DNA of 64,000 nt from Rhodamnia argentea. Taxonomy: Eukaryota > Streptophyta > Magnoliopsida > Myrtales > Myrtaceae. Below, one piece after another: positions 1 through 64,000 of this stretch. How positions within the stretch are numbered: position 1 is the stretch's first letter; every line of letters begins with the position of its first letter. The stretch spans positions 15,829,311 through 15,893,310 of the forward strand of contig NC_063155.1 in NCBI RefSeq assembly GCF_020921035.1. The letters are read 5' to 3'. The notes below the pieces were generated by a model, which saw only the letters and a list, made by a program, of their open reading frames with translations, did not search any database and had not been told where the DNA came from. The translations under genes were made by a program, and so were the position numbers.

Positions 1-277
1 TTCAGAAATAATTTGCTAAGAAATTGTAGACAGAAGTGATAAAGTCTATGCTTTTCAAAGCTTTCTACTGATGACTTCTTTACTTTACTGGGGAAGAGAG
101 CATCTCTAACTAGCTAGAATTGTTCCAAACGTGTATCTATTAGTATTATGCACAAATCTGGTTATCACCATTAGCTACAATCGAAATATTTCTCTATGTT
201 TCGAAACCGTGATATTCCAGTGCGCTCTTCATTTGTGTTCTTTCAGTGCTTATTTCTATGAATTTCTCCATTGCCAG

Positions 278-396
278 GCAATGTGGTGGTGGCAGATGGT
301 ACGGGCATGGCCACAGCCTGGGGGAATCTCCCCCCATCGCTAAAGCCTCCACCCGAGGGTGGATATCTGCCTTTGCCTTTTCTTGACTGGGGATAA
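278..396 (+). CDS. Possible terminal exon of an unidentified gene (partial)
   Basis: A pyrimidine-rich stretch ending in CAG at 275-277 is followed by an open frame that runs to TAA at 394-396. In the phase starting AAT GTG GTG it reads NVVVADGTGMATAWG and ends in PPPEGGYLPLPFLDWG. The proline-rich, regular tail looks like a real plant protein C-terminus, and non-coding sequence follows. I do not recognise the family. Earlier exons would lie upstream, partly or wholly outside the window. Chance coding potential is the main alternative. Confidence 0.3.
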
Positions 397-3300
397 ACAT
401 GTTGTTTCATCTGAAGCTTCGGGGATAGATGTAGCAAGAAATCAGAGTGTCATCTTCAATGTGCGTGATGTGGTTAGTCATTCTTGTTCAGCCATGAGCT
501 GAAAAGACTGTATGTAGGATGTAGCAACATTTGGTCATAGTCTTCTACTGCTCCTGAAGCCTGAAGCATGTAGCCGATTGTTACTTTTTGGTGCAGTGGG
601 TTGGTGAGTTCCTTATGTTTACTTTTCTGCATGTGGTTTGCTTACTGGTCAATGAATCATCAAAACCTGTGTTTAAAAACCTGAGAACCATAACGAATAA
701 CCCCTTGGAAGTAAAAGATGGTAAACTAAACATATGAACTTCTGCAAGTAGGACTTCTCATAAGTTATGTATCGAACTCTTATCCCAACTCCTGGAGATG
801 TGTCCAAACTTGTGCATGAAAATACAAATTATAAAAGCCAAGATATATATGTCGAGCCAAGTGCAGCTTGTGCATGCATCAGTCTTCAAAATAAGGAAGT
901 ATCATCGTACGCTTTTCTCCTGTTGAATCTGGATAGTGAAAAATAGCTTTATCAGCTTGATCCCTGTTGCGGATCTTTGGCACCTCTATTCACTACAAAT
1001 GTAAGTGAGAAGTCTCGTTAGGTATTGAATGTTTACAAAACTTGAGTTGCATGAGTTTGGGTATCCTCTGCTTGATGTGAAGCTTATGGCATAATGCAGG
1101 ATTCATTCGTATTGATGAATGTATGGAGACATCCTACATTTATACAGCTCTAGTTACCAGTCTTATCTCTCATTAAATTGGCACGACGGCTATTTAATAA
1201 GTAGAACTGGATGTGGACATACTTCACATGCAATCGCCGGTGTCAACCATTAAAGGAGGTTAAGTAGTTGTTTTCAAACAAGATCATTTTACTAACAAGT
1301 TAGCTCATAACAAGCTTGGCTTGAATTTTGAGATCCAGGATCTCATTCCAAGTCCGATCTTGCCATTGTCAGGTAAATTGTTGTCGGCACTTACTCTCAT
1401 TGAACACATTGCCTGGATCTGATGTCACTTGTGGTCTATATTCCTTAATTCTGACGGGCGGGCCAGACAAGCATAAGATTTTATATAAGTTTTCGTCGAC
1501 ATATATACCACTGAATGACATTAAATTGCTCAACTTATAACTTCTAAATAAGCTGTCGGCATGTACTGCTGAACGACATTAAATTGCTCAACTTGACTCA
1601 TGGGAGCCAAGAGAAATTATGCAAGATTATGGTTTGCTGGGAAAATTGAGGATTCCACTTTGTCTGATTTAAGAATTGCAAGTGCTTTTTTCTCCTGTAT
1701 TTAGACCTTTGCAATGAAAGCTCTAAAGAGTTGCCTTCTGACTCAGGTAAGTAAACATTTTGTTGGTCTTTCAGTGGTACATGTTCTATGTTTCTCTTAC
1801 AAGGACAATCAGTTAGTGAAGTAGCCGGGTTGCATCTGAATGGAAGGTTGCATGTGAATTTCATGTACACCATATGGTTGAGGTGCGGTGGTGGATGGCG
1901 GTTTTTAGGTAATGTCACTATTCTCCTTAGTAGTAAATTCTACGCCACACGATGACCTCGACATTGTTCATTGAGGTCGTCAATGATGGCAATAACAACT
2001 TGACGACAACAATTCCGAGCCTTTTCCTACTAAGCGGAAAGCGGGGCTGGTTGTCCGAATCTTTTCATACTTTTGCGGTCGATCATTCTATATCGGCTTG
2101 TGGGCACCTCTCTTATTGGTAGTAAATGCTAATGCATATACCGATTGATTCTTACATTTCCTAAGTGAGGTGATCAACAAACACCACCACCACAACCATG
2201 AGAAAAAAACAGAAGTCCAAGCCTTCTCCGACTGAGTGGAGATCTGTTGTATTGTATATTTCCTTTCACGCCGTTGTGCTCGAGTCTTCTGTGAGCTCCA
2301 GGTGCTTTTGTGTGTTTCTCCGACTGAGGATGTTCAGGGGAAGATACTTAAAAGTTCAAACCATCTGTTTCCATTCTGCACTTGACACCTTTGTGGGTGG
2401 CCCAAAACGAGCGTCAGTGACTGTCAACGATCAGTTTTGGAGAGAAGCTTCAAACCTTATCAAAGCCGAGGGTCTGGTTTTTTGAAGGAAAATTGGTTTG
2501 GAGAAATTATTTCCTGACTTTTCAATGTTTGGATGATGGGAAACTAATCGATTTAAAAAAAAAATTCTATGGACTGAAAACAACAAGCTTAGATTGGGAA
2601 AAAAAGACTTCATCTTCTGGTAAGAAGGATATCACTTTCTGTAAGCTACTTAACAAATGGAAACTTCATAAAAAAAGCAAATATTTTTCATGCAAATCAT
2701 ATTCAAGGAGAATAGTTAGTTTTCATTTGTTTGGTGGTTTAGGGAAAGCGATCTTGTTGTTTTCAATCCGTCAAAAACGTTTTCTGTAGATTGATTGGCC
2801 TTCTGTCATCCAGACACCGAAAGTCTGGAAATAATTTCTCGAAAACAGTTTTCCTTCTGGACAAACGTAACCTAAGATTATCGATATTTTCTCAAACCAA
2901 ATCTAAACCAATCCAAAAGAGGTGGACCTGAAAGTGGACCTCCTGCTACGGTTTGATTTGGTTTTGCTTTGCAACTAATCTTGATTGAGGTGGGTGCTGG
3001 TTGGGCATGTTTTGCAGCATGCAGTGACTAATGAGGTGGCATCTGTATCTGCTTCTCGATTGTGATCGATTTCTTTATAAATCTTTCCAGCTGCATTTCG
3101 ATTTTCTAATGATTTTAGAGATCTCTAGGAGATAAATTGTGCAGTTAAACAACCCTATAACGGGGCCCTAATGACCCACGTGAGTTTGAGTTTGTTTCAT
3201 TGTCTTCTTTGTTTGGTTGTCCAGCACGTTCTCCTTTCCAGTTCATTTCCAAGAGAATTCGAGGTCGTGCTTTAATAATTCGCTGTGATGGTATCGAAAG

Positions 3301-4085
3301 TAAAGCTGAATCGAAACGAAAGTGGGCTTCCTACGGGGTCAATCGAGCCGAGCCGAGTTGAGTCGAGTCGAGTCGAAAAAGTTAATGTCGAGCTCGAGTT
3401 CAGCTTGACCCGCATGCTCCATGGTCGAAACTCGGTTGGGTTACGGTAGAGGATACTTGAGCTGGACCCGAATAGGAAATTGAGACACTCTGAAATCGGG
3501 TTGACTTGGCTTGTTGATAATTAGGTTGCCATTGAGCTCCATCACAAGTTTTACCTTCATAAAACTCAAATGCCTTTCCTTATATGTAACTTGATTTTTA
3601 TGTTTGACTCTATTGAGTACTAAATACTTTTATGAAATAGATAGGAGGATGATTAAATTGGCACGCCTATCGAGTCGAGCATTGACGAGCTCAGGCGCTA
3701 GCTCGACTCGACAAGATACTTGAAATGATCAAGAGCTCAAAGCTCGAGCTATATTGATTAGTTGCACTCGAGTCTTAATCAAGGACCCGAGCTCGTGTCA
3801 CTTGCTTATGCCGTCGAAATCGCTTGCCGCCGCGTAACCTTTTTGTGCGTTAGTTTTTGCGATACAAAGTCAAAAGACGAGGTTGCCTAATCAAACTCAA
3901 ATTCTAAACACTACCTGGCCCCATGTCAAAACCAAAATCGTTTCCACCTTGTCATCTTATATATTTGAATAACTATATAGTCCTTATCATTACCATATGC
4001 AGAAGACTTCAGTAACCAAATCAACATGAAATTGTTGAATATGAGGTCTAGTACAAAATCAACTTCATCGATCGGGACAAACAAC
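397..4085. other. Spacer without recognisable gene; GAGCTCGA-rich low-complexity patch
   Basis: No convincing gene is visible. The open frames of 60-106 codons here lack recognisable domains or splice structure. Around 3340-3790 the sequence is enriched in GAGTCGAGT and GAGCTCGAG strings in both orientations, a pattern typical of decayed non-autonomous plant DNA transposons. Confidence 0.5.
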
Positions 4086-4087
4086 TT

Positions 4088-4090
<3 letters not shown>

Positions 4091-4118
<28 letters not shown>

Positions 4119-4119
4119 C
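4091..4119. repeat. (GA)n microsatellite
   Basis: An uninterrupted GA dinucleotide tract lies in AT-rich spacer and is not attached to a recognisable gene. Confidence 0.9.
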
Positions 4120-4309
4120 CTATCCTAAAATTATTTATTTATTAGCACCTGCGATCTCATAATTTATCTTTGAAATGGTTGTCAAGCAATCAAGGGTCCC
4201 AATGAACAAAACGCCGGCCATAAAGAGGAGAAATTCCAATTGTCGGGCATCTCTTCCACTTCGTTAGCTCTTTCTCTTTAACTTTAGTACAACAAAAAAA
4301 GGTCTCATT

Positions 4310-4700
4310 GCCTTAAAGTAAGAATCAACCGTAGGCAGGGATGCAAATTTGGCGCAAACTTTGTTGTCTAAAAGGGGAAAAAAAAAACACAGAAATTTTA
4401 GGTCGGATCACAATTCCGACCCGAACTTCGTTTTGTCTCATAAAAAAATTTCAAGTTTCAATTGATACTCAATTTTTGCCCCCAATTAAGTTTTCGTCCA
4501 ATGTTGTCATTAGAGATTCGACGTATCATTTCATGTACACAACTCACTCTCCCCTCGAGATGTCATTCCACTCGGACGACGGCCGGATTTGGGTACCAGA
4601 TGAAACATAGTGCCCTCATATGAAACCCGAAAAGATAAAAGAAAAATTGCGCCATAATTGAGACCCGACCTAAAATTGACATATTTTCTTTTTCACGGGA
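4310..4700. mobile_element. Probable MITE-like inverted-repeat remnant
   Basis: The left part (near 4396, AAATTTTAGGTCGGATCA) and the right part (near 4665, GACCCGACCTAAAATT) are reverse complements at their cores. Flanking phrases resemble the arms of the foldback element at 7.9-8.7 kb. The ends and any target duplication cannot be fixed by eye. Confidence 0.4.
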
Positions 4701-5919
4701 CAGGAATAGTTCGGATCAGAACTAGAACTCATCCTAAAGTTAGTGCTTCCTCAGAAAACCGGGCCCGACGAAAAAGGAGCAAATAATTTTATAAATTGCT
4801 GAGAAATAGATTAATCAAAAAACTTATGCGGCCAAAATTAGGTATTAAAATACAATTTTGTACGGTCCAGGAAGTGGCTGAGAAAGCATTCTCAGTCTCA
4901 TGTCATACTGCAGTCGTCATATTAAATAGGGGAATGCGAACGTCATGGGGCAGGGACGAGACGACGCCATTATTATTCCTCCCAACCACCACTGCCATCG
5001 ATATGAAGCCAAAGACCTTACCAAAAGAGGCGTATAGAAAAAGACCTGCCCATGTGTACGGTCAGAATCTTTCTGTATCATTTATAAGTAGAGAAGTTCT
5101 TCTTAAATAAGTCGTTTTTTGGCTCGTCAAAATGCATGATTTGTATACCCAGAAAGTTTTTAAGTTAGTAAAATGAGCAAATTGTTGTGTGAGGGTTCGA
5201 TCCAATTTAACAAAAATGAAATTGATTTTCGTATAATCGGAGATGCCGTAGATGATTGGAGTATTCGACTATTATCTTGATTTTTAAAATATTTCTTGGG
5301 ATATTTTTTTTTTTACGCTTATCTTGATTTTTGCAAATCGCGATTTGGTTTATCTCTAACAATATGTGGTCAAAGTAAACTCTTGAATGCATGTAGGAGT
5401 TCTTCATGGGATTTTTTTGGTACGGGGATTTAGGATTGAATTGATACCGCATTTGGATTATTATTGGTATACGTATGTGATTCAACTATGTATTATCAGT
5501 ACAAAACTAGATGGAGACCCGCATGTTTTGAGAAATTAATACCCTTGAGAAATAATCAAAGACATCGCTGGAGAAAAAATGTCGGTAAATTATGCAAATG
5601 ATAGTACAACTTTTATTGTTTATTATCTTAAATAAACCATTGTTCTTGCACCATAAATGGAAGGTCATATTAAGAAAGTTACAGATGAAATGTAATGGAT
5701 GTCTCCATACTAACTTATTTGCTATTAGTCTTCATTGGGCCTCGAAATGTTTGAAAATTTTTTGAGAAGGAAAACTTAGAAAAAAAATAGAGAAAAATAG
5801 CAACCATATGATTTTTTTTTAGCGTATTAAAAGGCTAAATCAAACTAAAAAGCGAAAAACTATGGAAAATTTATATAAGTGCTTTAATGAAGGACATATG
5901 TGTTGAAGCATAATAAGAT
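4701..5919. other. AT-rich spacer, no recognisable gene
   Basis: An open frame at 4796-5110 (+, 104 codons) has no recognised motif, no splice context and no promoter signal. The rest is AT-rich with poly-T and poly-A runs. I see nothing to annotate. Confidence 0.4.
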
Positions 5920-5983
5920 GTTACCTTAGGGATAACAGGCTGATCTTCCTCAAGAGTTCACATTGACGGGAAGGTTTGGCACC
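5920..5983 (+). pseudogene. Plastid-type 23S rRNA fragment (nuclear plastid DNA insertion)
   Basis: This 64-bp stretch reads as the peptidyl-transferase region of bacterial-type large-subunit rRNA: TTAGGGATAACAGGCTGATC, then CAAGAGTTCACATTGACGGG, then AAGGTTTGGCACCT. The wording fits plastid 23S better than the nuclear 25S gene. Homology stops sharply on both sides in AT-rich spacer, so this is an isolated nuclear insertion and not a functional rRNA gene. Confidence 0.8.
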
Positions 5984-6889
5984 TATTACATACAATTTAT
6001 AAGCTATACAAAAGTCCTACGTGATACTCTAAGTAAATTTCTTCTATTCGTTCTCAAATGATTGAAAGATGGCAGATGGATTTCCTATGTATACTTATAA
6101 ATTTGGAAAATATAACACATGGGATATATCATAAAGGGCATGAAATTTTTTTAGGCCAATGAACTTTTAATTGGCAATTTAAATTATGGATTAAATAGGA
6201 GGAAAAGAAAAAACCAAAATCGTATTCAACACGTCAACTGAGGAAATTAATAATTTTTGCTGAGGCGGCATCTAGGTGGCGGCTATTTTTATAGAGAAAG
6301 CATCAATGAAACCTGTTCTTGCAATGAAGAGCTATGAACGCCGACGCAGCACGTGGCACGTGCCACGACACGGTACAACACATTGACACGTAATTTCTAA
6401 AAAAATAAGAAATTTCGACACGTTAAGACACGTTGTATATTAAAAGAGTTACGTCGGACGTGTCACTAGCATGTATGAAGGGCTGACCACGTGTCCATCG
6501 CATATCGGAGAGTATCGGTTCTACACACCGGAGGCTACACTTAAGTTATAACGTAGTTATATAAATACGATTGTGAAGATAAAGTTCTCGCAAATCGTGC
6601 TTCTAACATGCTTCGTTGTACATGCATGGTGAGTAACTATTGTCCGGCCAGCTAAATTAAACTTCGGCGTATTATTATTTAATATATCACTTGTAGAAAA
6701 TATATATTGTTTTAAACCGTCAGCCATTATTACGTATAAATATGAATTTCGATGGTAATAATTACCGACCAATTTCGATTTGTGCACATTTGAGTGAAGT
6801 GATAAATCAAGTTTTGCATATTTAATATGAAAAGCTTATCATGGCTCTTTAATTCAAATAATACAATATTAGAAGCATGCTAGTTCAAT
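5984..6889. other. Spacer upstream of the NIMIN-like gene
   Basis: No gene is visible. At 6349-6368 two CACGTG-type cores are arranged as an inverted pair (AGCACGTGGCACGTGCCACG), which could act as a G-box site or simply be part of a palindrome. Confidence 0.35.
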
Positions 6890-7040
6890 TTGGATAAAAC
6901 TTCGTATGGGAAAAGCGGCGGCAGTAAATCTCCTCACCCACTATATTATCCACTCTTCTCCCACATCCCTTTCACCTTCAAAATCTCTCTGTCTCTCACC
7001 CACTATATTATCCACTCTTCTTCCACATCCCTTCACCTTC

Positions 7041-7047
<7 letters not shown>

Positions 7048-7096
<49 letters not shown>
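7048..7096 (+). repeat. (CT)n microsatellite in the presumed 5' UTR of the NIMIN-like gene
   Basis: About 49 bp of pure CT lies roughly 65 bp before the ATG at 7163, inside a wider CT-rich stretch from about 6950. A near-duplicate of about 65 bp precedes it: CACCCACTATATTATCCACT occurs near 6936 and again near 6998. Pyrimidine-rich 5' leaders are common in plants. Confidence 0.85.
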
Positions 7097-7098
<2 letters not shown>

Positions 7099-7162
7099 AA
7101 AAGCCATCACCAATCTTTGAAGCTCTCTCTCTCTCCCCCTTTAGCGCGAGCTAGAAAGGAGA

Positions 7163-7624
7163 ATGGATGGAGACAGAAAGAAGAGGAAGATCGATACAGA
7201 ACCGGTAGCAGAAGAAGAGAGCGAAGAAGAGAAGATGGAGAAGTTCTTCGCTCTCATCCAAAGCACGCGGGAAGTGCGCGACCATCTCCGAGGCAGCGGC
7301 GTGTCATCCTCAGAAGGAACCGAGAAATCGCGGGAGGACCGAAGGAAAGCCGAGGAAGATCAACCCAGACCGAAAGAACCCGCATGGAACCCCGCCTTTC
7401 GACCCGAGGACTTCAGCCAAGATCCCTTTCTGTACAAATCTTCGACTACTCCTACTACTCCCGATGTCCCGAGCTCGAGCGGCCACGAAGCTCAAGCCGG
7501 TCCTTCACAAAGTAAACGCGACGACGCAGGAAAAAACGACGCTGATGATAAGAAGAAAAGAGAAAAAGACGGCGAGGACGATGACAATGGTGACGACAGT
7601 TTAGATCTTAAGCTTTCTTTGTAA
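7163..7624 (+). CDS. NIMIN-like NPR1-interacting protein, 153 aa, intronless
   Basis: This is a small, acidic, Lys/Glu/Asp-rich nuclear protein of the NIM1-INTERACTING (NIMIN/NRR) type. These proteins bind the salicylic-acid co-activator NPR1 and dampen PR-gene expression. Visible elements in order: a basic cluster RKKRK at residues 5-9 (possible nuclear signal); an amphipathic segment EEEKMEKFFALIQSTREVRD at 21-40, matching the family's conserved helix; AWNPAFRPEDF at 74-84, corresponding to the family's W-x-P-x-F-x-x-E-D-F block; a Ser/Pro-rich linker; a charged region at 117-145; and a C-terminal EAR repressor motif LDLKLSL at 147-153, directly before the stop. Length is normal for the family. 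The start is the first ATG after the CT-rich leader. Assignment is by motif order, since overall similarity in this family is low. Any other small EAR-motif protein is the alternative. Confidence 0.72.
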   Translation: MDGDRKKRKIDTEPVAEEESEEEKMEKFFALIQSTREVRDHLRGSGVSSSEGTEKSREDRRKAEEDQPRPKEPAWNPAFRPEDFSQDPFLYKSSTTPTTPDVPSSSGHEAQAGPSQSKRDDAGKNDADDKKKREKDGEDDDNGDDSLDLKLSL

Positions 7625-7733
7625 TGTGCGGCCACGATGCACGTAGACAGGAGAACAATTTGTTTGTAGTTTCATGAACTTGCAGGGCTTTGATTTCCGG
7701 TTAGGGTTTGATGGGGGTTCAAAGGCGTTCGGA

Positions 7734-7750
7734 TGACGTAACTGCTGACG
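7734..7750 (+). promoter_or_regulatory. as-1-like element (two TGACG, 7-bp spacer) downstream of the NIMIN-like gene
   Basis: TGACGTAACTGCTGACG contains two direct TGACG motifs whose starts are 12 bp apart, the spacing of the classic as-1 element bound by TGA bZIP factors. It lies about 110 bp after the stop codon, in the 3' UTR or just beyond it. TGA factors are partners of NPR1, which makes the position suggestive. Activity from a 3' position is not shown by the sequence. Confidence 0.5.
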
Positions 7751-7930
7751 TCAAATGGTTATGGGGCTATTTTATTTTTATTCTTTGTCTGCTGGTTGGA
7801 CCATATTGATTCTGTAGTATGTTGGTCTGAACCCTACTAACAAAAATTATTAAAGGGGAAGAAGAAAGGGCCCAAAAAAAAAAAAAAAAAACAGCATCGA
7901 AGCATGTGATTCTGAGTTTTACGTGCGCAG

Positions 7931-8670
7931 GCGGGCTAATTCCCTAAAAAAGCACCAACTTTAGGTCTAATGACGATTTTGGCCCGAACTTTTCTTTGTC
8001 TCAAAAAAATAATAATAATAACTTTAACTCAAGTCCCAAAACTGGCCCCTCTTAATTTGGAACCATTACTTATTCAACAAGACAATTTTAGGTCATCAAT
8101 AAATGGATTTAAGGCACTATTTATCGTCTTCTTAGCACGGAATTTGAAGTTGTTCATCTACTTCACCTTTGGCACAATTTGAAGGGCCACGATTAACCTA
8201 TTCATCGTCTTCTTCACTTCACCCGCAAGCATAAGCTGTTTAATTGGAATCTGAAGTTGTGTATTATCACCGATGGAGAGACGCCATGGTCGAGATCCGC
8301 CAAGCTCATGACTAGAGCCTTCTTTTTTTAACAAGCCCAGCCCTATCCCTTCCCCGAAGCAAATGAACAACTTCGGATTCCATACCAAGAACAAGATGAA
8401 TAGTGATAAATAGTGTCTTAAATCCACATCAACAAGCCACGTGGATTTATTGATGACGTGGAATTGTTATGTTGGACTACTAATGGTTCCAAATTAAGGG
8501 AGGCCGGATTTTGGACTCGAGTTAAAATTTGTGCTTTTTCATGGAATGAAAAAAGTTCAGGCCCAAATCGTCATTAGACATAAAATTGGTGCTTTTTTAT
8601 GAGATAAAAAAAGGTTCAAGCCAGAAACATCGTTAGACCCAAAGTTGGGGCTTTCTTAGGGAAATAGCCC
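7931..8670. mobile_element. Mutator-like MITE with long terminal inverted repeats
   Basis: The left end (GGGCTAATTCCCTAAAAAAG) and the reverse complement of the right end (GGGCTATTTCCCTAAGAAAG) match. Similarity continues about 200 bp inward on both sides (CACCAACTTTAGGTCTAATG against CCCCAACTTTGGGTCTAACG). The flanks carry an imperfect 8-9 bp direct repeat, GTGCGCAG before and GTGCGTAG after. Long inverted repeats with a target duplication of about 9 bp point to a non-autonomous Mutator-like element. It encodes nothing recognisable. Confidence 0.65.
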
Positions 8671-8786
8671 GTGCGTAGATATTCTGCAATTATTTTAAGA
8701 TTTCATTTTCATTTTTTTTTCGCAAGGTAATATTATACATTAATATAGAAATTAATATGTGTGTATACATATATAAATTAAAGTGT

Positions 8787-8790
<4 letters not shown>

Positions 8791-8821
<31 letters not shown>
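8791..8821. repeat. (TA)n microsatellite
   Basis: An alternating TA tract within AT-rich spacer. Confidence 0.9.
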
Positions 8822-8830
<9 letters not shown>

Positions 8831-8963
8831 TATATTGTGTAGAAGATAGAGCATATCTTCAGCGGTTAGCACAATGTTATCGAAAGTTGGTTGCATATGT
8901 TGGGATTACGTAATGAATGAAGCAATGCTTCTTTTGCAATTTTTTTTTGCATTTACGTAATAA

Positions 8964-9019
8964 ATTCCTGCCTATTTTCCTAAATGTTCATATGCACGTT
9001 TAGGAAAATAGGCAGGAAT
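8964..9019. repeat. Perfect 21-bp inverted repeat (hairpin)
   Basis: The arms at 8964-8984 and 8999-9019 are exact reverse complements over 21 bp (ATTCCTGCC...CCTAAA), with a 14-nt loop. Weaker complementarity continues outward: GGGATTACGTAA near 8901 against TTATGTAATCAC near 9049. This may be the core of a small foldback MITE. A small-RNA-producing hairpin is the alternative. Confidence 0.7.
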
Positions 9020-12000
9020 CTATATAATTATTGCACTTTTGGGAATCTTTATGTAATCACTCTAGAAGGGTTGGGGAAATTATTTATACCTACCAAATAG
9101 TGTGTGATCAATAATGTACATAGTCAAATGAATGGAGGAAATGATGAATTTTTCAACAAGATTCTCGAATAGTTTAGATGTCTACTCTAATGTAGGGTTG
9201 GAAAGAATAATGTTTAGAAAGACTGAGAGTTGAATGAAACTGAGCCACCAAGCGATGTAGGTCTCAAGTCGGAAGAATGGATATGAACTCTCTTGATATC
9301 AAGGGGAGGTAAAGAGAAATGATTATGTGATTGTCTTTAAACTTTTTTTTTTAAATCAATCGTTTGCTTTGGGCCATAAAAAAATAAATGACGGGTAATT
9401 AGAAATTGTTATGAGGTCTACTTCTTCAAGAATTTGTGCCTTACAATATGTTGTTACTCTCATAGCCATCTAGAGACTGTTATTTTAGTAGATGTGAAGA
9501 TAAATTAGCACTATTGACGGGAGATGCATCAATCGTTATTAAAAGATGAAAGGATGGAGATGACATGGATCGGATCTTATTACCAAAAAAGGGAAAGATG
9601 GACTACATCCAATCAGAGAAAATTGTCCAAAAAGTCTTAAATTTATTGCATTTTTGTTAATCCTGTCCTAAATTTTTTAATTTTGCCAATTGAGTTCTAA
9701 ATCTTTTTACACTTTGCTAATTAAGTCCATTCAACGAATTTTTGCTAGAAATAGCCTACGTTGACAATTTTTAATTGGCTGGATAAACTCAATTGATAAA
9801 ATGGAAATAAGTTTAGGATTTTTAGGACAATTTGCCCGATGCAACCGATATCATGTTGCGTGATGTGTAAATCAAGTCGGTTAGATAACTCGATCATGAA
9901 TTCAATGCGATGCATGTATATCTAATGTAAATTAGGAAAACCATAACCTTTTGGTTCCTCGCAAATGGAAAGGATTTATATTTGGGCCGTTTACTATGAT
10001 TTTTTTAACTCGCGTCGAGTGTATTTCAATTGTGTCATGGGACCGAAGTTTTACTACAATTGTTTGACTTTTGTTGTTGCTGTTAGGTGATGCAGCAGAT
10101 ACCTAAATGGTAACTTTTAGATGAATTTGACCCATCTTGGATTCTCTTAATTGTGAAGTCCCTCATCTTTCCTTAAGGGAAATGCTTGTATGATCGTGTC
10201 ATTTGATGAGAAAGTGGCACGGTCAAACTTCAATCACAAATTGCAAAGATGAAAAACAAAAGATAAAAGTCAAAGTGGGGCTCTTCTCTGATTTTGTAGC
10301 TAGAATTTGACCGTTATGCTGTCATCTTTCACTCCACTGTCATGTTAGCCACTCTTTTCCCCTAATTAGCTAATGCTTTTTATAAACGCCTTTGTGTGAC
10401 TGTCCCTCCTCTTCTTTTTTTAGAGTTATGACATCACATGTACATTAAATTTTTGTCTGTTATAAAATTGACTTTGCTAGCATAATAATTTTTTTTGTGA
10501 CTGAGAGAAAAATAGCATGTTGTGAGCTATAAATTCTTAAAAAAAGGGATCCCGTAAATTTTTTTTAATTATGTGTTATTCATATTTTTGTAGCTTATAA
10601 CACACATTAGCATGATCCTTATAAAATCTAATACCACACACATATTTTCTTTTCAATCAAGTACCCCAACTTCCAATTGTGACTCAATATAAGACCTTCT
10701 AAATCGCATACTCGAAATGCTAAATTGAACTCCAACACCGATAAATAGCCCTTTATCATCCGTATTGGCATCCGACGTAGCCTCTCAAAAAGACGTCATG
10801 TCAACATAGAGATATAGAGTAAAATAATTTATGCTTAGTAAGCGATCCACATAAACAAAAACAATTAGCCTTAAAACTTTCCACGTAGGCGGTCCACGTC
10901 AGCTAAATCACATAACATGGCAAAAGTTTGAAGTATTTTTGCTTTGTCATCATCTTCTCTTTTTGCGTAAGCAAGCAGCGTTTCACGAAGATCACCAACC
11001 AGAGGCAGGAGGTTGAGTCTGCTAGAAACCCCAAGTAGTTACCAACAGACATTGCTTCACATTTACGTCTGCATATAATCTCAACGTTGTCAAATCGAAA
11101 AAGTAAATCGGAAGTCATGGATGATTTTGTCCCCAGCACTCCAGAAAGTGATGGACAGCAGCGCAGCCTCTTCATTTTTCTGCATTCTCATCTCTACTGA
11201 GCCCTCCCTTTAAAGTTCTGCACTGCCCATTCAGCCAAGAGAGCATCCCAACCTCCAATCTGGAAAGTGATGCCAATCACTTTAGCTAGTAGTCAGTGTT
11301 CTACGTATCAGCATAGAATTGGCAAACGGAAAAGTTTGCTTTGATCTTAAGAATTGTCTTCCCACCTAATTGTTCCAATCATGATTTGGCAGATTGCCTA
11401 ACGAACCAACTAAACTAAACAGGTCCTTTCCGATGCCTGAAGGCTCACTTAGTAGACAGCGAGTAGTAAGCACCTTCTTTCTCAATGGCAGCTTTCCAAC
11501 GATAAGGAGAAGTTGATCCTAAGTTAGTAACGGGATAGAATTGGATCGTGTCGGGTTTAGAGAAATAGATAATAAAATGAATACATTTCTCATTAGGCAC
11601 AATGTCTATATAAATAGAACGGCGATATTTTCACTCCCATTTTGACTAAGACACTCCTTTTTGCTAGATAACTTACTAAAAGACCCTCCTCTTTCTTGAA
11701 TTAAATGTTTTTTTTTTCACCAGGCTAGTCCACAAATGTACCTTTATTTTTAGTAGATTTTGATAAAACGGAAAAGTAAATTTAATCGCAAAATGGAAAA
11801 GATTAATTTGTTAAAAGCATAATAAAATGTCGAAAATATTTGTATTTAGATATGTATTAACAAAAGATAAACACGTTAAGGAAAAAAATGAAATTTTGTG
11901 CAATTTAACTCTTGATATAAAGAAAAGAATTAGTATCGATTGTAAATTCAATCTCATAGCAAGTTAAAAATTTAAAATATGCTTAAAATTTTCCCTAAAA

Positions 12001-12441
12001 GGAATCTTATGCGAGTTTGAAAGTGCGGAATGTGTAAACAAATTTTCAACCCCATCTTGCAATTCATATTAAAATGTGAAAAGCTGAAAAAGAAAAAGCA
12101 CAAATAAGCGATTTGTAACTTCAGAAACCTACAAGTCTGTTTCTCTTCTTGATATTTATATTGGAATTTAAATTTCAATTCAACTTTGAAATAAAGTTTC
12201 CCTCAAACTATTTTATAAAAAATAGACAATTAAGTATGTTTTTTTTTTTTGGTAAAACAATTAAGTATGTGTTCATAAGCCATCATAACTAGAAATTTCT
12301 AACATTTTCTATAGCCTTTTCTAATTAAGAACATGATATCATAAATTAAGAATAATGAACTTCTCTATGAAAAGTGATAACATGGTGCATTATAGAATGA
12401 TATTTTATTGGGTGTAATGTGTATTTGAAACAAGGCAGTTA
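9020..12441. other. Spacer with a decayed MITE, no recognisable gene
   Basis: About 9619-9835 carries the phrase family AGTCTTAAATTTATTGCA... and its inverted partner, the same family as the complete element at 40.55-41.09 kb. A 90-codon frame at 10903-11175 (-) has an open stretch on the same strand upstream of it but no recognised domain. The rest is AT-rich non-coding sequence. Confidence 0.4.
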
Positions 12442-12657
12442 TGTTGGTTAGGTTGATAAAAATAAGAGAAACAATAACTTGGAGACGGAGATGGGTATTT
12501 TGATCTATTGATTGAAAAAGAGCGAGTGTTTTAGCCAAAATGAGAGTGAAAATAGTGCATCCTTATAAATATACATACAAAGAAGGGTATAAGCTTAAAT
12601 ACATACTACAAAGGAAAAAAAAATCCTAACCCTAATATATACGATTTATCTAATAGC
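12442..12657 (-). mobile_element. 3' LTR of a decayed copia retrotransposon
   Basis: On the minus strand this follows the polyprotein remnant and a purine-rich tract (TTAAGGGAGC). It starts TATTAGATAAATCG (expected TG now TA), contains a TATA-like ATATTTATAAGG, and ends ATCAACCTAACCAACA. The order polyprotein, purine tract, LTR is what a copia 3' end should show. No matching 5' LTR was found. Confidence 0.6.
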
Positions 12658-13180
12658 TCCCTTAAGGTGGCTCAACCGACAAGAGTTTGGAAAGAGGAGC
12701 AGCAAATCATTGTGATGTAAGAGATTTGGTGAAGAAATAGGCAAGCTAGGCTACATAGGCCACCAAAGAAAGAGAAATGATGCGTGCTTAGAGCCGATAC
12801 GGGTAATGTGACAATCGTTGTCGATGTAGTTGGTATGCTCATAAAAGATCATATTTGTAGCAATATGAATAACACTTTTGTTGTCGCAATGAAGAGGAAT
12901 GAGAGTAGAGGAGGCAACACCCGGATCCGTAATGTCGGCCATAGCATGATACTTAGACTCAATAGAGGAGTGAGACATGACAGATCGCTTCTTGGTACAT
13001 TAAGAAACCAAAGAGTATTACCCAAAAAGACATAAAATCCAGTGATAGACTTATAGTCAGTAATAACCGCCGTCTTATCAATGTCAAAGTAAGCACGAAG
13101 AGCAAGTGAAAAAGTCAATGAGAGAAAAACAAAACGTGTTAAAATATCACAAAGATGTCGCAGAATTCGGAGCACAACAG
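12658..13180 (-). pseudogene. Ty1/copia polyprotein remnant (RNase H region)
   Basis: On the minus strand, pieces in shifting frames spell the copia RNase H region in order: LRAYFDIDKTAVITDYKSIT then GFYVFLGNT, followed by SHSSIESKYHAMADIT, PLHCDNKSVIHIATN and EHTNYIDNDCHI, and finally LAYFFTKSLTSQ near 12.70 kb. Frameshifts and stops break it at several points. Only the last third of the polyprotein is present, so the element was truncated at its 5' side. Confidence 0.8.
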
Positions 13181-13316
13181 CATAATTCGTACCACTAAGA
13201 TTACCTTATTTACTCTGACCTTTTTTCTTTGTCATGATATATTTAACACCAAAGATAAATAAGATTCCAAAATATATATATATATATAGACATATATATA
13301 TATCATAAATAATCTA

Positions 13317-13450
13317 CACGGGCCGAAATTGTGGGCCGAAATTGAAACCGGTTCCACCGGCTCATGTTCGCTATTACTCCTCAGCCCAACGTCTAAAAAA
13401 CGCTCGGCTGGCGACACCTTTCCACACCGGATACTTTCCCAAGAAACCCT
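13317..13450 (+). promoter_or_regulatory. Promoter with site II (GGGCC) and telo-box motifs
   Basis: GGGCCGAAATTG occurs twice in tandem at about 13320-13345, with TGGGCC in the second copy. A telo-box AAACCCTAA lies at about 13444. This pairing is known from plant promoters of ribosomal-protein, translation-factor and snoRNA genes. It faces a set of exon-like segments to the right. Confidence 0.5.
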
Positions 13451-14145
13451 AACGAGTAACGATGCGAGGCATTGCCAATTCTCAAGCTAGCCGCCAGATC
13501 CTCTGTTCTTTTCACCAGGGAAGTTCGCTATAAATTACAAGGAGAAGACCCCTCGCTCCATATGAGGGGATGTTGCTAATTCTGCCGCTCGCGCTTCGTA
13601 AATGAGAGTTCTTTGTACGTAAATCAGTGTGCTTTTACATCATTTGAGATTCTTTACCAAGTGTCACTGATTGTTGTGCCTGATGCAGTGGAAACAGAAG
13701 GCGGGTTGTCCTCTTTGGTGGGAATTCTGTCTGTCTGTCCTCGATTCTGCAAGCATAGAAGCTCAACAATGGCGGGATTGTGATTTAACACACCAACGGA
13801 TTGGTATGTATTTCCCCGAGAATTAGTACGTCAAAGTCAGGCCAGTTATGCAGGATTTTTACTGCGAATTCGTCGGCAGAAGTCCATGAAGTACCTTCTG
13901 GTATCAATAAGAAAAACTCGTGCATTTCTTTCTGTGTAGGTTCTGGTGTGGAGATATGGAAGACAAAGACATCAGCCAGCAGTTAGGACGTCTGATGCCA
14001 GGACTCAGGATCAAGTAAGCGGAGTTTTGGCACCAGAATCCCACATCTTGATTGATATGGTGGGATGAACTTGATATGCTTCCTATCTATAGGAGTCTGC
14101 TTCTGTGAAAAATTTACCATTTTTCAGCCGCCTGTATCCATGTAG

Positions 14146-14400
14146 TGCTTATGGACGGTCTTGTGCTAATTGGGTATTGCTGCATTAGCACACAACATAA
14201 GCATAAGCTAGAGCGACAAGAGCCACCTTGTCTTTCAGCTTTCACCTCGTCTGAATGGGGGAAGGCTATCCACGCTGTGGCAGACAACATCTGCTTCATT
14301 GTCTTCATCAGCTTTAGTAGGAACTTTGAAGTGCTTATGGACGGTCTTGTGCTGATTATTGCTCCATCAGTACATAACATAAAACCTAAGCTACAATTAC
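14146..14400 (+). repeat. Direct repeat (two diverged copies, about 186 bp apart)
   Basis: GTGCTTATGGACGGTCTTGT begins near 14146 and again near 14332. Each copy is followed by related sequence ending in (A)CATAA-rich text. The two copies differ by small substitutions and indels. Confidence 0.7.
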
Positions 14401-14959
14401 ATGCCACAGTTTCTCCGCTAGCTTTCTCTTCTTGCTATTATAGGGAAAGCTAACCAAAATGTGGCAGATATTCATGTACATTGGGTAAAAACGATTTTTT
14501 TAATCCTTTCAGTCCATTAGTCCATTTCTTTCTATCCTTCTCATCCACTTACGCTCACAAACTAGAGAATGCACATTATCGCATATGTTTGACAAGCATT
14601 CTAGGTGAATTAGCTAAAGTGCTGAAAATGAGTGCCATCAGAATGTTTCATCATCAATGTTTACTACTTTTACCTCTATTCAAGTTCCTCGTACGACATG
14701 CTTGATTAAGTAGGGATGAACTGATGTCCTTTTGTGTTTGCTAATTAGCAAGACCTTTTGGAAGCAGTGCATGCTGCTGGAATCGCTGATAAGTTAGGTA
14801 ATCACTCTTTGTAGAAGCAGCCAAATGCCCAATGGCCCAGCAATGAACCTCTTAAACACCATTGTGTGTACCTTCATTTTAGGGTTTTTGAGGATATATT
14901 CAGTTCAAATTTGGCAGGCTCTAGCATGGAGTGAACTGGCTCACTGTTGTCCCGGTCGA

Positions 14960-16400
14960 TTTCTCCCACGACTATGTAGACTAAAAAGTGGACCTTTGTG
15001 TCATTGGGGTAAAGTGTGAGAGATGCAGAAGGTTGATACAATTAATTTGTTGTAGTGCAGCATCAGGTGTTTGTACTAGCAATCTTGGGAAGGGATGACT
15101 ATCATTTTGAGGGATCTCTGGAGATAGGGTTGACCTTTCATGTACAAACTGGTTGGGAGTTGATGAGCTTCCTAATGAGGCCATGGCAAGCTGAAATCAA
15201 TTGTTGTGTTGAAATGACCTGTATATCTCGCTCGAGGGACTAAGATGCCCGAGCTAAATTGGATTTTGGTACAATCGATTGTGAGGATGCGATTCGTGAT
15301 ATCGTTCTTGGGAACGATCTATAGAGAAGGTTGGCCTAGTGTCTTGGCTCACTAGGCACCACAAGGGCTCATCCTCGGCCAGGAAACTTTTGGCTTGCCA
15401 CAAATCATATCGAGCAAGTTTCGCAAGGTATATATGCGGATTCTAAGTAGAGATTTGTTGCCCCATTTTCAACAAGAAGAGGAACCTGTTGGTTTGCTGA
15501 GTTCAAGAGTTGCTGAGATCAAGAGACGCCTAGTACGCAAAAGAAGGTTCTGCGAATGGAGTGCAGTTGGCTCGGGATGCCACACTTGTCAGGGAGAGCA
15601 CAAGTGACTAGAGATTCGCCAACAGCTTTGATCGAGGGAAGCAACTGGTGGAGTGGAGTGGCCTGTTTTATTAGGCGAGCATTTGCTATTCATGTAAGTT
15701 CCGTGGGAGTGGCGGTGATGGTTGAAGAATGCAAGGAAGCGACAGAACAATTTAACGAAGTTCTCAGTAGGCGAAAGAAAGTGCTGCTCAAGGAGTGCGG
15801 TTGGCTCGGAATGCCACACTTGTCAGGGAGAGCACAAGTGAATGGAGATTCGCGAATTGCTTTGATCAGGGGAGCAACCAATGGAATGAAGGGTGGTTTG
15901 TTCTGTTGGGCGAGCATTTGCCATTCGTACAAGTCCCTTGGGAGTGGCGGCAATGGTTGAAGAGCGCAAGGAAGCGACAGAATAGCTCGCAACAAGGGTG
16001 CTGCTGAAATTGGATGAGGGAGAACCTCCAAGTTCTGATTTCTCTCATACTCACGTGGGTTGAAAAGTGGGGGCTCGGTGGCATCGAAGTGAAGTGCGAG
16101 AGATGCAGAAGGGTTCATACAACTGTTTTATGGGAGTGGCATCAAAGTCTTTGTGCTAGGAATCCAGGATGTGGATATTATCATTTAAGAGGATTTCTAA
16201 AGACGGGGTTGGCATTCCGCGCATAAATTGGTTGAGAGCTAATGCCGCTCTTCTGATGATGGCCATGGCAAGCCGAAATCAGTGATTGTGCTAACGTGAT
16301 TTATATATTTCCCTACTCCATTGTTGAGAACGATCTAAGTGAGAGAAGGCTGGCCCGATGTTCCCACTTTCTGGCCCGTGACACTAGCCTCGTCGCCAGC
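14960..16400 (+). repeat. Nested direct duplications (A-B-B'-A' arrangement)
   Basis: Unit B at about 15557-15790 is repeated immediately as B' at 15791-16012; both begin near GGAGTGC(A/G)GTTGGCTCGG and contain ATGCCACACTTGTCAGGGAG. Outside them, A at about 14960-15360 and A' at about 16045-16400 share GTG(A/C)GAGAGATGCAGAAG, GGCCATGGCAAGC and GAACGATCTA. Two duplication events at different scales are implied. Confidence 0.7.
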
Positions 16401-16560
16401 GTGGTATGGACCTTTGCTGTAGAAAAATTAAGTATGAGTGTTTTGTCCAGTATCCGTCTGCATATGCTTGGCTCACGTTTCCGAACATGGTGGTTTTTGC
16501 AGGCTCGGGAAAGTTTACAGATTTTACAGATGTTGGCAGTGAGTACCACTTCTTTTCAGT

Positions 16561-17137
16561 AGGAATTCTTCTATGACTAGGCTCTTCGAAGAAGATGGAG
16601 GAGATTCCATCTGGCCATAGCCCCATTCAACTCCAGCTACAAAGTTCCTTTCTCTACATGATTTGCGCAGCAGTTGTGTACAATTGAGTCTATATATCCC
16701 CTGGGGATTGTCTAATGAAGGTGATGGAATTTCTTCTCCTATCATCATGCTGCAATTCGACCGGCGTCCTCTGTCGTGAAGAAGACTGCAGACACCGTAC
16801 AATTTCGGCAAAATCGGGTGGCTGTACTTCGGCCGGAAACAGCACTCGTGTAGTCATTAGAGAGAAAACAAAGGAACAAATTAATACCGTCTAAAACGAT
16901 ATGTGTTTCAGTTGGTAATTACTTTTAATTTGTGATATGGAGAGGTTTTACACGGCTATAGATGTCAAGATATGGAGTTATGGGAAGCCGAAAAAGCTTC
17001 ACAGAATAGGGATAAATCGAACAACATTCTAATTGGGAATATGCAATAATAATTCACGTTTTTTGTATAATTCTCGGAAGTTTAGGGGTGAGGAAAGGGA
17101 AGGACAAAAAGATAAGAGAAAGACAAAAAGTAAGAAT
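16561..17137. other. Spacer left of the tRNA gene
   Basis: No gene is recognised. The plus strand may hold the 3' UTR of the unit to the left. A 95-codon minus-strand frame at 16524-16811 has no known motif. Confidence 0.4.
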
Positions 17138-17211
17138 TGGCCCATGCAGGTCTCGAACCTGCGACCTTCGCGTTATTAGCACGACGCTCTAACCAACTGA
17201 GCTAATAGGCC
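17138..17211 (-). tRNA. tRNA-Ile (anticodon AAU)
   Basis: Read on the minus strand, the 74 nt form a full cloverleaf. The acceptor stem GGCCTAT pairs with ATGGGCC, with A as discriminator base. The D arm contains AGCTCAGTTGGTTAGAGC, the anticodon loop is CTAATAA (anticodon AAT), and the T arm is GCAGGTTCGAGACCTGC. The internal A box and B box are intact, and a T-rich run follows the 3' end as a Pol III stop. No CCA is encoded and there is no intron, as usual for nuclear tRNA-Ile. Confidence 0.97.
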
Positions 17212-17978
17212 ATTTGTTGCTCCGTTTTTCGCAAAATATATAAATATACTAAGTGATCTTTCCCCTTTGCACTTCGTTTTCCGCTTCCTTCTTTTCATTT
17301 TTCCGCATGACAGCAGTAGAGGACAGCTTTATGGAGCTCGATCTTCTTCAGAGGACGCCACAAACATGGCCTAGCCTGTACAAGGTCGTAACTTGGAAGC
17401 TTTGGCTTGCGGGGACTTCTCGAGGCACGAGTTCGAGAAGTCCATAGAAACGAGAGAAAAAAGCTAGCACCGGTTAGGGGCATTGAGGAAGAATTATCTG
17501 GTGTCGAAAACTTGTTTGGGTCGTCTCTGCAAAATTTGTTACGGAATAATTAGAGAGGAATTCTAACAGTCAGTTATGAATCAGCTCATTGTTACAACCT
17601 CTCGGATCCCGACTCTGGCTGCGATTTGCCATAGCCCAGTCATTCGATCGTGCAGGCAATGATGCAGAGGCATGAATGATTTAAGGTTAAGACCGAAAGA
17701 AGATATGATCATAACATAATCTACTCCATGTTATGTGTAGCAAAAGGAAATCGTGTGCAATCTTACAACTGAAGATACATTTTTCAGTCTACCAAAGTAA
17801 GCAAAAGAAGAAAAAGTAGAGAAATTCACTTCAGACCCCCTTAGAAATCAAGGAAATGGAAAGGCGGACAAAAAACAAGCCTTTCATCTTAAGAAAGAAA
17901 AATGCCTAGTCCAAACTGAACATAATGCACTGAAATCCCTCTACAAACTTGTTTTACATCCCCAGAACTGTTTAATGG
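17212..17978. other. Spacer and presumed 3' UTR of GolS copy 1
   Basis: The right part probably holds the 3' UTR and polyadenylation region of the minus-strand GolS gene. A 64-codon plus-strand frame at 17253-17447 is not recognised. Confidence 0.4.
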
Positions 17979-19084
17979 CTACGCGGCGGACGGGGCAGTC
18001 ATGTAAGGCACAACTCCGGCCTCGGATAGCGCCGAGAGGAAACTCTGCAAGTTCGCTCGCTTCGCAGCTTCGTCTCTAGCGACAATGTTCTTATAGTCCA
18101 AGGACTCGTCGTCGTAAATGTCCCACCACCTCTTCACCAGTATCTTGATATCTTCCCTATCCATGTTCTCTTCGTTGCCCGTGTACCGCCATGGCTTGGA
18201 CCCCGCAGCGCAATAATGAACAACCCTGACCTTGTTGAGCTCGACGTTCTCAGGATGACGCCACAACATCGCGAGCACAAGGTTGTACGCATTGGGAATT
18301 GGTTTGTATATGTCCTTGAAGTACATGTTCAGGAAGTCTTGCTCAGCAAATGGAGTTGGAGGTGTGATCTTGAGCGTCTCGAGCAAGTCGCGGTACGTCT
18401 TGAGGTTTGGCTCATACACGAACATGCCGGCATTGAAGTAAAGCGACAGCTTCGGGCCGACGTGGTCGGGCCATTGGACCTTGTCGGGGCACTGCTGGCA
18501 ATACCCGATTTGGTGCTGCGGGGTGTGACTCCATGTCTTCTCGCAGAAGCAGTCCATGACGGCGTAGAAGAAGCCGTTCGGGAGGTCGAAGAGGTGGTCG
18601 ATGTTGTCGAAGACTTGGATGTCGCCGTCCAAATAGATCATCCTGCTGTACTCAGAGAACTGCAATTGAAGAAACCATATTATTGACAGTCGGTGAATTG
18701 ATGAGAAGTGCGGAGCATATATTCATTGAACCATATCCATCAAAATTTATAAACTGAGCATACCTCCCAAATCCTGAGCTTGGAGTAGTTGATCACATAG
18801 TAGGCCATGGCAAACTCAGTCTGGTTCTCCGGCGGATACACCGGCTCGATCTCCCTCACGATACAGCCCTGATCCACCAGTATCTTCCAATGATCCTCCG
18901 GCACGTCCGGCAAGGCCGCCACCACAAGCGGGTACTTACTCTTTGCCTTCCTCAGCCCCTTGGCCAGCCCAACCACGCCCTTCACGTAATCGCCGGCCCC
19001 GGCCAAGAACGTGACGTAGGCCCGGCTGGGCCGGTTCTTCGGTTTCACCAGCTTGGCGGCGGCGGCGGCGGCATTAAGAGCCAT
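17979..19084 (-). CDS. GolS: Galactinol synthase, copy 1 (333 aa, two exons)
   Basis: Transfers galactose from UDP-galactose to myo-inositol to make galactinol, the committed step of raffinose-family oligosaccharide synthesis (cytosolic, GT8 family). Exon 1 is 18764-19084 (107 codons); exon 2 is 17979-18659 (226 codons plus stop). The 104-bp intron runs GTATGC...CAG. Visible hallmarks: SRAYVTFLAG near the N-terminus, the metal-binding DGD at residues 118-120 within MIYLDGDIQVFDN, NAGMFVYEP at 183-191, FAEQDFLN at 211-218, HYCAAGSKPW at 255-264, and the family's C-terminal hydrophobic tail APSAA. The N-terminus has an alanine run from a GCC repeat. It differs most visibly from copies 3-5 in the last 40 residues (RANLQSFLSALSEAG). 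No disabling change is seen. The start is the first ATG after the TATA box. Confidence 0.96.
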
Positions 19085-19416
19085 CTCTTCAGTCGGGTTC
19101 TTAAACTAGGAAAGAATATGAAGAGGTTTTGAGTAAGAGTGAGTAAACGATTGCTTGAGTTTGGTCTTGTTGAGCTTGATGGATTTGGCATGGAGGCGTT
19201 GCAGGGTTTATATAGAGTTTAGGAAATAATTATTAACTAGAGAAAATATTTACGAACCATATTCAAAATTAAAGTTATGGATTTGATCGTGACAACTAAC
19301 ATGGCTGCATGTGTCTTGGGGGCGTTCGTGCCGACATTGAGGTGTCTGCCCCACCAGGGACCAGCGTATTCCTAGGAACAACTTTTGCATGAGACGACGT
19401 CGTTTTCTTCGACGTG
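19085..19416 (-). promoter_or_regulatory. Promoter of GolS copy 1
   Basis: The TATA box lies at 19208-19214 (CTATATAA on the minus strand), about 124 bp before the ATG. The shared near-palindrome is present with one arm mismatch (AGACGACGTCGTTT, 19392-19405), and an ACGT-core site GACGTG lies at 19411-19416. There is no CACGTG G-box here, unlike the other copies. Confidence 0.6.
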
Positions 19417-20300
19417 TTTTGGTTGAGACCGTCAACGGTTGGAAAGAAAATTGTGGACTTGGACGGTGCACGAAACTTCGATGTCATTGCACGTCTTCGT
19501 TTATATATTGGAATTTGGCCAACAAACAGGAAATTTGATGTACTGGCAGAGTAAATTATTTAATAATTACATGAACATGGGCTTTAGGGTTAATTAATCA
19601 CTCGAATATATTTTGCCGAGCACGTACACAAAGCAGGTCGTGAAACTATCCGAGGGGTTTCTGTAGATCCTCAAAATGGATTTTTACGGCATATAACTAG
19701 AAAATTACATGAAAACACGTGTCATAATTCTTGCAGGTACCCGAATTATTGATAAAAAAAATTCTCAATCTCAAATTTTTTTTTATTTTTTATTGAATCA
19801 TCTCAATTTTTACTTTTGTTTTTGTTTTGATGCCTCATTGTCGGCCGTGGTGTTTTAAGTACACTTTCGGATTCAGTAAAATTTCGTTTCGACCAAAAAG
19901 AAAAGAAGGTTGGCCGCAATTTGGGCTCTGTTAAGATCGAACTTGTTACTTGAAATATTTAGTGGATCTCAAAGTCTCTACAATTCAACTAATTTATATT
20001 TTCTTCCGACCAAAAAAAACTTTAATTTATATTTAAAAAAACATGGACAGATTTATGAGAAAAGGTAAATTTTGCAGTCGGTAAGGCGAAATTATCAACT
20101 TAACTGTACCACCGGCAGATGGGGCCCAGTGCATGCGGTCCCTCCGATCTAGCGTAAGCCACGTGGGCCCGTACAATCGAGCGATTGACATGCAATGAGA
20201 TCACTGCACCTCGTGCACCTATAAGTTCTTGGCAGGGTGAGGCGCCATCGGGTCCCACAAGCATCCATTGCGTGTCTTTTTGGTGGACCCCTGTCGGTGG
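19417..20300. other. Spacer between the promoter of copy 1 and its distal ABRE-like block
   Basis: AT-rich non-coding sequence with poly-A and poly-T runs. No gene is seen. Confidence 0.5.
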
Positions 20301-20409
20301 TCCACGTGTCATCTCGTGATTTAAAGGGCGGTGCAAGGACACTTGGCCGGGAAGCGGCGGGGTCTCCGTTTTTCCGGTTTTCCAGTTATGTTAGTTGATC
20401 CGAAGGAGG
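20301..20409. promoter_or_regulatory. Distal repeated block with ABRE-like sites (upstream of GolS 1)
   Basis: First of six related blocks: TCCACGTGTC, a spacer with GGTGCAAGGACAC, a degenerate second site (GGACACTTGGCC), then CAGTTATGTTAGTTGATCCG. It lies about 1.2 kb upstream of the ATG of GolS 1. The first CACGTG core is intact and the second has lost it. Confidence 0.6.
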
Positions 20410-21476
20410 CTCCATCTCTTTTGCTTATTCAAGAGATTATGCACTAATTGCAGCTTTAATCCTATAAATTAGCACTTGTCCCTTCGAGAACTTGTTGTCT
20501 TCGGAGACGAAATTGAAGCTATCCTTAAGGATAATAACCATTGAGTATTTCCTGAGCAAAAAATTTGAGACGATTCGAGTATGTAAGAAGCGAATGATAA
20601 ATTATCGTTACTCTAGAGCGGCATAAAAAAAAAAAGATTCAAAGTATCGTTATTAAGATTCCAATCTTCAATCAAACGGAATAAAAACAGGAAATCTCGC
20701 GAAAGATCACTCACACGGGCGTACAGACTGCTCATATATTTAAGAGTAATGCTGGCCTTATGAAAAGGTTTTACCAACTCTATGGCAATGACGTGGCTAT
20801 CAATGAAATTCAAGTCGATACAATAATAACAAAAAGTAATTGAGATAAATATTTTAAATCAATAGATATAAACAAACTTTTCTCGGACGTGAAAAGTCCC
20901 AAAATCACACCTTCATCGGCGCGCTCCTTGATCGCACTTTCATTGTTCGCCACCACAACCCATCGGTCTTAGCCGACCACGCCACCTCCATCCGCGACCT
21001 CGCAGTTGACTACCTCCAACCATCCGGTGTCCAGGTTGAGCTTCGATCCTTAACATCCCTCCGGACTAGCCGAGGCCTAAACCTAACGGCGGTGACAGTC
21101 GCTGAACATCGACCATTTTCAATTGACATGATAATAGTCACATAACTCATCTTGTATCACTTTCGGTGAAATGCATTAGGAATTTGCTAGATCGGGATAG
21201 ATAAGGGATGAAGATGAATTTTGCTGGAATTTTTTTTTCTTTTTTGGTCGAAGGATTTTGCTGGAATTAGATAACAATAAGAACTAATAGTTTATATTTC
21301 ATTTATTGCATACACATATCACAAAATATATATATATATATATATATATATTTATTTATTTATCTTCATCTTACGAAATAAAGAAATTAAAATCTTCTCT
21401 TACAACTGTGCTTAAGTACTTAATCATCACTAATAATATTTATACAAACATTTAAACATCGCCGAGCTCTCTACAC
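20410..21476. other. Spacer with (TA)n tract, presumed 3' flank of GolS copy 2
   Basis: No gene is recognised. A (TA)n tract lies at about 21328-21350. A short GC-richer stretch at 20880-21120 has open frames without known domains. Confidence 0.45.
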
Positions 21477-22576
21477 CTATGCCGCCGGTGGGCCGGTTAT
21501 GTAGCGCACTCCGACCTGCGATAGCGCAGCGAGGAATCGCTCCAATTTCTCTTGCTTCGCGGCTTCCTCCGCCGCGGCTACGTTTCTGTAGTCCAAGGAC
21601 TCGTCGTCGTAAATATCCCACCACCTCTTCACCAACATCTTGATGTCGCCTCTGTCTATGTTCTCTTCCTCGCCCGTGTAACGCCACGGCTTCGCCCCCG
21701 CAGCGCAATAATGGACGACCTTGACTGTGTCGAGCTTGACGTTGTCGGGGTGACGCCACAGCATCGCGAGCACGAGGTTGTACACGTTGGGGATCGGTTT
21801 GTAGATGTCCTTGAAGTACATGTTCAAGAAGTCCTGCTCGGCAAATGGAGTCGGGGGCGTGATCTCAAGGGTTCCGAGCAAGTCGCGGTAGGTCTCGAGG
21901 TTCGGCTCGTACACGAACATGCCAGCGTTGAAGTAGAGAGGCGGCTTCGGGCCAGCGTGGTCGGGCCATCGAGCCTTGTCGGGGCACTGTTGGCAGTACC
22001 CGATTCTGTACTGAGGGGTGTGACTCCATGTCTTCTCACAGAAGCAGTCCATGACGGCGTAGAAGCCGCCGTTCGGGAGGTCGAAGAGGTGGTCGATGTT
22101 GTCGAAGACTTGGATGTCGCCGTCCAAGTAGATCATCTTGCTGTACTCTACAAACTGCGGCATTCAAAATCCGAAAACCCGATCAACGATGCGATACACG
22201 TTAATCTTAAGCAAGTGAAATGACAAACTTAAGATGAAATTAGAAACCATGCGCATACCTCCCAAATTCTGAGCTTGGAGTAGTTGATGACATAATAGGC
22301 CATGGCGAACTGAGTCTGGTTCTCCGGCGGGTAAACCGGCTTGATCTCCCTCACAACACAGCCTTGCTCCACCAGGATCTTCCGGTGATCCGCCGGCACG
22401 TCCGGCAAGATCGCCACCACAAGTGGGTACTTGCTCTTCACCTTCCTCATCCCCTTGGCCAGCCCAACCACGCCTTTCACGTAATCACCGGTCCCGGCCA
22501 AGAACGTCACGTAGGCACGGCTAGGCTGGTCCTCAGGCTTCGGCATCACGGCATCGGCCGCGGCAATGGGAGCCAT
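21477..22576 (-). CDS. GolS: Galactinol synthase, copy 2 (331 aa, two exons)
   Basis: Same enzyme as copy 1. Exon 1 is 22259-22576 (106 codons); exon 2 is 21477-22154 (225 codons plus stop). The 104-bp intron runs GTATGC...CGCAG. The DGD metal site is at residues 117-119, and NAGMFVYEP, FAEQDFLN and HYCAAGAKPW are present in order (Ala replaces Ser in the last, at about 259). It is the most divergent of the five at the C-terminus: the tail is GPPAA instead of APSAA, one residue is missing before it, and the acidic stretch before the end differs (YRNVAAAEEAAKQEKLERFL). Exon 2 is strongly G/C-ending in codon choice, which produces a long antisense open frame that is not a gene. The reading frame appears intact. 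Confidence 0.95.
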
Positions 22577-22940
22577 CTTGTCTGCTAGGAAGGTGTGTTC
22601 TTGTTGTGTGTGTTCTTGCTTGCAGTTGCTAGGTTTGGATGGCGTTTGATGGAGTTTGCATGAGGAGGCGCGAGGTTTATATAGAGTCGTTAAACCAATT
22701 TTGTTTTCAATTAAGGTGATTAAACTGTTACAGATAATGCGGTGATTAATTTCGTAATTTCAATGGCCGTGACATTACCGACAAGTAACGAAACAGCTGC
22801 TCGAATCTAGGAAGCTCCCACCTCACGCCGACAGATGAAAAAGATGGGGTGGGTCCGACCAATCCAGATGAAGGCTGTCGTGCCACGAAACGAGGTCGTT
22901 TTTTGAGCTGCCCGGATAGATCGGAGCCCACGTGCATCGC
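22577..22940 (-). promoter_or_regulatory. Promoter of GolS copy 2
   Basis: TATA box at 22677-22684, about 101 bp before the ATG. The conserved element AAACGAGGTCGTTT is at 22888-22901 and a G-box CACGTG at 22929-22934. The order (TATA, palindrome, G-box going away from the gene) is the same as in copies 3-5. Confidence 0.65.
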
Positions 22941-23096
22941 CACGAGTCAATCGGACGGCCGAGAAGGAAGATCCGGATTCGGCCCACAGTTGGGAGTCAA
23001 CATCTCTTCTTTATTGCTCTCCCGAGAATCTGCTCTTACTCACCCACCGCCGATACAGTAAAAGGATAATGTACTAACTAGAAAACCACCGACCAA

Positions 23097-23137
<41 letters not shown>

Positions 23138-23860
23138 AAAAATAAATAAAAATCTCTTGATCTTTTTCACCAGAGGAGTTTCACTCGCCATGGACTTAGT
23201 AGTGATCTCGGGATAACTATACAACAAATCCTTACACTGTTTTAATAACAAATTCCGAACGATAGTGACTTTTTCTGTTTTTTTTTTTTTAAGTAAATGT
23301 AGTTGCGATTTTAGTTGGTGCCGTGTGCAACGTAATGTCCACATGCTGTTATAACGAAATTTGCGACCGGTACGATAGAAGTGGAAGCTTTGCTTGTACA
23401 ACACGCTTAATCGGTGTCTCGAGCGTACTCGTTAACGAGATTCTATTTTTTGTTAAAGTGAACATTCGAGGATACTTTCGGGATGCTTTTCTTAGACGTC
23501 GTGACAAGATTCGCCACGCTACGTAAGCCTTACAGATGGCCCGCGATACTGATTCTTGACATTCCACCAAAATTTTTCGCGCCACTAGAAGTCCTTTGCC
23601 TAATTCGCGCGTCCCATGACGTGTTCATGTAATGTGTCCTTTACCTAATGCACGCATCGTTGATGTAATATCGTTCTTGAAATTGCTATATGAGGCACCT
23701 AAGCTTTGACCAAAAAAACCCAGAGAGAGGCATCGTACTTTTTGTTTCGGTCGGGCAGAAAGAGGCACCTAAGTAGGTCGGCGCATGAGAATTTTCTCCA
23801 ACGGTCAGGGCCCCACAAGCGGCATCTATTCGCGCGTCCTTTGCCCTGCTCATAACTCAG
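22941..23860. other. Spacer with (AAT)n tract
   Basis: No gene is seen. An (AAT/ATA)n microsatellite occupies about 23097-23136. The remainder shows no recognised coding or repeat structure. Confidence 0.5.
23097..23136. repeat. (AAT)n trinucleotide microsatellite
   Basis: Thirteen or so uninterrupted ATA/AAT units lie within the upstream region of GolS copy 2. Confidence 0.9.
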
Positions 23861-23980
23861 GCCCAAGTGTCAACTCCTGATTAAAAGGGAGGTGCGGAGG
23901 ACACGTGGCAAAATGGGTTCGCGTCCACTTTTCTCTTTTCCACTTGTTCCGGTTATGTTAGTTGATCCGAGGGTGGGGCC
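23861..23980. promoter_or_regulatory. Distal repeated block with ABRE (upstream of GolS 2, first copy)
   Basis: Contains a degenerate first site (CCCAAGTGTC), GGTGC, an intact ABRE GACACGTGGC near 23899, and GGTTATGTTAGTTGATCCGA. Compared with the other blocks, the first CACGTG has become CAAGTG. Confidence 0.6.
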
Positions 23981-24443
23981 CATCTTTTACTTGTCCAGAC
24001 AAATTTACGCGCTAATGGCAGCTAAAACGAAAAAGTAGTTGTGTTAGGTTTACAGAGAACCGGTTAAAGGTGTAACCATAGTTGTGGTCCCCACAAGAGT
24101 ATGTTGTCTTTTTATAATATATTTATATTGCTTGTATTGGTTTCTTGCCTGTGATGCGTTGATGGTTGCTCAGTGAAAAAAATCATGTTGTGCCTTCTTG
24201 TGTAAAGTCTAGATAAATGAAAAATCAGCATTGATTTGTATTTTGAACCGTGGAATTTTCCGTCACATCGCTCAATTCTTTGATGTGCTAATCCCATGAC
24301 GTGTTAAGAGGCACTTAATCAGATAGGATACTACGGATAAGCGGCAGTCCGAGATGTCATATCAGAATTTTCTCCAACGGTCGGGGACGGGGCCCCACCA
24401 CCGGTTATCCATTTCCGCGTCTTTCGCTTGGGCTCATAACACC

Positions 24444-24570
24444 TGTCCAAGTGTGAACTCCTGATAAAAAGAGCGGTGCAAAGGACACGTGGCGAAAAGG
24501 GGGCGGGTGCTTGGAGTCACTTTTTTCTACTTTTTCCGGTTATGTTAGTTGATCCGAGGGAGGGCCCCAT
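24444..24570. promoter_or_regulatory. Distal repeated block with ABRE (upstream of GolS 2, second copy)
   Basis: Near-duplicate of the block about 580 bp to the left: TCCAAGTGTGAACTCCTGAT, GGTGCAAAGGACACGTGGCG and GGTTATGTTAGTTGATCCGA. The flanking text (CTCCAACGGTC(A/G)GGG...GGCCCCAC) is also shared, so a local tandem duplication produced the pair. Confidence 0.6.
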
Positions 24571-25461
24571 GTTACTTATCCAAAGAAATTTAATCACTAA
24601 TGGCAAAGCTAAAACACAATAGATTGGTGACTAAATTGTCTTCTTCGAGAACTTGTTTACCCACTAAACTAGACTTTTGAAGCTGTCAAAGATGTCGATC
24701 TTTGAATATTACAAAAGAAAATTAAAAATTTCTAACTTTCAATGAAAATTCAAAATTGATTTACTATTTTATAAAATGACGATCAAGATATCGTTCTAAA
24801 TAGCCTATGACAAAAAACTAACTCAACTTTTTGTTGTATAAAAATTGTAATTTGATCGTAGCCAAGATGTTAAGTTCAAGCCAATATCGAATTATTCTCT
24901 TCCATTGTTCCTTAACTCCCATAGGTTTGGGGCCAATCCCTTGACTTGATCCGAATTTTTGCGGGTTCGATAACTCTTCATTCCATAGTCTTGAGGTGAG
25001 GGCTTTTACCTATCTCAATACGATCTATTATTGATTTGACTATTTTTATAAAAGCCGATTTCAAATTAACGGGACATGCTGAAAAGCGATATTTGACAAA
25101 CGAGTAATACATCGAGACATGAACCAAACATTTTTTAAAAAAAAATTTAGAGTAATTTTCACTTTTTGACATCTACAAATTACATGGAAACATCGAAATG
25201 GTACAGCGAATTTATCAAAAATAAGGTTTAAACTTTAGATATACAATGAATAAACATATATAACTTTGAAAACATCTCGTGGTACAGCGAGTTGTACTTT
25301 TATAAAAAATAAGGTTTAATCTACAACTTTAGATATACAACCAATAAACATATATAACTTTGTACTTACCAAAAAAAAAAAAAAACATATATAACTTTGA
25401 AATTGTAGCTGACTCTGTAATTGCTTGACACTCAAAAACAAGAACCCTAATTACACACAAA
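24571..25461. other. Spacer with short direct repeat, 3' flank of GolS copy 3
   Basis: No gene is seen. A direct repeat of about 85 bp (ATAAGGTTTAA...TATACAA(T/C)(G/C)AATAAACAT) occurs at about 25221-25265 and 25307-25355. Confidence 0.5.
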
Positions 25462-26566
25462 CTAGGCTGCGGACGGGGCGGTTATGAAGCGGAAAGCTCC
25501 GGCGTCCGTCAACGCCGCAAGGAACCGATCCCATTTCGTTTGCTTCGCCACTTCATCTCTAGCGACGATTTTCTTGTAGTCCAAGGTCTTGTCATCGTAG
25601 ATGTCCCACCACCCCTTCACCAGCATCTTGATGTCGTCCCGGTCCATGTTCTCTTCCTTGCCCGTGTACCGCCATGGCTTCGACCCCGCGGCACAATAAT
25701 GAACGACCTTCACCTTCTCCAGCTCAACGTTCTCGGGGTGACGCCACAACATCGCCAGCACGAGGTTGTACACATTAGGAATGGGTTTGTAGATGTCCTT
25801 GAAGTACATGTTCAAGAAGTCTTGCTCAGCAAATGGAGTGGGAGGTGTGATCTTGAGTGTTTCCAGTAAATCGTAGTAAGTGTCGAGGTTCGGCTCGTAC
25901 ACAAACATCCCAGCATTGAAGTAGAGGGGTGGCTTCGGGCCGGCATGGTCGGGCCATTGGACCTTGTCGGGGCACTGTTGGCAGAAGCCGATTTCGTACT
26001 GAGGGGTGTGACTCCATGTCTTCTCACAGAAGCAGTCCATGACCGCGTAGAAGAAGCCGCTCGGGAGGTCGAAGAGGTGGTCGATGTTGTCAAAGACTTC
26101 GATGTCTCCATCCAGATAGATCATCTTGCTGTACTCCACAAACTGCAATTGAAGAAACCAGATGAATAACTCAAAATCACCAGGCTAATAGAAACGTCTT
26201 AGATACAGAGAAATATTTAATAACCAAGCATACCTCCCAAATTCTGAGCTTGGAGTAGTTGATGACATAATAGGCCATGGCGAACTGAGTCTGGTTCTCC
26301 GGCGGATAGACGGGCTCGATCTCCCTCACGATACAGCCCTGATCCACCAAGATTTTCCGGTGATCCTCCGGCACGTCCGGCAACATCGCCACCACGAGCG
26401 GGTACTTGCTTTTCACCTTCCTCATCCCCTTGGCCAGCCCCACCACACCCTTCACGTAGTCGCCGTTTCCGGCCAAAAACGTGACGTAGGCACAGCTAGG
26501 CTGGCTCTTGGGCTTCGGTTTCATGACGCCATTGGCGGCAGCATCGGCGGCGATGACAGGAGCCAT
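25462..26566 (-). CDS. GolS: Galactinol synthase, copy 3 (337 aa, two exons)
   Basis: Same enzyme family. Exon 1 is 26234-26566 (111 codons); exon 2 is 25462-26142 (226 codons plus stop). The intron is only 91 bp (GTATGC...TGCAG), the shortest of the five. The N-terminus is MAPVIAADAAANGVMKPKPK. The metal site DGD is at residues 122-124 (here YLDGDIEVFDN, Glu for the usual Gln), NAGMFVYEP at 187-195, HYCAAGSKPW at 259-268, and the C-terminus is APSAA. It carries GWWDIYDDKTLDY where other copies have RWWDIYDDESLDY. It groups with copies 4 and 5 by its shared MAP(I/V)I start and its FRFITAPSAA end. The open frame is intact. Confidence 0.96.
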
Positions 26567-26960
26567 TTCTTTAGTAGGAAATTTGTGGTGTGAAGAGAGT
26601 TGGTGAGAGGTCTGGAGCGTGTGTGTATGAGATGGTTTCGCAATTGCTTGGTTTGGTTTTGAGCTGATGGACTTAGCAGGAGGAGGTGCACGGTTTATAT
26701 AGAGTTTGAGAATTAATTTTTAATTTAAGGTGACTAGATCTTGGAGATAATGTGGTGATTACTTTCCTAATTCCTATGATCTGGGGAACATGGGATGGGA
26801 GCTGGCTTGAATCTAGGAGTTTCCAGTTCCCTGCCGACAAACTCTGTCCAATGGGGTTAAAGCTAGGCTATAGCTCCTTAAACGAAGTCGTTTTGGAGCT
26901 CCACCAATGGATCGAAGTCCACGTGGGTCAGTGTGGGTCGATCGGACGGTCGGTAAGCGA
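26567..26960 (-). promoter_or_regulatory. Promoter of GolS copy 3
   Basis: TATA box at 26695-26701, palindromic element AAACGAAGTCGTTT at 26880-26893, G-box CCACGTGG at 26919-26926, and on the minus strand a DRE core ACCGAC at 26949-26954. ABRE plus DRE is the arrangement expected for drought- and cold-induced GolS genes. Confidence 0.7.
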
Positions 26961-28397
26961 AGATCTGGGTACGGTGGACGGTGCCAGAAAATCCGAGAAA
27001 ATAGTTAATGTTTTTTAGAGACCCGAAAAGTCAAGCTTCGTGTAGAGTTACTATTATAACCCTAGCAACCGACTTTGGTAATTACGAGACAGCACAAAGG
27101 GTATTATTGTAATTTGGTGGTCGGGGGTCGGCTTGTGAGGATAACGTTTTGCGCTTTGCCCGAAATTGGGAGTCAGCAGGTCTATTGTCGCTCTCATCAG
27201 AAATTTGCTAAAGCTCTCTTTTGACTAATCCAGAGAAACAAACCCAGCGCCAACTCGTGAATCGTAATTGAGTTTTGGCGTTGATCATGATTCTCTTGAT
27301 TAACAGATATATTACTCAATAGAATAAAAACAAGAGTTCGCAAATTATTTTGGTATGATTGGGAGAACGCGGGTAGAGGATTGCTGGAGTCTAGACCTTA
27401 AGCTTTTGCAGGTCATCCGGACAGTCTGCACGTAATCCGTGGACTTCGAATGCGTGACATCTAATGCCCAAGGAGAAAATGCCATAGACCATTTTAACAT
27501 TGGCCTTTTTGCAACAAGTTTCAGTAAAGCTCTTATTTTACGTTGATTGAATGATAACATAATAAAGATGAGATGAGCATCGAATTGCGATTTAACGGTG
27601 AGGTAAATCTCCGATACGTAGCTCAGGGTGCTTTTAAATACTTCATACTTGTTAAGTTAAATCATCTTTTGTGGTAAGTTAAATCAATTGATCGTCACTT
27701 CACAATACGAAATTAATAAAGTTTGTACAGTGTTCTCCGTTATGAACGCTACTAGAGTTATTCAATATCGCTCGATAGTGAACGCCACCGGGATCTTGTT
27801 CTTTGGGACCCTGGGGAAGCTTCCTCTCAATTTCGGACAAGGTCTGGTCAAAAAGAGGAATTGATATTCTTATTGATTTACGTCCCTTCACGTTTCCATG
27901 CATGAATCAAGTACCATACGTCAACCTGTCGGGAGCTGCACGGGGCAACGTTTGTAAGGGCGGACACGTGGCAGTCTCTTACACGTCCGTCATACTTAAG
28001 AATTGCTTGTGGCCCCCCCCCATCCTCTTTCTCCCACAAGATCCAGAAATCGAGTGAGGAAGTATTGCTGCGTATAAAGTAGATTTTTACTAAATGAGCA
28101 AATACAGAATGGTTGACCTAGAAAATCTTACGTGGAGTGTTGGAGATATTTTAGATATTTTTTAATATAAATTTAGGATATTTTTGCTAATTTTTTATAT
28201 TTAATTTGATTTACATTTATTTTTTTAGGTAATCCTCTCATAAAGCCCATAAATATACTCTTCACAGTACTTTTATTATTAATCAAAATGTGCAAAATAA
28301 AAATTCCAATGGGATTTGAAATCTGCATATATAATTTTTTTTCCACCACTTTATAGGTGGGCACCTCTCAATGGAATTGAAATTTTCTCCCCCGCGT
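26961..28397. other. Duplicated upstream region of GolS 3
   Basis: Non-coding. Much of it is similar in sequence and order to the upstream regions of copies 4 (31.2-32.4 kb) and 5 (37.5-38.9 kb), for example AACCCTAGC(A/G)ACCGACT, GCTTCCTCTCAATTTCGGAC and an ABRE block GACACGTGGC at 27963-27972. The gene and about 1.5-2 kb of 5' sequence were duplicated together. Confidence 0.6.
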
Positions 28398-28505
28398 TCC
28401 ACGTGTCGGCTCACGGTTCAAAGGACGGTGCAAGGACACGTGGCGAGAAAGGGCGCCTCTTTTTCCAGTCATGTTAGTTGGACCAAGAAGAGGTGGGTCC
28501 CACCG
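28398..28505. promoter_or_regulatory. Distal repeated block with paired ABREs (upstream of GolS 3)
   Basis: Both sites are intact: CCACGTGTC at 28399-28407 and GACACGTGGC at 28435-28444, followed by CAGTCATGTTAGTTGGACCA. The two ABRE cores form an inverted pair about 36 bp apart. Confidence 0.65.
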
Positions 28506-29703
28506 AATCCGTTTAGTTTTGATAAGGCGAATTCATCAAAAACGGTAAAACCAATCTTCTTCCATTCAAAGAATATTTCAAGTCCATTTAAGGGTAATAA
28601 TCGTTAATGATTTCTAAAGGGGGGGATAAAATTTGACTAAACCAATCTGAGAATCTCATTGGAATATTCTTTGATTCAACTTGAATAATCAATTCATTAC
28701 TCTCCTATAGGAACCGCATCCCCAGTTCCATTATCGATAATACTAGAAAAAAATGCGTAGTATGCACAAGGAAATATAACATCATAAAATTACGATAAAA
28801 GTTAAAATGATCTTCTCGCAATTTAGATAGAAGTCGCATATCACTAACGGACGGCAATTTATTCAACTAAGTTAAAAGTACTTTACAATTGACATTTCAG
28901 ATGAAGAAACTAGTCACTCTCTTTAAATCTACAAAATGATTTTTGATTCTCGTGGGATAATCTGCTTGGTTGTTGTGTATAATTAAATTATAAATTAATT
29001 ATTACCCGTTGGCAAATGATGAGGGACAACTCTTTAACGTTTCTCTCACTTGGAAGCCAAAAGTTTGATAAGGTAGATAAAAGGGAAATTACATAGGATC
29101 CGTGGTTAAGCGAGAGATCCGAGATAAACGCTTTCACAGCTTTAAACTTCTCAAATATTTTAGGGCCCTCCCTTTATCCAGAATGTTCATTTTCTCTTCA
29201 GCTCTTCATTCCATGCAAAGATTATAACCATTTCCATGCCATTTTTTCTCTCTATATTCATCAAATTGACAAGGGTTAATATATCATAGCGTAACAAGAA
29301 TGTGTGTAGAAAGAGTGCATAGCACCTTTTCTTCACTCCGCTATTTGTTTCTGTAGTTCTCCATTCTCTTCCTCGATGGTCTATGAAAAGATATTCATGG
29401 AGAGAATACATTGTTACTTAAAGAAAAATTCCGAAGAAACACAAAATGTACAACAAAAATAACATCTATTAATTTGAAATTTCGTTTTAACACATATTTG
29501 TACACATCAATCAGCAAAAGAAAACAACAAAAAAAAAAATAATTAAGAGGAAGGAATCTTTATCTTCAACCCCTAAATCGAGAAAACGACAGAGAAAATA
29601 AAACCCTTCCCTTTCGAGGAAAAAAAAAAAGAGCCACCAATTTCAATTGCAGCTGACTCTATAATTGCTCTACACGCTTGAACAAACCCCTAACTCCAAA
29701 CAA
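28506..29703. other. Spacer and 3' flank of GolS copy 4
   Basis: AT-rich with no recognised gene. The portion near 29460-29700 resembles the 3' flank of copy 5 at about 35.8-36.0 kb (AATTGCTCTACAC(G/A)CTT...), so the 3' flanks were duplicated with the genes. Confidence 0.5.
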
Positions 29704-30829
29704 CTAGGCTGCGGACGGGGCGGTTATGAAGCGGAAAGCTCCGGAGTCCGCCAACGCCGCAAGGAATCGATCCCATTTTGTTTGCTTCGCGGCTTCATCT
29801 CTAGCCACGATGTTTTTGTAGTCCAAGGACTCGTCATCGTAGATATCCCACCATTTTTTCACCAGCATCTTGATGTCGTCCCGGTCCATGTTCTCTTCCT
29901 CGCCCGTGTACCGCCACGGCTTCGACCCCGCGGCACAATAATGAACGACCTTCACCTTGTCCAGCTCAACATTCTCGGGGTGACGCCACAGCATCGCGAG
30001 CACGAGGTTGTACACATTCGGAATGGGTCTGTAGATGTCCTTGAAGTACATGTTCAGGAAGTCTTGTTCAGCAAATGAAGTCGGAGGTGTGATCTTGAGG
30101 GTTTCCAGCAAATCCTGGTAAGTGCCGAGGTTCGGCTCGTACACGAACATCCCGGCGTTGAAGTAGAAAGGCGGCTTCGGGCCAGCGTGGCCGGGCCATT
30201 GGACCTTGTCGGGGCACTGTTGGCAGTACCCGATCTGGTATTGAGGGGTGTGACTCCACGTCTTCTCGCAGAAACAGTCCATTACCGCGTAGAAGAAGCC
30301 GCGCTGGAGGTCGAACAGGTGGTCGATGTTGTCGAAGACTTGGATGTCTCCATCCAGGTAGATCATCTTACTGTACTCCACAAACTGCAATTCATGAAGC
30401 CACATCAATAACCGATAGTACTCCTCAGTCCTAACTTTGGAAGAAGCAGACAAAAATCTAAGATACAAAGAAATATCTGAAAAACCAAGTGCATACCTCC
30501 CAAATTCGGAGCTTGGAGTAGTTGATGACATAATAGGCCATGGCGAACTGAGTCTGGTTCTCCGGTGGATAGACGGGCTCGATCTCCCTTACAATACAGC
30601 CCTGATCCACCAGGATTTTCCGGTGATCCTCCGGCACGTCCGGCAACATCGCCACCACCAGGGGATACTTGCTCTTCACCTTCCTGAGCCCCTTGGCCAG
30701 CCCAACCACACCCTTCACGTAGTCGCCGTTTCCGGCCAAAAACGTCACGTAGGCACAGCTAGGCTGGTTCTCGGGCTTCGGTTTCACGAAGCCATTGGCG
30801 GCAGCATCGGAGGTGATGATCGGAGCCAT
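29704..30829 (-). CDS. GolS: Galactinol synthase, copy 4 (337 aa, two exons)
   Basis: Same enzyme family. Exon 1 is 30497-30829 (111 codons); exon 2 is 29704-30384 (226 codons plus stop). The 112-bp intron runs GTATGC...TGCAG. The DGD metal site is at residues 122-124, NAGMFVYEP at 187-195, HYCAAGSKPW at 259-268, with tail APSAA. Copy-specific changes include LQRGFFYAVMDC (LPNG or LPSG in copies 1-3) and PTSFAEQDF for PTPFAEQDF. The exon 2 frame stays open through the intron on its 5' side, so a longer open frame exists, but the GT-AG signals and the other copies support splicing. The N-terminus MAPIITSDAAANGFVKPKPE begins at the ATG about 122 bp after the TATA box. Confidence 0.96.
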
Positions 30830-31180
30830 TTCTTTGGCAGGAAAGGCTTGTGGTTTCCTGTGAGTGGAATGGAGAGTTTGCGTTTGAGAAAGTTTCGCAA
30901 TTGCTTGGCTTGGTTTGAGTTGATGGACTTAGCAGCAGGAGGTGCACGGTTTATATAGAGTTGGAGAGTTAATATTAAATTAAGGTGAGCAAATCTTGGA
31001 GATAATGTGGTGATCGCTTTCCTAATTCCTGTGATGGCGACGTGGGAAGGAAGCCGCTTGAATGCTGGCGTTTCATACCGACAAACCAAAAGATTTTCCC
31101 CTTAAACGAAGTCGTTTTGGAGCTCCACCGACAGATGGAAGTCCACGTGGTTCAGTGCGAGTCGATCGGTCGGTCGGTCA
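30830..31180 (-). promoter_or_regulatory. Promoter of GolS copy 4
   Basis: TATA box at 30951-30957, palindromic element AAACGAAGTCGTTT at 31104-31117, G-box CCACGTGG at 31143-31150, and two overlapping DRE cores ACCGAC on the minus strand at 31169-31174 and 31173-31178. This is the richest proximal DRE content of the array. Confidence 0.7.
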
Positions 31181-33185
31181 GTAAGCGCAGATCTGGGTAC
31201 GGTGGACGGTGCTAGAAAATGCGAGAAAATAGTTAATGTTGTTAATCTTTTGGGAGACCCCTCAAAGCTTTTGGTAGAGTTACTACTATAACCCTAGCGA
31301 CCGACTCAGTAATTACGAGATAGCGCAAAGGGTATCATTGTAATTTGAGGAATGTTGTGGTAGGGGCGGTTTGCGAGGATAACGCTATGCCCTTTGCCCA
31401 AAATTGGGAGTCGACAAGTGTGTTGTCGATCTCATGAGAAACTGCTACAACTCTTTTGACCAACCGAGATTTAAAACAAGGATAGGCTTAGCCAAAATGC
31501 CATAAAACAAAAAGTTGTAGAAGGAAGAAAAATAATAATAATAATTAACAAGCAAAAAATGATTATATTGTTCAAATAAACATATCTGTTTATGTTGTTT
31601 CAGCTCGTGAATCCTACTTGAGTTTGCAAATCATTTTGCATAATCAAGGAAATGGGGGCATAAACCCGGTTACTTGGAAGCCGATTGAACAATTTACCAA
31701 CCCCAACAATGAACAACTTAAGTCCAGACCTTGAGCTTTTGCAGGTGATCCTAACCAAAGTAATTTGCACGTCATTGGTGGGCTTCAAACAAGTGACATC
31801 CAATACCCGAGGTGAAAATGTCGTTATCCCCGACCAATTGCGCCTACCCCGAACGATTACAAACCATCTTAATATTGGCCTTTCACCCTTTAAATTTAAC
31901 AAAAGATCTAAGATGAGATGATGATCAATTTGTGATTTAACGGTGAGCTAAATCTCTAACACATAACTCGAGATGCTTTAAATACTTGATACTTGTTAAG
32001 TTAAATCATCTTTTGTGGTAAGTTAAATCAATTAATCGTCACTTCACAGTACGAAATTAATAAGTTTGTACAGTGTACTCCGTTATGAATGCTAGAGTTA
32101 TCCAATATTTGCTCGATGGAGAACGCCACTGGGATCTTATTTGTTGGGACCCTGGAGAGGCTTCCTCTCAATTTCGGACAAGTTTTGGTCAAAAAGAGGA
32201 ATTGATATTCTTATTTATTTATGTCCCTTCACGTTCCATGCATGAATCATGAATCATAAGTAAGTATCATGTCGGCAGCTGCACGGGTCCAATGTTGCGA
32301 GGGCGGACACGTGGCAATCCCTTACACGTCCGTCAGACTTAAGAATTCTTTGTGGGCCCCCCCTTCTCCCCTAAGATCCAGAAATCGACTGAGGATGTAT
32401 TGCTTAACTTTTACTAAATACGCAATGCAGAATGCTTGACCTAGAAAATGTTATATAAACCGATAGAGATATTTTAGATATATCTTATTTAAAAATATTC
32501 ATTATGTTTTCTCTAATTTTTTTTATATATTTTTTTATAATGTGTATCTGATTTGATTTTCCTGAATTTTTTTAAAAATAATCTTCTAAAATTCTCCAAT
32601 TCACTTTTCCGCATGATTGTTAATTTAGACAAAGTCAATATAAGATTTTCTCAAATTGGAACGTTATTTTAATTTGACATTGTATTAGTTATTTCGATTA
32701 TTCCAAGTATAATGCTAGGAATAGGAATAATACAAGGTTGTGGCCATTTTTTTGCACTGATTCATGGTGTTATTATTGACAGAGTGGGAGGGGTGATCAG
32801 CGTGATAATAATTTTCGAGCTTTACCTTAAAGGTTCCATTTTACTGAATAACTAGCCGGCACATGATATCATTCTTACTTGTAACGAAGGTTCCATTTAT
32901 TTAGCCAAAAAAATGAATAATTCAAAAAATATTTTAAAAAGACGATCGGTTGAAATAATTAATTATTAAGAAATATTTTCATTATCAATAATGATTTATG
33001 TCCAAATATTTCGTTGGGTGCGAAAATATTTTTCGTTAATTAATTTTTTCATTTAATATAAGTAATCAATTTTACAAAAATATTTTTGAATAATTATTTA
33101 TTTTCTGCGAAAATTGGAATCGAATGAGGGGCCCACATGCAGCCATTAAAGTTTCCTCTTGCGTTGCCGATATTGCTCGGAGCGT
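31181..33185. other. Duplicated upstream region of GolS 4
   Basis: Non-coding sequence similar to 26.96-28.06 kb, with an ABRE GACACGTGGC at 32306-32315. From about 32.45 to 33.1 kb it is AT-rich with no recognised feature. Confidence 0.55.
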
Positions 33186-33315
33186 TCCACGGGTCGGCTC
33201 AATGTTCAAAAGTCGGTGGGAGGAAACTTGGCGGAAAAGGGAGCCTTGTTGGGAGAGACCTCTTTTCCTTCCTTTTTCCAGCTATGTTAGTTTGGACCAA
33301 GGGGAGGTGGGTCCA
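33186..33315. promoter_or_regulatory. Distal repeated block, ABREs degenerated (upstream of GolS 4)
   Basis: Aligned with the other blocks, both sites have lost the CACGTG core: CCACGGGTCGGCTC and GGAAACTTGGCGG. The trailing text GCTATGTTAGTTTGGACCAA and GAGGTGGGTCC is kept. Confidence 0.55.
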
Positions 33316-36033
33316 CCGAATCCGTTTAATTTAGTAAGGCGAATTAATCAAAAGGGAAACTAAAATCTTCTCTCAATCAAGAATATTTTAAGTCCACTGA
33401 AGGGTTACAACCGTTACTGATTTGTAAGGGGGATAAAGTTTGACTAACCAATTTGAGAATCTCATTGGCATATTCTTTGATTCTTTGGATATCCAATCCA
33501 TTACTCTTTTACATGAGTCGTCTCCATTAAGACCACGTCTCATCGTTCGGCTACAACTCAGGATAAGATATGTTTTTTTTATCTTGTGCTTGGTAGTTAT
33601 CCAAAACAAGATAAAGTAGATATAAGCTATGATAAAATCTAAGAGGTGGGACAGAGTTATATGGGATTTCTCTTGTCTATGACACCACAAATTACACGCT
33701 TAACTCTTCGCCACGCCCCATCCACTTCTCGACCACCCCCGGCCGCCTCTCCGATCGCAGGCCGACTCTTCGATTGCAGCCGATCACCTCTCCGGCAACG
33801 AGTGGCGGGTTCTCCAACAAAGGCGCGTCTATCGATGGTGATCTCGAACCGGTTCGTCTTCCCTTTCTTTAGCCTCATCAACTCCACCGTTGAATCCCTC
33901 TCTTCGTTAGCTTCATATTATGTATTTCTTTTATACGTGGAGAACTATGTTAATTGGTTCTTGGATGTCTTAGAATCTCAAACTGAATCGAGATCATTAT
34001 ACTTCCTTGATTGTACATGTAAAGGATCCTAGATACCACCACTCAAAAAGTAAGCAAAAATGGAGCAATTCACATATATATCGAACTCCAAAATGTCTCT
34101 TTTCTCTTTTCTTTCTTTTTCAAGAAATTTAGAACCACAAATTCATAACCCTCACTTGGTTATTTAGTCTATGTTGGACATTTCAATAGTTTTGAAATAT
34201 TCTTTTACAATAGTTTTGATAGAATTTTGATCGCAATAATTAGTCATCGTTATTTCAAACGGACAGTTTTCGAATGACTTGCTCGGATATTGGAGAGCTC
34301 GGATGTTGGCGAGCTCAGATGTTGGCGAACTCAGAAGATGATGAGCTCAAATGTTGGCAAGCTCAGACTTTGAGAAGAGTCTAAGAAGCAACGTTCTCTG
34401 TCCTCCTTTAATTTATAACGGTTCTACCAACAAGTTTGACGTTTGCCAAACATTTTGACCACTCAAGCTCGATCAACCTCGGGTTAACTCTGAGCCTCCC
34501 TATTTCATTTTTTCATCTTTTGGGCTTCTCTTTTCATTGCCACGTCTCCATAAACAGATCAGATCACTTTCTTGGAAAACTCGGTTTGGTTTGGTTCGGT
34601 TCGGTTCGGTTCTCAGCTCCTCCCAGCCAGACTCCTGCAACTCCAGGCTCGAAACGCCCACCATCGGGATCTCCGACTCCAGATCCTTCCAGAGGAAAAC
34701 TCCCCGATCGCTCTCGTCCTCCCGCGGACGCCCGCGACGACCCAATGGTGGACACCTTGGGGCGCGATTGCTCACTCCGCCATCTCGCTTCCCACGTAAA
34801 ACTTGGGCGGCTAGTCAAAAGCGCAGATTTTTCCACCACTCGCTGGATCTTCACTTTCTCCTCTGTACTCCCGCTGGTTCATTTTTCTCTCTCGCCTTGT
34901 TCGATTCGTTGAAGGCCAGCGAGAGGGCGAGCCAGAGTCGGGCAGAGAGAGAGAGAGAGAAAGAGGGGGAGACATGGACCTTTATCGGGTCGGGTCAAGC
35001 CTTTGATTAAGGCAAACTCGAGCTCGACTTGATCGTTTTGAAACAAAATTTTTTCCCTTTTTTGGTTCAAAGGGATTATTTTCTTGTTTTAAACAAACTT
35101 TTCGGGTCAAGCCTTTGATTAACCCTTTCGATCTGATCCGAACAGGGTCATTTTCTTGTTTTAAAGGGTAAATTCTTTTTTTTAAAAAAGGGGAAAAAAT
35201 TAGGAAAACCGAAAAACCGAACCGTACCGAACCGAAAATTCAGTTCGGTTTGGTTCGGTTCGGTACGTATTTGGTTCGAGTGATGATCCGGTTCGGTTCA
35301 TCAATTTACCATAATAGTTCGGTTCGGTTATTAAAAAATCCCGAACTGAACCGTACTGTTGACACCCCTGCTATGGACAAGAAAATACAATATCATGAAA
35401 GTACAATAAAAGTAAAAAATGGTCTTCTCACAATTTAGATAGAAGTTGCAGATCACTTAAACGTGTTGTAATTTATTCCACTAAGTTGATTACCCTTTTA
35501 ACAATAGGCTCAAATTGAAGAAACGAATGTCACGCTCTTCGGCTCTACAAAATGGTTTTTGATTCATCCTTCAAGACATCTGTTGTGTATAACAAATGTT
35601 GGATCAATACATTAAACACTGCTCTCCGCGCAAGTAAAAAGCTTAAACTACCTCTTATCTGAGGTTCATTATTTCTTCAGCTCTTCATTCCATTCATAGA
35701 TTATAACCATATCCACGCCTTTTATTTCTTTTTCTTTTTTTTCGCTAAAGTAACATGTGTAGATTTCACGACAATAGATGTAGAACAAACCTAGCACGTA
35801 CAAATTCGAAATTTCGATTAAAATATATACGTACATCACTCAACAAAAGAAACACAAAAAGAAAAATAGAAGAAATCTTTAATCTTCAGCCCCAAAATCA
35901 GGGAATTGAAAGGGAACATAAAACGAAACTCTTCCCCTTTCAAGGCAAAAAAATAAAACATGAGCAGCCGATTCCAATTGTAGCCGGCTCTGTAATTGCT
36001 CTACACACTTAAAACAACCCTAGTTACATGCAA
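33316..36033. other. Spacer with GGTTCGGTTCGG-rich transposon remnant; no recognised gene
   Basis: Open frames at 33646-34032 and 34436-35010 (+) have no recognised domain or splice structure. From about 34.99 kb a direct repeat (CGGGTCAAGCCTTTGATTAA, copies near 34988 and 35103) precedes palindromic GGTTCGGTTCGG/CCGAACCGAACC text, which ends near 35369 in GTTGACACCCCTG. That is the inverse of CAGGGGTGTCAAC, a typical plant hAT-like terminus. The left end was not found. Confidence 0.45.
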
Positions 36034-37163
36034 CTATGCCGCGGACGGGGCGGTTATGAAGCGGAAAGCTCCGGCGTCCGCCAACACTGCGAGGAATCGA
36101 TCCCATTTTGTTTGCTTCGTGGCTTCATCTCTAGCAATGATGTTTTTATAGTCCAAGGACTCGTCATTGTAGATATCCCACCACCTCTTCACCAGCATCT
36201 TGATATCGTCCCGGTCCATGTTCTCTTCCTCGCCCGTGTACCGCCACGGCTTTGACCCCGCGGCACAATAGTGAACGACCTTCACCTTTTCCAGCTCGAC
36301 ATTCTCCGGGTGACGCCACAACATCGCGAGCACGAGGTTGTACGCGTTAGGAATGGGTCTGTAGATGTCCTTGAAGTACATGTTCAAGAAGTCTTGTTCA
36401 GCAAATGGAGTCGGAGGTGTGATCTTGAGGGTTTCCAGCAAATCGTGGTACGTGTCCAGGTTTGGCTCGTACACGAACATCCCGGCGTTGAAGTAGAGAG
36501 ACGGCTTCGGGCCAGCGTCGTCGGGCCATTGGACCTTGTCGGGGCACTGTTGGCAGTACCCGATCTTGAACTGAGGGGTGTGACTCCACGTCTTCTCGCA
36601 GAAGCAGTCCATTACCGCATAGAAGAAGCCGCTCTGGAGGTCGAAGAGGTGGTCGATGTTGTCGAAGACTTGGATGTCTCCATCCAGATAGATCATCTTG
36701 CTGTACTCCACAAACTGCAATTCAAGAAGCCAGATTAATATCACCAGGCTAATAGTACTTCTCAATCCTAGCTTTGGAAGAAGCTGACAAAAATCTAAGA
36801 TCCAGAGAAATATTTGATAACCAAGCATACCTCCCAAATTCTGAGCTTGGAGTAGTTGATGACATAATAGGCCATGGCAAACTGAGTCTGGTTCTCCGGC
36901 GGATAGACAGGCTCGATCTCCCTCACGATGCAGCCCTGATCCACTAGGATTTTCCTGTGATCTGCCGGCACGTCCGGCAAGATCGCCACCACGAGTGGGT
37001 ACTTGCTCTTCACCTTCCTCAGCCCCTTGGCCAGCCCAACCACACCCTTCACGTAGTCGCCGTTTCCGGCCAAAAACGTGACGTAGGCGCAGCTAGGCCG
37101 GCTCTCGGCCTTCGGTTTCACGAATCCATTGGTGGCAGCATGGGCGGCGATGATTGGAGCCAT
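36034..37163 (-). CDS. GolS: Galactinol synthase, copy 5 (337 aa, two exons)
   Basis: Same enzyme family. Exon 1 is 36831-37163 (111 codons); exon 2 is 36034-36714 (226 codons plus stop). The 116-bp intron runs GTATGC...TGCAG. DGD lies at residues 122-124, NAGMFVYEP at 187-195, HYCAAGSKPW at 259-268, tail APSAA. Copy-specific changes include PDDAGPKPS (PDHAGPKP elsewhere) and IYNDESLDY. The frame is open for another 84 codons upstream to an ATG at 37415, but that stretch contains the TATA box and the duplicated promoter, so MAPIIAAHAATNGF at 37163 is the start. Exon sequences match copy 4 most closely. Confidence 0.96.
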
Positions 37164-37495
37164 TTCTGTGGTAGGAAAAAAGGCTGTGTGCGCTAAGAAA
37201 GTTTTGTGAGAGGTTTGGAGAACTTGTGTCTGAGAAGGTTTCGCAATTGCTCGGCTGAGTTTGAGTTGATGGACTTGGCAGGAGGAGGTGCTCGGTTTAT
37301 ATAGAGATATGGAATTAATTTTTAATTTAAGGTGAGTAAATCTTGGAGATAATGTGGGGATTACTTTCCTAAATCGAGACATGGGATCGAGGCTACATGA
37401 ATGTAGGAGTTTCATTCCGACAAACCAAAAGATTTTCTCCTCAAACGAAGTCGTTTTGGAGCTCCATCGGTAGATCGAAGTCCACGTGATGGGTC
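37164..37495 (-). promoter_or_regulatory. Promoter of GolS copy 5
   Basis: TATA box at 37297-37303, palindromic element AAACGAAGTCGTTT at 37443-37456, G-box CCACGTGA at 37482-37489. The position of the DRE in copies 3 and 4 reads GGTTGGTAAGC here, so the ACCGAC core is lost. Confidence 0.65.
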
Positions 37496-39005
37496 AGTGT
37501 GAGTCGATCGGACGGTTGGTAAGCAAGAATATGCGAGAGGCAGTTAATGCCGTTGATTCTTTTGGAAGGCCACAAAAGTCAAATTTTTCTGGTTTTACTA
37601 ATATAGCCCTAGCTACCGACGGCATAATTACAGGACAGCACTAGGGCATTCGTGCAATTTAAGAATATTGCAAGGGTGATTACGTATCTGAAACATGCAT
37701 TTTAAGTTTATAGAATGCTGTGGTGGGGGCGGGTTTTAAGGATAATGTTAAGCGCTTGCCCGAAAGTGGGAGTCAAGTCAACAAGGCCATTGTCGCTCTC
37801 ACGAGAAACTTCTACAGCTCCTTTGACTAACCATGATGTTGTCGAAGGATAAGCTCAGCCAAAAACCAAACGGATCAGAAAAGATTGTTAAATATAACTT
37901 ATAGTAGGAAACCAAACCCACCTCCACAAAACGGAAAGAGAGGCAAAAAAATAAAATAAAATACAATAAAAGTGATATACTGATCAAATAAACATATGGG
38001 TTTATATCGTGCTAGCTCGAAAATTAAAATTGCGTTTTGAAATTCATCATGGCTGTCTTGATTATAAGATATAATTTTCAATTTAAATGAAACAAACTAT
38101 ATAGAATTATTCTTTTTATAGTTAGGGGCACGGACACGAAACCCCGGCAAATGCCCTAAAGATTGGATGAATTGATTAAGTTCAAACCACCGACATGTGC
38201 GAGTGATTCTAACACCGAAAGCGGTTTGTAAACTGTTGGTGTGATTTGAACTAATGACATTCGGTTTTCGAGATTGAAATGCCGCAATTGGGTTAGAAGA
38301 TCATCTTAACATTGGCCTTCCACCGTTAAATTTCACGAAAGCGCTTGTTTTACATTTAATGAATAACAATATAAAAATACGAAATGATGGTCAAATTGTG
38401 ATTCATGAGTGAACTAAATCCCTTATACATAAGATCACGATTCTTTAAATATTTGATACTCTGTAATTTAAATAATCTTTTTAGGTAACTTAATTAAATC
38501 ATTTGCATTTTACAATTAAAATCACGTATGCTTTCGTGAACAGATCGAACCTTCCTAAAACGTATTTATTTTTTCACACGGGAGTGCATCGTGATTTTTT
38601 CTCCTGGCATCCAAGAGAGGAAATCAACGGATCAGATGCCGCGACTCCACGTGGGGAGCTACGACCGAGCAGCACCGGATCTTGCGCTCTGGAGAAGCTT
38701 CCTCTCAATTTACGTGGAAAGAATCGTTAAGAAAAGTGTAGAACTTGTAATGTTTTTTTAATTCACTAGTAAAACCCGCTGGTTAACCACCGCCGCACCG
38801 TCCAGCGCCCCGAATATTCCACGATTTATTTATTTATTTATTTTCCTTTCGCTTCCATGCATGCTGATGCTGTGTACGTTACGAAACGTGTTGGAAACTT
38901 CGGAGGCCACGTGGCGGACACACGGCAAGCCCTGAGAGGAGTCAGACTTTTGAATTTGTTTGTGGGTCCATCTCTCGTAATATTTAGAAGAAACATGCAT
39001 ATATA
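37496..39005. other. Duplicated upstream region of GolS 5
   Basis: Non-coding. Segments match the upstream regions of copies 3 and 4 (GAGAAGCTTCCTCTCAATTT near 38690) and include a palindromic ABRE GCCACGTGGC at 38906-38915. The proximal 0.7 kb (to about 37.87 kb) is also present, inverted, at the broken sixth copy. Confidence 0.55.
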
Positions 39006-39029
39006 TATTTTTTTTGGTAAGGGAAGAAA

Positions 39030-39600
39030 CATGCATATTTGTGATAAATTTATTCTAAAAATTATTTTTTACCACAAAAAAATCTTAAATTAGTACATCT
39101 TGGATAAATTTATTTCAAATTATTTTTTTACCACATGAAACTCCAAAAGGGTACACTTGTGACAAATTTAACCAAACTTTTTTGACCACCAAAAATCCTA
39201 AACCGATATGCCTATGACAACTTGCGATAAATTTACTCTCCGTTTGTTTCTGTTAAATTGAATTTATATCATGAAAAATCCATAAACCGATTTTCCCGTA
39301 ATAAATAAATGTCAAAATCTCAAATGGATACATCCATCAATTGCTATGTAAAATTTCACAAAAACTAAAAGAGGGTAAATTTATCACGAGTGTACCGGAT
39401 TGAGGTAAATTTGTCACAGATGTACTAGTTTAGAGTTTTTGATAGTCAAAAAAATATTTTGAGGTAAATTTATCACAAATATACTAATTTCAGATTTTTT
39501 GTGATCAAAAAATTAGTTTGGCATCTTTACAAAAAAAAAATAGTTTGGCATGAATTTTTCATATATGTATTAATTTGAGATTTTTCGTGATATTAATCCT
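39030..39600. mobile_element. Foldback MITE with short subterminal repeats
   Basis: Left-side units of the type TTTTTTACCACAAAAAAATC...GTACA(T/C)...TAAATTTA recur about every 75 bp. Inverted units (GGTAAATTT(A/G)TCACAAAT...GATTTTTTGTGATCAAA) recur on the right. The centre is the turning point near 39.27 kb. This layout is that of a non-autonomous DNA transposon. The exact ends are unclear. Confidence 0.5.
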
Positions 39601-40540
39601 AATAAGAAATCGATTGAACAAGTTTTGCTGTGTATGGAGCCAACTTTACTAGAAGAGAAATTTTTGAGAGGTCATTTGGTTTGGTTTTGAGATCGCTTGT
39701 AGGTTGTGAGGTTTTATAAGTATGATTTAACTAATGCATTCATCACGAGTTGAATGGAAACGAAATTAGAGAGATCCTATTACGATTATCACAAGAGGAC
39801 GATTAATTCAAAATTAGCATAGTAGAATGATCTGGTTCACTTTTAATCGAAACTTATTATGGTATCGAAGCGGGTTTAGCCGTTATGATTATTTCGAGTG
39901 TAATGCTGCAAATCAAACGAGTTTGTGGCCATATGTGCATTTCATTTTCTTCTGTTGTTGTGTTTGACCAACACAATATATCTCATGCATTTTCTATGCA
40001 TGTAGCTAGAAACTAGAAAAAATGAAGCATAGTTCCTCGATTTTTACCAATGTACAATAAGATAATCAACCCCTAATTAGGTATTATATGACACGTCATC
40101 AGTCAACGTTATCTATGTCGTTACTAAATAGCTACTATTCATCTGTAGGGAATCATCTGCCTCTTCACATTAATCTAACATGCCAGGGAGTCTCTTGCAC
40201 TTTCTTTTGTTCTATTTCTTCCATGATTTCAAACTTTGATTGCAAGTGATTAACTAGTAAATTTTAGTAGGGATCGAACGTGCAGCGCACGTTCAATTCA
40301 TCACATCATTTAGTCTCAACAATGTTTCTTTTTCAAATGTGAGATTTTTTACATCGAGATAAGAGATTTACATATTTAGGGCGAGTTTTCTCTTGTCTTT
40401 GCTAACGAGTAACTTAGCGAATAATCAATCGAATTCTGCTACATAAGCTTTTTCAAACACCAAGTGAAACTCAGGTGGGACCGAACTTTGCACACATGCT
40501 GCTCAATGAAAATGAAAGAATGGGGAGTGGCGACCATCGG
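39601..40540. other. Spacer, no recognised gene
   Basis: AT-rich sequence without a supported gene or a clear repeat. Confidence 0.45.
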
Positions 40541-40550
40541 CGCATTTCCA

Positions 40551-41090
40551 GGGAAAAGTGTCAAAAAAGTCTTAAACTTATTGTATTTGTGTCAATTCAG
40601 TCCTAAATTTTTTATTGATGCAAATTCAGTTCTAAACATTTTGTATTATGTCAATTCAGTCCTAAATTATTTATTGGTACCAATTCAGTCGTAAGCCTTT
40701 TTCATTTGCATTAATTGAGTTAATCTGGCCAATGGCTGAAAATTAGTTTACGTGGACGTTAGTTGTCTTACATGGTATGGCCGGCAATGACGTAAATTTT
40801 TTTAAATATTTTTTAATAATATGAATAATATTTTAATTATTTTTTGGTATTTTATTCTTTTTCTTTGCCCTTAGTTATTTTATTAAAAAAAAATCAACGT
40901 TAACATCAGTCCTACTATGCGGGACACCCGACGTCCACATCAGCGATTTTCAATCAAAATTGATCGGATTAACTCAATTGGCATAACTTTAAAAGGTTTA
41001 AGATTGATTTGACATAAATACAAAAAGTTGAAGACTGATTTAGTATCAATGCGGTGTATCTATATATATATATATTTTAACACTTTTCCC
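40551..41090. mobile_element. Mutator-like MITE with perfect 10-bp target duplication
   Basis: The element begins GGGAAAAGTGTCAAAAAAGT and ends ...TTTTAACACTTTTCCC, its inverse. Both flanks are CGCATTTCCA (40541-40550 and 41091-41100), a perfect direct repeat. The arms carry the phrases CAATTCAGTCCTAAA in several copies on the left and inverted partners on the right. A 9-10 bp duplication and long arms fit a Mutator-like MITE. Diverged relatives lie at about 9.62-9.84, 41.76-41.88, 42.56-42.70 and 63.26-63.75 kb. Confidence 0.85.
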
Positions 41091-41215
41091 CGCATTTCCA
41101 AGGATGCTTGTGGCGTGCTGCTCCAGCTGTGGAATCCCACCGGGATTACTTTTTCCCTTTTTTGGTCGGAAACCGGGATTAATTGGGGTGTCCTCATATT
41201 GCTGCTCGCGACGTT

Positions 41216-41333
41216 TCCACGTGTCGGCTCAATGGTCAAAGGACGGTGCAAGGACACGTGGCGCAAAAGAGCACCTTCTTGGGATGCCTCCTTTTCTAGT
41301 TATGTTAGTTGAACCAAGAAGACGTGGGGGTCC
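41216..41333. promoter_or_regulatory. Distal repeated block with paired ABREs (upstream of GolS 5)
   Basis: Both sites are intact: CCACGTGTC at 41217-41225 and GACACGTGGC at 41253-41262, then AGTTATGTTAGTTGAACCAA. Because of transposon insertions it is now about 4.1 kb from the ATG of GolS 5, against 1.2-2.4 kb in the other copies. Confidence 0.65.
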
Positions 41334-44300
41334 TAACGAATCCCGTTACCTAATAAGGTGGTTAATCAAAATGGAAGCTAAAATATTCTGATTGGACCGA
41401 CGTATCACCGTGCATGAAGTGGCTTTGACTTACCAATCTAAGAATCTCATGGGGAATATTCTTGATTCTTTGGATAATTCAATTCATTATCCTTCTAGAG
41501 GAGTGTGTCTCCAGCTCTGCTAACGTGCAAGAAAATAAAATTTCATGAAATTGCGACTAGAATGATCTTGTGACGTTTTACACAAATATTGGGAGTCATT
41601 AACGCGTCGTTAATTTGTTAAAATTAATGATTTCTACCTTATAAATGTCATTCCAAGTGAAACTTTGAATTGTCATGCTTTATCAAATTGATTCGTGTTG
41701 CATCTGCAGCAATTAAAAGGTTACATGTTATCTGCTTTGCTAGCCATGTAGGAAAGCTGACTTTCACATCAGCGATTTTCGATAAAAAATAATCCAGTTG
41801 GACTCAATTGACAAAACGTGAAAGGATTAGAATTCAATTAGCACAATTAAAAGGTTTGTGATTGAATTGGTAAAAGTGGAATAGATTCAAGACAGAGGGT
41901 GTGTTTATTTCGTGAAAAATGAATGATTTAAAAAATTATTTTTTAAAAAACAATCGCTTATTTCGTTTACAAAAATAAGTGAATGGAAAAAAAAAAATTC
42001 TATCGTCTACGAAAATAGTTAGACAGAGATTGTTATCGATGATGAAAACATTTTTCGTCGACTATTTTTTCTAAACGATATAATAAATCATTTTTCGAAA
42101 AATATGCTTTAAATTTGCTTATTTTTCGCCAAACGAATGCTTCCGAATTGGATAAATTTTCCCAATTTTGTCCATGGCCATGCCCACGACCTTAAAATAA
42201 AAGGAAAAGATGAGGGGAAGGAAATGCCCAAATAGGCCCCGTAGCTCAATCCTTACGCACCCTTCTTTTGCTTTCATAGATGCAGCTAGAAATAGAGGAA
42301 ATTACCATGTCGGCAAGTCTAACTTATCATAAATATTAATTTTAGTCAAAAGTTGAATTTCTCGAGGTTTCTTAATAAACCCAATCCTCTAATGACATTT
42401 GTCTCCTATACTAGTCTTATGTATTGTCTTCTTCTTATTCTTATTTTTTATTTAAGGATTGCGATGCATGTCTATCCAAAGACAATCCTCCCCACTTCTC
42501 TGTAGGAAAGTGATGCATGTCTAATCTAAGTCGGAAGAATTATAAAAAAAAAATTCTAAACTTATTACAATTATACAAATTCTATAATAAATATTTTCTT
42601 TTTGTGCCAATTTAGTCCTAAACCATTTACATTTATGTCAATTCAGTCATTCCAACTAACTTTGACCAGAAATCACTAACGAGGACACCGAAGTGATCAA
42701 TTATTAGTGATATTTTCATATTTTTGATTGTTGATCAATCCTTTTTTCTGTCATTAATGTGGAAAACTGAATTGAAAATTCTCTTTCTTTATCATCAATT
42801 GAATCACTGTTCGCGATCTAGGATTATTATATATTTTTTTCTTCTTTTGTTTTATTCCTTTTCATCCTTCTTCCTCTAGCTGGTTGCTAGACCTCGGTGA
42901 TTGACCAGAGGGGAGGGCCGGCGAGGCTCGCCCGACCATCTATTAGCAAAGGCGAGCCTCGCTATCGCTAGGCGACGCGCGGCCGACCTCACCCGGATCC
43001 GGAGAGTTTGGGCCTCACCCAATGACAGAGAGGTCGAGCCTCACCAAGGGCAGGTGAGATCCGCCTCACCATTGCCTTTTTTTTTTCCTCTCAAAAAGCA
43101 CATGTTCGAAGCATAGCCGGAATTCCGTGCAAGAACATCGAGCACATGTTCGAAGCGTAGCCGAAATTCCGCGCAAGAACATGAAGCACATTCCTGTTCT
43201 TTTTAATTGTTTTTTTTTTAATTTTAATATTTGTTTCAATTTTTTTGTTCTTTTCTTCCTTAGTTGGCCACGGCGACAGCCTATGGCCTGTCCTAGGCCG
43301 AAGAAGTAGGGGAAACACTTAAAAATAACAAAATAAGAAATTAAAATTTCTTTTTAAAAAAAATTAAAATAATAATTGGAAATTATTAAAAAGATTGCAC
43401 GAAGAAAATTGACTTTCCTTACCGAGCGCTGAAAAATATTTTCCAGTTCATTTTTAGGTTTCCATCTAATACCATAAAATATCATCATTTGCCTAAAAAA
43501 ATCACTATTTGGAAAATATTTTCCAGTAACACTTCATATCCTGCCAAACGAAAGGAGCCTAAAATGACTTAGTCAATGAAAAACATTTTTCAATCAACGG
43601 AAAATTAGTTTTCCTTTTTGGAAAACCCCTAAGGGTGCGTTAGTTTGAATGAAAGTGTTTTTCGGGAAATAGTTTTTCGGACTTTTACCTAATTTCAAAA
43701 ATGTTACCATGCACACTTTTAGTCAATGAATAACACTTTCTAGTCAACGGAAAGTTCACATACAAAATTAAGAAAGAGAATTCTTAAATTTAAAGATGTG
43801 AAAAAATTTCTGGAATCACTCCAATCAATTTCTTTAATTGTTCAATTTTTTCATATTTAAAATTCAAAATTGTAATTATATTTATAGTTAAATTAAACAT
43901 TTCTACAAGGCCTAAGAAAGTGCATGAAAAGGTAAGAAGGAATGCCTGGATTTTTTTATTTTATTTTTTATTTTACCTTTTCTTTTCCTTCCTTTTTTTT
44001 TTCTACTACCTTCGCCGCTTGCGTGGCCTTAGTGACGGTTGTCGGTCGGTGAGATTGAGGCTCTCCATATCCTAGCGAGCTTGAGAGGGAGCCTCGGCCT
44101 TGAGCTTGCCCATGGCTGCCGTCGTTTCATCGCTGTAGAGGATGTTGTGATGGAGGAAGAAGGAAGAAAGAAAAAAATAAAACAATAAAAGAAAGAAGAA
44201 TAAAAGAGTTAAATATAAAATATAATTTAAAAATTCGATTACTTTTTTGACTTAGGATAAAGTCATGATATTGAAATCATTTTTCAAATGAGAACCAATC

Positions 44301-44870
44301 ATCTGAAAATATTTTCATTCATATATCACCAAACAAAAGAAAACATATCGTTTCTTGGAAAATGATTTCTGGAAAATTACTTTCCTTTTTCATGGAGTTT
44401 TTATTCTCCTTATCCCGTAGCACCTTCTGCTACCACTGTTGAAAGAGGTCCAAAGATTCTAGACAGAGAGTAAGAAGGCTGAGGGAGGTGGCTTGTTGAA
44501 ATTAGGACCATACATTGGGCGACTTTTCTCTTCAATAAACATTTGGTTGGTGAAAAACTCCATAGAAAAGGAAATATTTTTCAAGAAATTATTTTCCAAG
44601 AAAATAATTTATTTTCATATGTTTGTTGATATGCGACCAAAAACGTTTTCTGGTGTTTGGATCTCGGTTGGAAAATGATTTCAATCTCGTGCTAAAAAAA
44701 AGTTGAATTTTAAATTATTTTTTATTTTTTCCTTATTTTTTTTTCTTTCTCCCTTTTCCGCAACTGGCCGGCGGTGGCCGGCAATTGGCGGAGGAAGAAG
44801 AAAAAAAAAAGGGAAAAAACTAAAAATTAAAATGTAAAATTTAAAACATAAAGAATTATAATCTTTTCAT
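41334..44870. other. Transposon-rich spacer, no recognised gene
   Basis: Decayed MITE text (41.76-41.88 and 42.56-42.70 kb), GC-rich patches (GGCGAGGCTCGCC-like, 42.9-43.05 kb; GCCGGCGGTGGCCGGC near 44.77 kb) set in poly-T/poly-A-rich sequence, and repeated GGAAAATATTTTCCAG foldback phrases at 43.4-44.7 kb. These look like fragments of non-autonomous elements. No coding gene is supported. Confidence 0.5.
43098..43189 (+). repeat. Tandem duplication of a 46-bp unit
   Basis: AGCACATGTTCGAAGC(A/G)TAG is followed by CCG(G/A)AATTCCG(T/C)GCAAGAACAT, present twice in succession with four or so differences. Confidence 0.85.
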
Positions 44871-45690
44871 ACCTATTTGGTTTTTGGCCAGGCTTATCCT
44901 TCTACTTCATCCTGGCTCCGGTTAGTCAAAAGAATTGTAAAAGTTTATCATGAGAACGACAATAGAATAGACTTGTCGACTCCCACTTTCCGGGAAGCAC
45001 GTAGTATTATCCTTAAAAACTGGCCCCCACCACATCATTCTATAAACTTGAAAATGTGTACTTCAGATACATAATCACCCTTCCAATATTCTTAAATTAC
45101 ACAAATACCCTGGTGCCGTCTTGTAATTACGGAGTCGGTCGCTAGGGCTATATTCGTAAAACCGCCAAAATGGGACTTCTTTGGTCTTCCAAAAGGTTCA
45201 ACAACATTAACTCCTAGCACCATCCACCAAGCCCAGATCTGCCTTACCGACCGTCCGATCGACTCACACTGACCACGTGGGACTTCGATCCATAGGTGGA
45301 GCTCCAAAACGACTTCGTCTAAGAAGAAAATCTTTTGGTTCGTCGGTATGAAACTCAGATTCAAGCAGCTTCCTTCCCATGTCCCGATAATAGGGATTAG
45401 GAAATTAATCAACTCATTATCTCCAAGATTTCACCTTAATTAAATATTAATTCTCCAATTCTATATAAACCGCGCACCTCCTCCAAATAAGTCCATCAAC
45501 TCAAGCCAAGCTAAGCAATTCTGAAACCTTCTCAAATATAAATTCTCGATTCCACTCACAGAAAACCACAAACCTCTCCTACCAAAGAAATGGCTCCTAT
45601 CATCGCTCCCGATGGTCCCGCCAATAGCGTTGTGTAACTGAAGACTAAGAACTAGCCTAGGCGTGCCTACGTGACATTTTCAACAATATC
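44871..45690 (+). pseudogene. GolS: Truncated, inverted galactinol synthase copy (promoter plus about 35 codons)
   Basis: This is the opposite orientation to the five intact genes. Sequence from about 44871 matches the inverted upstream region of copy 5, including the copy-5-specific text near the CTTCAGATACATAATCACCC stretch. The TATA box is at 45462-45469, palindrome AAACGACTTCGTCT at 45307-45320, G-box CCACGTGG at 45273-45280 and DRE core ACCGAC at 45246-45251. The ATG at 45590 opens MAPIIAPDGPANSVV, followed by an in-frame TAA, a second stop (TAG), then RRAYVTF before similarity ends abruptly at about 45690, where a different repeat begins. No GolS body follows, so it cannot make enzyme, but the promoter motifs are intact. 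Confidence 0.85.
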
Positions 45691-45734
45691 CGGTCAAATG
45701 ATTTGTTAACTTTCTGTTTGCAATTCTTTCTTTT

Positions 45735-46640
45735 GTTATATAGGGTTTGTGAATCTCATCATACATAACATTGCAAATATCATCTAAATCCACCTCAAAT
45801 CGGGCATGCGCATAAAACATGCATAGCACATGCAAACGAAAGAACTAGGACTACCTTAAGGCCTTTATTCATAGATAACTAGTCGCAAAGTCGCACTTTA
45901 CACCGATATCGCGCGAGTTAAGAAGCCGATGAAAAATACATGTGAAGTAAGCTTGTAGGGTTCACATTCTAATTTGAGCACCTGTAGATTTTGATAGTTT
46001 ATTTGGGCAAAATCGAGGTATGCTCATTGCAATCTTTCTAATAACCAGACAATTAGGCACTTTCCACATATAAAATATACATACTTGCAATTTTTATACA
46101 CATCACTATCTAGCAGGTAGGGAGAACTTATCAAATCAATTGTTGGGGAGGTCCTACGAAATTGATGGGGGAAGAAAAGGCATATTTCCGACCATCTAGT
46201 TGAAATGGAGATATGACATGTATAGAGGAATTCTTGGATATTGACTCTGATGACCATGTATGTTTCATTATAATCCATGGGACTGACGTTATTGGTAAAT
46301 CAACTCTTGCTAGTATTATCTTCAACCGATTTCGGTCTAACTTCATTGTAGTAGTTTGTTTGAAGACGTCCGAAGTCGTGTTCTTCTAGACATGCAAAAG
46401 AAATTGCTATCTACAAGATTGGTCTAGACCTTTGCTCAAGAAATCTATGACACCAATGAAGGCATTGACTTGGCAAAAAGAAAGTTCTAATTGTTCTAGA
46501 TAATGTAGACAAGAAGAAGCAACTCAAGAAATTCGTAGTGAGATGCAATTGGTTCGGTTCCGGTAGTAGGATCATTATCACCGTCAAGGGCACGAGGACA
46601 ATAATAGATGTAGACAACGAAACATGAGGTACTAATTACT
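45735..46640 (+). pseudogene. TIR-NBS-LRR remnant, copy 1 (with upstream repeat)
   Basis: Plus-strand pieces in shifting frames give NB-ARC landmarks of a TIR-class resistance gene: LDIDSDDHV then IIHGTDVIGKSTLASIIFNR (P-loop, near 46.29 kb), the kinase-2 motif KFLIVLDNVD near 46.49 kb (Asp at its end is typical of the TIR class) and the RNBS-B motif GSGSRIIITVKG near 46.56 kb. Stops and frameshifts occur between them. The sequence upstream (from 45.74 kb) is an untranslatable repeat also found at 48.70-48.89, 56.33-56.6 and, in part, 46.8-47.28 kb. Normally such proteins detect pathogen effectors; this copy cannot be functional. Confidence 0.8.
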
Positions 46641-47408
46641 TGGCCTACCTAGTGTTGCAGATGCTTTTCGATCGAGTGATCGAGCTTTTCAGTACTAACT
46701 TCTTAACAAGTGCAATATCCGTGCAAAGTGCGGCTTGATAACTAGATGCTTTAACATGGTACTAGTTTCTTCATTCGTGTGTGCTATGCACGTTTTATGC
46801 ATGTGGAAGATGCAAGATGGATTTACATGACATCTTGATGAGATTCACAAAGCCTGTATGGAAAAAAATACAAATGGAAAGTGAAAGCCAACAAATTATT
46901 TGACCCTAGTAACTTATTATGAAAAATAACAAAAAAATCATGACCCTAGTTCAATATCCCTTGCTTCACAGGCATTAATAAATAGCAACCAAGAGATCAC
47001 TATGTAATATTGCATCTCACTCACAGCTTTTTGGTTTCGAACAAACGGAGAAATAACACGACACTACGAGCCATCGAAATCTTGCTTGTACAATTCCACC
47101 CACGCTTGCGATCCTTAGGAAATGATAGGAGTAACAATGCAATACCATGCAGACCATTGCAAATATAATTTAAATTTATATTGAATCGGGCACTTGCATA
47201 ACACGTGCATAACATGTGCGAATGAAAGAACTAGTATTACGTTAAGGCCTTTATTCATGGATAACAGTTATGAAGCCACCACTTTGCACATATATTGCAC
47301 GGTTTTTGTTTTATGCTTTTTTCTTCCAACATTGGGTGACTGATTGGCAAGGATAAATCATTGAATTCATTCCTACTTGAACTAGTTCTAGATCAATCAA
47401 GACACTAA
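46641..47408. other. Further partial copy of the resistance-gene upstream repeat
   Basis: Text near 46.85-46.98 and 47.10-47.29 kb (AAGGCCTTTATTCATGGATA, GCATAACA(C/T)GTGCATA) matches the repeat at 45.74-45.95 kb. No coding sequence is supported. Confidence 0.5.
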
Positions 47409-48092
47409 TCACTCACACCTTCAATATCCATGTCATGACACAATTTCTTAAGCAGAGTCGTCTTCCCACACCCACTCGGGCCAATCACAACAATAACAAA
47501 CACTCCCTCCTCCATCAACCGCTCCTTGAGCTTCCTCAAGGATGGCCTTCACCACCTAACTGACAATGAAATTGGGTGCCATAGGGACCGCGAGGTTGCT
47601 CGAAGCCCCGAGCCCGCTCTGGAGGGCCCCGCCGTTCGCTTGATGATTGGAATGGATCATCTCCTGAACTCCTATCCTCATCTCCTTAACTCCCGCACTC
47701 ATCTACCATAAAATCTCCCCATTGGTCCTTGTGTTTAGCAGCGGCATGTAAATCTGGAACTCCCTCAAGACTTCCGCATCGAACTTGGTCAGCTTCTTTT
47801 AATACATAAATTACTTCCAAAAGTTGAGTTGGCGGATCCTTGAGCACTTCTCGACCAGTCTTTTGTCTTCAACAAATAAGTCCTTGATCGGATCCATCTC
47901 TCTTGGACTATGGTCTAGCCGTTGGTTGTACTCATCCCATTTGTTGATGATTGGGTCTATTTTGCTCAAGATGGATTCAATCTTGTTGACCTGGGGACGA
48001 AATGCTGTAACGGTTCACACTCCCTTCTTAACGACCGACAACAGCTCACTGGATGCTGTTTCCACAGCAGTTCCTACAATATCAACCGACAT
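47409..48092 (-). pseudogene. RPW8-type NBS-LRR (ADR1/NRG1 class) first-exon pseudogene
   Basis: On the minus strand an ATG at 48092 opens MSVDIVGTAVETASSELLSV, the start of an RPW8 domain, followed by coiled-coil-like text (VNKIESILSKIDPIINKWDE). It ends with LKERLMEEGVFVIVVIGPSG and CGKTTLLKKLCHDMDIEG, the P-loop end of exon 1 in this class. A donor-like GTGTGAGT follows at the place where these genes have an intron. In-frame stops occur near 48022, 47814 and further on, and there is a frameshift before LKERL. The second exon (rest of NB-ARC and LRR) is not seen nearby. Intact members are helper NLRs that act downstream of sensor NLRs. Confidence 0.8.
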
Positions 48093-48892
48093 TTCTGTTT
48101 TGCAAAGGATGCTTTTCTCTGCTCTTTTGTGTTCTTCTGGTTGTTTCGAAGAGGTAAGAAGGATGAGGTTCCAGACGATTTCTTCCTTGGGAAGGGCAGA
48201 GCTAAAGAGTAGAGAAGTAAAAAGATGTGTTTCATGGAACTGAAGGAAGATGTCCAGAAGGCTGTTTGCAAAGACATGGTTGAGAACAAGAGATCGAGTC
48301 GGTTTACCGCTTCGTCATCCTCATTTTCTCTAAGACAAAGGATCAAGAAAACGCAAACACTTCTCGCCAGTTCATCTTCAGAATTTGCAAGAATTTGAGT
48401 GGAAAGAGAGCATTCTTTTTGAAGAGTGAAAATCTTGCCTGGTCTTAACTCTGAACGTACCTCTTGTAGTACAGTGCTTGCCTTGAAAATCTTAACTAGA
48501 GAAGAGAAGTCTTTTGTTTCTGCTTAGCCTACGAAACCAATCCACCTAATGGTGGATACTCAATTCGTGGAGAAGAAGAATAAACACAGACTCATCTTGT
48601 CTTGCATGAAAAAGCCATTCTTTTCCTTTGACCGAAAAGCATGCCCAATTCGTCATTAGCTTTCACTTTTTGCTTGCATTTTTTTTTTTTTTTTGCTCTG
48701 TAGGATTTGTGAATCTTATCAAGTTAATTTAGGGTATAATGAATGGTAACCCAAATTCAAAGTTACAAATCCCATACATAACATTGCAAATGTCATGGAA
48801 ATCTATCTTGCATCTTACACATGCATCAAGCATGCATAGCACATATGAACGCAGGAACAAGTACCACCTTAAGGCATTTGCTTATAGACACA
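48093..48892. other. Spacer and left flank of the CACTA element
   Basis: No gene is supported. From about 48.70 kb this is the resistance-gene upstream repeat (GGATTTGTGAATCTTATCA, CATACATAACATTGCAAATG), cut at 48892 by the CACTA element. Confidence 0.5.
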
Positions 48893-48899
48893 CACTACA

Positions 48900-49610
48900 A
48901 AAAAATGAGGATTTAGTGACGAATTTTGCCACGAAAAATTTTGCAAAATTCGTCGCTAATTGACTTTTGCGGCGAATTTTGCCACGAAAAAAAATTCGTG
49001 GCTAATCGGGCGTCGCAAAATTTAGCGACGAAATTTTGAAGTTTCGTCGCTAAATTTTGCGCCGAAAATATATTTCTTCGCTAAAGTCGTCGCTAAAATT
49101 TAGCAACGAAAATTCCATTTTGTCTCTAACATTTAGCGACGAAAAGTATTTTTTGTCGCTAAATTTAGCGACGAAAAGTATATTTCGTCGCTAAAATTTT
49201 AGCGACAACTTTAGCGACGAAAAGTATATTTTGTCGCTAAAATTTAGCGACGACTTTAGCGACGAAATATATTTTTGTCGCAAAATTTAGCGACGAAATA
49301 TATTTTTGTCGCAAAATTTAGCGACAAAATTTCAAAATTTCGTCGCTTAATTTTGCGACGCCGGATTAGCCACGAATTTTTTTTCGTGGCAAAAGTCGTC
49401 GCAAAAGTCAATTAGCAACGAATTTTGCAAAATTTTTCGTGGAAAAATTAGCGACGAAATCAACTTTTCGTCGCTAAATTTGATTCGACGAAATTTTTTT
49501 TTTGCCACGAATATTATTCAGCGATAAATTTGGCAACGAAATTTGTTCAGCCATGACTTTTGCGACGATCGGGCATCGGACGAATTTTGCGACAAACTTT
49601 TATAATTTGT
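48900..49610. repeat. Left subterminal motif array of the CACTA element
   Basis: Dense direct and inverted copies of (T)TAGCGACGAAA and related TTTTGCCACGAA motifs, spaced by short A/T tracts. Such subterminal clusters are the transposase-binding regions of CACTA elements. Confidence 0.85.
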
Positions 49611-50105
49611 GATCGTATAATAAAATAATTTCTTTTAATTTTCAATTTTAAATATAATTAAAAACAAAATAAATTTCTAGAATTTGTATTTAACATTGAT
49701 AAAGCAAGATCTAAATATTATTATAATATGCAAACCAAATACATTCATCTACCATTCATGGACAAAGCTTCCCATCTTCAACTTTATTTACTGCAATGAA
49801 AATTTGAGAGCCAAAAGGAGAGAGAACGAAATTTCAACTCTATTAACTGCAATGAAAATCTTGATCTGATCCTTGCCTCAGAAGCATCTCTTCTGGTAAT
49901 CAGAATAAGTTAAAATAGGAATTCACATAAACAATTAATATCAGAACATCAGATTTCTGTACTTGACCAGCAATTTTTTTTTTCAGCTTTTCAGAACTAA
50001 GGTAAATATGACCTGCTAACAAGTCAGATATCCAGGACTTGTGATAACAATGAGATTATGCATCACAAGGATTCTACTTGCTAAATAGACAAGCTGACGC
50101 ATCAG
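49611..50105. other. Internal CACTA segment, 3' side of the captured CLC-g fragment
   Basis: AT-rich sequence with no identified domain. It may include captured intron or 3' sequence of the channel gene. Confidence 0.35.
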
Positions 50106-51602
50106 AAGACAGCAGGGTATTACGACACTTCATCATACCAAGATGCCATCTCTTCAAGGGCAAACAGCAAACCACCAACTGGGGCACGAAATGCAGCAGC
50201 AATTCCAGCAGCTGATCCCCATGTTACAAAGTCTCGCCGATCTCGATTGTTCTTGAAATACCGAAGCCACTTCCAAATTAAAACCATATTTCTTTGACCC
50301 ACCTTGACCCTATAGTGATGCAATACAAGCATCAGTGTGGACCAAGGGTCCAGCCTTGCCAACAAGAAGAGATGATGACACTGCAGAAATGCTTCCAATA
50401 ATCTGTCGATTGAATAATGCCCCATCAAATTCACAAACTTGAGACAGAACATCCTTACAAGGCTATGCCTTAAATGACAAATTAACTGAACAGTTACCCT
50501 TCCAGACATGGGGGAAAATCATGTTAACTCAAACGGCAACTCTATTCCAAGCATAACATGATGATACTCTCTTACAAGCCTATTACGCTCCATCTCACAC
50601 CCAGGGTTGGAAGAGATGCTTATGAAACCACCAACAAGGAAATCCCAAGATACATACAATTAGAAACCTGCCAAGCAAGAAACCAAATGCATGAAATTTT
50701 ACCTTCACAAATAACGTTCTCAATGTAAAAATTCCTAGTGCATCCACACCATTGAGGTAAGCCTTAACTTCTGGAATACCCGAACCAGCAGCAGCTGGTG
50801 ACACCAATGCTGTGATAAGGGCCGCAAAAAAAGTGAGCCCGAAATTGGTAAGAGAAAAAACAAGAAAGGCCATTCCAAACCTGCAGGAGGAATTAGATGA
50901 TATTACCAAGGTTTCCTCTACTTGGAAGATGAAAAAAGCAAACTTCTACTAACAAAGCGAGTCCAAAGCTTTCTTTTCTGAGTACTTAAGACTCTGAGAA
51001 AACTAAACAGTTCTGATTGCAAATTCCTTTGACTCTGCATACATCCATAGATAACAGAAGACCTCCAATTTAACTAAGCCTATTTTGCTTAATGCTCTTA
51101 ATCTTAGATTGACTCAGAAACACAACAAATAGCAATGATTTTAGTAGTGATTTCACTACCTGCGTTCCAACATCATATCTGAAGTGATCACGAACTTAAT
51201 TCCTGCAAGGTTCTCAACAGCAAGGTTGATGCAGAACCCAATAACACCAACACCAACAATCCCACCAATCAAAAAGCACAACAACCACTTCATAAAAATG
51301 TACTGGAAGATCTGGATCTTCCCTCTTGTCCTCCAATCTTGCTTGAAAAAATCATTTTCTGCAATCTTGCACCCAAGAGCCAACAATTCCCACGAAAAAT
51401 AACTAAAAAAGCTCCAATTTCTGCTAGTTAAATAACTCGGGTACTGAAAAAGACAAAACATGATGATGAATGAAGTCTCAGAAAATGACCCCAGAAAGGA
51501 GATAAACTTACTCATAATCAAGGCTCTCGATCGGGCACACCTTGGCTCCAACAATGGCCACCTGTGAAGTGGAGTTTGTCCGTCAGACAATGGCAGAGAC
51601 AC
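50106..51602 (-). pseudogene. CLC-g: Captured CLC-g-like chloride channel gene fragment with introns
   Basis: Minus-strand exon pieces appear in gene order. VAIVGAKVCPIESLDYE (about 51564-51514) is followed, after an intron, by IAENDFFKQDWRTRGKIQIF...ENLAGIKFVITSDMM (about 51383-51170). Next come FGMAFLVFSLTNFGLTFFAA and PAAAGSGIPEVKAYLNGVDA (about 50880-50702), ending before a GT donor. Then [32 protein letters not shown] and a stop before GQGGSKKYG (about 50400-50300). A frameshift later come [20 protein letters not shown] and [15 protein letters not shown] (to about 50120). Wording fits plant CLC-g, whose intact form is an endomembrane anion transporter. The pore motif has Ala where other CLCs have the gating Glu (GKAGP). 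Stop, frameshift and missing ends make it non-functional. Introns are kept, so the capture was of genomic DNA. Confidence 0.88.
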
Positions 51603-51711
51603 TGCATCAAACTAGCTAGCACACAGGAGATACCCGTGAAGCAGACTTATGACAATCAATAACTTCTCAGACACAAGAGACCCAAACATTTGCCAGAACC
51701 ACATCACCAAC

Positions 51712-51816
51712 CTGTCCCTGCTGAAAATAAGCTTTTGCATTGTTCTCTCCATCACGTACTGCAAATTCAGCATCCAACAATGCTCCCTTCAGATCACATA
51801 GTTTCAATTTACAAGC
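51712..51816 (-). pseudogene. CYP40: Captured CYP40 (SQUINT-type) TPR exon
   Basis: Exactly one open exon of 105 bp on the minus strand: ACKLKLCDLKGALLDAEFAV then RDGENNAKAYFQQGQ, preceded by an acceptor (TATTGCTCCAG) and followed by a donor (GTTGGTGATG). It matches the TPR region of plant cyclophilin-40, an Hsp90 co-chaperone that promotes AGO1 loading. Flanking sequence looks like intron. It lies just upstream of the CLC-g fragment on the same strand. Another TPR co-chaperone is possible but less likely from the KLKLxDLKGALLD wording. Confidence 0.8.
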
Positions 51817-51924
51817 CTGGAGCAATATATTCTTGTCAAACCAATCATTTTGATCTTCAAAGCTTCCTCTTGGCTCTCATAGAGTCTAGCATCGACCAGA
51901 AACTACGTACCCAAGAGAAATTCT

Positions 51925-52290
51925 AGTGAAACAAACGAAATTTGCAAACACTGAACAAAAAACAAGATGCCAAGAAAACCAAAATCCAACCTTCTCCAAC
52001 TCCATGCTTCTCTGGCAGGAGACGCCTCGATGCAGGCCAGCGGCTCGGATCGGCGTCTCTCAAGGAATGCAGCAGCAGATCGTCGTCTCCTAGAAGCCGA
52101 ATCTTGGACAGCACCAAGACCCTCGAAGCCATGAACTTGGACCCCATCTCGCGCAACCCATCGAAGCGGAGGAACTCCTGGTTCGAGAGGTCGAGGCGCT
52201 TGAGGGGCAACGGGAACTGTGCAATCTGGCGGAGGACGAAGGACGGATTGCCGCGAAATGGGCTGAGGTTGATGGACTTGAGGGATGTGA
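51925..52290 (-). pseudogene. Captured gene fragment, LRR-like
   Basis: A minus-strand frame reads RHFTSLKSINLSPFRGNPSF...FPLPLKRLDLSNQEFLRFDG...VLVLSKIRLLGDDDLLLHSL. The LxxLDLSNQ pattern and GC-rich plant codon use suggest an LRR segment, perhaps from an F-box/LRR protein. The family call is tentative. Confidence 0.45.
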
Positions 52291-52396
52291 AGTGCCGGGA
52301 TCGACCATCCTACGAACCTCTCCCTCCTATAGAATGGAAATCATGACCGACCGATTGGGGAATTCCCGGCAACATTCTAGGTTTTGGATAGGAATC

Positions 52397-52670
52397 AAAA
52401 GTGAGACACGGGAATTTTTACGAGGTTCGCCGCGATTTGAAACAACACGGAGCGAGAGTAAGCAAATAATAGCAGATCCCGCACAAAGAAGGAAAAGCAA
52501 GTGCACACTACCTCGACGAGAATTCCAGCACGTTTCTCATCGCAATCGCGGGCCGAATCGAACAAAAGCGACGAACGCCTGAAGAGACTCGGACTCCAAG
52601 AGCTCAAAATGGTTGGACGAGACCTCGATCATCTCGAGCTCGCACCAATCGCCGTGCCGTTACGGGAAGG
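52397..52670 (-). pseudogene. Captured 5' exon-like fragment of unidentified gene
   Basis: On the minus strand a GC-rich exon-like stretch contains SWSPSLFRRSSLLFDSARDC and ends AGILVE before GTAGTGTG, a plausible donor. It could be the first exon of the LRR-like gene beside it. No family is recognised. Confidence 0.35.
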
Positions 52671-52783
52671 CCACAAAAAAAAAGGGGTGAGGAGGGAGTC
52701 AGGGCGCGGGGGTCAAAAGGTTGGGGATGGAGAGGGAAAAGGAAAAGAAAAAAGAAAGAACGCGGCAAATGGGTTTTGTTTGG

Positions 52784-54240
52784 GAACTTTAGCGACGAAA
52801 ACTCATTTTCGTTGCCAATTTAGCGACAAAAATGCATATTCATCGCTAAATTAGCGACGAAAAAAAGGATACGTCACTAATTTAGCGACGAAAAATTTAT
52901 TTCGTCGCTAAATTAGCGACAAATAAATGGATTCGTCGCTATTTTGAATATTTTATTTTTTATTTTTATTGATATTCTATTAGCGACGAACCACTTTTTC
53001 GTCACTAAATTGAATATTTTCTTTTTCGTTTTTTTTCATATTATATTAGCGACGAATCACTCTTTCGTCGCTAATTTAGCGACGAAATTGTTGTTTCGTC
53101 TCTAATTTGAATATTTTATTTTTTATTTTTATTCATATTCAATTAGTGACGAATAATTTGTTTCGTCGATAATTTAGCGACGAACCATTTTTTTCGTGGC
53201 TAATTAGCGACGAACCATTTTTTTTTTGTGGCTAATTTAGCGACGAACCATTTTTTTCGTGGCTAATTTAGCGACGAACCATTTTTTTCGTGGCTAATTA
53301 GCGACGAACCATTTTTTTTTGTGGCTAATTTAGCGACGAACCATTTTTTTCGTGGCTAATTTAGCGACGAACCCTTTTTCGTCACTAAATTGAATATTTT
53401 CTTTTTCATTTTTTTTCATATTATATTAGCGACGAATCACTCTTTCGTCGCTAATTTAGCGACGAAATTGTTGTTTCGTCGCTAATTTGAATATTTTCAT
53501 TTTTATTTTTATTCATATTCAATTAGCGACGAATAATTTGTTTCGTCGCTAATTTAGCGACTAACCATTTTTTTCGTGGCTAATTTAGTGACGAACCATT
53601 TTTTTTCGTGGCTAATTTAGCGACGAACCATTTTTTTCGTGGCTAATTAGCGACGAACCATTTTTTTTCGTGGCTAATTTAGCGACGAACCCTTTTTTTC
53701 GTTGCTAAATTAGCGACGAAATAGTTTATTCGCCGCTATTCTTTTTTATTTTTATTCATATTCTATTAGCAACGAATTTTTCTTTCGTTATAATTTGAAT
53801 ATTTTCTTTTTTCTAATTTTTATTCTTAATTTATTAAATTTTTATTTATTCTATTTATTATTAAATATTTTCTTTCTATTCTTATTTTTGAAAAAAATAG
53901 AATTCAAAATAATTCGAATTTGGAATTCTATCCTATTGGAAATTTCGTCGTTAAATGAGTAACGAAAAATGAGAACAATCTGAAGCTTCTCTATCCTATA
54001 GAATAGCGATAAACTTAGTTTTTTGTCGCTAATTTTGAGATAAACTTGTTTGTCGCTATGTAGTGACAAATTTTGCAACGAATATTTTTTGTCGCCAATT
54101 ACTAAATTCGTTGCTAATTTTGCGATGATTTGTTTTTTGTCGCTAATTAGCAAGGACTCGCATCTATATTTGTTGGTAATTTGACAATGATTTTTTTTTT
54201 GTCGCTAATTAGCGACGAATAGTCCAATTAGCGACGAAAT
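52784..54240. repeat. Internal motif array of the CACTA element
   Basis: TTAGCGACGAA(A/C) and inverted TTTCGTCGCTAA motifs alternate with CATTTTTTTCGTGGCTAA units. A longer repeat (about 420 bp) is visible: the text from TTGAATATTTTCTTTTTC to GTGGCTAATTAGCGACGAAC near 53.01-53.27 kb recurs near 53.39-53.66 kb. Confidence 0.85.
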
Positions 54241-54243
54241 TAG

Positions 54244-54261
54244 CCACGGCACTTGCCGTGG
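54244..54261. repeat. Perfect 8-bp inverted repeat at the array/plastid junction
   Basis: CCACGGCA-CT-TGCCGTGG is a perfect hairpin with a 2-nt spacer. It sits where the motif array stops and plastid-derived sequence begins (about 10 bp further right). Confidence 0.8.
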
Positions 54262-54271
54262 AAAAGAAAAA

Positions 54272-54401
54272 GTGATAAAAACGAATAAGCCTCAATTCCA
54301 ATAAATTATATCTTCTACTAAAACATTAGGAAATAGAAGCCCTTTTGAAAGAAGCTATCCAGGAACGGAAGGAACGCTTTCTACTTCGGGAACAAGGATA
54401 A
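54272..54401 (+). pseudogene. atpA: Plastid atpA 3' end fragment
   Basis: Plus-strand text translates as KTNKPQFQ, a stop, IISSTKT, then after a small deletion EALLKEAIQERKERFLLREQ and a stop. This is the C-terminus of the plastid ATP synthase alpha subunit. The changes from the expected text at the end (QEQ to QER, LLQEQ to LLREQ), an in-frame stop and the deletion show long decay in the nucleus. Confidence 0.85.
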
Positions 54402-54614
54402 TAAAAATAAATAAATTGATCGCTCTTCATTTTTGCTTATTAATGTAATCTTTACTTAATTAATAATATATTCAGTTTTTTAATTTAAATAATATTCACT
54501 CTATTTCATTTTCTATTAAAAAGAATGAATATAAATTAATAGAAAATAGAATATAAGAAATAACATAAATAAGCTAAGCTAAATGACGTATTATAGGCAT
54601 TTCTTATTTAAATC
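54402..54614. other. AT-rich segment between two plastid fragments
   Basis: Position after atpA suggests plastid intergenic DNA, but I cannot confirm this by eye. Confidence 0.35.
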
Positions 54615-54955
54615 ATTCACCGTTTAAAGAAAGAAAGGATCCCAAAGAATCGATCTTTCTTTTATTTGTTGAATCTCTCCTTGATTGATCAATGTGTGAT
54701 ATTCTGAATCCTCACTACTAATGGAATCGAAATGATCTTTGGATTGATCGGAAGATCCTTTCAATTGGCTAGAATCCGTTACTTGAACGAAACTATATCT
54801 TGTATAATCATATCTAATATTTGACGATACATTCTGTACTTTGCTAGAAAACCGATCCTTGTTTACCAACCACACATTGTCTAATCAAATCCAATTATCT
54901 CTCGATATGTTCCTAAAAAATTCCGATTTGGGCATATTCTTCCCCCTACTAATGC
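54615..54955 (-). pseudogene. ycf2: Plastid ycf2 fragment
   Basis: Minus-strand text gives FFRNISRDNWI, a stop replacing Trp, [40 protein letters not shown] and [19 protein letters not shown] before a stop. This is an internal part of plastid Ycf2, several hundred residues from its N-terminus. An 83-codon open frame remains at 54624-54875 by chance. ycf2 and atpA lie far apart in plastid genomes, so the two pieces were joined during or before nuclear insertion. Confidence 0.9.
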
Positions 54956-55378
54956 CTTTCTTAAGCTTTCATGATATTTTATTAGTCAAAATAAAAAAGA
55001 AATAATTTTTCCTAATTTTGAAAAAAACTTCATTTTTTCTGATAATGTTTTTGAAAACTTCATTAATTGATTTAGAACATCTCTTATTCGTTGATAGTAT
55101 CTTATCTATCTTAGAAGAAAGAGTCGATCAATTTCATTTTTCTGAATGACACAATTACAATATATATTTATGGCGATTTAATATTATGCAAAGCGAATCG
55201 TTTTTGAATAGATCCTTACTCTACTCTATTTGGTACCTCATCAAAGTTAAATATTTTTCTAAGCTATATTTTATCAAAAAAATAGATCTCTATTTTTTGT
55301 TTGTTCACTACTTTATATATGTAATAAATATAAAAAAAAGGTTCTAATAAACATGGAAAAAAATATAAATTAAGGATA
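54956..55378. other. AT-rich segment of unknown origin inside the CACTA element
   Basis: Very AT-rich and possibly organellar, with no recognised gene. Confidence 0.35.
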
Positions 55379-56300
55379 GTAATTAGCGACAAAAACAGTC
55401 ATTCGTCGCAAATTAGCGATGAATGACAATATTCGTCGCTAACTTTTAAGAAGAGAATTTACGACGAAAAACGTGATTCGTCACTAATTAGCGACGAAAT
55501 AGGTTTTTGTCGCTAAATTCTTAGCAACAAATTTGCGACGAAATTTGGTTTTCGTCGCTAAATGCTTGGCAACAAATTTGCGACGAAATTTGGTTTTCGT
55601 CGCTAAATGCTTAGCAACAAATTTGCGACGAAATTTAGTTTTCGTCACTAAATGCACAATAGGAGGTTAGCGACGAAAAACACTGTTCGTCGCTAATTAT
55701 TTTTTATTTTTATTTTTATTTAAATCATATTAGCGACGAATAATACATTTTATCGCTAAATTAGCGATGAAAATATTTATTCGTCGCTAATTTTAATTTT
55801 TTCTTTCTTATTTTTATTCATAATGTTAATTTTGCGACAAAAATAACAGTTCGTCGCTAACTTTTAAGAAAAGAATTTGCGACGAAAAAAGGTGTTCGTT
55901 GCTAATTAGCGACGAAACGTGGCCTTTCGTCGCTAATTGGCGACGAATTATATTTTTGTCGCAAAGGATATAGCGACGAATAATATTTTCATGGCTGTTT
56001 TTGTCGCTAATGTGCGACGAAATTTTTTTTGTTGCTATTTTCGTCGCAAATTAGCAACGAAATATTGTTCGTGGCCATTGTCGTTGCAAATTAGCGACGA
56101 AAACTATTTCATGGCCATTTTCGTCGCAAATTAGTGACGAAAACTATTTCGTGGCTATTTTCGTCACAAATTAGTAACGAAATTTGTTTTCGTCGCTATA
56201 TTCGTCGCTAATTTCGTCGCAAATAGCGACGGATATTATTTTTGTCGCTATTTTCGTCGGAAATTAGCGACGAATGTTTTTCGTCGCAAATTTTTCGTGG
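55379..56300. repeat. Right subterminal motif array of the CACTA element
   Basis: Same motif set as on the left, with a local tandem triplicate (TTTGCGACGAAATTTGGTTT and neighbours near 55.53-55.65 kb). It ends in CGTGGCTAAATCCGTG before the terminal inverted repeat. Confidence 0.85.
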
Positions 56301-56324
56301 CTAAATCCGTGTTTTTTTGTAGTG

Positions 56325-57321
56325 ATAACTAGTTACAAAGCAATACTTTGCATAAATATTGCACGTGTTAAGAATTTAGTGAAAAGTGCATGTGAATTAA
56401 GCTTTTAGGGTTTACATTTTAATTTGAGCACCTGTAGATTTTAAAAAAAAGTATATATTGACGGGATTGAAGTATGTTTATTGCAATATTTCTAATAATT
56501 AGATCATTAGAAACATTCACAACCAAAATATTCATGCCTGTAGATTTTAATACACCTATTTGGCAGTATGGATGGCTTATAAAATCGATTCCTTGAGAGA
56601 TTCTACTTAAGTTGAGGGGCAAGAACACACTTATTTTCGACCATTGAGTTGAAATGAGTGATCTAAAATGTATAGATGAATTGTTGGATATTGACTCTGA
56701 TGACCATGTACCTTTCGCTATAATCCATGGAACAAGAGGTATTGGTAAATCCTATCTTGCTAGCATTATTTTCAATCAATTCTAGTCTAAATTCAATTGT
56801 AGTAGTTTCCTTGAAGATCTCGGTTGTCGTGGTTTTCTAGACGTGCAAAAGAAACTACTATCTCAAACACTGGGGTTGACCTCTACTCAAGAAATCTATG
56901 ACATCAATGGAGGCATGGATCACATAAATACAGGACTTGGCAAAAAGAAAGTTGTCATTGTTCTAGATAATATGGACAAGAGGAAGGAACTCAAGAAACT
57001 CGCAGTGAGATGCAATTGATTTGGTACCAATAGTGGGATCATTGTCACTGTTAGGGCATATGGACAATACTAAATGAAGACAACGAAACATGAGCTAGCA
57101 ATTACTTGGCCTACCTAGTATTGTAGATACCTTTGGATCAAGTGACTCCCAACAGTAGACGGAAGTGGAACAATACAATACCTTTGGATCAACCGACTCC
57201 CAACGGTAGACGGAAGTGGAACGATATATTGAGGGACTTAAAGCAAGTCCCGTGTGGGAAAGTCCGAGAAACATTGATGATTAGTTTGAATCTAGACAAA
57301 AAGTCATATGCCTAAAGATAT
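56325..57321 (+). pseudogene. TIR-NBS-LRR remnant, copy 2, 5' part
   Basis: Upstream repeat, then a paralog of the 46.2-46.6 kb fragment: LDIDSDDHVPFAIIHG, GIGKSYLASIIFNQ (P-loop, near 56.74 kb), FLDVQKKLLSQTLG and KKKVVIVLDNMDKRKELKKL (kinase-2, near 56.96 kb). A tandem duplication of about 54 bp (GTAGACGGAAGTGGAAC, near 57.15 and 57.20 kb) precedes LRDLKQVPCGKVRETLMISL, the end of the ARC1 region. Several stops interrupt it. Its continuation lies beyond the TRIM element at 57998. Confidence 0.82.
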
Positions 57322-57997
57322 TATTGGGAGTGTGCTGCAGAAGCTCGATACCTTCACCCGTGGTTATCGCTAAGATGGTGTCCAATTCCGACTCGTCAAC
57401 ATATTTAGTTGGATACATTTTTACTCAAAAGCTTAAGCCAATGAGTTATGGACCAATTACGATATATTAACCACTCAACACCATACCACTTATCCAATGT
57501 GGGACTTCTTTAACATAACTTACATGTGCATTCTAACAATCTCCCCATCACATATGAGCTTCAGTATTAGGTTTGCTCCCTTTTAATTCAAGTATAATTT
57601 TGCATCAATATATCTCAACTTGAATTTCCATCAATGCACATCAGACTAGCGTTGCTACATCACAGCAACTACCGGCTCGGAAACCGTGTTGGTCACTAGA
57701 TTTCTTCCTTGAGATATTCACCAAACACCAATACATATTGGGAGTGGGCCACCAATTAACTATCAACTCTAATACAATTTGTTGGAAGCGCGTAGTAGAA
57801 GTCTGATGTCTTCGCTCAGGAAAATCATTTAGAAGGAGCCCAAGTCAGAGTCCATTAACATATTTAGCTGGATTCACCTTCACTTAAGAGCTTAAGCCAA
57901 TGGGTTATGGGCTAATTAGGATATATTAACTGCTCAACACCACACTACTTATCCGATATGGAACTTCTCTAACATCACTCACACGCACATTCCAACA
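57322..57997 (-). mobile_element. TRIM retrotransposon with two LTRs and perfect target duplication
   Basis: LTRs at 57322-57538 and 57780-57997 (about 217 bp) share AAGAAGTCCCACATTGGAT-type text and end in TGTT(A/G)GAA...(C/T)CAA(C/T)A on the minus strand. The interior of about 240 bp has GTATTAGAGTTGA next to the upstream LTR, a weak match to the tRNA-Met primer site, and a purine tract (GATGGGGAGAT) before the downstream LTR. The flanks are GATAT on both sides. No coding sequence is present. It splits the resistance-gene copy within the NB-ARC region. Confidence 0.88.
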
Positions 57998-58270
57998 GAT
58001 ATCATATTATTCCATCGGGAAGGATGATACGAAAGTGCATTGCATATGGGATGATTACGGATATGTTGCATGGGTATGCTGGATGCAGAGCGATCGATGT
58101 TCTTCTCCTCATGTCGTTGATGAAGTACGATAAAAAGAATAAGTTGTGGATGCATGATGAACTTCGAGATCTAGGAAGGTACATTGTTAAGGAAGAGAAT
58201 TTTGAAGATGTTGGAAAGCACCCTTGGGTGTAGATTGATGAGAATACTTTAGATATATTGATGAGATATA
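57998..58270 (+). pseudogene. TIR-NBS-LRR remnant, copy 2, 3' part
   Basis: Continues the NB-ARC region after the TRIM insertion: SIGKDDTKVHCIWDDYGY, then in another frame LLLMSLMKYDKKNKLWMHDE and LRDLGRYIVKEENFEDVGKH, the winged-helix (ARC2) part with its MHD motif written MHD, then a stop and IDENTLDIL. No clear LRR follows. Confidence 0.8.
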
Positions 58271-61055
58271 TTGATGAGCAATGAGGTCAATGTTATTAAG
58301 GGTAGAAGATACAATAAATTTGTTGGGAAGAACAATACAAGCTAGAAGGGATTTGAATAAATTTGATGAAGATACTAAAATTATCGCATGACGAGCACAC
58401 GAGTGAACATTCTCTTAGCTCCGGCATTAACATATATTAGAATAGATTCGAAAACTGAGCATTCTTTTGCAATTGGCATCAAAACACCATATGCAGCTCT
58501 CCTACTACCCTCTAGGCTAGATGAATCACTTAGAAAACTGGCCTTACTCTTTGAAACCAGAATTAAGGGTTACCCTTATGGATTTGCAATTTGTAAAACA
58601 CTACATCGAGTTCAGTATCTACCATTACTGCATGTCAGTCCCCAGCTCAAACATAATATCTTATTAGATGACTGATAGGTATCTTAATTTTTGCAATCCT
58701 TTCTCAAACTTTTACGTGTTATGTTTTGGAGATTTTTGTAGATTTCCTAAAGAGATACGTACAATTCAAGGGCCCAGAACACATGATTGTCTGTGCAAGT
58801 TTTATATGGTTTTATTGTAGATTTGGATTTTAGTGGCTACTCCAATGAGCAAGTTTGAGATTTGATGTCTAAATACAGGATACGATTAGGCTCGTTTGCT
58901 TTGTGCCATAGGCCTTGTTGACTTGGCCGCCAAATTCGTGATCGAGTCTGATTTGAGATGGTTTAAATCCATGCAATTGATGTTAAGTTTCATCAGTCGT
59001 ATGGCCCCTTGTTTTTTTCTACTTCGCTTGATCTGCAGGCGTCGTCCGGACATGAAGAGATATTTTAAAAGTCGATTTTTCAATGAGAATACGAGAGTTT
59101 GAGAATATTACATGTGCGGATGTGCTCGACTAGCTGTATTTACGTGCATTTACAATTGTCCGAGAATTTAATGGAATGTCATGAAGTTGTTTTACCTGAA
59201 TACCAAGTTAAACCATATATTACGTGATATAAATATATGGAAAATCACTTAGAAAAAGAAACTAATGACGAAGTCCAGAAGTTTTTTACTGTCCATTAGT
59301 ATAGTTACATTCCACTCCCACTAGGAAGCAAATTCTTCATAAATAGGTCAAATTCAAATTCTGACTTAGCGTTGGATGAACTTCCCATGGTTAAATTTTA
59401 TTTTGCTCAGGCTTTGCTGTTTGATGTATATTAGAAAAGTGCATTTCAAAACTTTACCGATACTCATTTACCGTGTCGCGCGTCGCATTGGTCAAAGAAG
59501 CCAACATTAAAATCACTCGTTGAAAGCGCCCTCGGGGAGAGTATAATTTCAAAAGTTCACTCTGCTTCTGAAACTATAAAACAAGGTCCATATCCCAGTT
59601 TGCATTTATGTGATTTTCTTCATATGACTCCACAAGTCATCGAGCCAAAAACATGAAAGAAGTAGGAAGTAAGTTCATTACGTACCCAAACGGAATATCA
59701 TGACCAGATCATATCACATTTCAAATTTGATACACATAAATATATGACCATATCTTCCCCTGGCCATTTCCTCTCTCTGCGTGCTCTTTTCTCCCATTTG
59801 CGTCTTGTCTGAGACCAAAAGGGCCGTGGGATTCTGAGTTATGTGCTGGTCTAGCATAAGGGTCGTCTGAGACCAAAAGGGTCTTGTCTGAGGCGGACTA
59901 ACCTTTAAATAAAATGCCTTAATCTAGCATCCCCTTTTGTTTCTCGCTGGTTGGAAGGAAAGGGTGTCTGAAGATGCTCATACATGGGTTTGATGTGGCA
60001 TGGGTCGTCAGTTTCTGTGGGTTGTTTCAGGCGTCGACTTAATTTATTCATCGCTCATTCGATTAGAATGCGCATACGACGAATGGGCAAATTCTTTTTA
60101 CCCTTTCCTATTTCTGTTTTAATTTTGCGCTTCTACGCATGAACTAAAATTGCTTGATTCAGTTGTACTGGGTAATCACGCTGATTGCGCAGAGTGATGA
60201 ATTTTAGCGAATGTCTGGAAATCGTGAGTAAGTTGTGGTGTGGCGAGCAGTGCGGGCAATTGGAATAGAACATTGGCTTTGCTGAATATCTTCTCACTGG
60301 GATTTGATTCATGTACGTGCCTAGAAGATGGCATCTTCTGTCACAAAGCCTTTTTTTGAAATGGAGGCATTTAGAATTCAAAGGATGTAAAGAGAAAAGT
60401 TCATCTTATGCAACAGTGGCTTAACAGACATTTTGATTCTGTGTACCAACAAACAAAGAGTAAGAGTACACGAAGTTACCCTTACAACAGCTTGTAGCAC
60501 ATTGTTAGTGATCATCCTTCGTGCAAGCACGTGTGCGTGGATGTGTACCTGTACTTTTCATGAATTTATATGGGCATGTGTGTGCATTTAAACCCTCGAG
60601 TATACAAGCTCTTGTGATTATAATTTGAGCAGATTAATTCAGTGCACCATGTTGATGGCTCTGCTGTTGAAAGACATTATGGTCAACAAAATTTGCATAT
60701 TTATGTCTTCCATTGCTTTTGCTTGATCATCGGGGGAACCCGATGTTTGGCATTACATGGAAATCATTTGTTATTTTAACACAGCAGAAATGGAAGGTTA
60801 GTGATGATGAGTGTTTATGTTCTAACATTGAAACAACAGCTTCTTGAAGTGAACTATGTAAATGAGTGCTATGAATTGACTGTGATGACTGATGGGTGAC
60901 TGGTTTTGCATTCCCTACCTGTAGCTTTGCACAGAGGCTCGTTGTACAATCTTTCCCTGCCTTCTTCTTTTTTTTTAAGTGACTAGTGGTAGCACAAACT
61001 TAGCATCCGATGTTTTGTCCAGCCTTTAATTGTGTATGTGTTCTGTAGCAATCGA
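58271..61055. other. Spacer, no recognised gene
   Basis: A 95-codon frame at 58388-58675 (+) and others have no known domain. A short direct repeat, GGCTACTCCAATGAGCAAGT at about 58835, recurs at about 63006. Confidence 0.4.
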
Positions 61056-61179
61056 ATCGAAGACCAACGAAGCCATTGGTGTGCTGAGGTCTCACTTGAC
61101 TAGTTCGATTAGCGCCGTTGATCCAATTCAAGAGTTGGAAGCCATGGCGACAACGGATTTCACTGCAGTGCCGTCGTAG
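61051..61179 (+). CDS. Possible terminal exon of an unidentified gene
   Basis: After an acceptor-like TTCTGTAG near 61049 an open frame reads IESKTNEAIGVLRSHLTSSI and SAVDPIQELEAMATTDFTAV, ending PS and TAG. The composition is that of a real plant protein end, and a 3'-UTR-like stretch follows. Upstream exons were not found. The family is unknown. Confidence 0.3.
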   Translation: MESKTNEAIGVLRSHLTSSISAVDPIQELEAMATTDFTAVPS

Positions 61180-61935
61180 GCTCAAGCTCCGTCACAAGTT
61201 GAGGGAGTAGTTGTCCGGCCATAAAATCTTCTGTGAGATTCCAGAATAGATGGGAGGATCATTTTAGCTCTTCATTTTTTGTTTCTTGGCCCTTGATGAA
61301 ATTAGTTCATGTTAATCAATGAAATGTCAATTTGCTACAAAATCAAAAACTTCGAGTCGATTTTAACATTGCATATATGCACCTTGAGATTGGTGAGAAA
61401 TATAAGCCGCAGAGAATGGAAAAGAACTTTTGCACGAGCATGGCTAGTGTGTTGGCTGCAAGTGAGATTGAAAAAATCGTAAGATTGGGTGATGAGATTG
61501 CTAATAGTTATTGAGCTTTCTGTGTAAGATTGAGCAATTTTAATTGATTGTCACGACGCCTCTAAAACGGGTTGAACTTTTTAATACATTGTTGTATTGG
61601 TCGAGTTTTATTTTTTTAACAGAAAAATTGTCTTACATTTACAAATATATTAATACGATCAGAAAAAAAAAATCTGTTAATATATTAACGTTCAAATTGC
61701 ACATTATTGTGGTCATTATTTTTTTTTTCCTAATTTTAAAGAAATTAAAATTAAAAAGCTTAAAATTAATCATCCAAAATGACTTTTCAAACGTGTTTTT
61801 ATCAAACGGCATTCGTCTCAAAATCTACTTCCCAAAGCTCATTTTATCAATTTTTACATTTCCTCAAAGCCCTCTAGGCTAAACTCCATTGCATTTCCTC
61901 AAAAGGCCCTTGAAAAAGCTAAATCTAATGCTTCA
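61180..61935. other. Spacer with a short coding-like remnant
   Basis: A 60-codon frame at 61332-61514 (+) reads IAYMHLEIGEKYKPQRMEKN and EIEKIVRLGDEIANSY. It is protein-like but unrecognised and without a promoter. Confidence 0.3.
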
Positions 61936-62562
61936 ATGGCGTCCAATAGCAACGAATCGGACAGGAAGCCGAGGGACTCCATGATGAAGTTGGCCCAAAC
62001 GTGCGAACGTGGAAGAAGAGCTAGTCGAGTCGGAGGCCTCAGTCACATACTCCGAGTCAAAGCCCCTTCTCCTCCTCTTCCTCCTCCTCCTCCTCCTCCT
62101 CATCTTCCACCTCCTCGTCCTTGTCCTCGAGAAGCGCATCGGGATAACCCTCCAGTTGCGCCGACTGGCAGCGCTGCCACCAGCGTAGCCAAGTTCCATC
62201 TCCGCTTATCAAATAGTCACGGATCAACGTTAAGGCAGGATCGGCTGGCATTGTTCATGAGCCGGAGGAAGAACCCGCCCCCGAAGTCCCGACTGAGCAT
62301 TTGGAGTGGCAGTGGTGGTAGGGACGACGACATTCAGCCATTGGAGGACGGCTTGCCGTTGCAAAGTTCCAGTTATGATTATTATCGGTGCCCGGAGTTG
62401 GAGATTTTCGTTCGTCACTCAGATATGATGCGCCAGGCCCATCGGAGTATAGACGGCCGCTACCAGCTTCTTATAATTAGGGCTATAGCTCAGAATTATT
62501 CCGTGGAGATTGGTAGTATGGCGGATCACGTCCACGAGAGTTGCGCCATAATGAACCAGTGA
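61936..62562 (+). CDS. Hypothetical intronless ORF, 208 aa
   Basis: The longest uninterrupted frame outside the GolS genes. It starts MASNSNESDRKPRDSMMKLA, has a proline run (residues about 48-63) encoded by a CCT repeat, and a C-terminal half with YDYYRCPELEIFVRHSDMMR. No family is recognised. The opposite strand is also partly open because of the CCT/AGG repeat, where it would encode a Glu run. Whether either strand is expressed is unclear. It could be a gene fragment carried by a transposon. Confidence 0.3.
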   Translation: MASNSNESDRKPRDSMMKLAQTCERGRRASRVGGLSHILRVKAPSPPLPPPPPPPHLPPPRPCPREAHRDNPPVAPTGSAATSVAKFHLRLSNSHGSTLRQDRLALFMSRRKNPPPKSRLSIWSGSGGRDDDIQPLEDGLPLQSSSYDYYRCPELEIFVRHSDMMRQAHRSIDGRYQLLIIRAIAQNYSVEIGSMADHVHESCAIMNQ

Positions 62563-63255
62563 CATAATATTTTTTTAATTTTTTTCAATTAGTGTAGCTA
62601 GGGACTTACGGTTTATTACTTTTGGATTTCGCTTTTTCTAATTTTGTTTTACTTATGTTGGGTCTAAGAAATTTCTTTTTGCTTTACGGTATTAAGGCTT
62701 GAAATTGAAGTGTTTGAAACTCTCCGGAAGACTACCAACTCACAATCAATTTTTTTTGGTCAATAATTTAATTGAAAGACCTAAACTTTCAATTCTTTTG
62801 GAGTCTGTTTATATTCCGTAGCCCACGTCAGCCGCCACTTAGGAATTCTAACAATGCTTCTTAACGGGAACGTTACGAAGGATAAACATGTCACAATATT
62901 ATAAATTTGGGGTTTTGGGTGACACAAAAAATGTTTAAGGTAAATGTGCCGTAATGAGTATGGATCACTAAAAGAATAATGGTCAATTTGGAGCGCATTG
63001 CAGTGGCTACTCCAATGAGCAAGTTTCAGATTTTATATCTAAATTGTGATTGGTTATGAACGAGTGTTCCACCAACATAAGTGTGTCAATGTATCGTAAT
63101 ATCAATTATATGAGATTATGATATAAGAAAAGAAATGAGGATTATTCGATAATTATATTTATTGGCAGGTAGAATTAGCATATCACCACTTAAGAAGACC
63201 GAAAATTAGGATAAGAAAAGTGCTACAATGTATTGTTGCAAGAGAGGGGTAACGT
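62563..63255. other. Spacer, no recognised gene
   Basis: AT-rich sequence without supported features, apart from the short repeat near 63006. Confidence 0.45.
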
Positions 63256-63745
63256 GAATGGCCTAAATCTATTATAGTTGTGTCGATTCAATCCTAACAT
63301 CTTTTTTGTTTTGCCAATTTAGTTCCAAACCTTTTGCATATGTGGTAATTCAGTCCATTTGGCTGATCGATGTTGACTTGTGATTGTCGACACCGACGTA
63401 AACTTTTTTAGAATATATTTTTTATGATTTTCTTTCTTTTCTTTTCTCTGATTGTTTTCCCCAACCCAGGGCAAGGGAACGCAGCCCCTTGCCCGGATCT
63501 CGAGGGTTGTGACCCTCGCCAGCCCTAAGAGTTGGGGGAAAAAGCTAAAGGAAAAGAAACGAAATAAGAAAAAATTATAAAAAATTCATAAATTTATTAA
63601 AATATTATTTAAAAAAGTCCACGTCAATATCAATAGTGTTGCGTCAACATTGGCTAGGCAGATGGACTTAATTGATACAAATGTAAAATGCTTATAATTG
63701 AATTGACAAAATTGTAATAGGTCTAGGATTTTCTTGGTAATTTTT
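63256..63745. mobile_element. Diverged Mutator-like MITE
   Basis: The same phrase family as the element at 40.55-41.09 kb: TGTGTCGATTCAATCCTAAC, CAATTTAGTTCCAAACCTTT on the left and inverted partners (AATTGACAAAATTGTAATAG) on the right. The centre is GC-rich. The ends are too diverged to define a target duplication. Confidence 0.55.
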
Positions 63746-64000
63746 CCACGTGAATATCACAAGTTAATTTATATAATGTTTGATGTATATTGACCTCAGA
63801 TAAAAAAAAATAAAACATGAAAAATAACATTCCAAATAAGTCCAAAAAGTTTCTAGGACCTTTTTTTGTTCTCTTCATTTCTTGATTTGGCTTCGTACGT
63901 TTTACTTAAATTTTGTCTAACCTATATATTTTCTCAGCAAGTTTAACCCTTTCAATTTCGAGTATGTTGCCGGTCTGTTTAGACAAACGAAAAGCAAAAG

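Follow-up and report, generated by a model that had tools for sequence, protein, structure and literature searches.

The question raised by this locus is whether positions 48893-56324 of the window, the whole 64,000-nucleotide stretch of the Rhodamnia argentea genome that was analysed, form a single transposon loaded with host gene pieces and plastid DNA, as a first-pass annotation proposed, or a normal chromosomal gene order split by two repeat arrays with no other copy. The interval proves to be a 7,432-bp non-autonomous CACTA element, of the "Pack" kind that carries several fragments. Features given below without a strand are not oriented.

Termini, arrays and copies of the element

The terminal inverted repeat CACTACAAAAAAA starts with CACTA and is exact at both ends (48893-48905, plus strand; 56312-56324, minus strand), as the first-pass annotation had stated, and no other site in the window matches it at up to 1 mismatch. 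Next to the ends are arrays of short motifs in direct and inverted orientation. The motif GCGACGAA/TTCGTCGC makes up three arrays at about 48.9-49.6, 52.8-54.2 and 55.4-56.3 kb and has 0 occurrences in the remaining 56,400 bases of the window, which bears out the long arrays claimed earlier. Array A1 of TTAGCGACGAA motifs (48893-49620) contains two arms, 48903-49098 and 49273-49468, that are 88% complementary. The internal array A2 (52786-54245) resembles an inner array in L042, the transposase-bearing relative that was read, and is followed by a 16-base palindromic junction, ACGGCACTTGCCGTGG (54246-54261), found also in L021 and L009. Array A3 with the right end (55381-56324) matches L042 at 73.6% over 55730-56324; in L042 this is the transposase-start side. 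An Rfam search of 48000-57500 returned nothing, and a viral-contig search with the motif arrays and with ycf2 gave zero relatives.

Two more full-length copies are present in the host genome, L009 (7,411 bp) and L010 (6,882 bp). They lie at C4:28.47 Mb and C6:3.05 Mb and repeat the whole composite, plastid block included, with the same pair of 13-base ends and with non-matching flanks. Over the host genome, 337 places match the 3' end at up to 3 mismatches. Because of these copies and end matches, the reading as an interrupted gene order is excluded. Mutual divergence of the three full-length copies is about 1-4% outside the tandem arrays, with one 63-bp block reaching 7.9%.

The 3-bp flanks are inexact in the CLC-bearing copies (ACA/ATA in the window, ATA/TTA in L009 and ACG/ACT in L010). 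An exact 3-bp target-site duplication is found in all nine other members with both ends found, a count restricted to members with one clear pair of ends when 1 mismatch is allowed; L026, L027, L030, L033 and L038 lack such a pair. Counting L027 (5' end with 2 mismatches, ACA/ACA) and L033 by its outermost ends (AAA/AAA) would bring two more exact cases. Exchange between copies was sought as an explanation of the inexact duplications, and no convincing case was found.

Candidate transposase partners and strand

The window element itself contains no transposase, and Transposase_21 (Tnp2) is present in relatives that share its ends. Among 65 zero-mismatch 3' ends, 15 have Transposase_21 within 12 kb on the inside and 0 on the outside, and all 15 are on the cargo strand; randomised ends gave a mean of 0.17 with transposase and a maximum of 3. 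This comparison used 78 of 112 transposase matches, most of the rest being second matches of places already included, with some short, weak matches. The window element shares its ends with these Transposase_21 relatives, its candidate partners, and was presumably mobilised by them in trans. A remnant of the transposase start is kept in 6 of 14 members tested; that of L038 was found by tblastn and is unrecognised by Pfam. Eight gene fragments were identified among the family members, and every one has the strand of the transposase. The shared orientation reported by the first-pass annotation is real and is the same as that of the transposase.

Nuclear gene fragments and their donors

Five nuclear loci, one on each of five chromosomes, supplied the gene cargo: CLC, CYP40, poly(A) polymerase, F-box/LRR and SINA. 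All these pieces are on the minus strand of the element, and the donors are still present elsewhere in the genome. Together with three plastid loci, the mix is larger than the three or more nuclear sources plus organellar DNA first claimed, and the CLC, CYP40 and F-box/LRR donors that were to be searched for have been located. The CLC fragment (49875-51577, minus strand) retains four exons and their introns, with exons at about 51512-51561, 51160-51366, 50703-50880 and 50139-50402 (minus strand). It matches plant CLC-a across the introns over 233 residues (E 4e-82), which agrees with its first assignment to the CLC genes, the proposed CLC-g being one candidate type among plant CLCs. Its donor, the CLC gene L011 (C4:16.92 Mb), is intact over the copied part, and the identity of 95.6% includes introns.

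CYP40 sequence lies on both flanks of CLC, and at one of the junctions the two overlap by GCCT. To the left is a remnant of the 3' part (49830-49874, minus strand; 94% to the donor L025 over 49830-49879). To the right is a fragment with one exon at 51712-51816 (51578-51830, minus strand), 94.8% identical over 51582-51830 to L025 at C11:20.19 Mb. The 35-residue exon alone gave no significant match in the searches run, a PDB search among them; its proposed identity is borne out through the donor gene, which has a cyclophilin domain (E 2e-38).

The piece first described as LRR-like does have an F-box/LRR source, but it comprises two sources, and the second, a nuclear poly(A) polymerase, had been overlooked. 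The poly(A) polymerase fragment (51843-52014, minus strand) is 87.8% identical to L034 (C8:1.77 Mb), which contains PAP_NTPase exons. Junction DNA common to L021 and L028 follows (52015-52079). Part 1 of the F-box/LRR fragment (52080-52300, minus strand) is 91.0% identical to L032 (C3:34.77 Mb), one among several similar places. Part 2 (52689-52753, minus strand), with a match in L033, adjoins part 1 in both L032 and the element L028. Between the two parts lies the exon that had been left without a name; it is a nuclear gene piece as claimed, and is now identified as coming from the 5' region of a gene for a SINA-type ubiquitin ligase (52301-52688, minus strand; 87.5% over 52302-52712 to L031, C6:29.02 Mb). 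A PDB search with the 128-residue LRR/PAP frame gave no significant match, and a weak STATB_N match and EcsB/TrbL/TAT matches were taken as chance.

Order of capture

Four relatives carry CYP40, poly(A) polymerase, F-box and SINA without CLC. Where the window element has CLC, these relatives have the remainder of the CYP40 gene; in L021 a single BLAST match to that gene covers 1.8 kb. Thus 1.7 kb of CLC stands in place of 1.5 kb inside CYP40. Likewise, SINA lies inside F-box sequence that is uninterrupted in L028 and in the donor. Clear microhomology occurs at just one gene junction. In trees of the shared gene blocks the members cluster by cargo stage, with some nodes weakly supported. Relatives with less cargo indicate, from sequence comparison, a serial and nested capture. 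L041 combines a similar right half with different left cargo, and the plastid-block tree places it closer than L010 to the window and L009. The history is therefore partly reticulate, and the order of stages is one of parsimony and not of proof.

Plastid DNA

Both plastid pieces named by the first-pass annotation, atpA and ycf2, were matched, and a third, from the petA-psbJ spacer, had been overlooked. The 3' end of atpA (54262-54394, plus strand; C-terminus match E 4e-13) carries a stop and a frame shift and is absent from that joint in L038 and L028. The adjoining stretch of the block (54395-54619) has no match to C23, C43, C46 or C61, the contigs listed for the block. The ycf2 fragment (54620-54952, minus strand; E 1e-44) is 93.1% identical to ycf2 on contig C23, where the frame is open. 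The spacer fragment (54951-55380; 86.2% over 54951-55383 to C23) was named by eye, since the C23 match adjoins psbJ/psbL/psbF reading frames.

Three joined plastid loci are typical of nuclear plastid inserts, and the genome holds other partial matches to the block, so a later insertion that landed in the element by chance, with no tie to capture, has to be considered. It is unlikely. The block recurs, at a length of at least 757 bp, at no fewer than 17 nuclear places, and the six that were read (window, L009, L010, L021, L038 and L041) all sit amid arrays of this CACTA family, although for L038 and L041 both ends were not found. Moreover, atpA and ycf2 were joined at different steps. The plastid DNA probably came straight from the organelle and not from older nuclear plastid inserts.

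Origin of the composite

The element, a non-autonomous CACTA member, very probably grew by repeated copy-type captures, made as breaks within earlier cargo were repaired. By this repair route, DNA copied from another locus would fill a break or gap in the element interior, with short homology or filler at the joins, before the enlarged element transposed. Poly(A) polymerase and F-box/LRR would have come first, SINA (into F-box) and CYP40 second, and CLC third, replacing 1.5 kb within CYP40. The plastid pieces would have arrived via the right half, apparently exchanged between family members. Against serial capture stand the three CLC-bearing copies without exact target-site duplications, the lone microhomology junction and the reticulate placing of L041.

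A review proposes for Arabidopsis Pack-CACTA that two neighbouring elements flank chromosomal DNA, lose their facing ends and fuse into one hybrid. Array A2 and the modular right halves could be traces of such a fusion, but L042, which has the transposase, also contains an inner array. The fusion model predicts contiguous chromosomal DNA between the arrays, whereas the pieces here are nested and come from five chromosomes; already strained for the gene cargo, it is improbable for this element.

Coding state of the cargo

Most CLC splice sites survive (the comparison leaves out the e1-acceptor row of the donor L011, where the wrong place was matched), yet a frame or splice site is broken in every CLC-bearing copy. 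The window has a stop and a frame break in exon 4 and has lost the exon-2 acceptor; L009 has lost the same acceptor, its CLC exons being individually open; L010 has lost the exon-1 acceptor and has a stop. Among copies, exon divergence is not below intron divergence. Neither purifying selection nor an intact frame, as expected of a functional chimeric gene, was found. A joining of CYP40 and CLC exons into one open frame was dropped, as the borders of CLC exons 1 and 2 were one base off and the true exon-2 acceptor is lost.

Transcription may start from the right end of the element, and a chimeric transcript is possible as a hypothesis. A chimeric protein appears unlikely, given the broken frames and splice sites and the neutral evolution of the exons. 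That a selected chimeric transcript or small protein gives the sense orientation its function, as the uniform strand, the surviving splice sites and the open L009 exons might suggest, is very improbable in view of the exon divergence and the lesions in all three copies. The cargo today is most likely decaying, non-coding passenger DNA rather than a new gene.

Comparison with known elements and implications

The soybean CACTA element Tgm-Express1 (5.7 kb) carries exon and intron segments from five host genes unrelated to one another, and its splice sites are used in chimeric transcripts (PMC1947982). Like the window element, it is a CACTA element of similar size with multiple gene pieces; the window element differs in that relatives reveal the capture order, plastid DNA is included and a chimeric transcript is hypothetical. 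Multi-fragment capture by CACTA elements is thus known. The first-pass annotation had called the mix of nuclear and organellar sources unusual; the unusual part is the plastid cargo, together with the preserved intermediates. Arabidopsis Pack-CACTA and CACTA capture in Chenopodium and grapevine likewise show CACTA ends and gene pieces mobilised as a unit (PMC13317346, PMC8978399, PMC2528002). However, the Chenopodium and grapevine examples described there have one or two fragments, compared with five nuclear sources here, and a grapevine PPR piece runs antisense to the transposase, in contrast to the uniformly sense orientation of the nuclear gene pieces identified here. The gap-filling model for Pack-TIR elements in animals involves break repair inside the transposon with template switching and microhomology (PMC8277862), as proposed here; in this plant the donors are on five chromosomes, and the fills would have been repeated, nested and then transposed.

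Tentatively, the family may be a directional collector, in which captures are kept only in transposase orientation and within the former transposase interval, by repeated break repair inside earlier cargo with organellar and nuclear templates, and the genome would be a readable fossil series. In less loaded members, captures would still adjoin the transposase-start remnant.

Gene pick-up by DNA transposons mostly has to be guessed from the end products. In this assembly the donors survive together with the intermediates and the final composite, and therefore capture order, junctions and strand bias are directly readable. Repair filling and neighbour fusion can be compared as models within this family, in which chloroplast DNA has been multiplied in the nucleus as transposon cargo.

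Element ends and copies in the genome

The element at window 48893–56324 carries exact CACTACAAAAAAA at both ends, 48893 and 56324, and no other site in the window lies within one mismatch of it. Three arrays lie inside the element, and their motif has no occurrence in the remaining 56,400 bases of the window; both the matching ends and the long motif arrays are as the first-pass annotation described them. The left array is largely an imperfect palindrome, with 196-base arms that are 88% complementary (window 48903–49468). A BLAST comparison of the element with the window matched nothing outside the element.

Searching the 74-contig, 346.7-Mb host genome with the CLC block gave 15 matches. Four are nearly full length, those in the window and at C4:28.47 Mb, C6:3.05 Mb and C4:16.92 Mb. 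The loci at C4:28.47 Mb (L009) and C6:3.05 Mb (L010) are two more full-length copies of the element with identical 13-base ends and the plastid block included, but without matching flanks. Outside the arrays, substitution between window and L009 is 0.8–3.2%, and between window and L010 2.2–3.5%, apart from a 63-bp block that reaches 7.9%. Between copies, the arrays vary in repeat units, chiefly A2 of L010. Window 51640–52785 as query gave 49 matches in the host genome, of which seven are full length, namely the three CLC-bearing copies and four CLC-less elements (L021–L024).

An exact 3-bp target-site duplication is found in none of the three CLC-bearing copies, while it is present in 9/9 other members with both ends found (Fisher, 0.0045). 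The CLC-bearing copies are little diverged despite these inexact duplications. Their flank pairs all agree at two of three bases (chance of at least that for all three, 0.005), and could possibly be mutated duplications.

Immediately right of the element, on the plus strand (56690–57019), is a broken piece of an NB-ARC-like disease-resistance gene, a weak match below cut-off. Elsewhere in the window, the minus strand carries a predicted tRNA-Ile gene with anticodon AAT (17137–17212) and tandem glycosyltransferase family 8 genes (17979–37089; 3/3 frames tested match PF01501, E 1e-28 or better), which by appearance we take to be about five consecutive galactinol synthases.

Family and transposase

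With up to three mismatches, the 26-base 3′ end has 165 + 172 occurrences in the host genome (reversed control, 0), a figure that is not an element count, since both ends of one element may match. Transposase_21 has 112 matches. The 65 exact ends listed were compared with 78 of these 112 within a 12-kb limit; 15 ends have Transposase_21 inside and none outside (random placement: mean 0.17, maximum 3, 1000 trials). All 15 transposases lie on one strand, corresponding to minus when elements are oriented as in the window. L042, the one transposase-bearing piece read, has its last 600 bases in common with the window element (74%), and contains an inner array and a Transpos_assoc domain (E 6e-21). 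A remnant of the transposase start, about 45 residues long, persists in 6 of 14 members tested (L028, L029 and L035–L038, that of L038 not recognised by Pfam), and no such remnant is seen in the window, L009, L010, L021–L024 or the fetched part of L041.

Donors and strand of the captured genes

Donors other than that of CLC were recognised as matching loci without arrays. Two pieces named in the first-pass annotation are traced to genes: CLC to C4:16.92 Mb, where reading frames extend on both sides (CLC domain, E 3e-28), and CYP40 to L025 on C11, with a cyclophilin domain (E 2e-38) as well as the fragment's exons. Another CLC gene, L012, shows exon similarity of just 78–84%. The F-box/LRR piece matches L032 on C3, with LRR domains and an F-box recognised by eye; L032 is one among several similar places, hence a candidate F-box/LRR donor. 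The poly(A) polymerase donor is L034 on C8 (E 1e-15), and the SINA donor L031 on C6 (Sina zinc finger, E 2e-29). Lying upstream of the RING-coding frame, the SINA piece probably derives from the promoter, 5′ leader or first intron.

All five nuclear pieces lie on the transposase strand, minus in the window, in agreement with the shared orientation proposed before. Across the family this holds for eight pieces: CLC, CYP40, poly(A) polymerase, F-box, SINA, UPF1 (L028; E 6e-22, Pfam only 0.035), ACT-domain (L035; below curated cut-off) and Methyltransf_PK (L038). The coin-toss probability of 8/8 is 0.004. No match was found for 13 distinct plus-strand frames, and 19 distinct minus-strand frames gave four accepted matches (UPF1, ycf2, ACT and Methyltransf_PK); this is not a full survey because frames were chosen by eye, minus outnumbering plus. 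The less loaded members L028, L035 and L038 hold other gene pieces (UPF1, ACT-domain, methyltransferase), and the family therefore samples further genes. Tgm-Express1, as outlined in PMC1947982, is the direct precedent.

Order of capture

L028 carries poly(A) polymerase and F-box pieces and has no SINA or CYP40 match; its F-box sequence, like that of donor L032, is continuous across the SINA position of the window lineage. In L021–L024 the interval 49872–51582 holds about 1.5 kb continuing the CYP40 gene, where these elements differ mutually by 1.6–2.9% and from L025 by 5.9–6.7%; L021 matches the CYP40 gene in a single piece over 1.8 kb. The window lineage instead has 1.7 kb of CLC in the same interval, flanked on either side by remaining CYP40. 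The left CYP40/CLC joint is GCCT, common to both parents, and the CYP40–poly(A) polymerase joint contains about 13 bases of DNA without assigned source. In trees of shared gene blocks, elements cluster by cargo stage with weak to strong support. Capture models were taken, in outline, from PMC13317346 and PMC8277862.

Plastid block

Protein matches confirm the ycf2 and atpA pieces annotated earlier; atpA is on the plus strand. The small contig C23 matches 54620–54952 at 93% and 54951–55383 at 86%; it has a long open ycf2 frame and other frames that we take to be psbJ, psbL and psbF. Small contigs C23, C43, C46 and C61 match the block, and C23, the one read, is plastid-like; such matches may represent an unmerged plastid genome.

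Query 54262–55380 gave at least 42 matches (40 of 85 candidates scored), and in at least 17 nuclear places the match spans 757 bp or more. Among these 17, nine begin at or before query base 15, and five at bases 130–137, just past atpA. AtpA is likely a later addition because L038, among those five, holds its transposase-start remnant at the window's atpA position. In L041 the window element's right half (90%) is joined to other left cargo, and the 5′ end of L041 lies beyond the fetched piece. In the plastid-block tree L041 is closer than L010 to window and L009, and halves thus seem to have been exchanged between family members. At the level of titles and abstract openings, no report of CACTA or Pack elements with plastid or organellar cargo was found, a weak result as most subscription journals lie outside the coverage.

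Coding capacity of the cargo

Exon and non-exon divergence among copies is about equal (1.45/1.13, 3.21/2.90 and 3.21/2.74%). Between the CLC donor and the copies, exons differ less than introns, as in a working gene, whereas the copies among themselves show no exon deficit of divergence relative to introns. In the window, CLC exon 4 is interrupted by a stop and a frame break, the exon-2 acceptor is lost in window and L009, and L010 has lost the exon-1 acceptor and contains a stop. From these sequence comparisons we conclude that the cargo is best regarded as passenger DNA. A transcript of the element is possible, and transcripts of the left array could fold into long hairpins.
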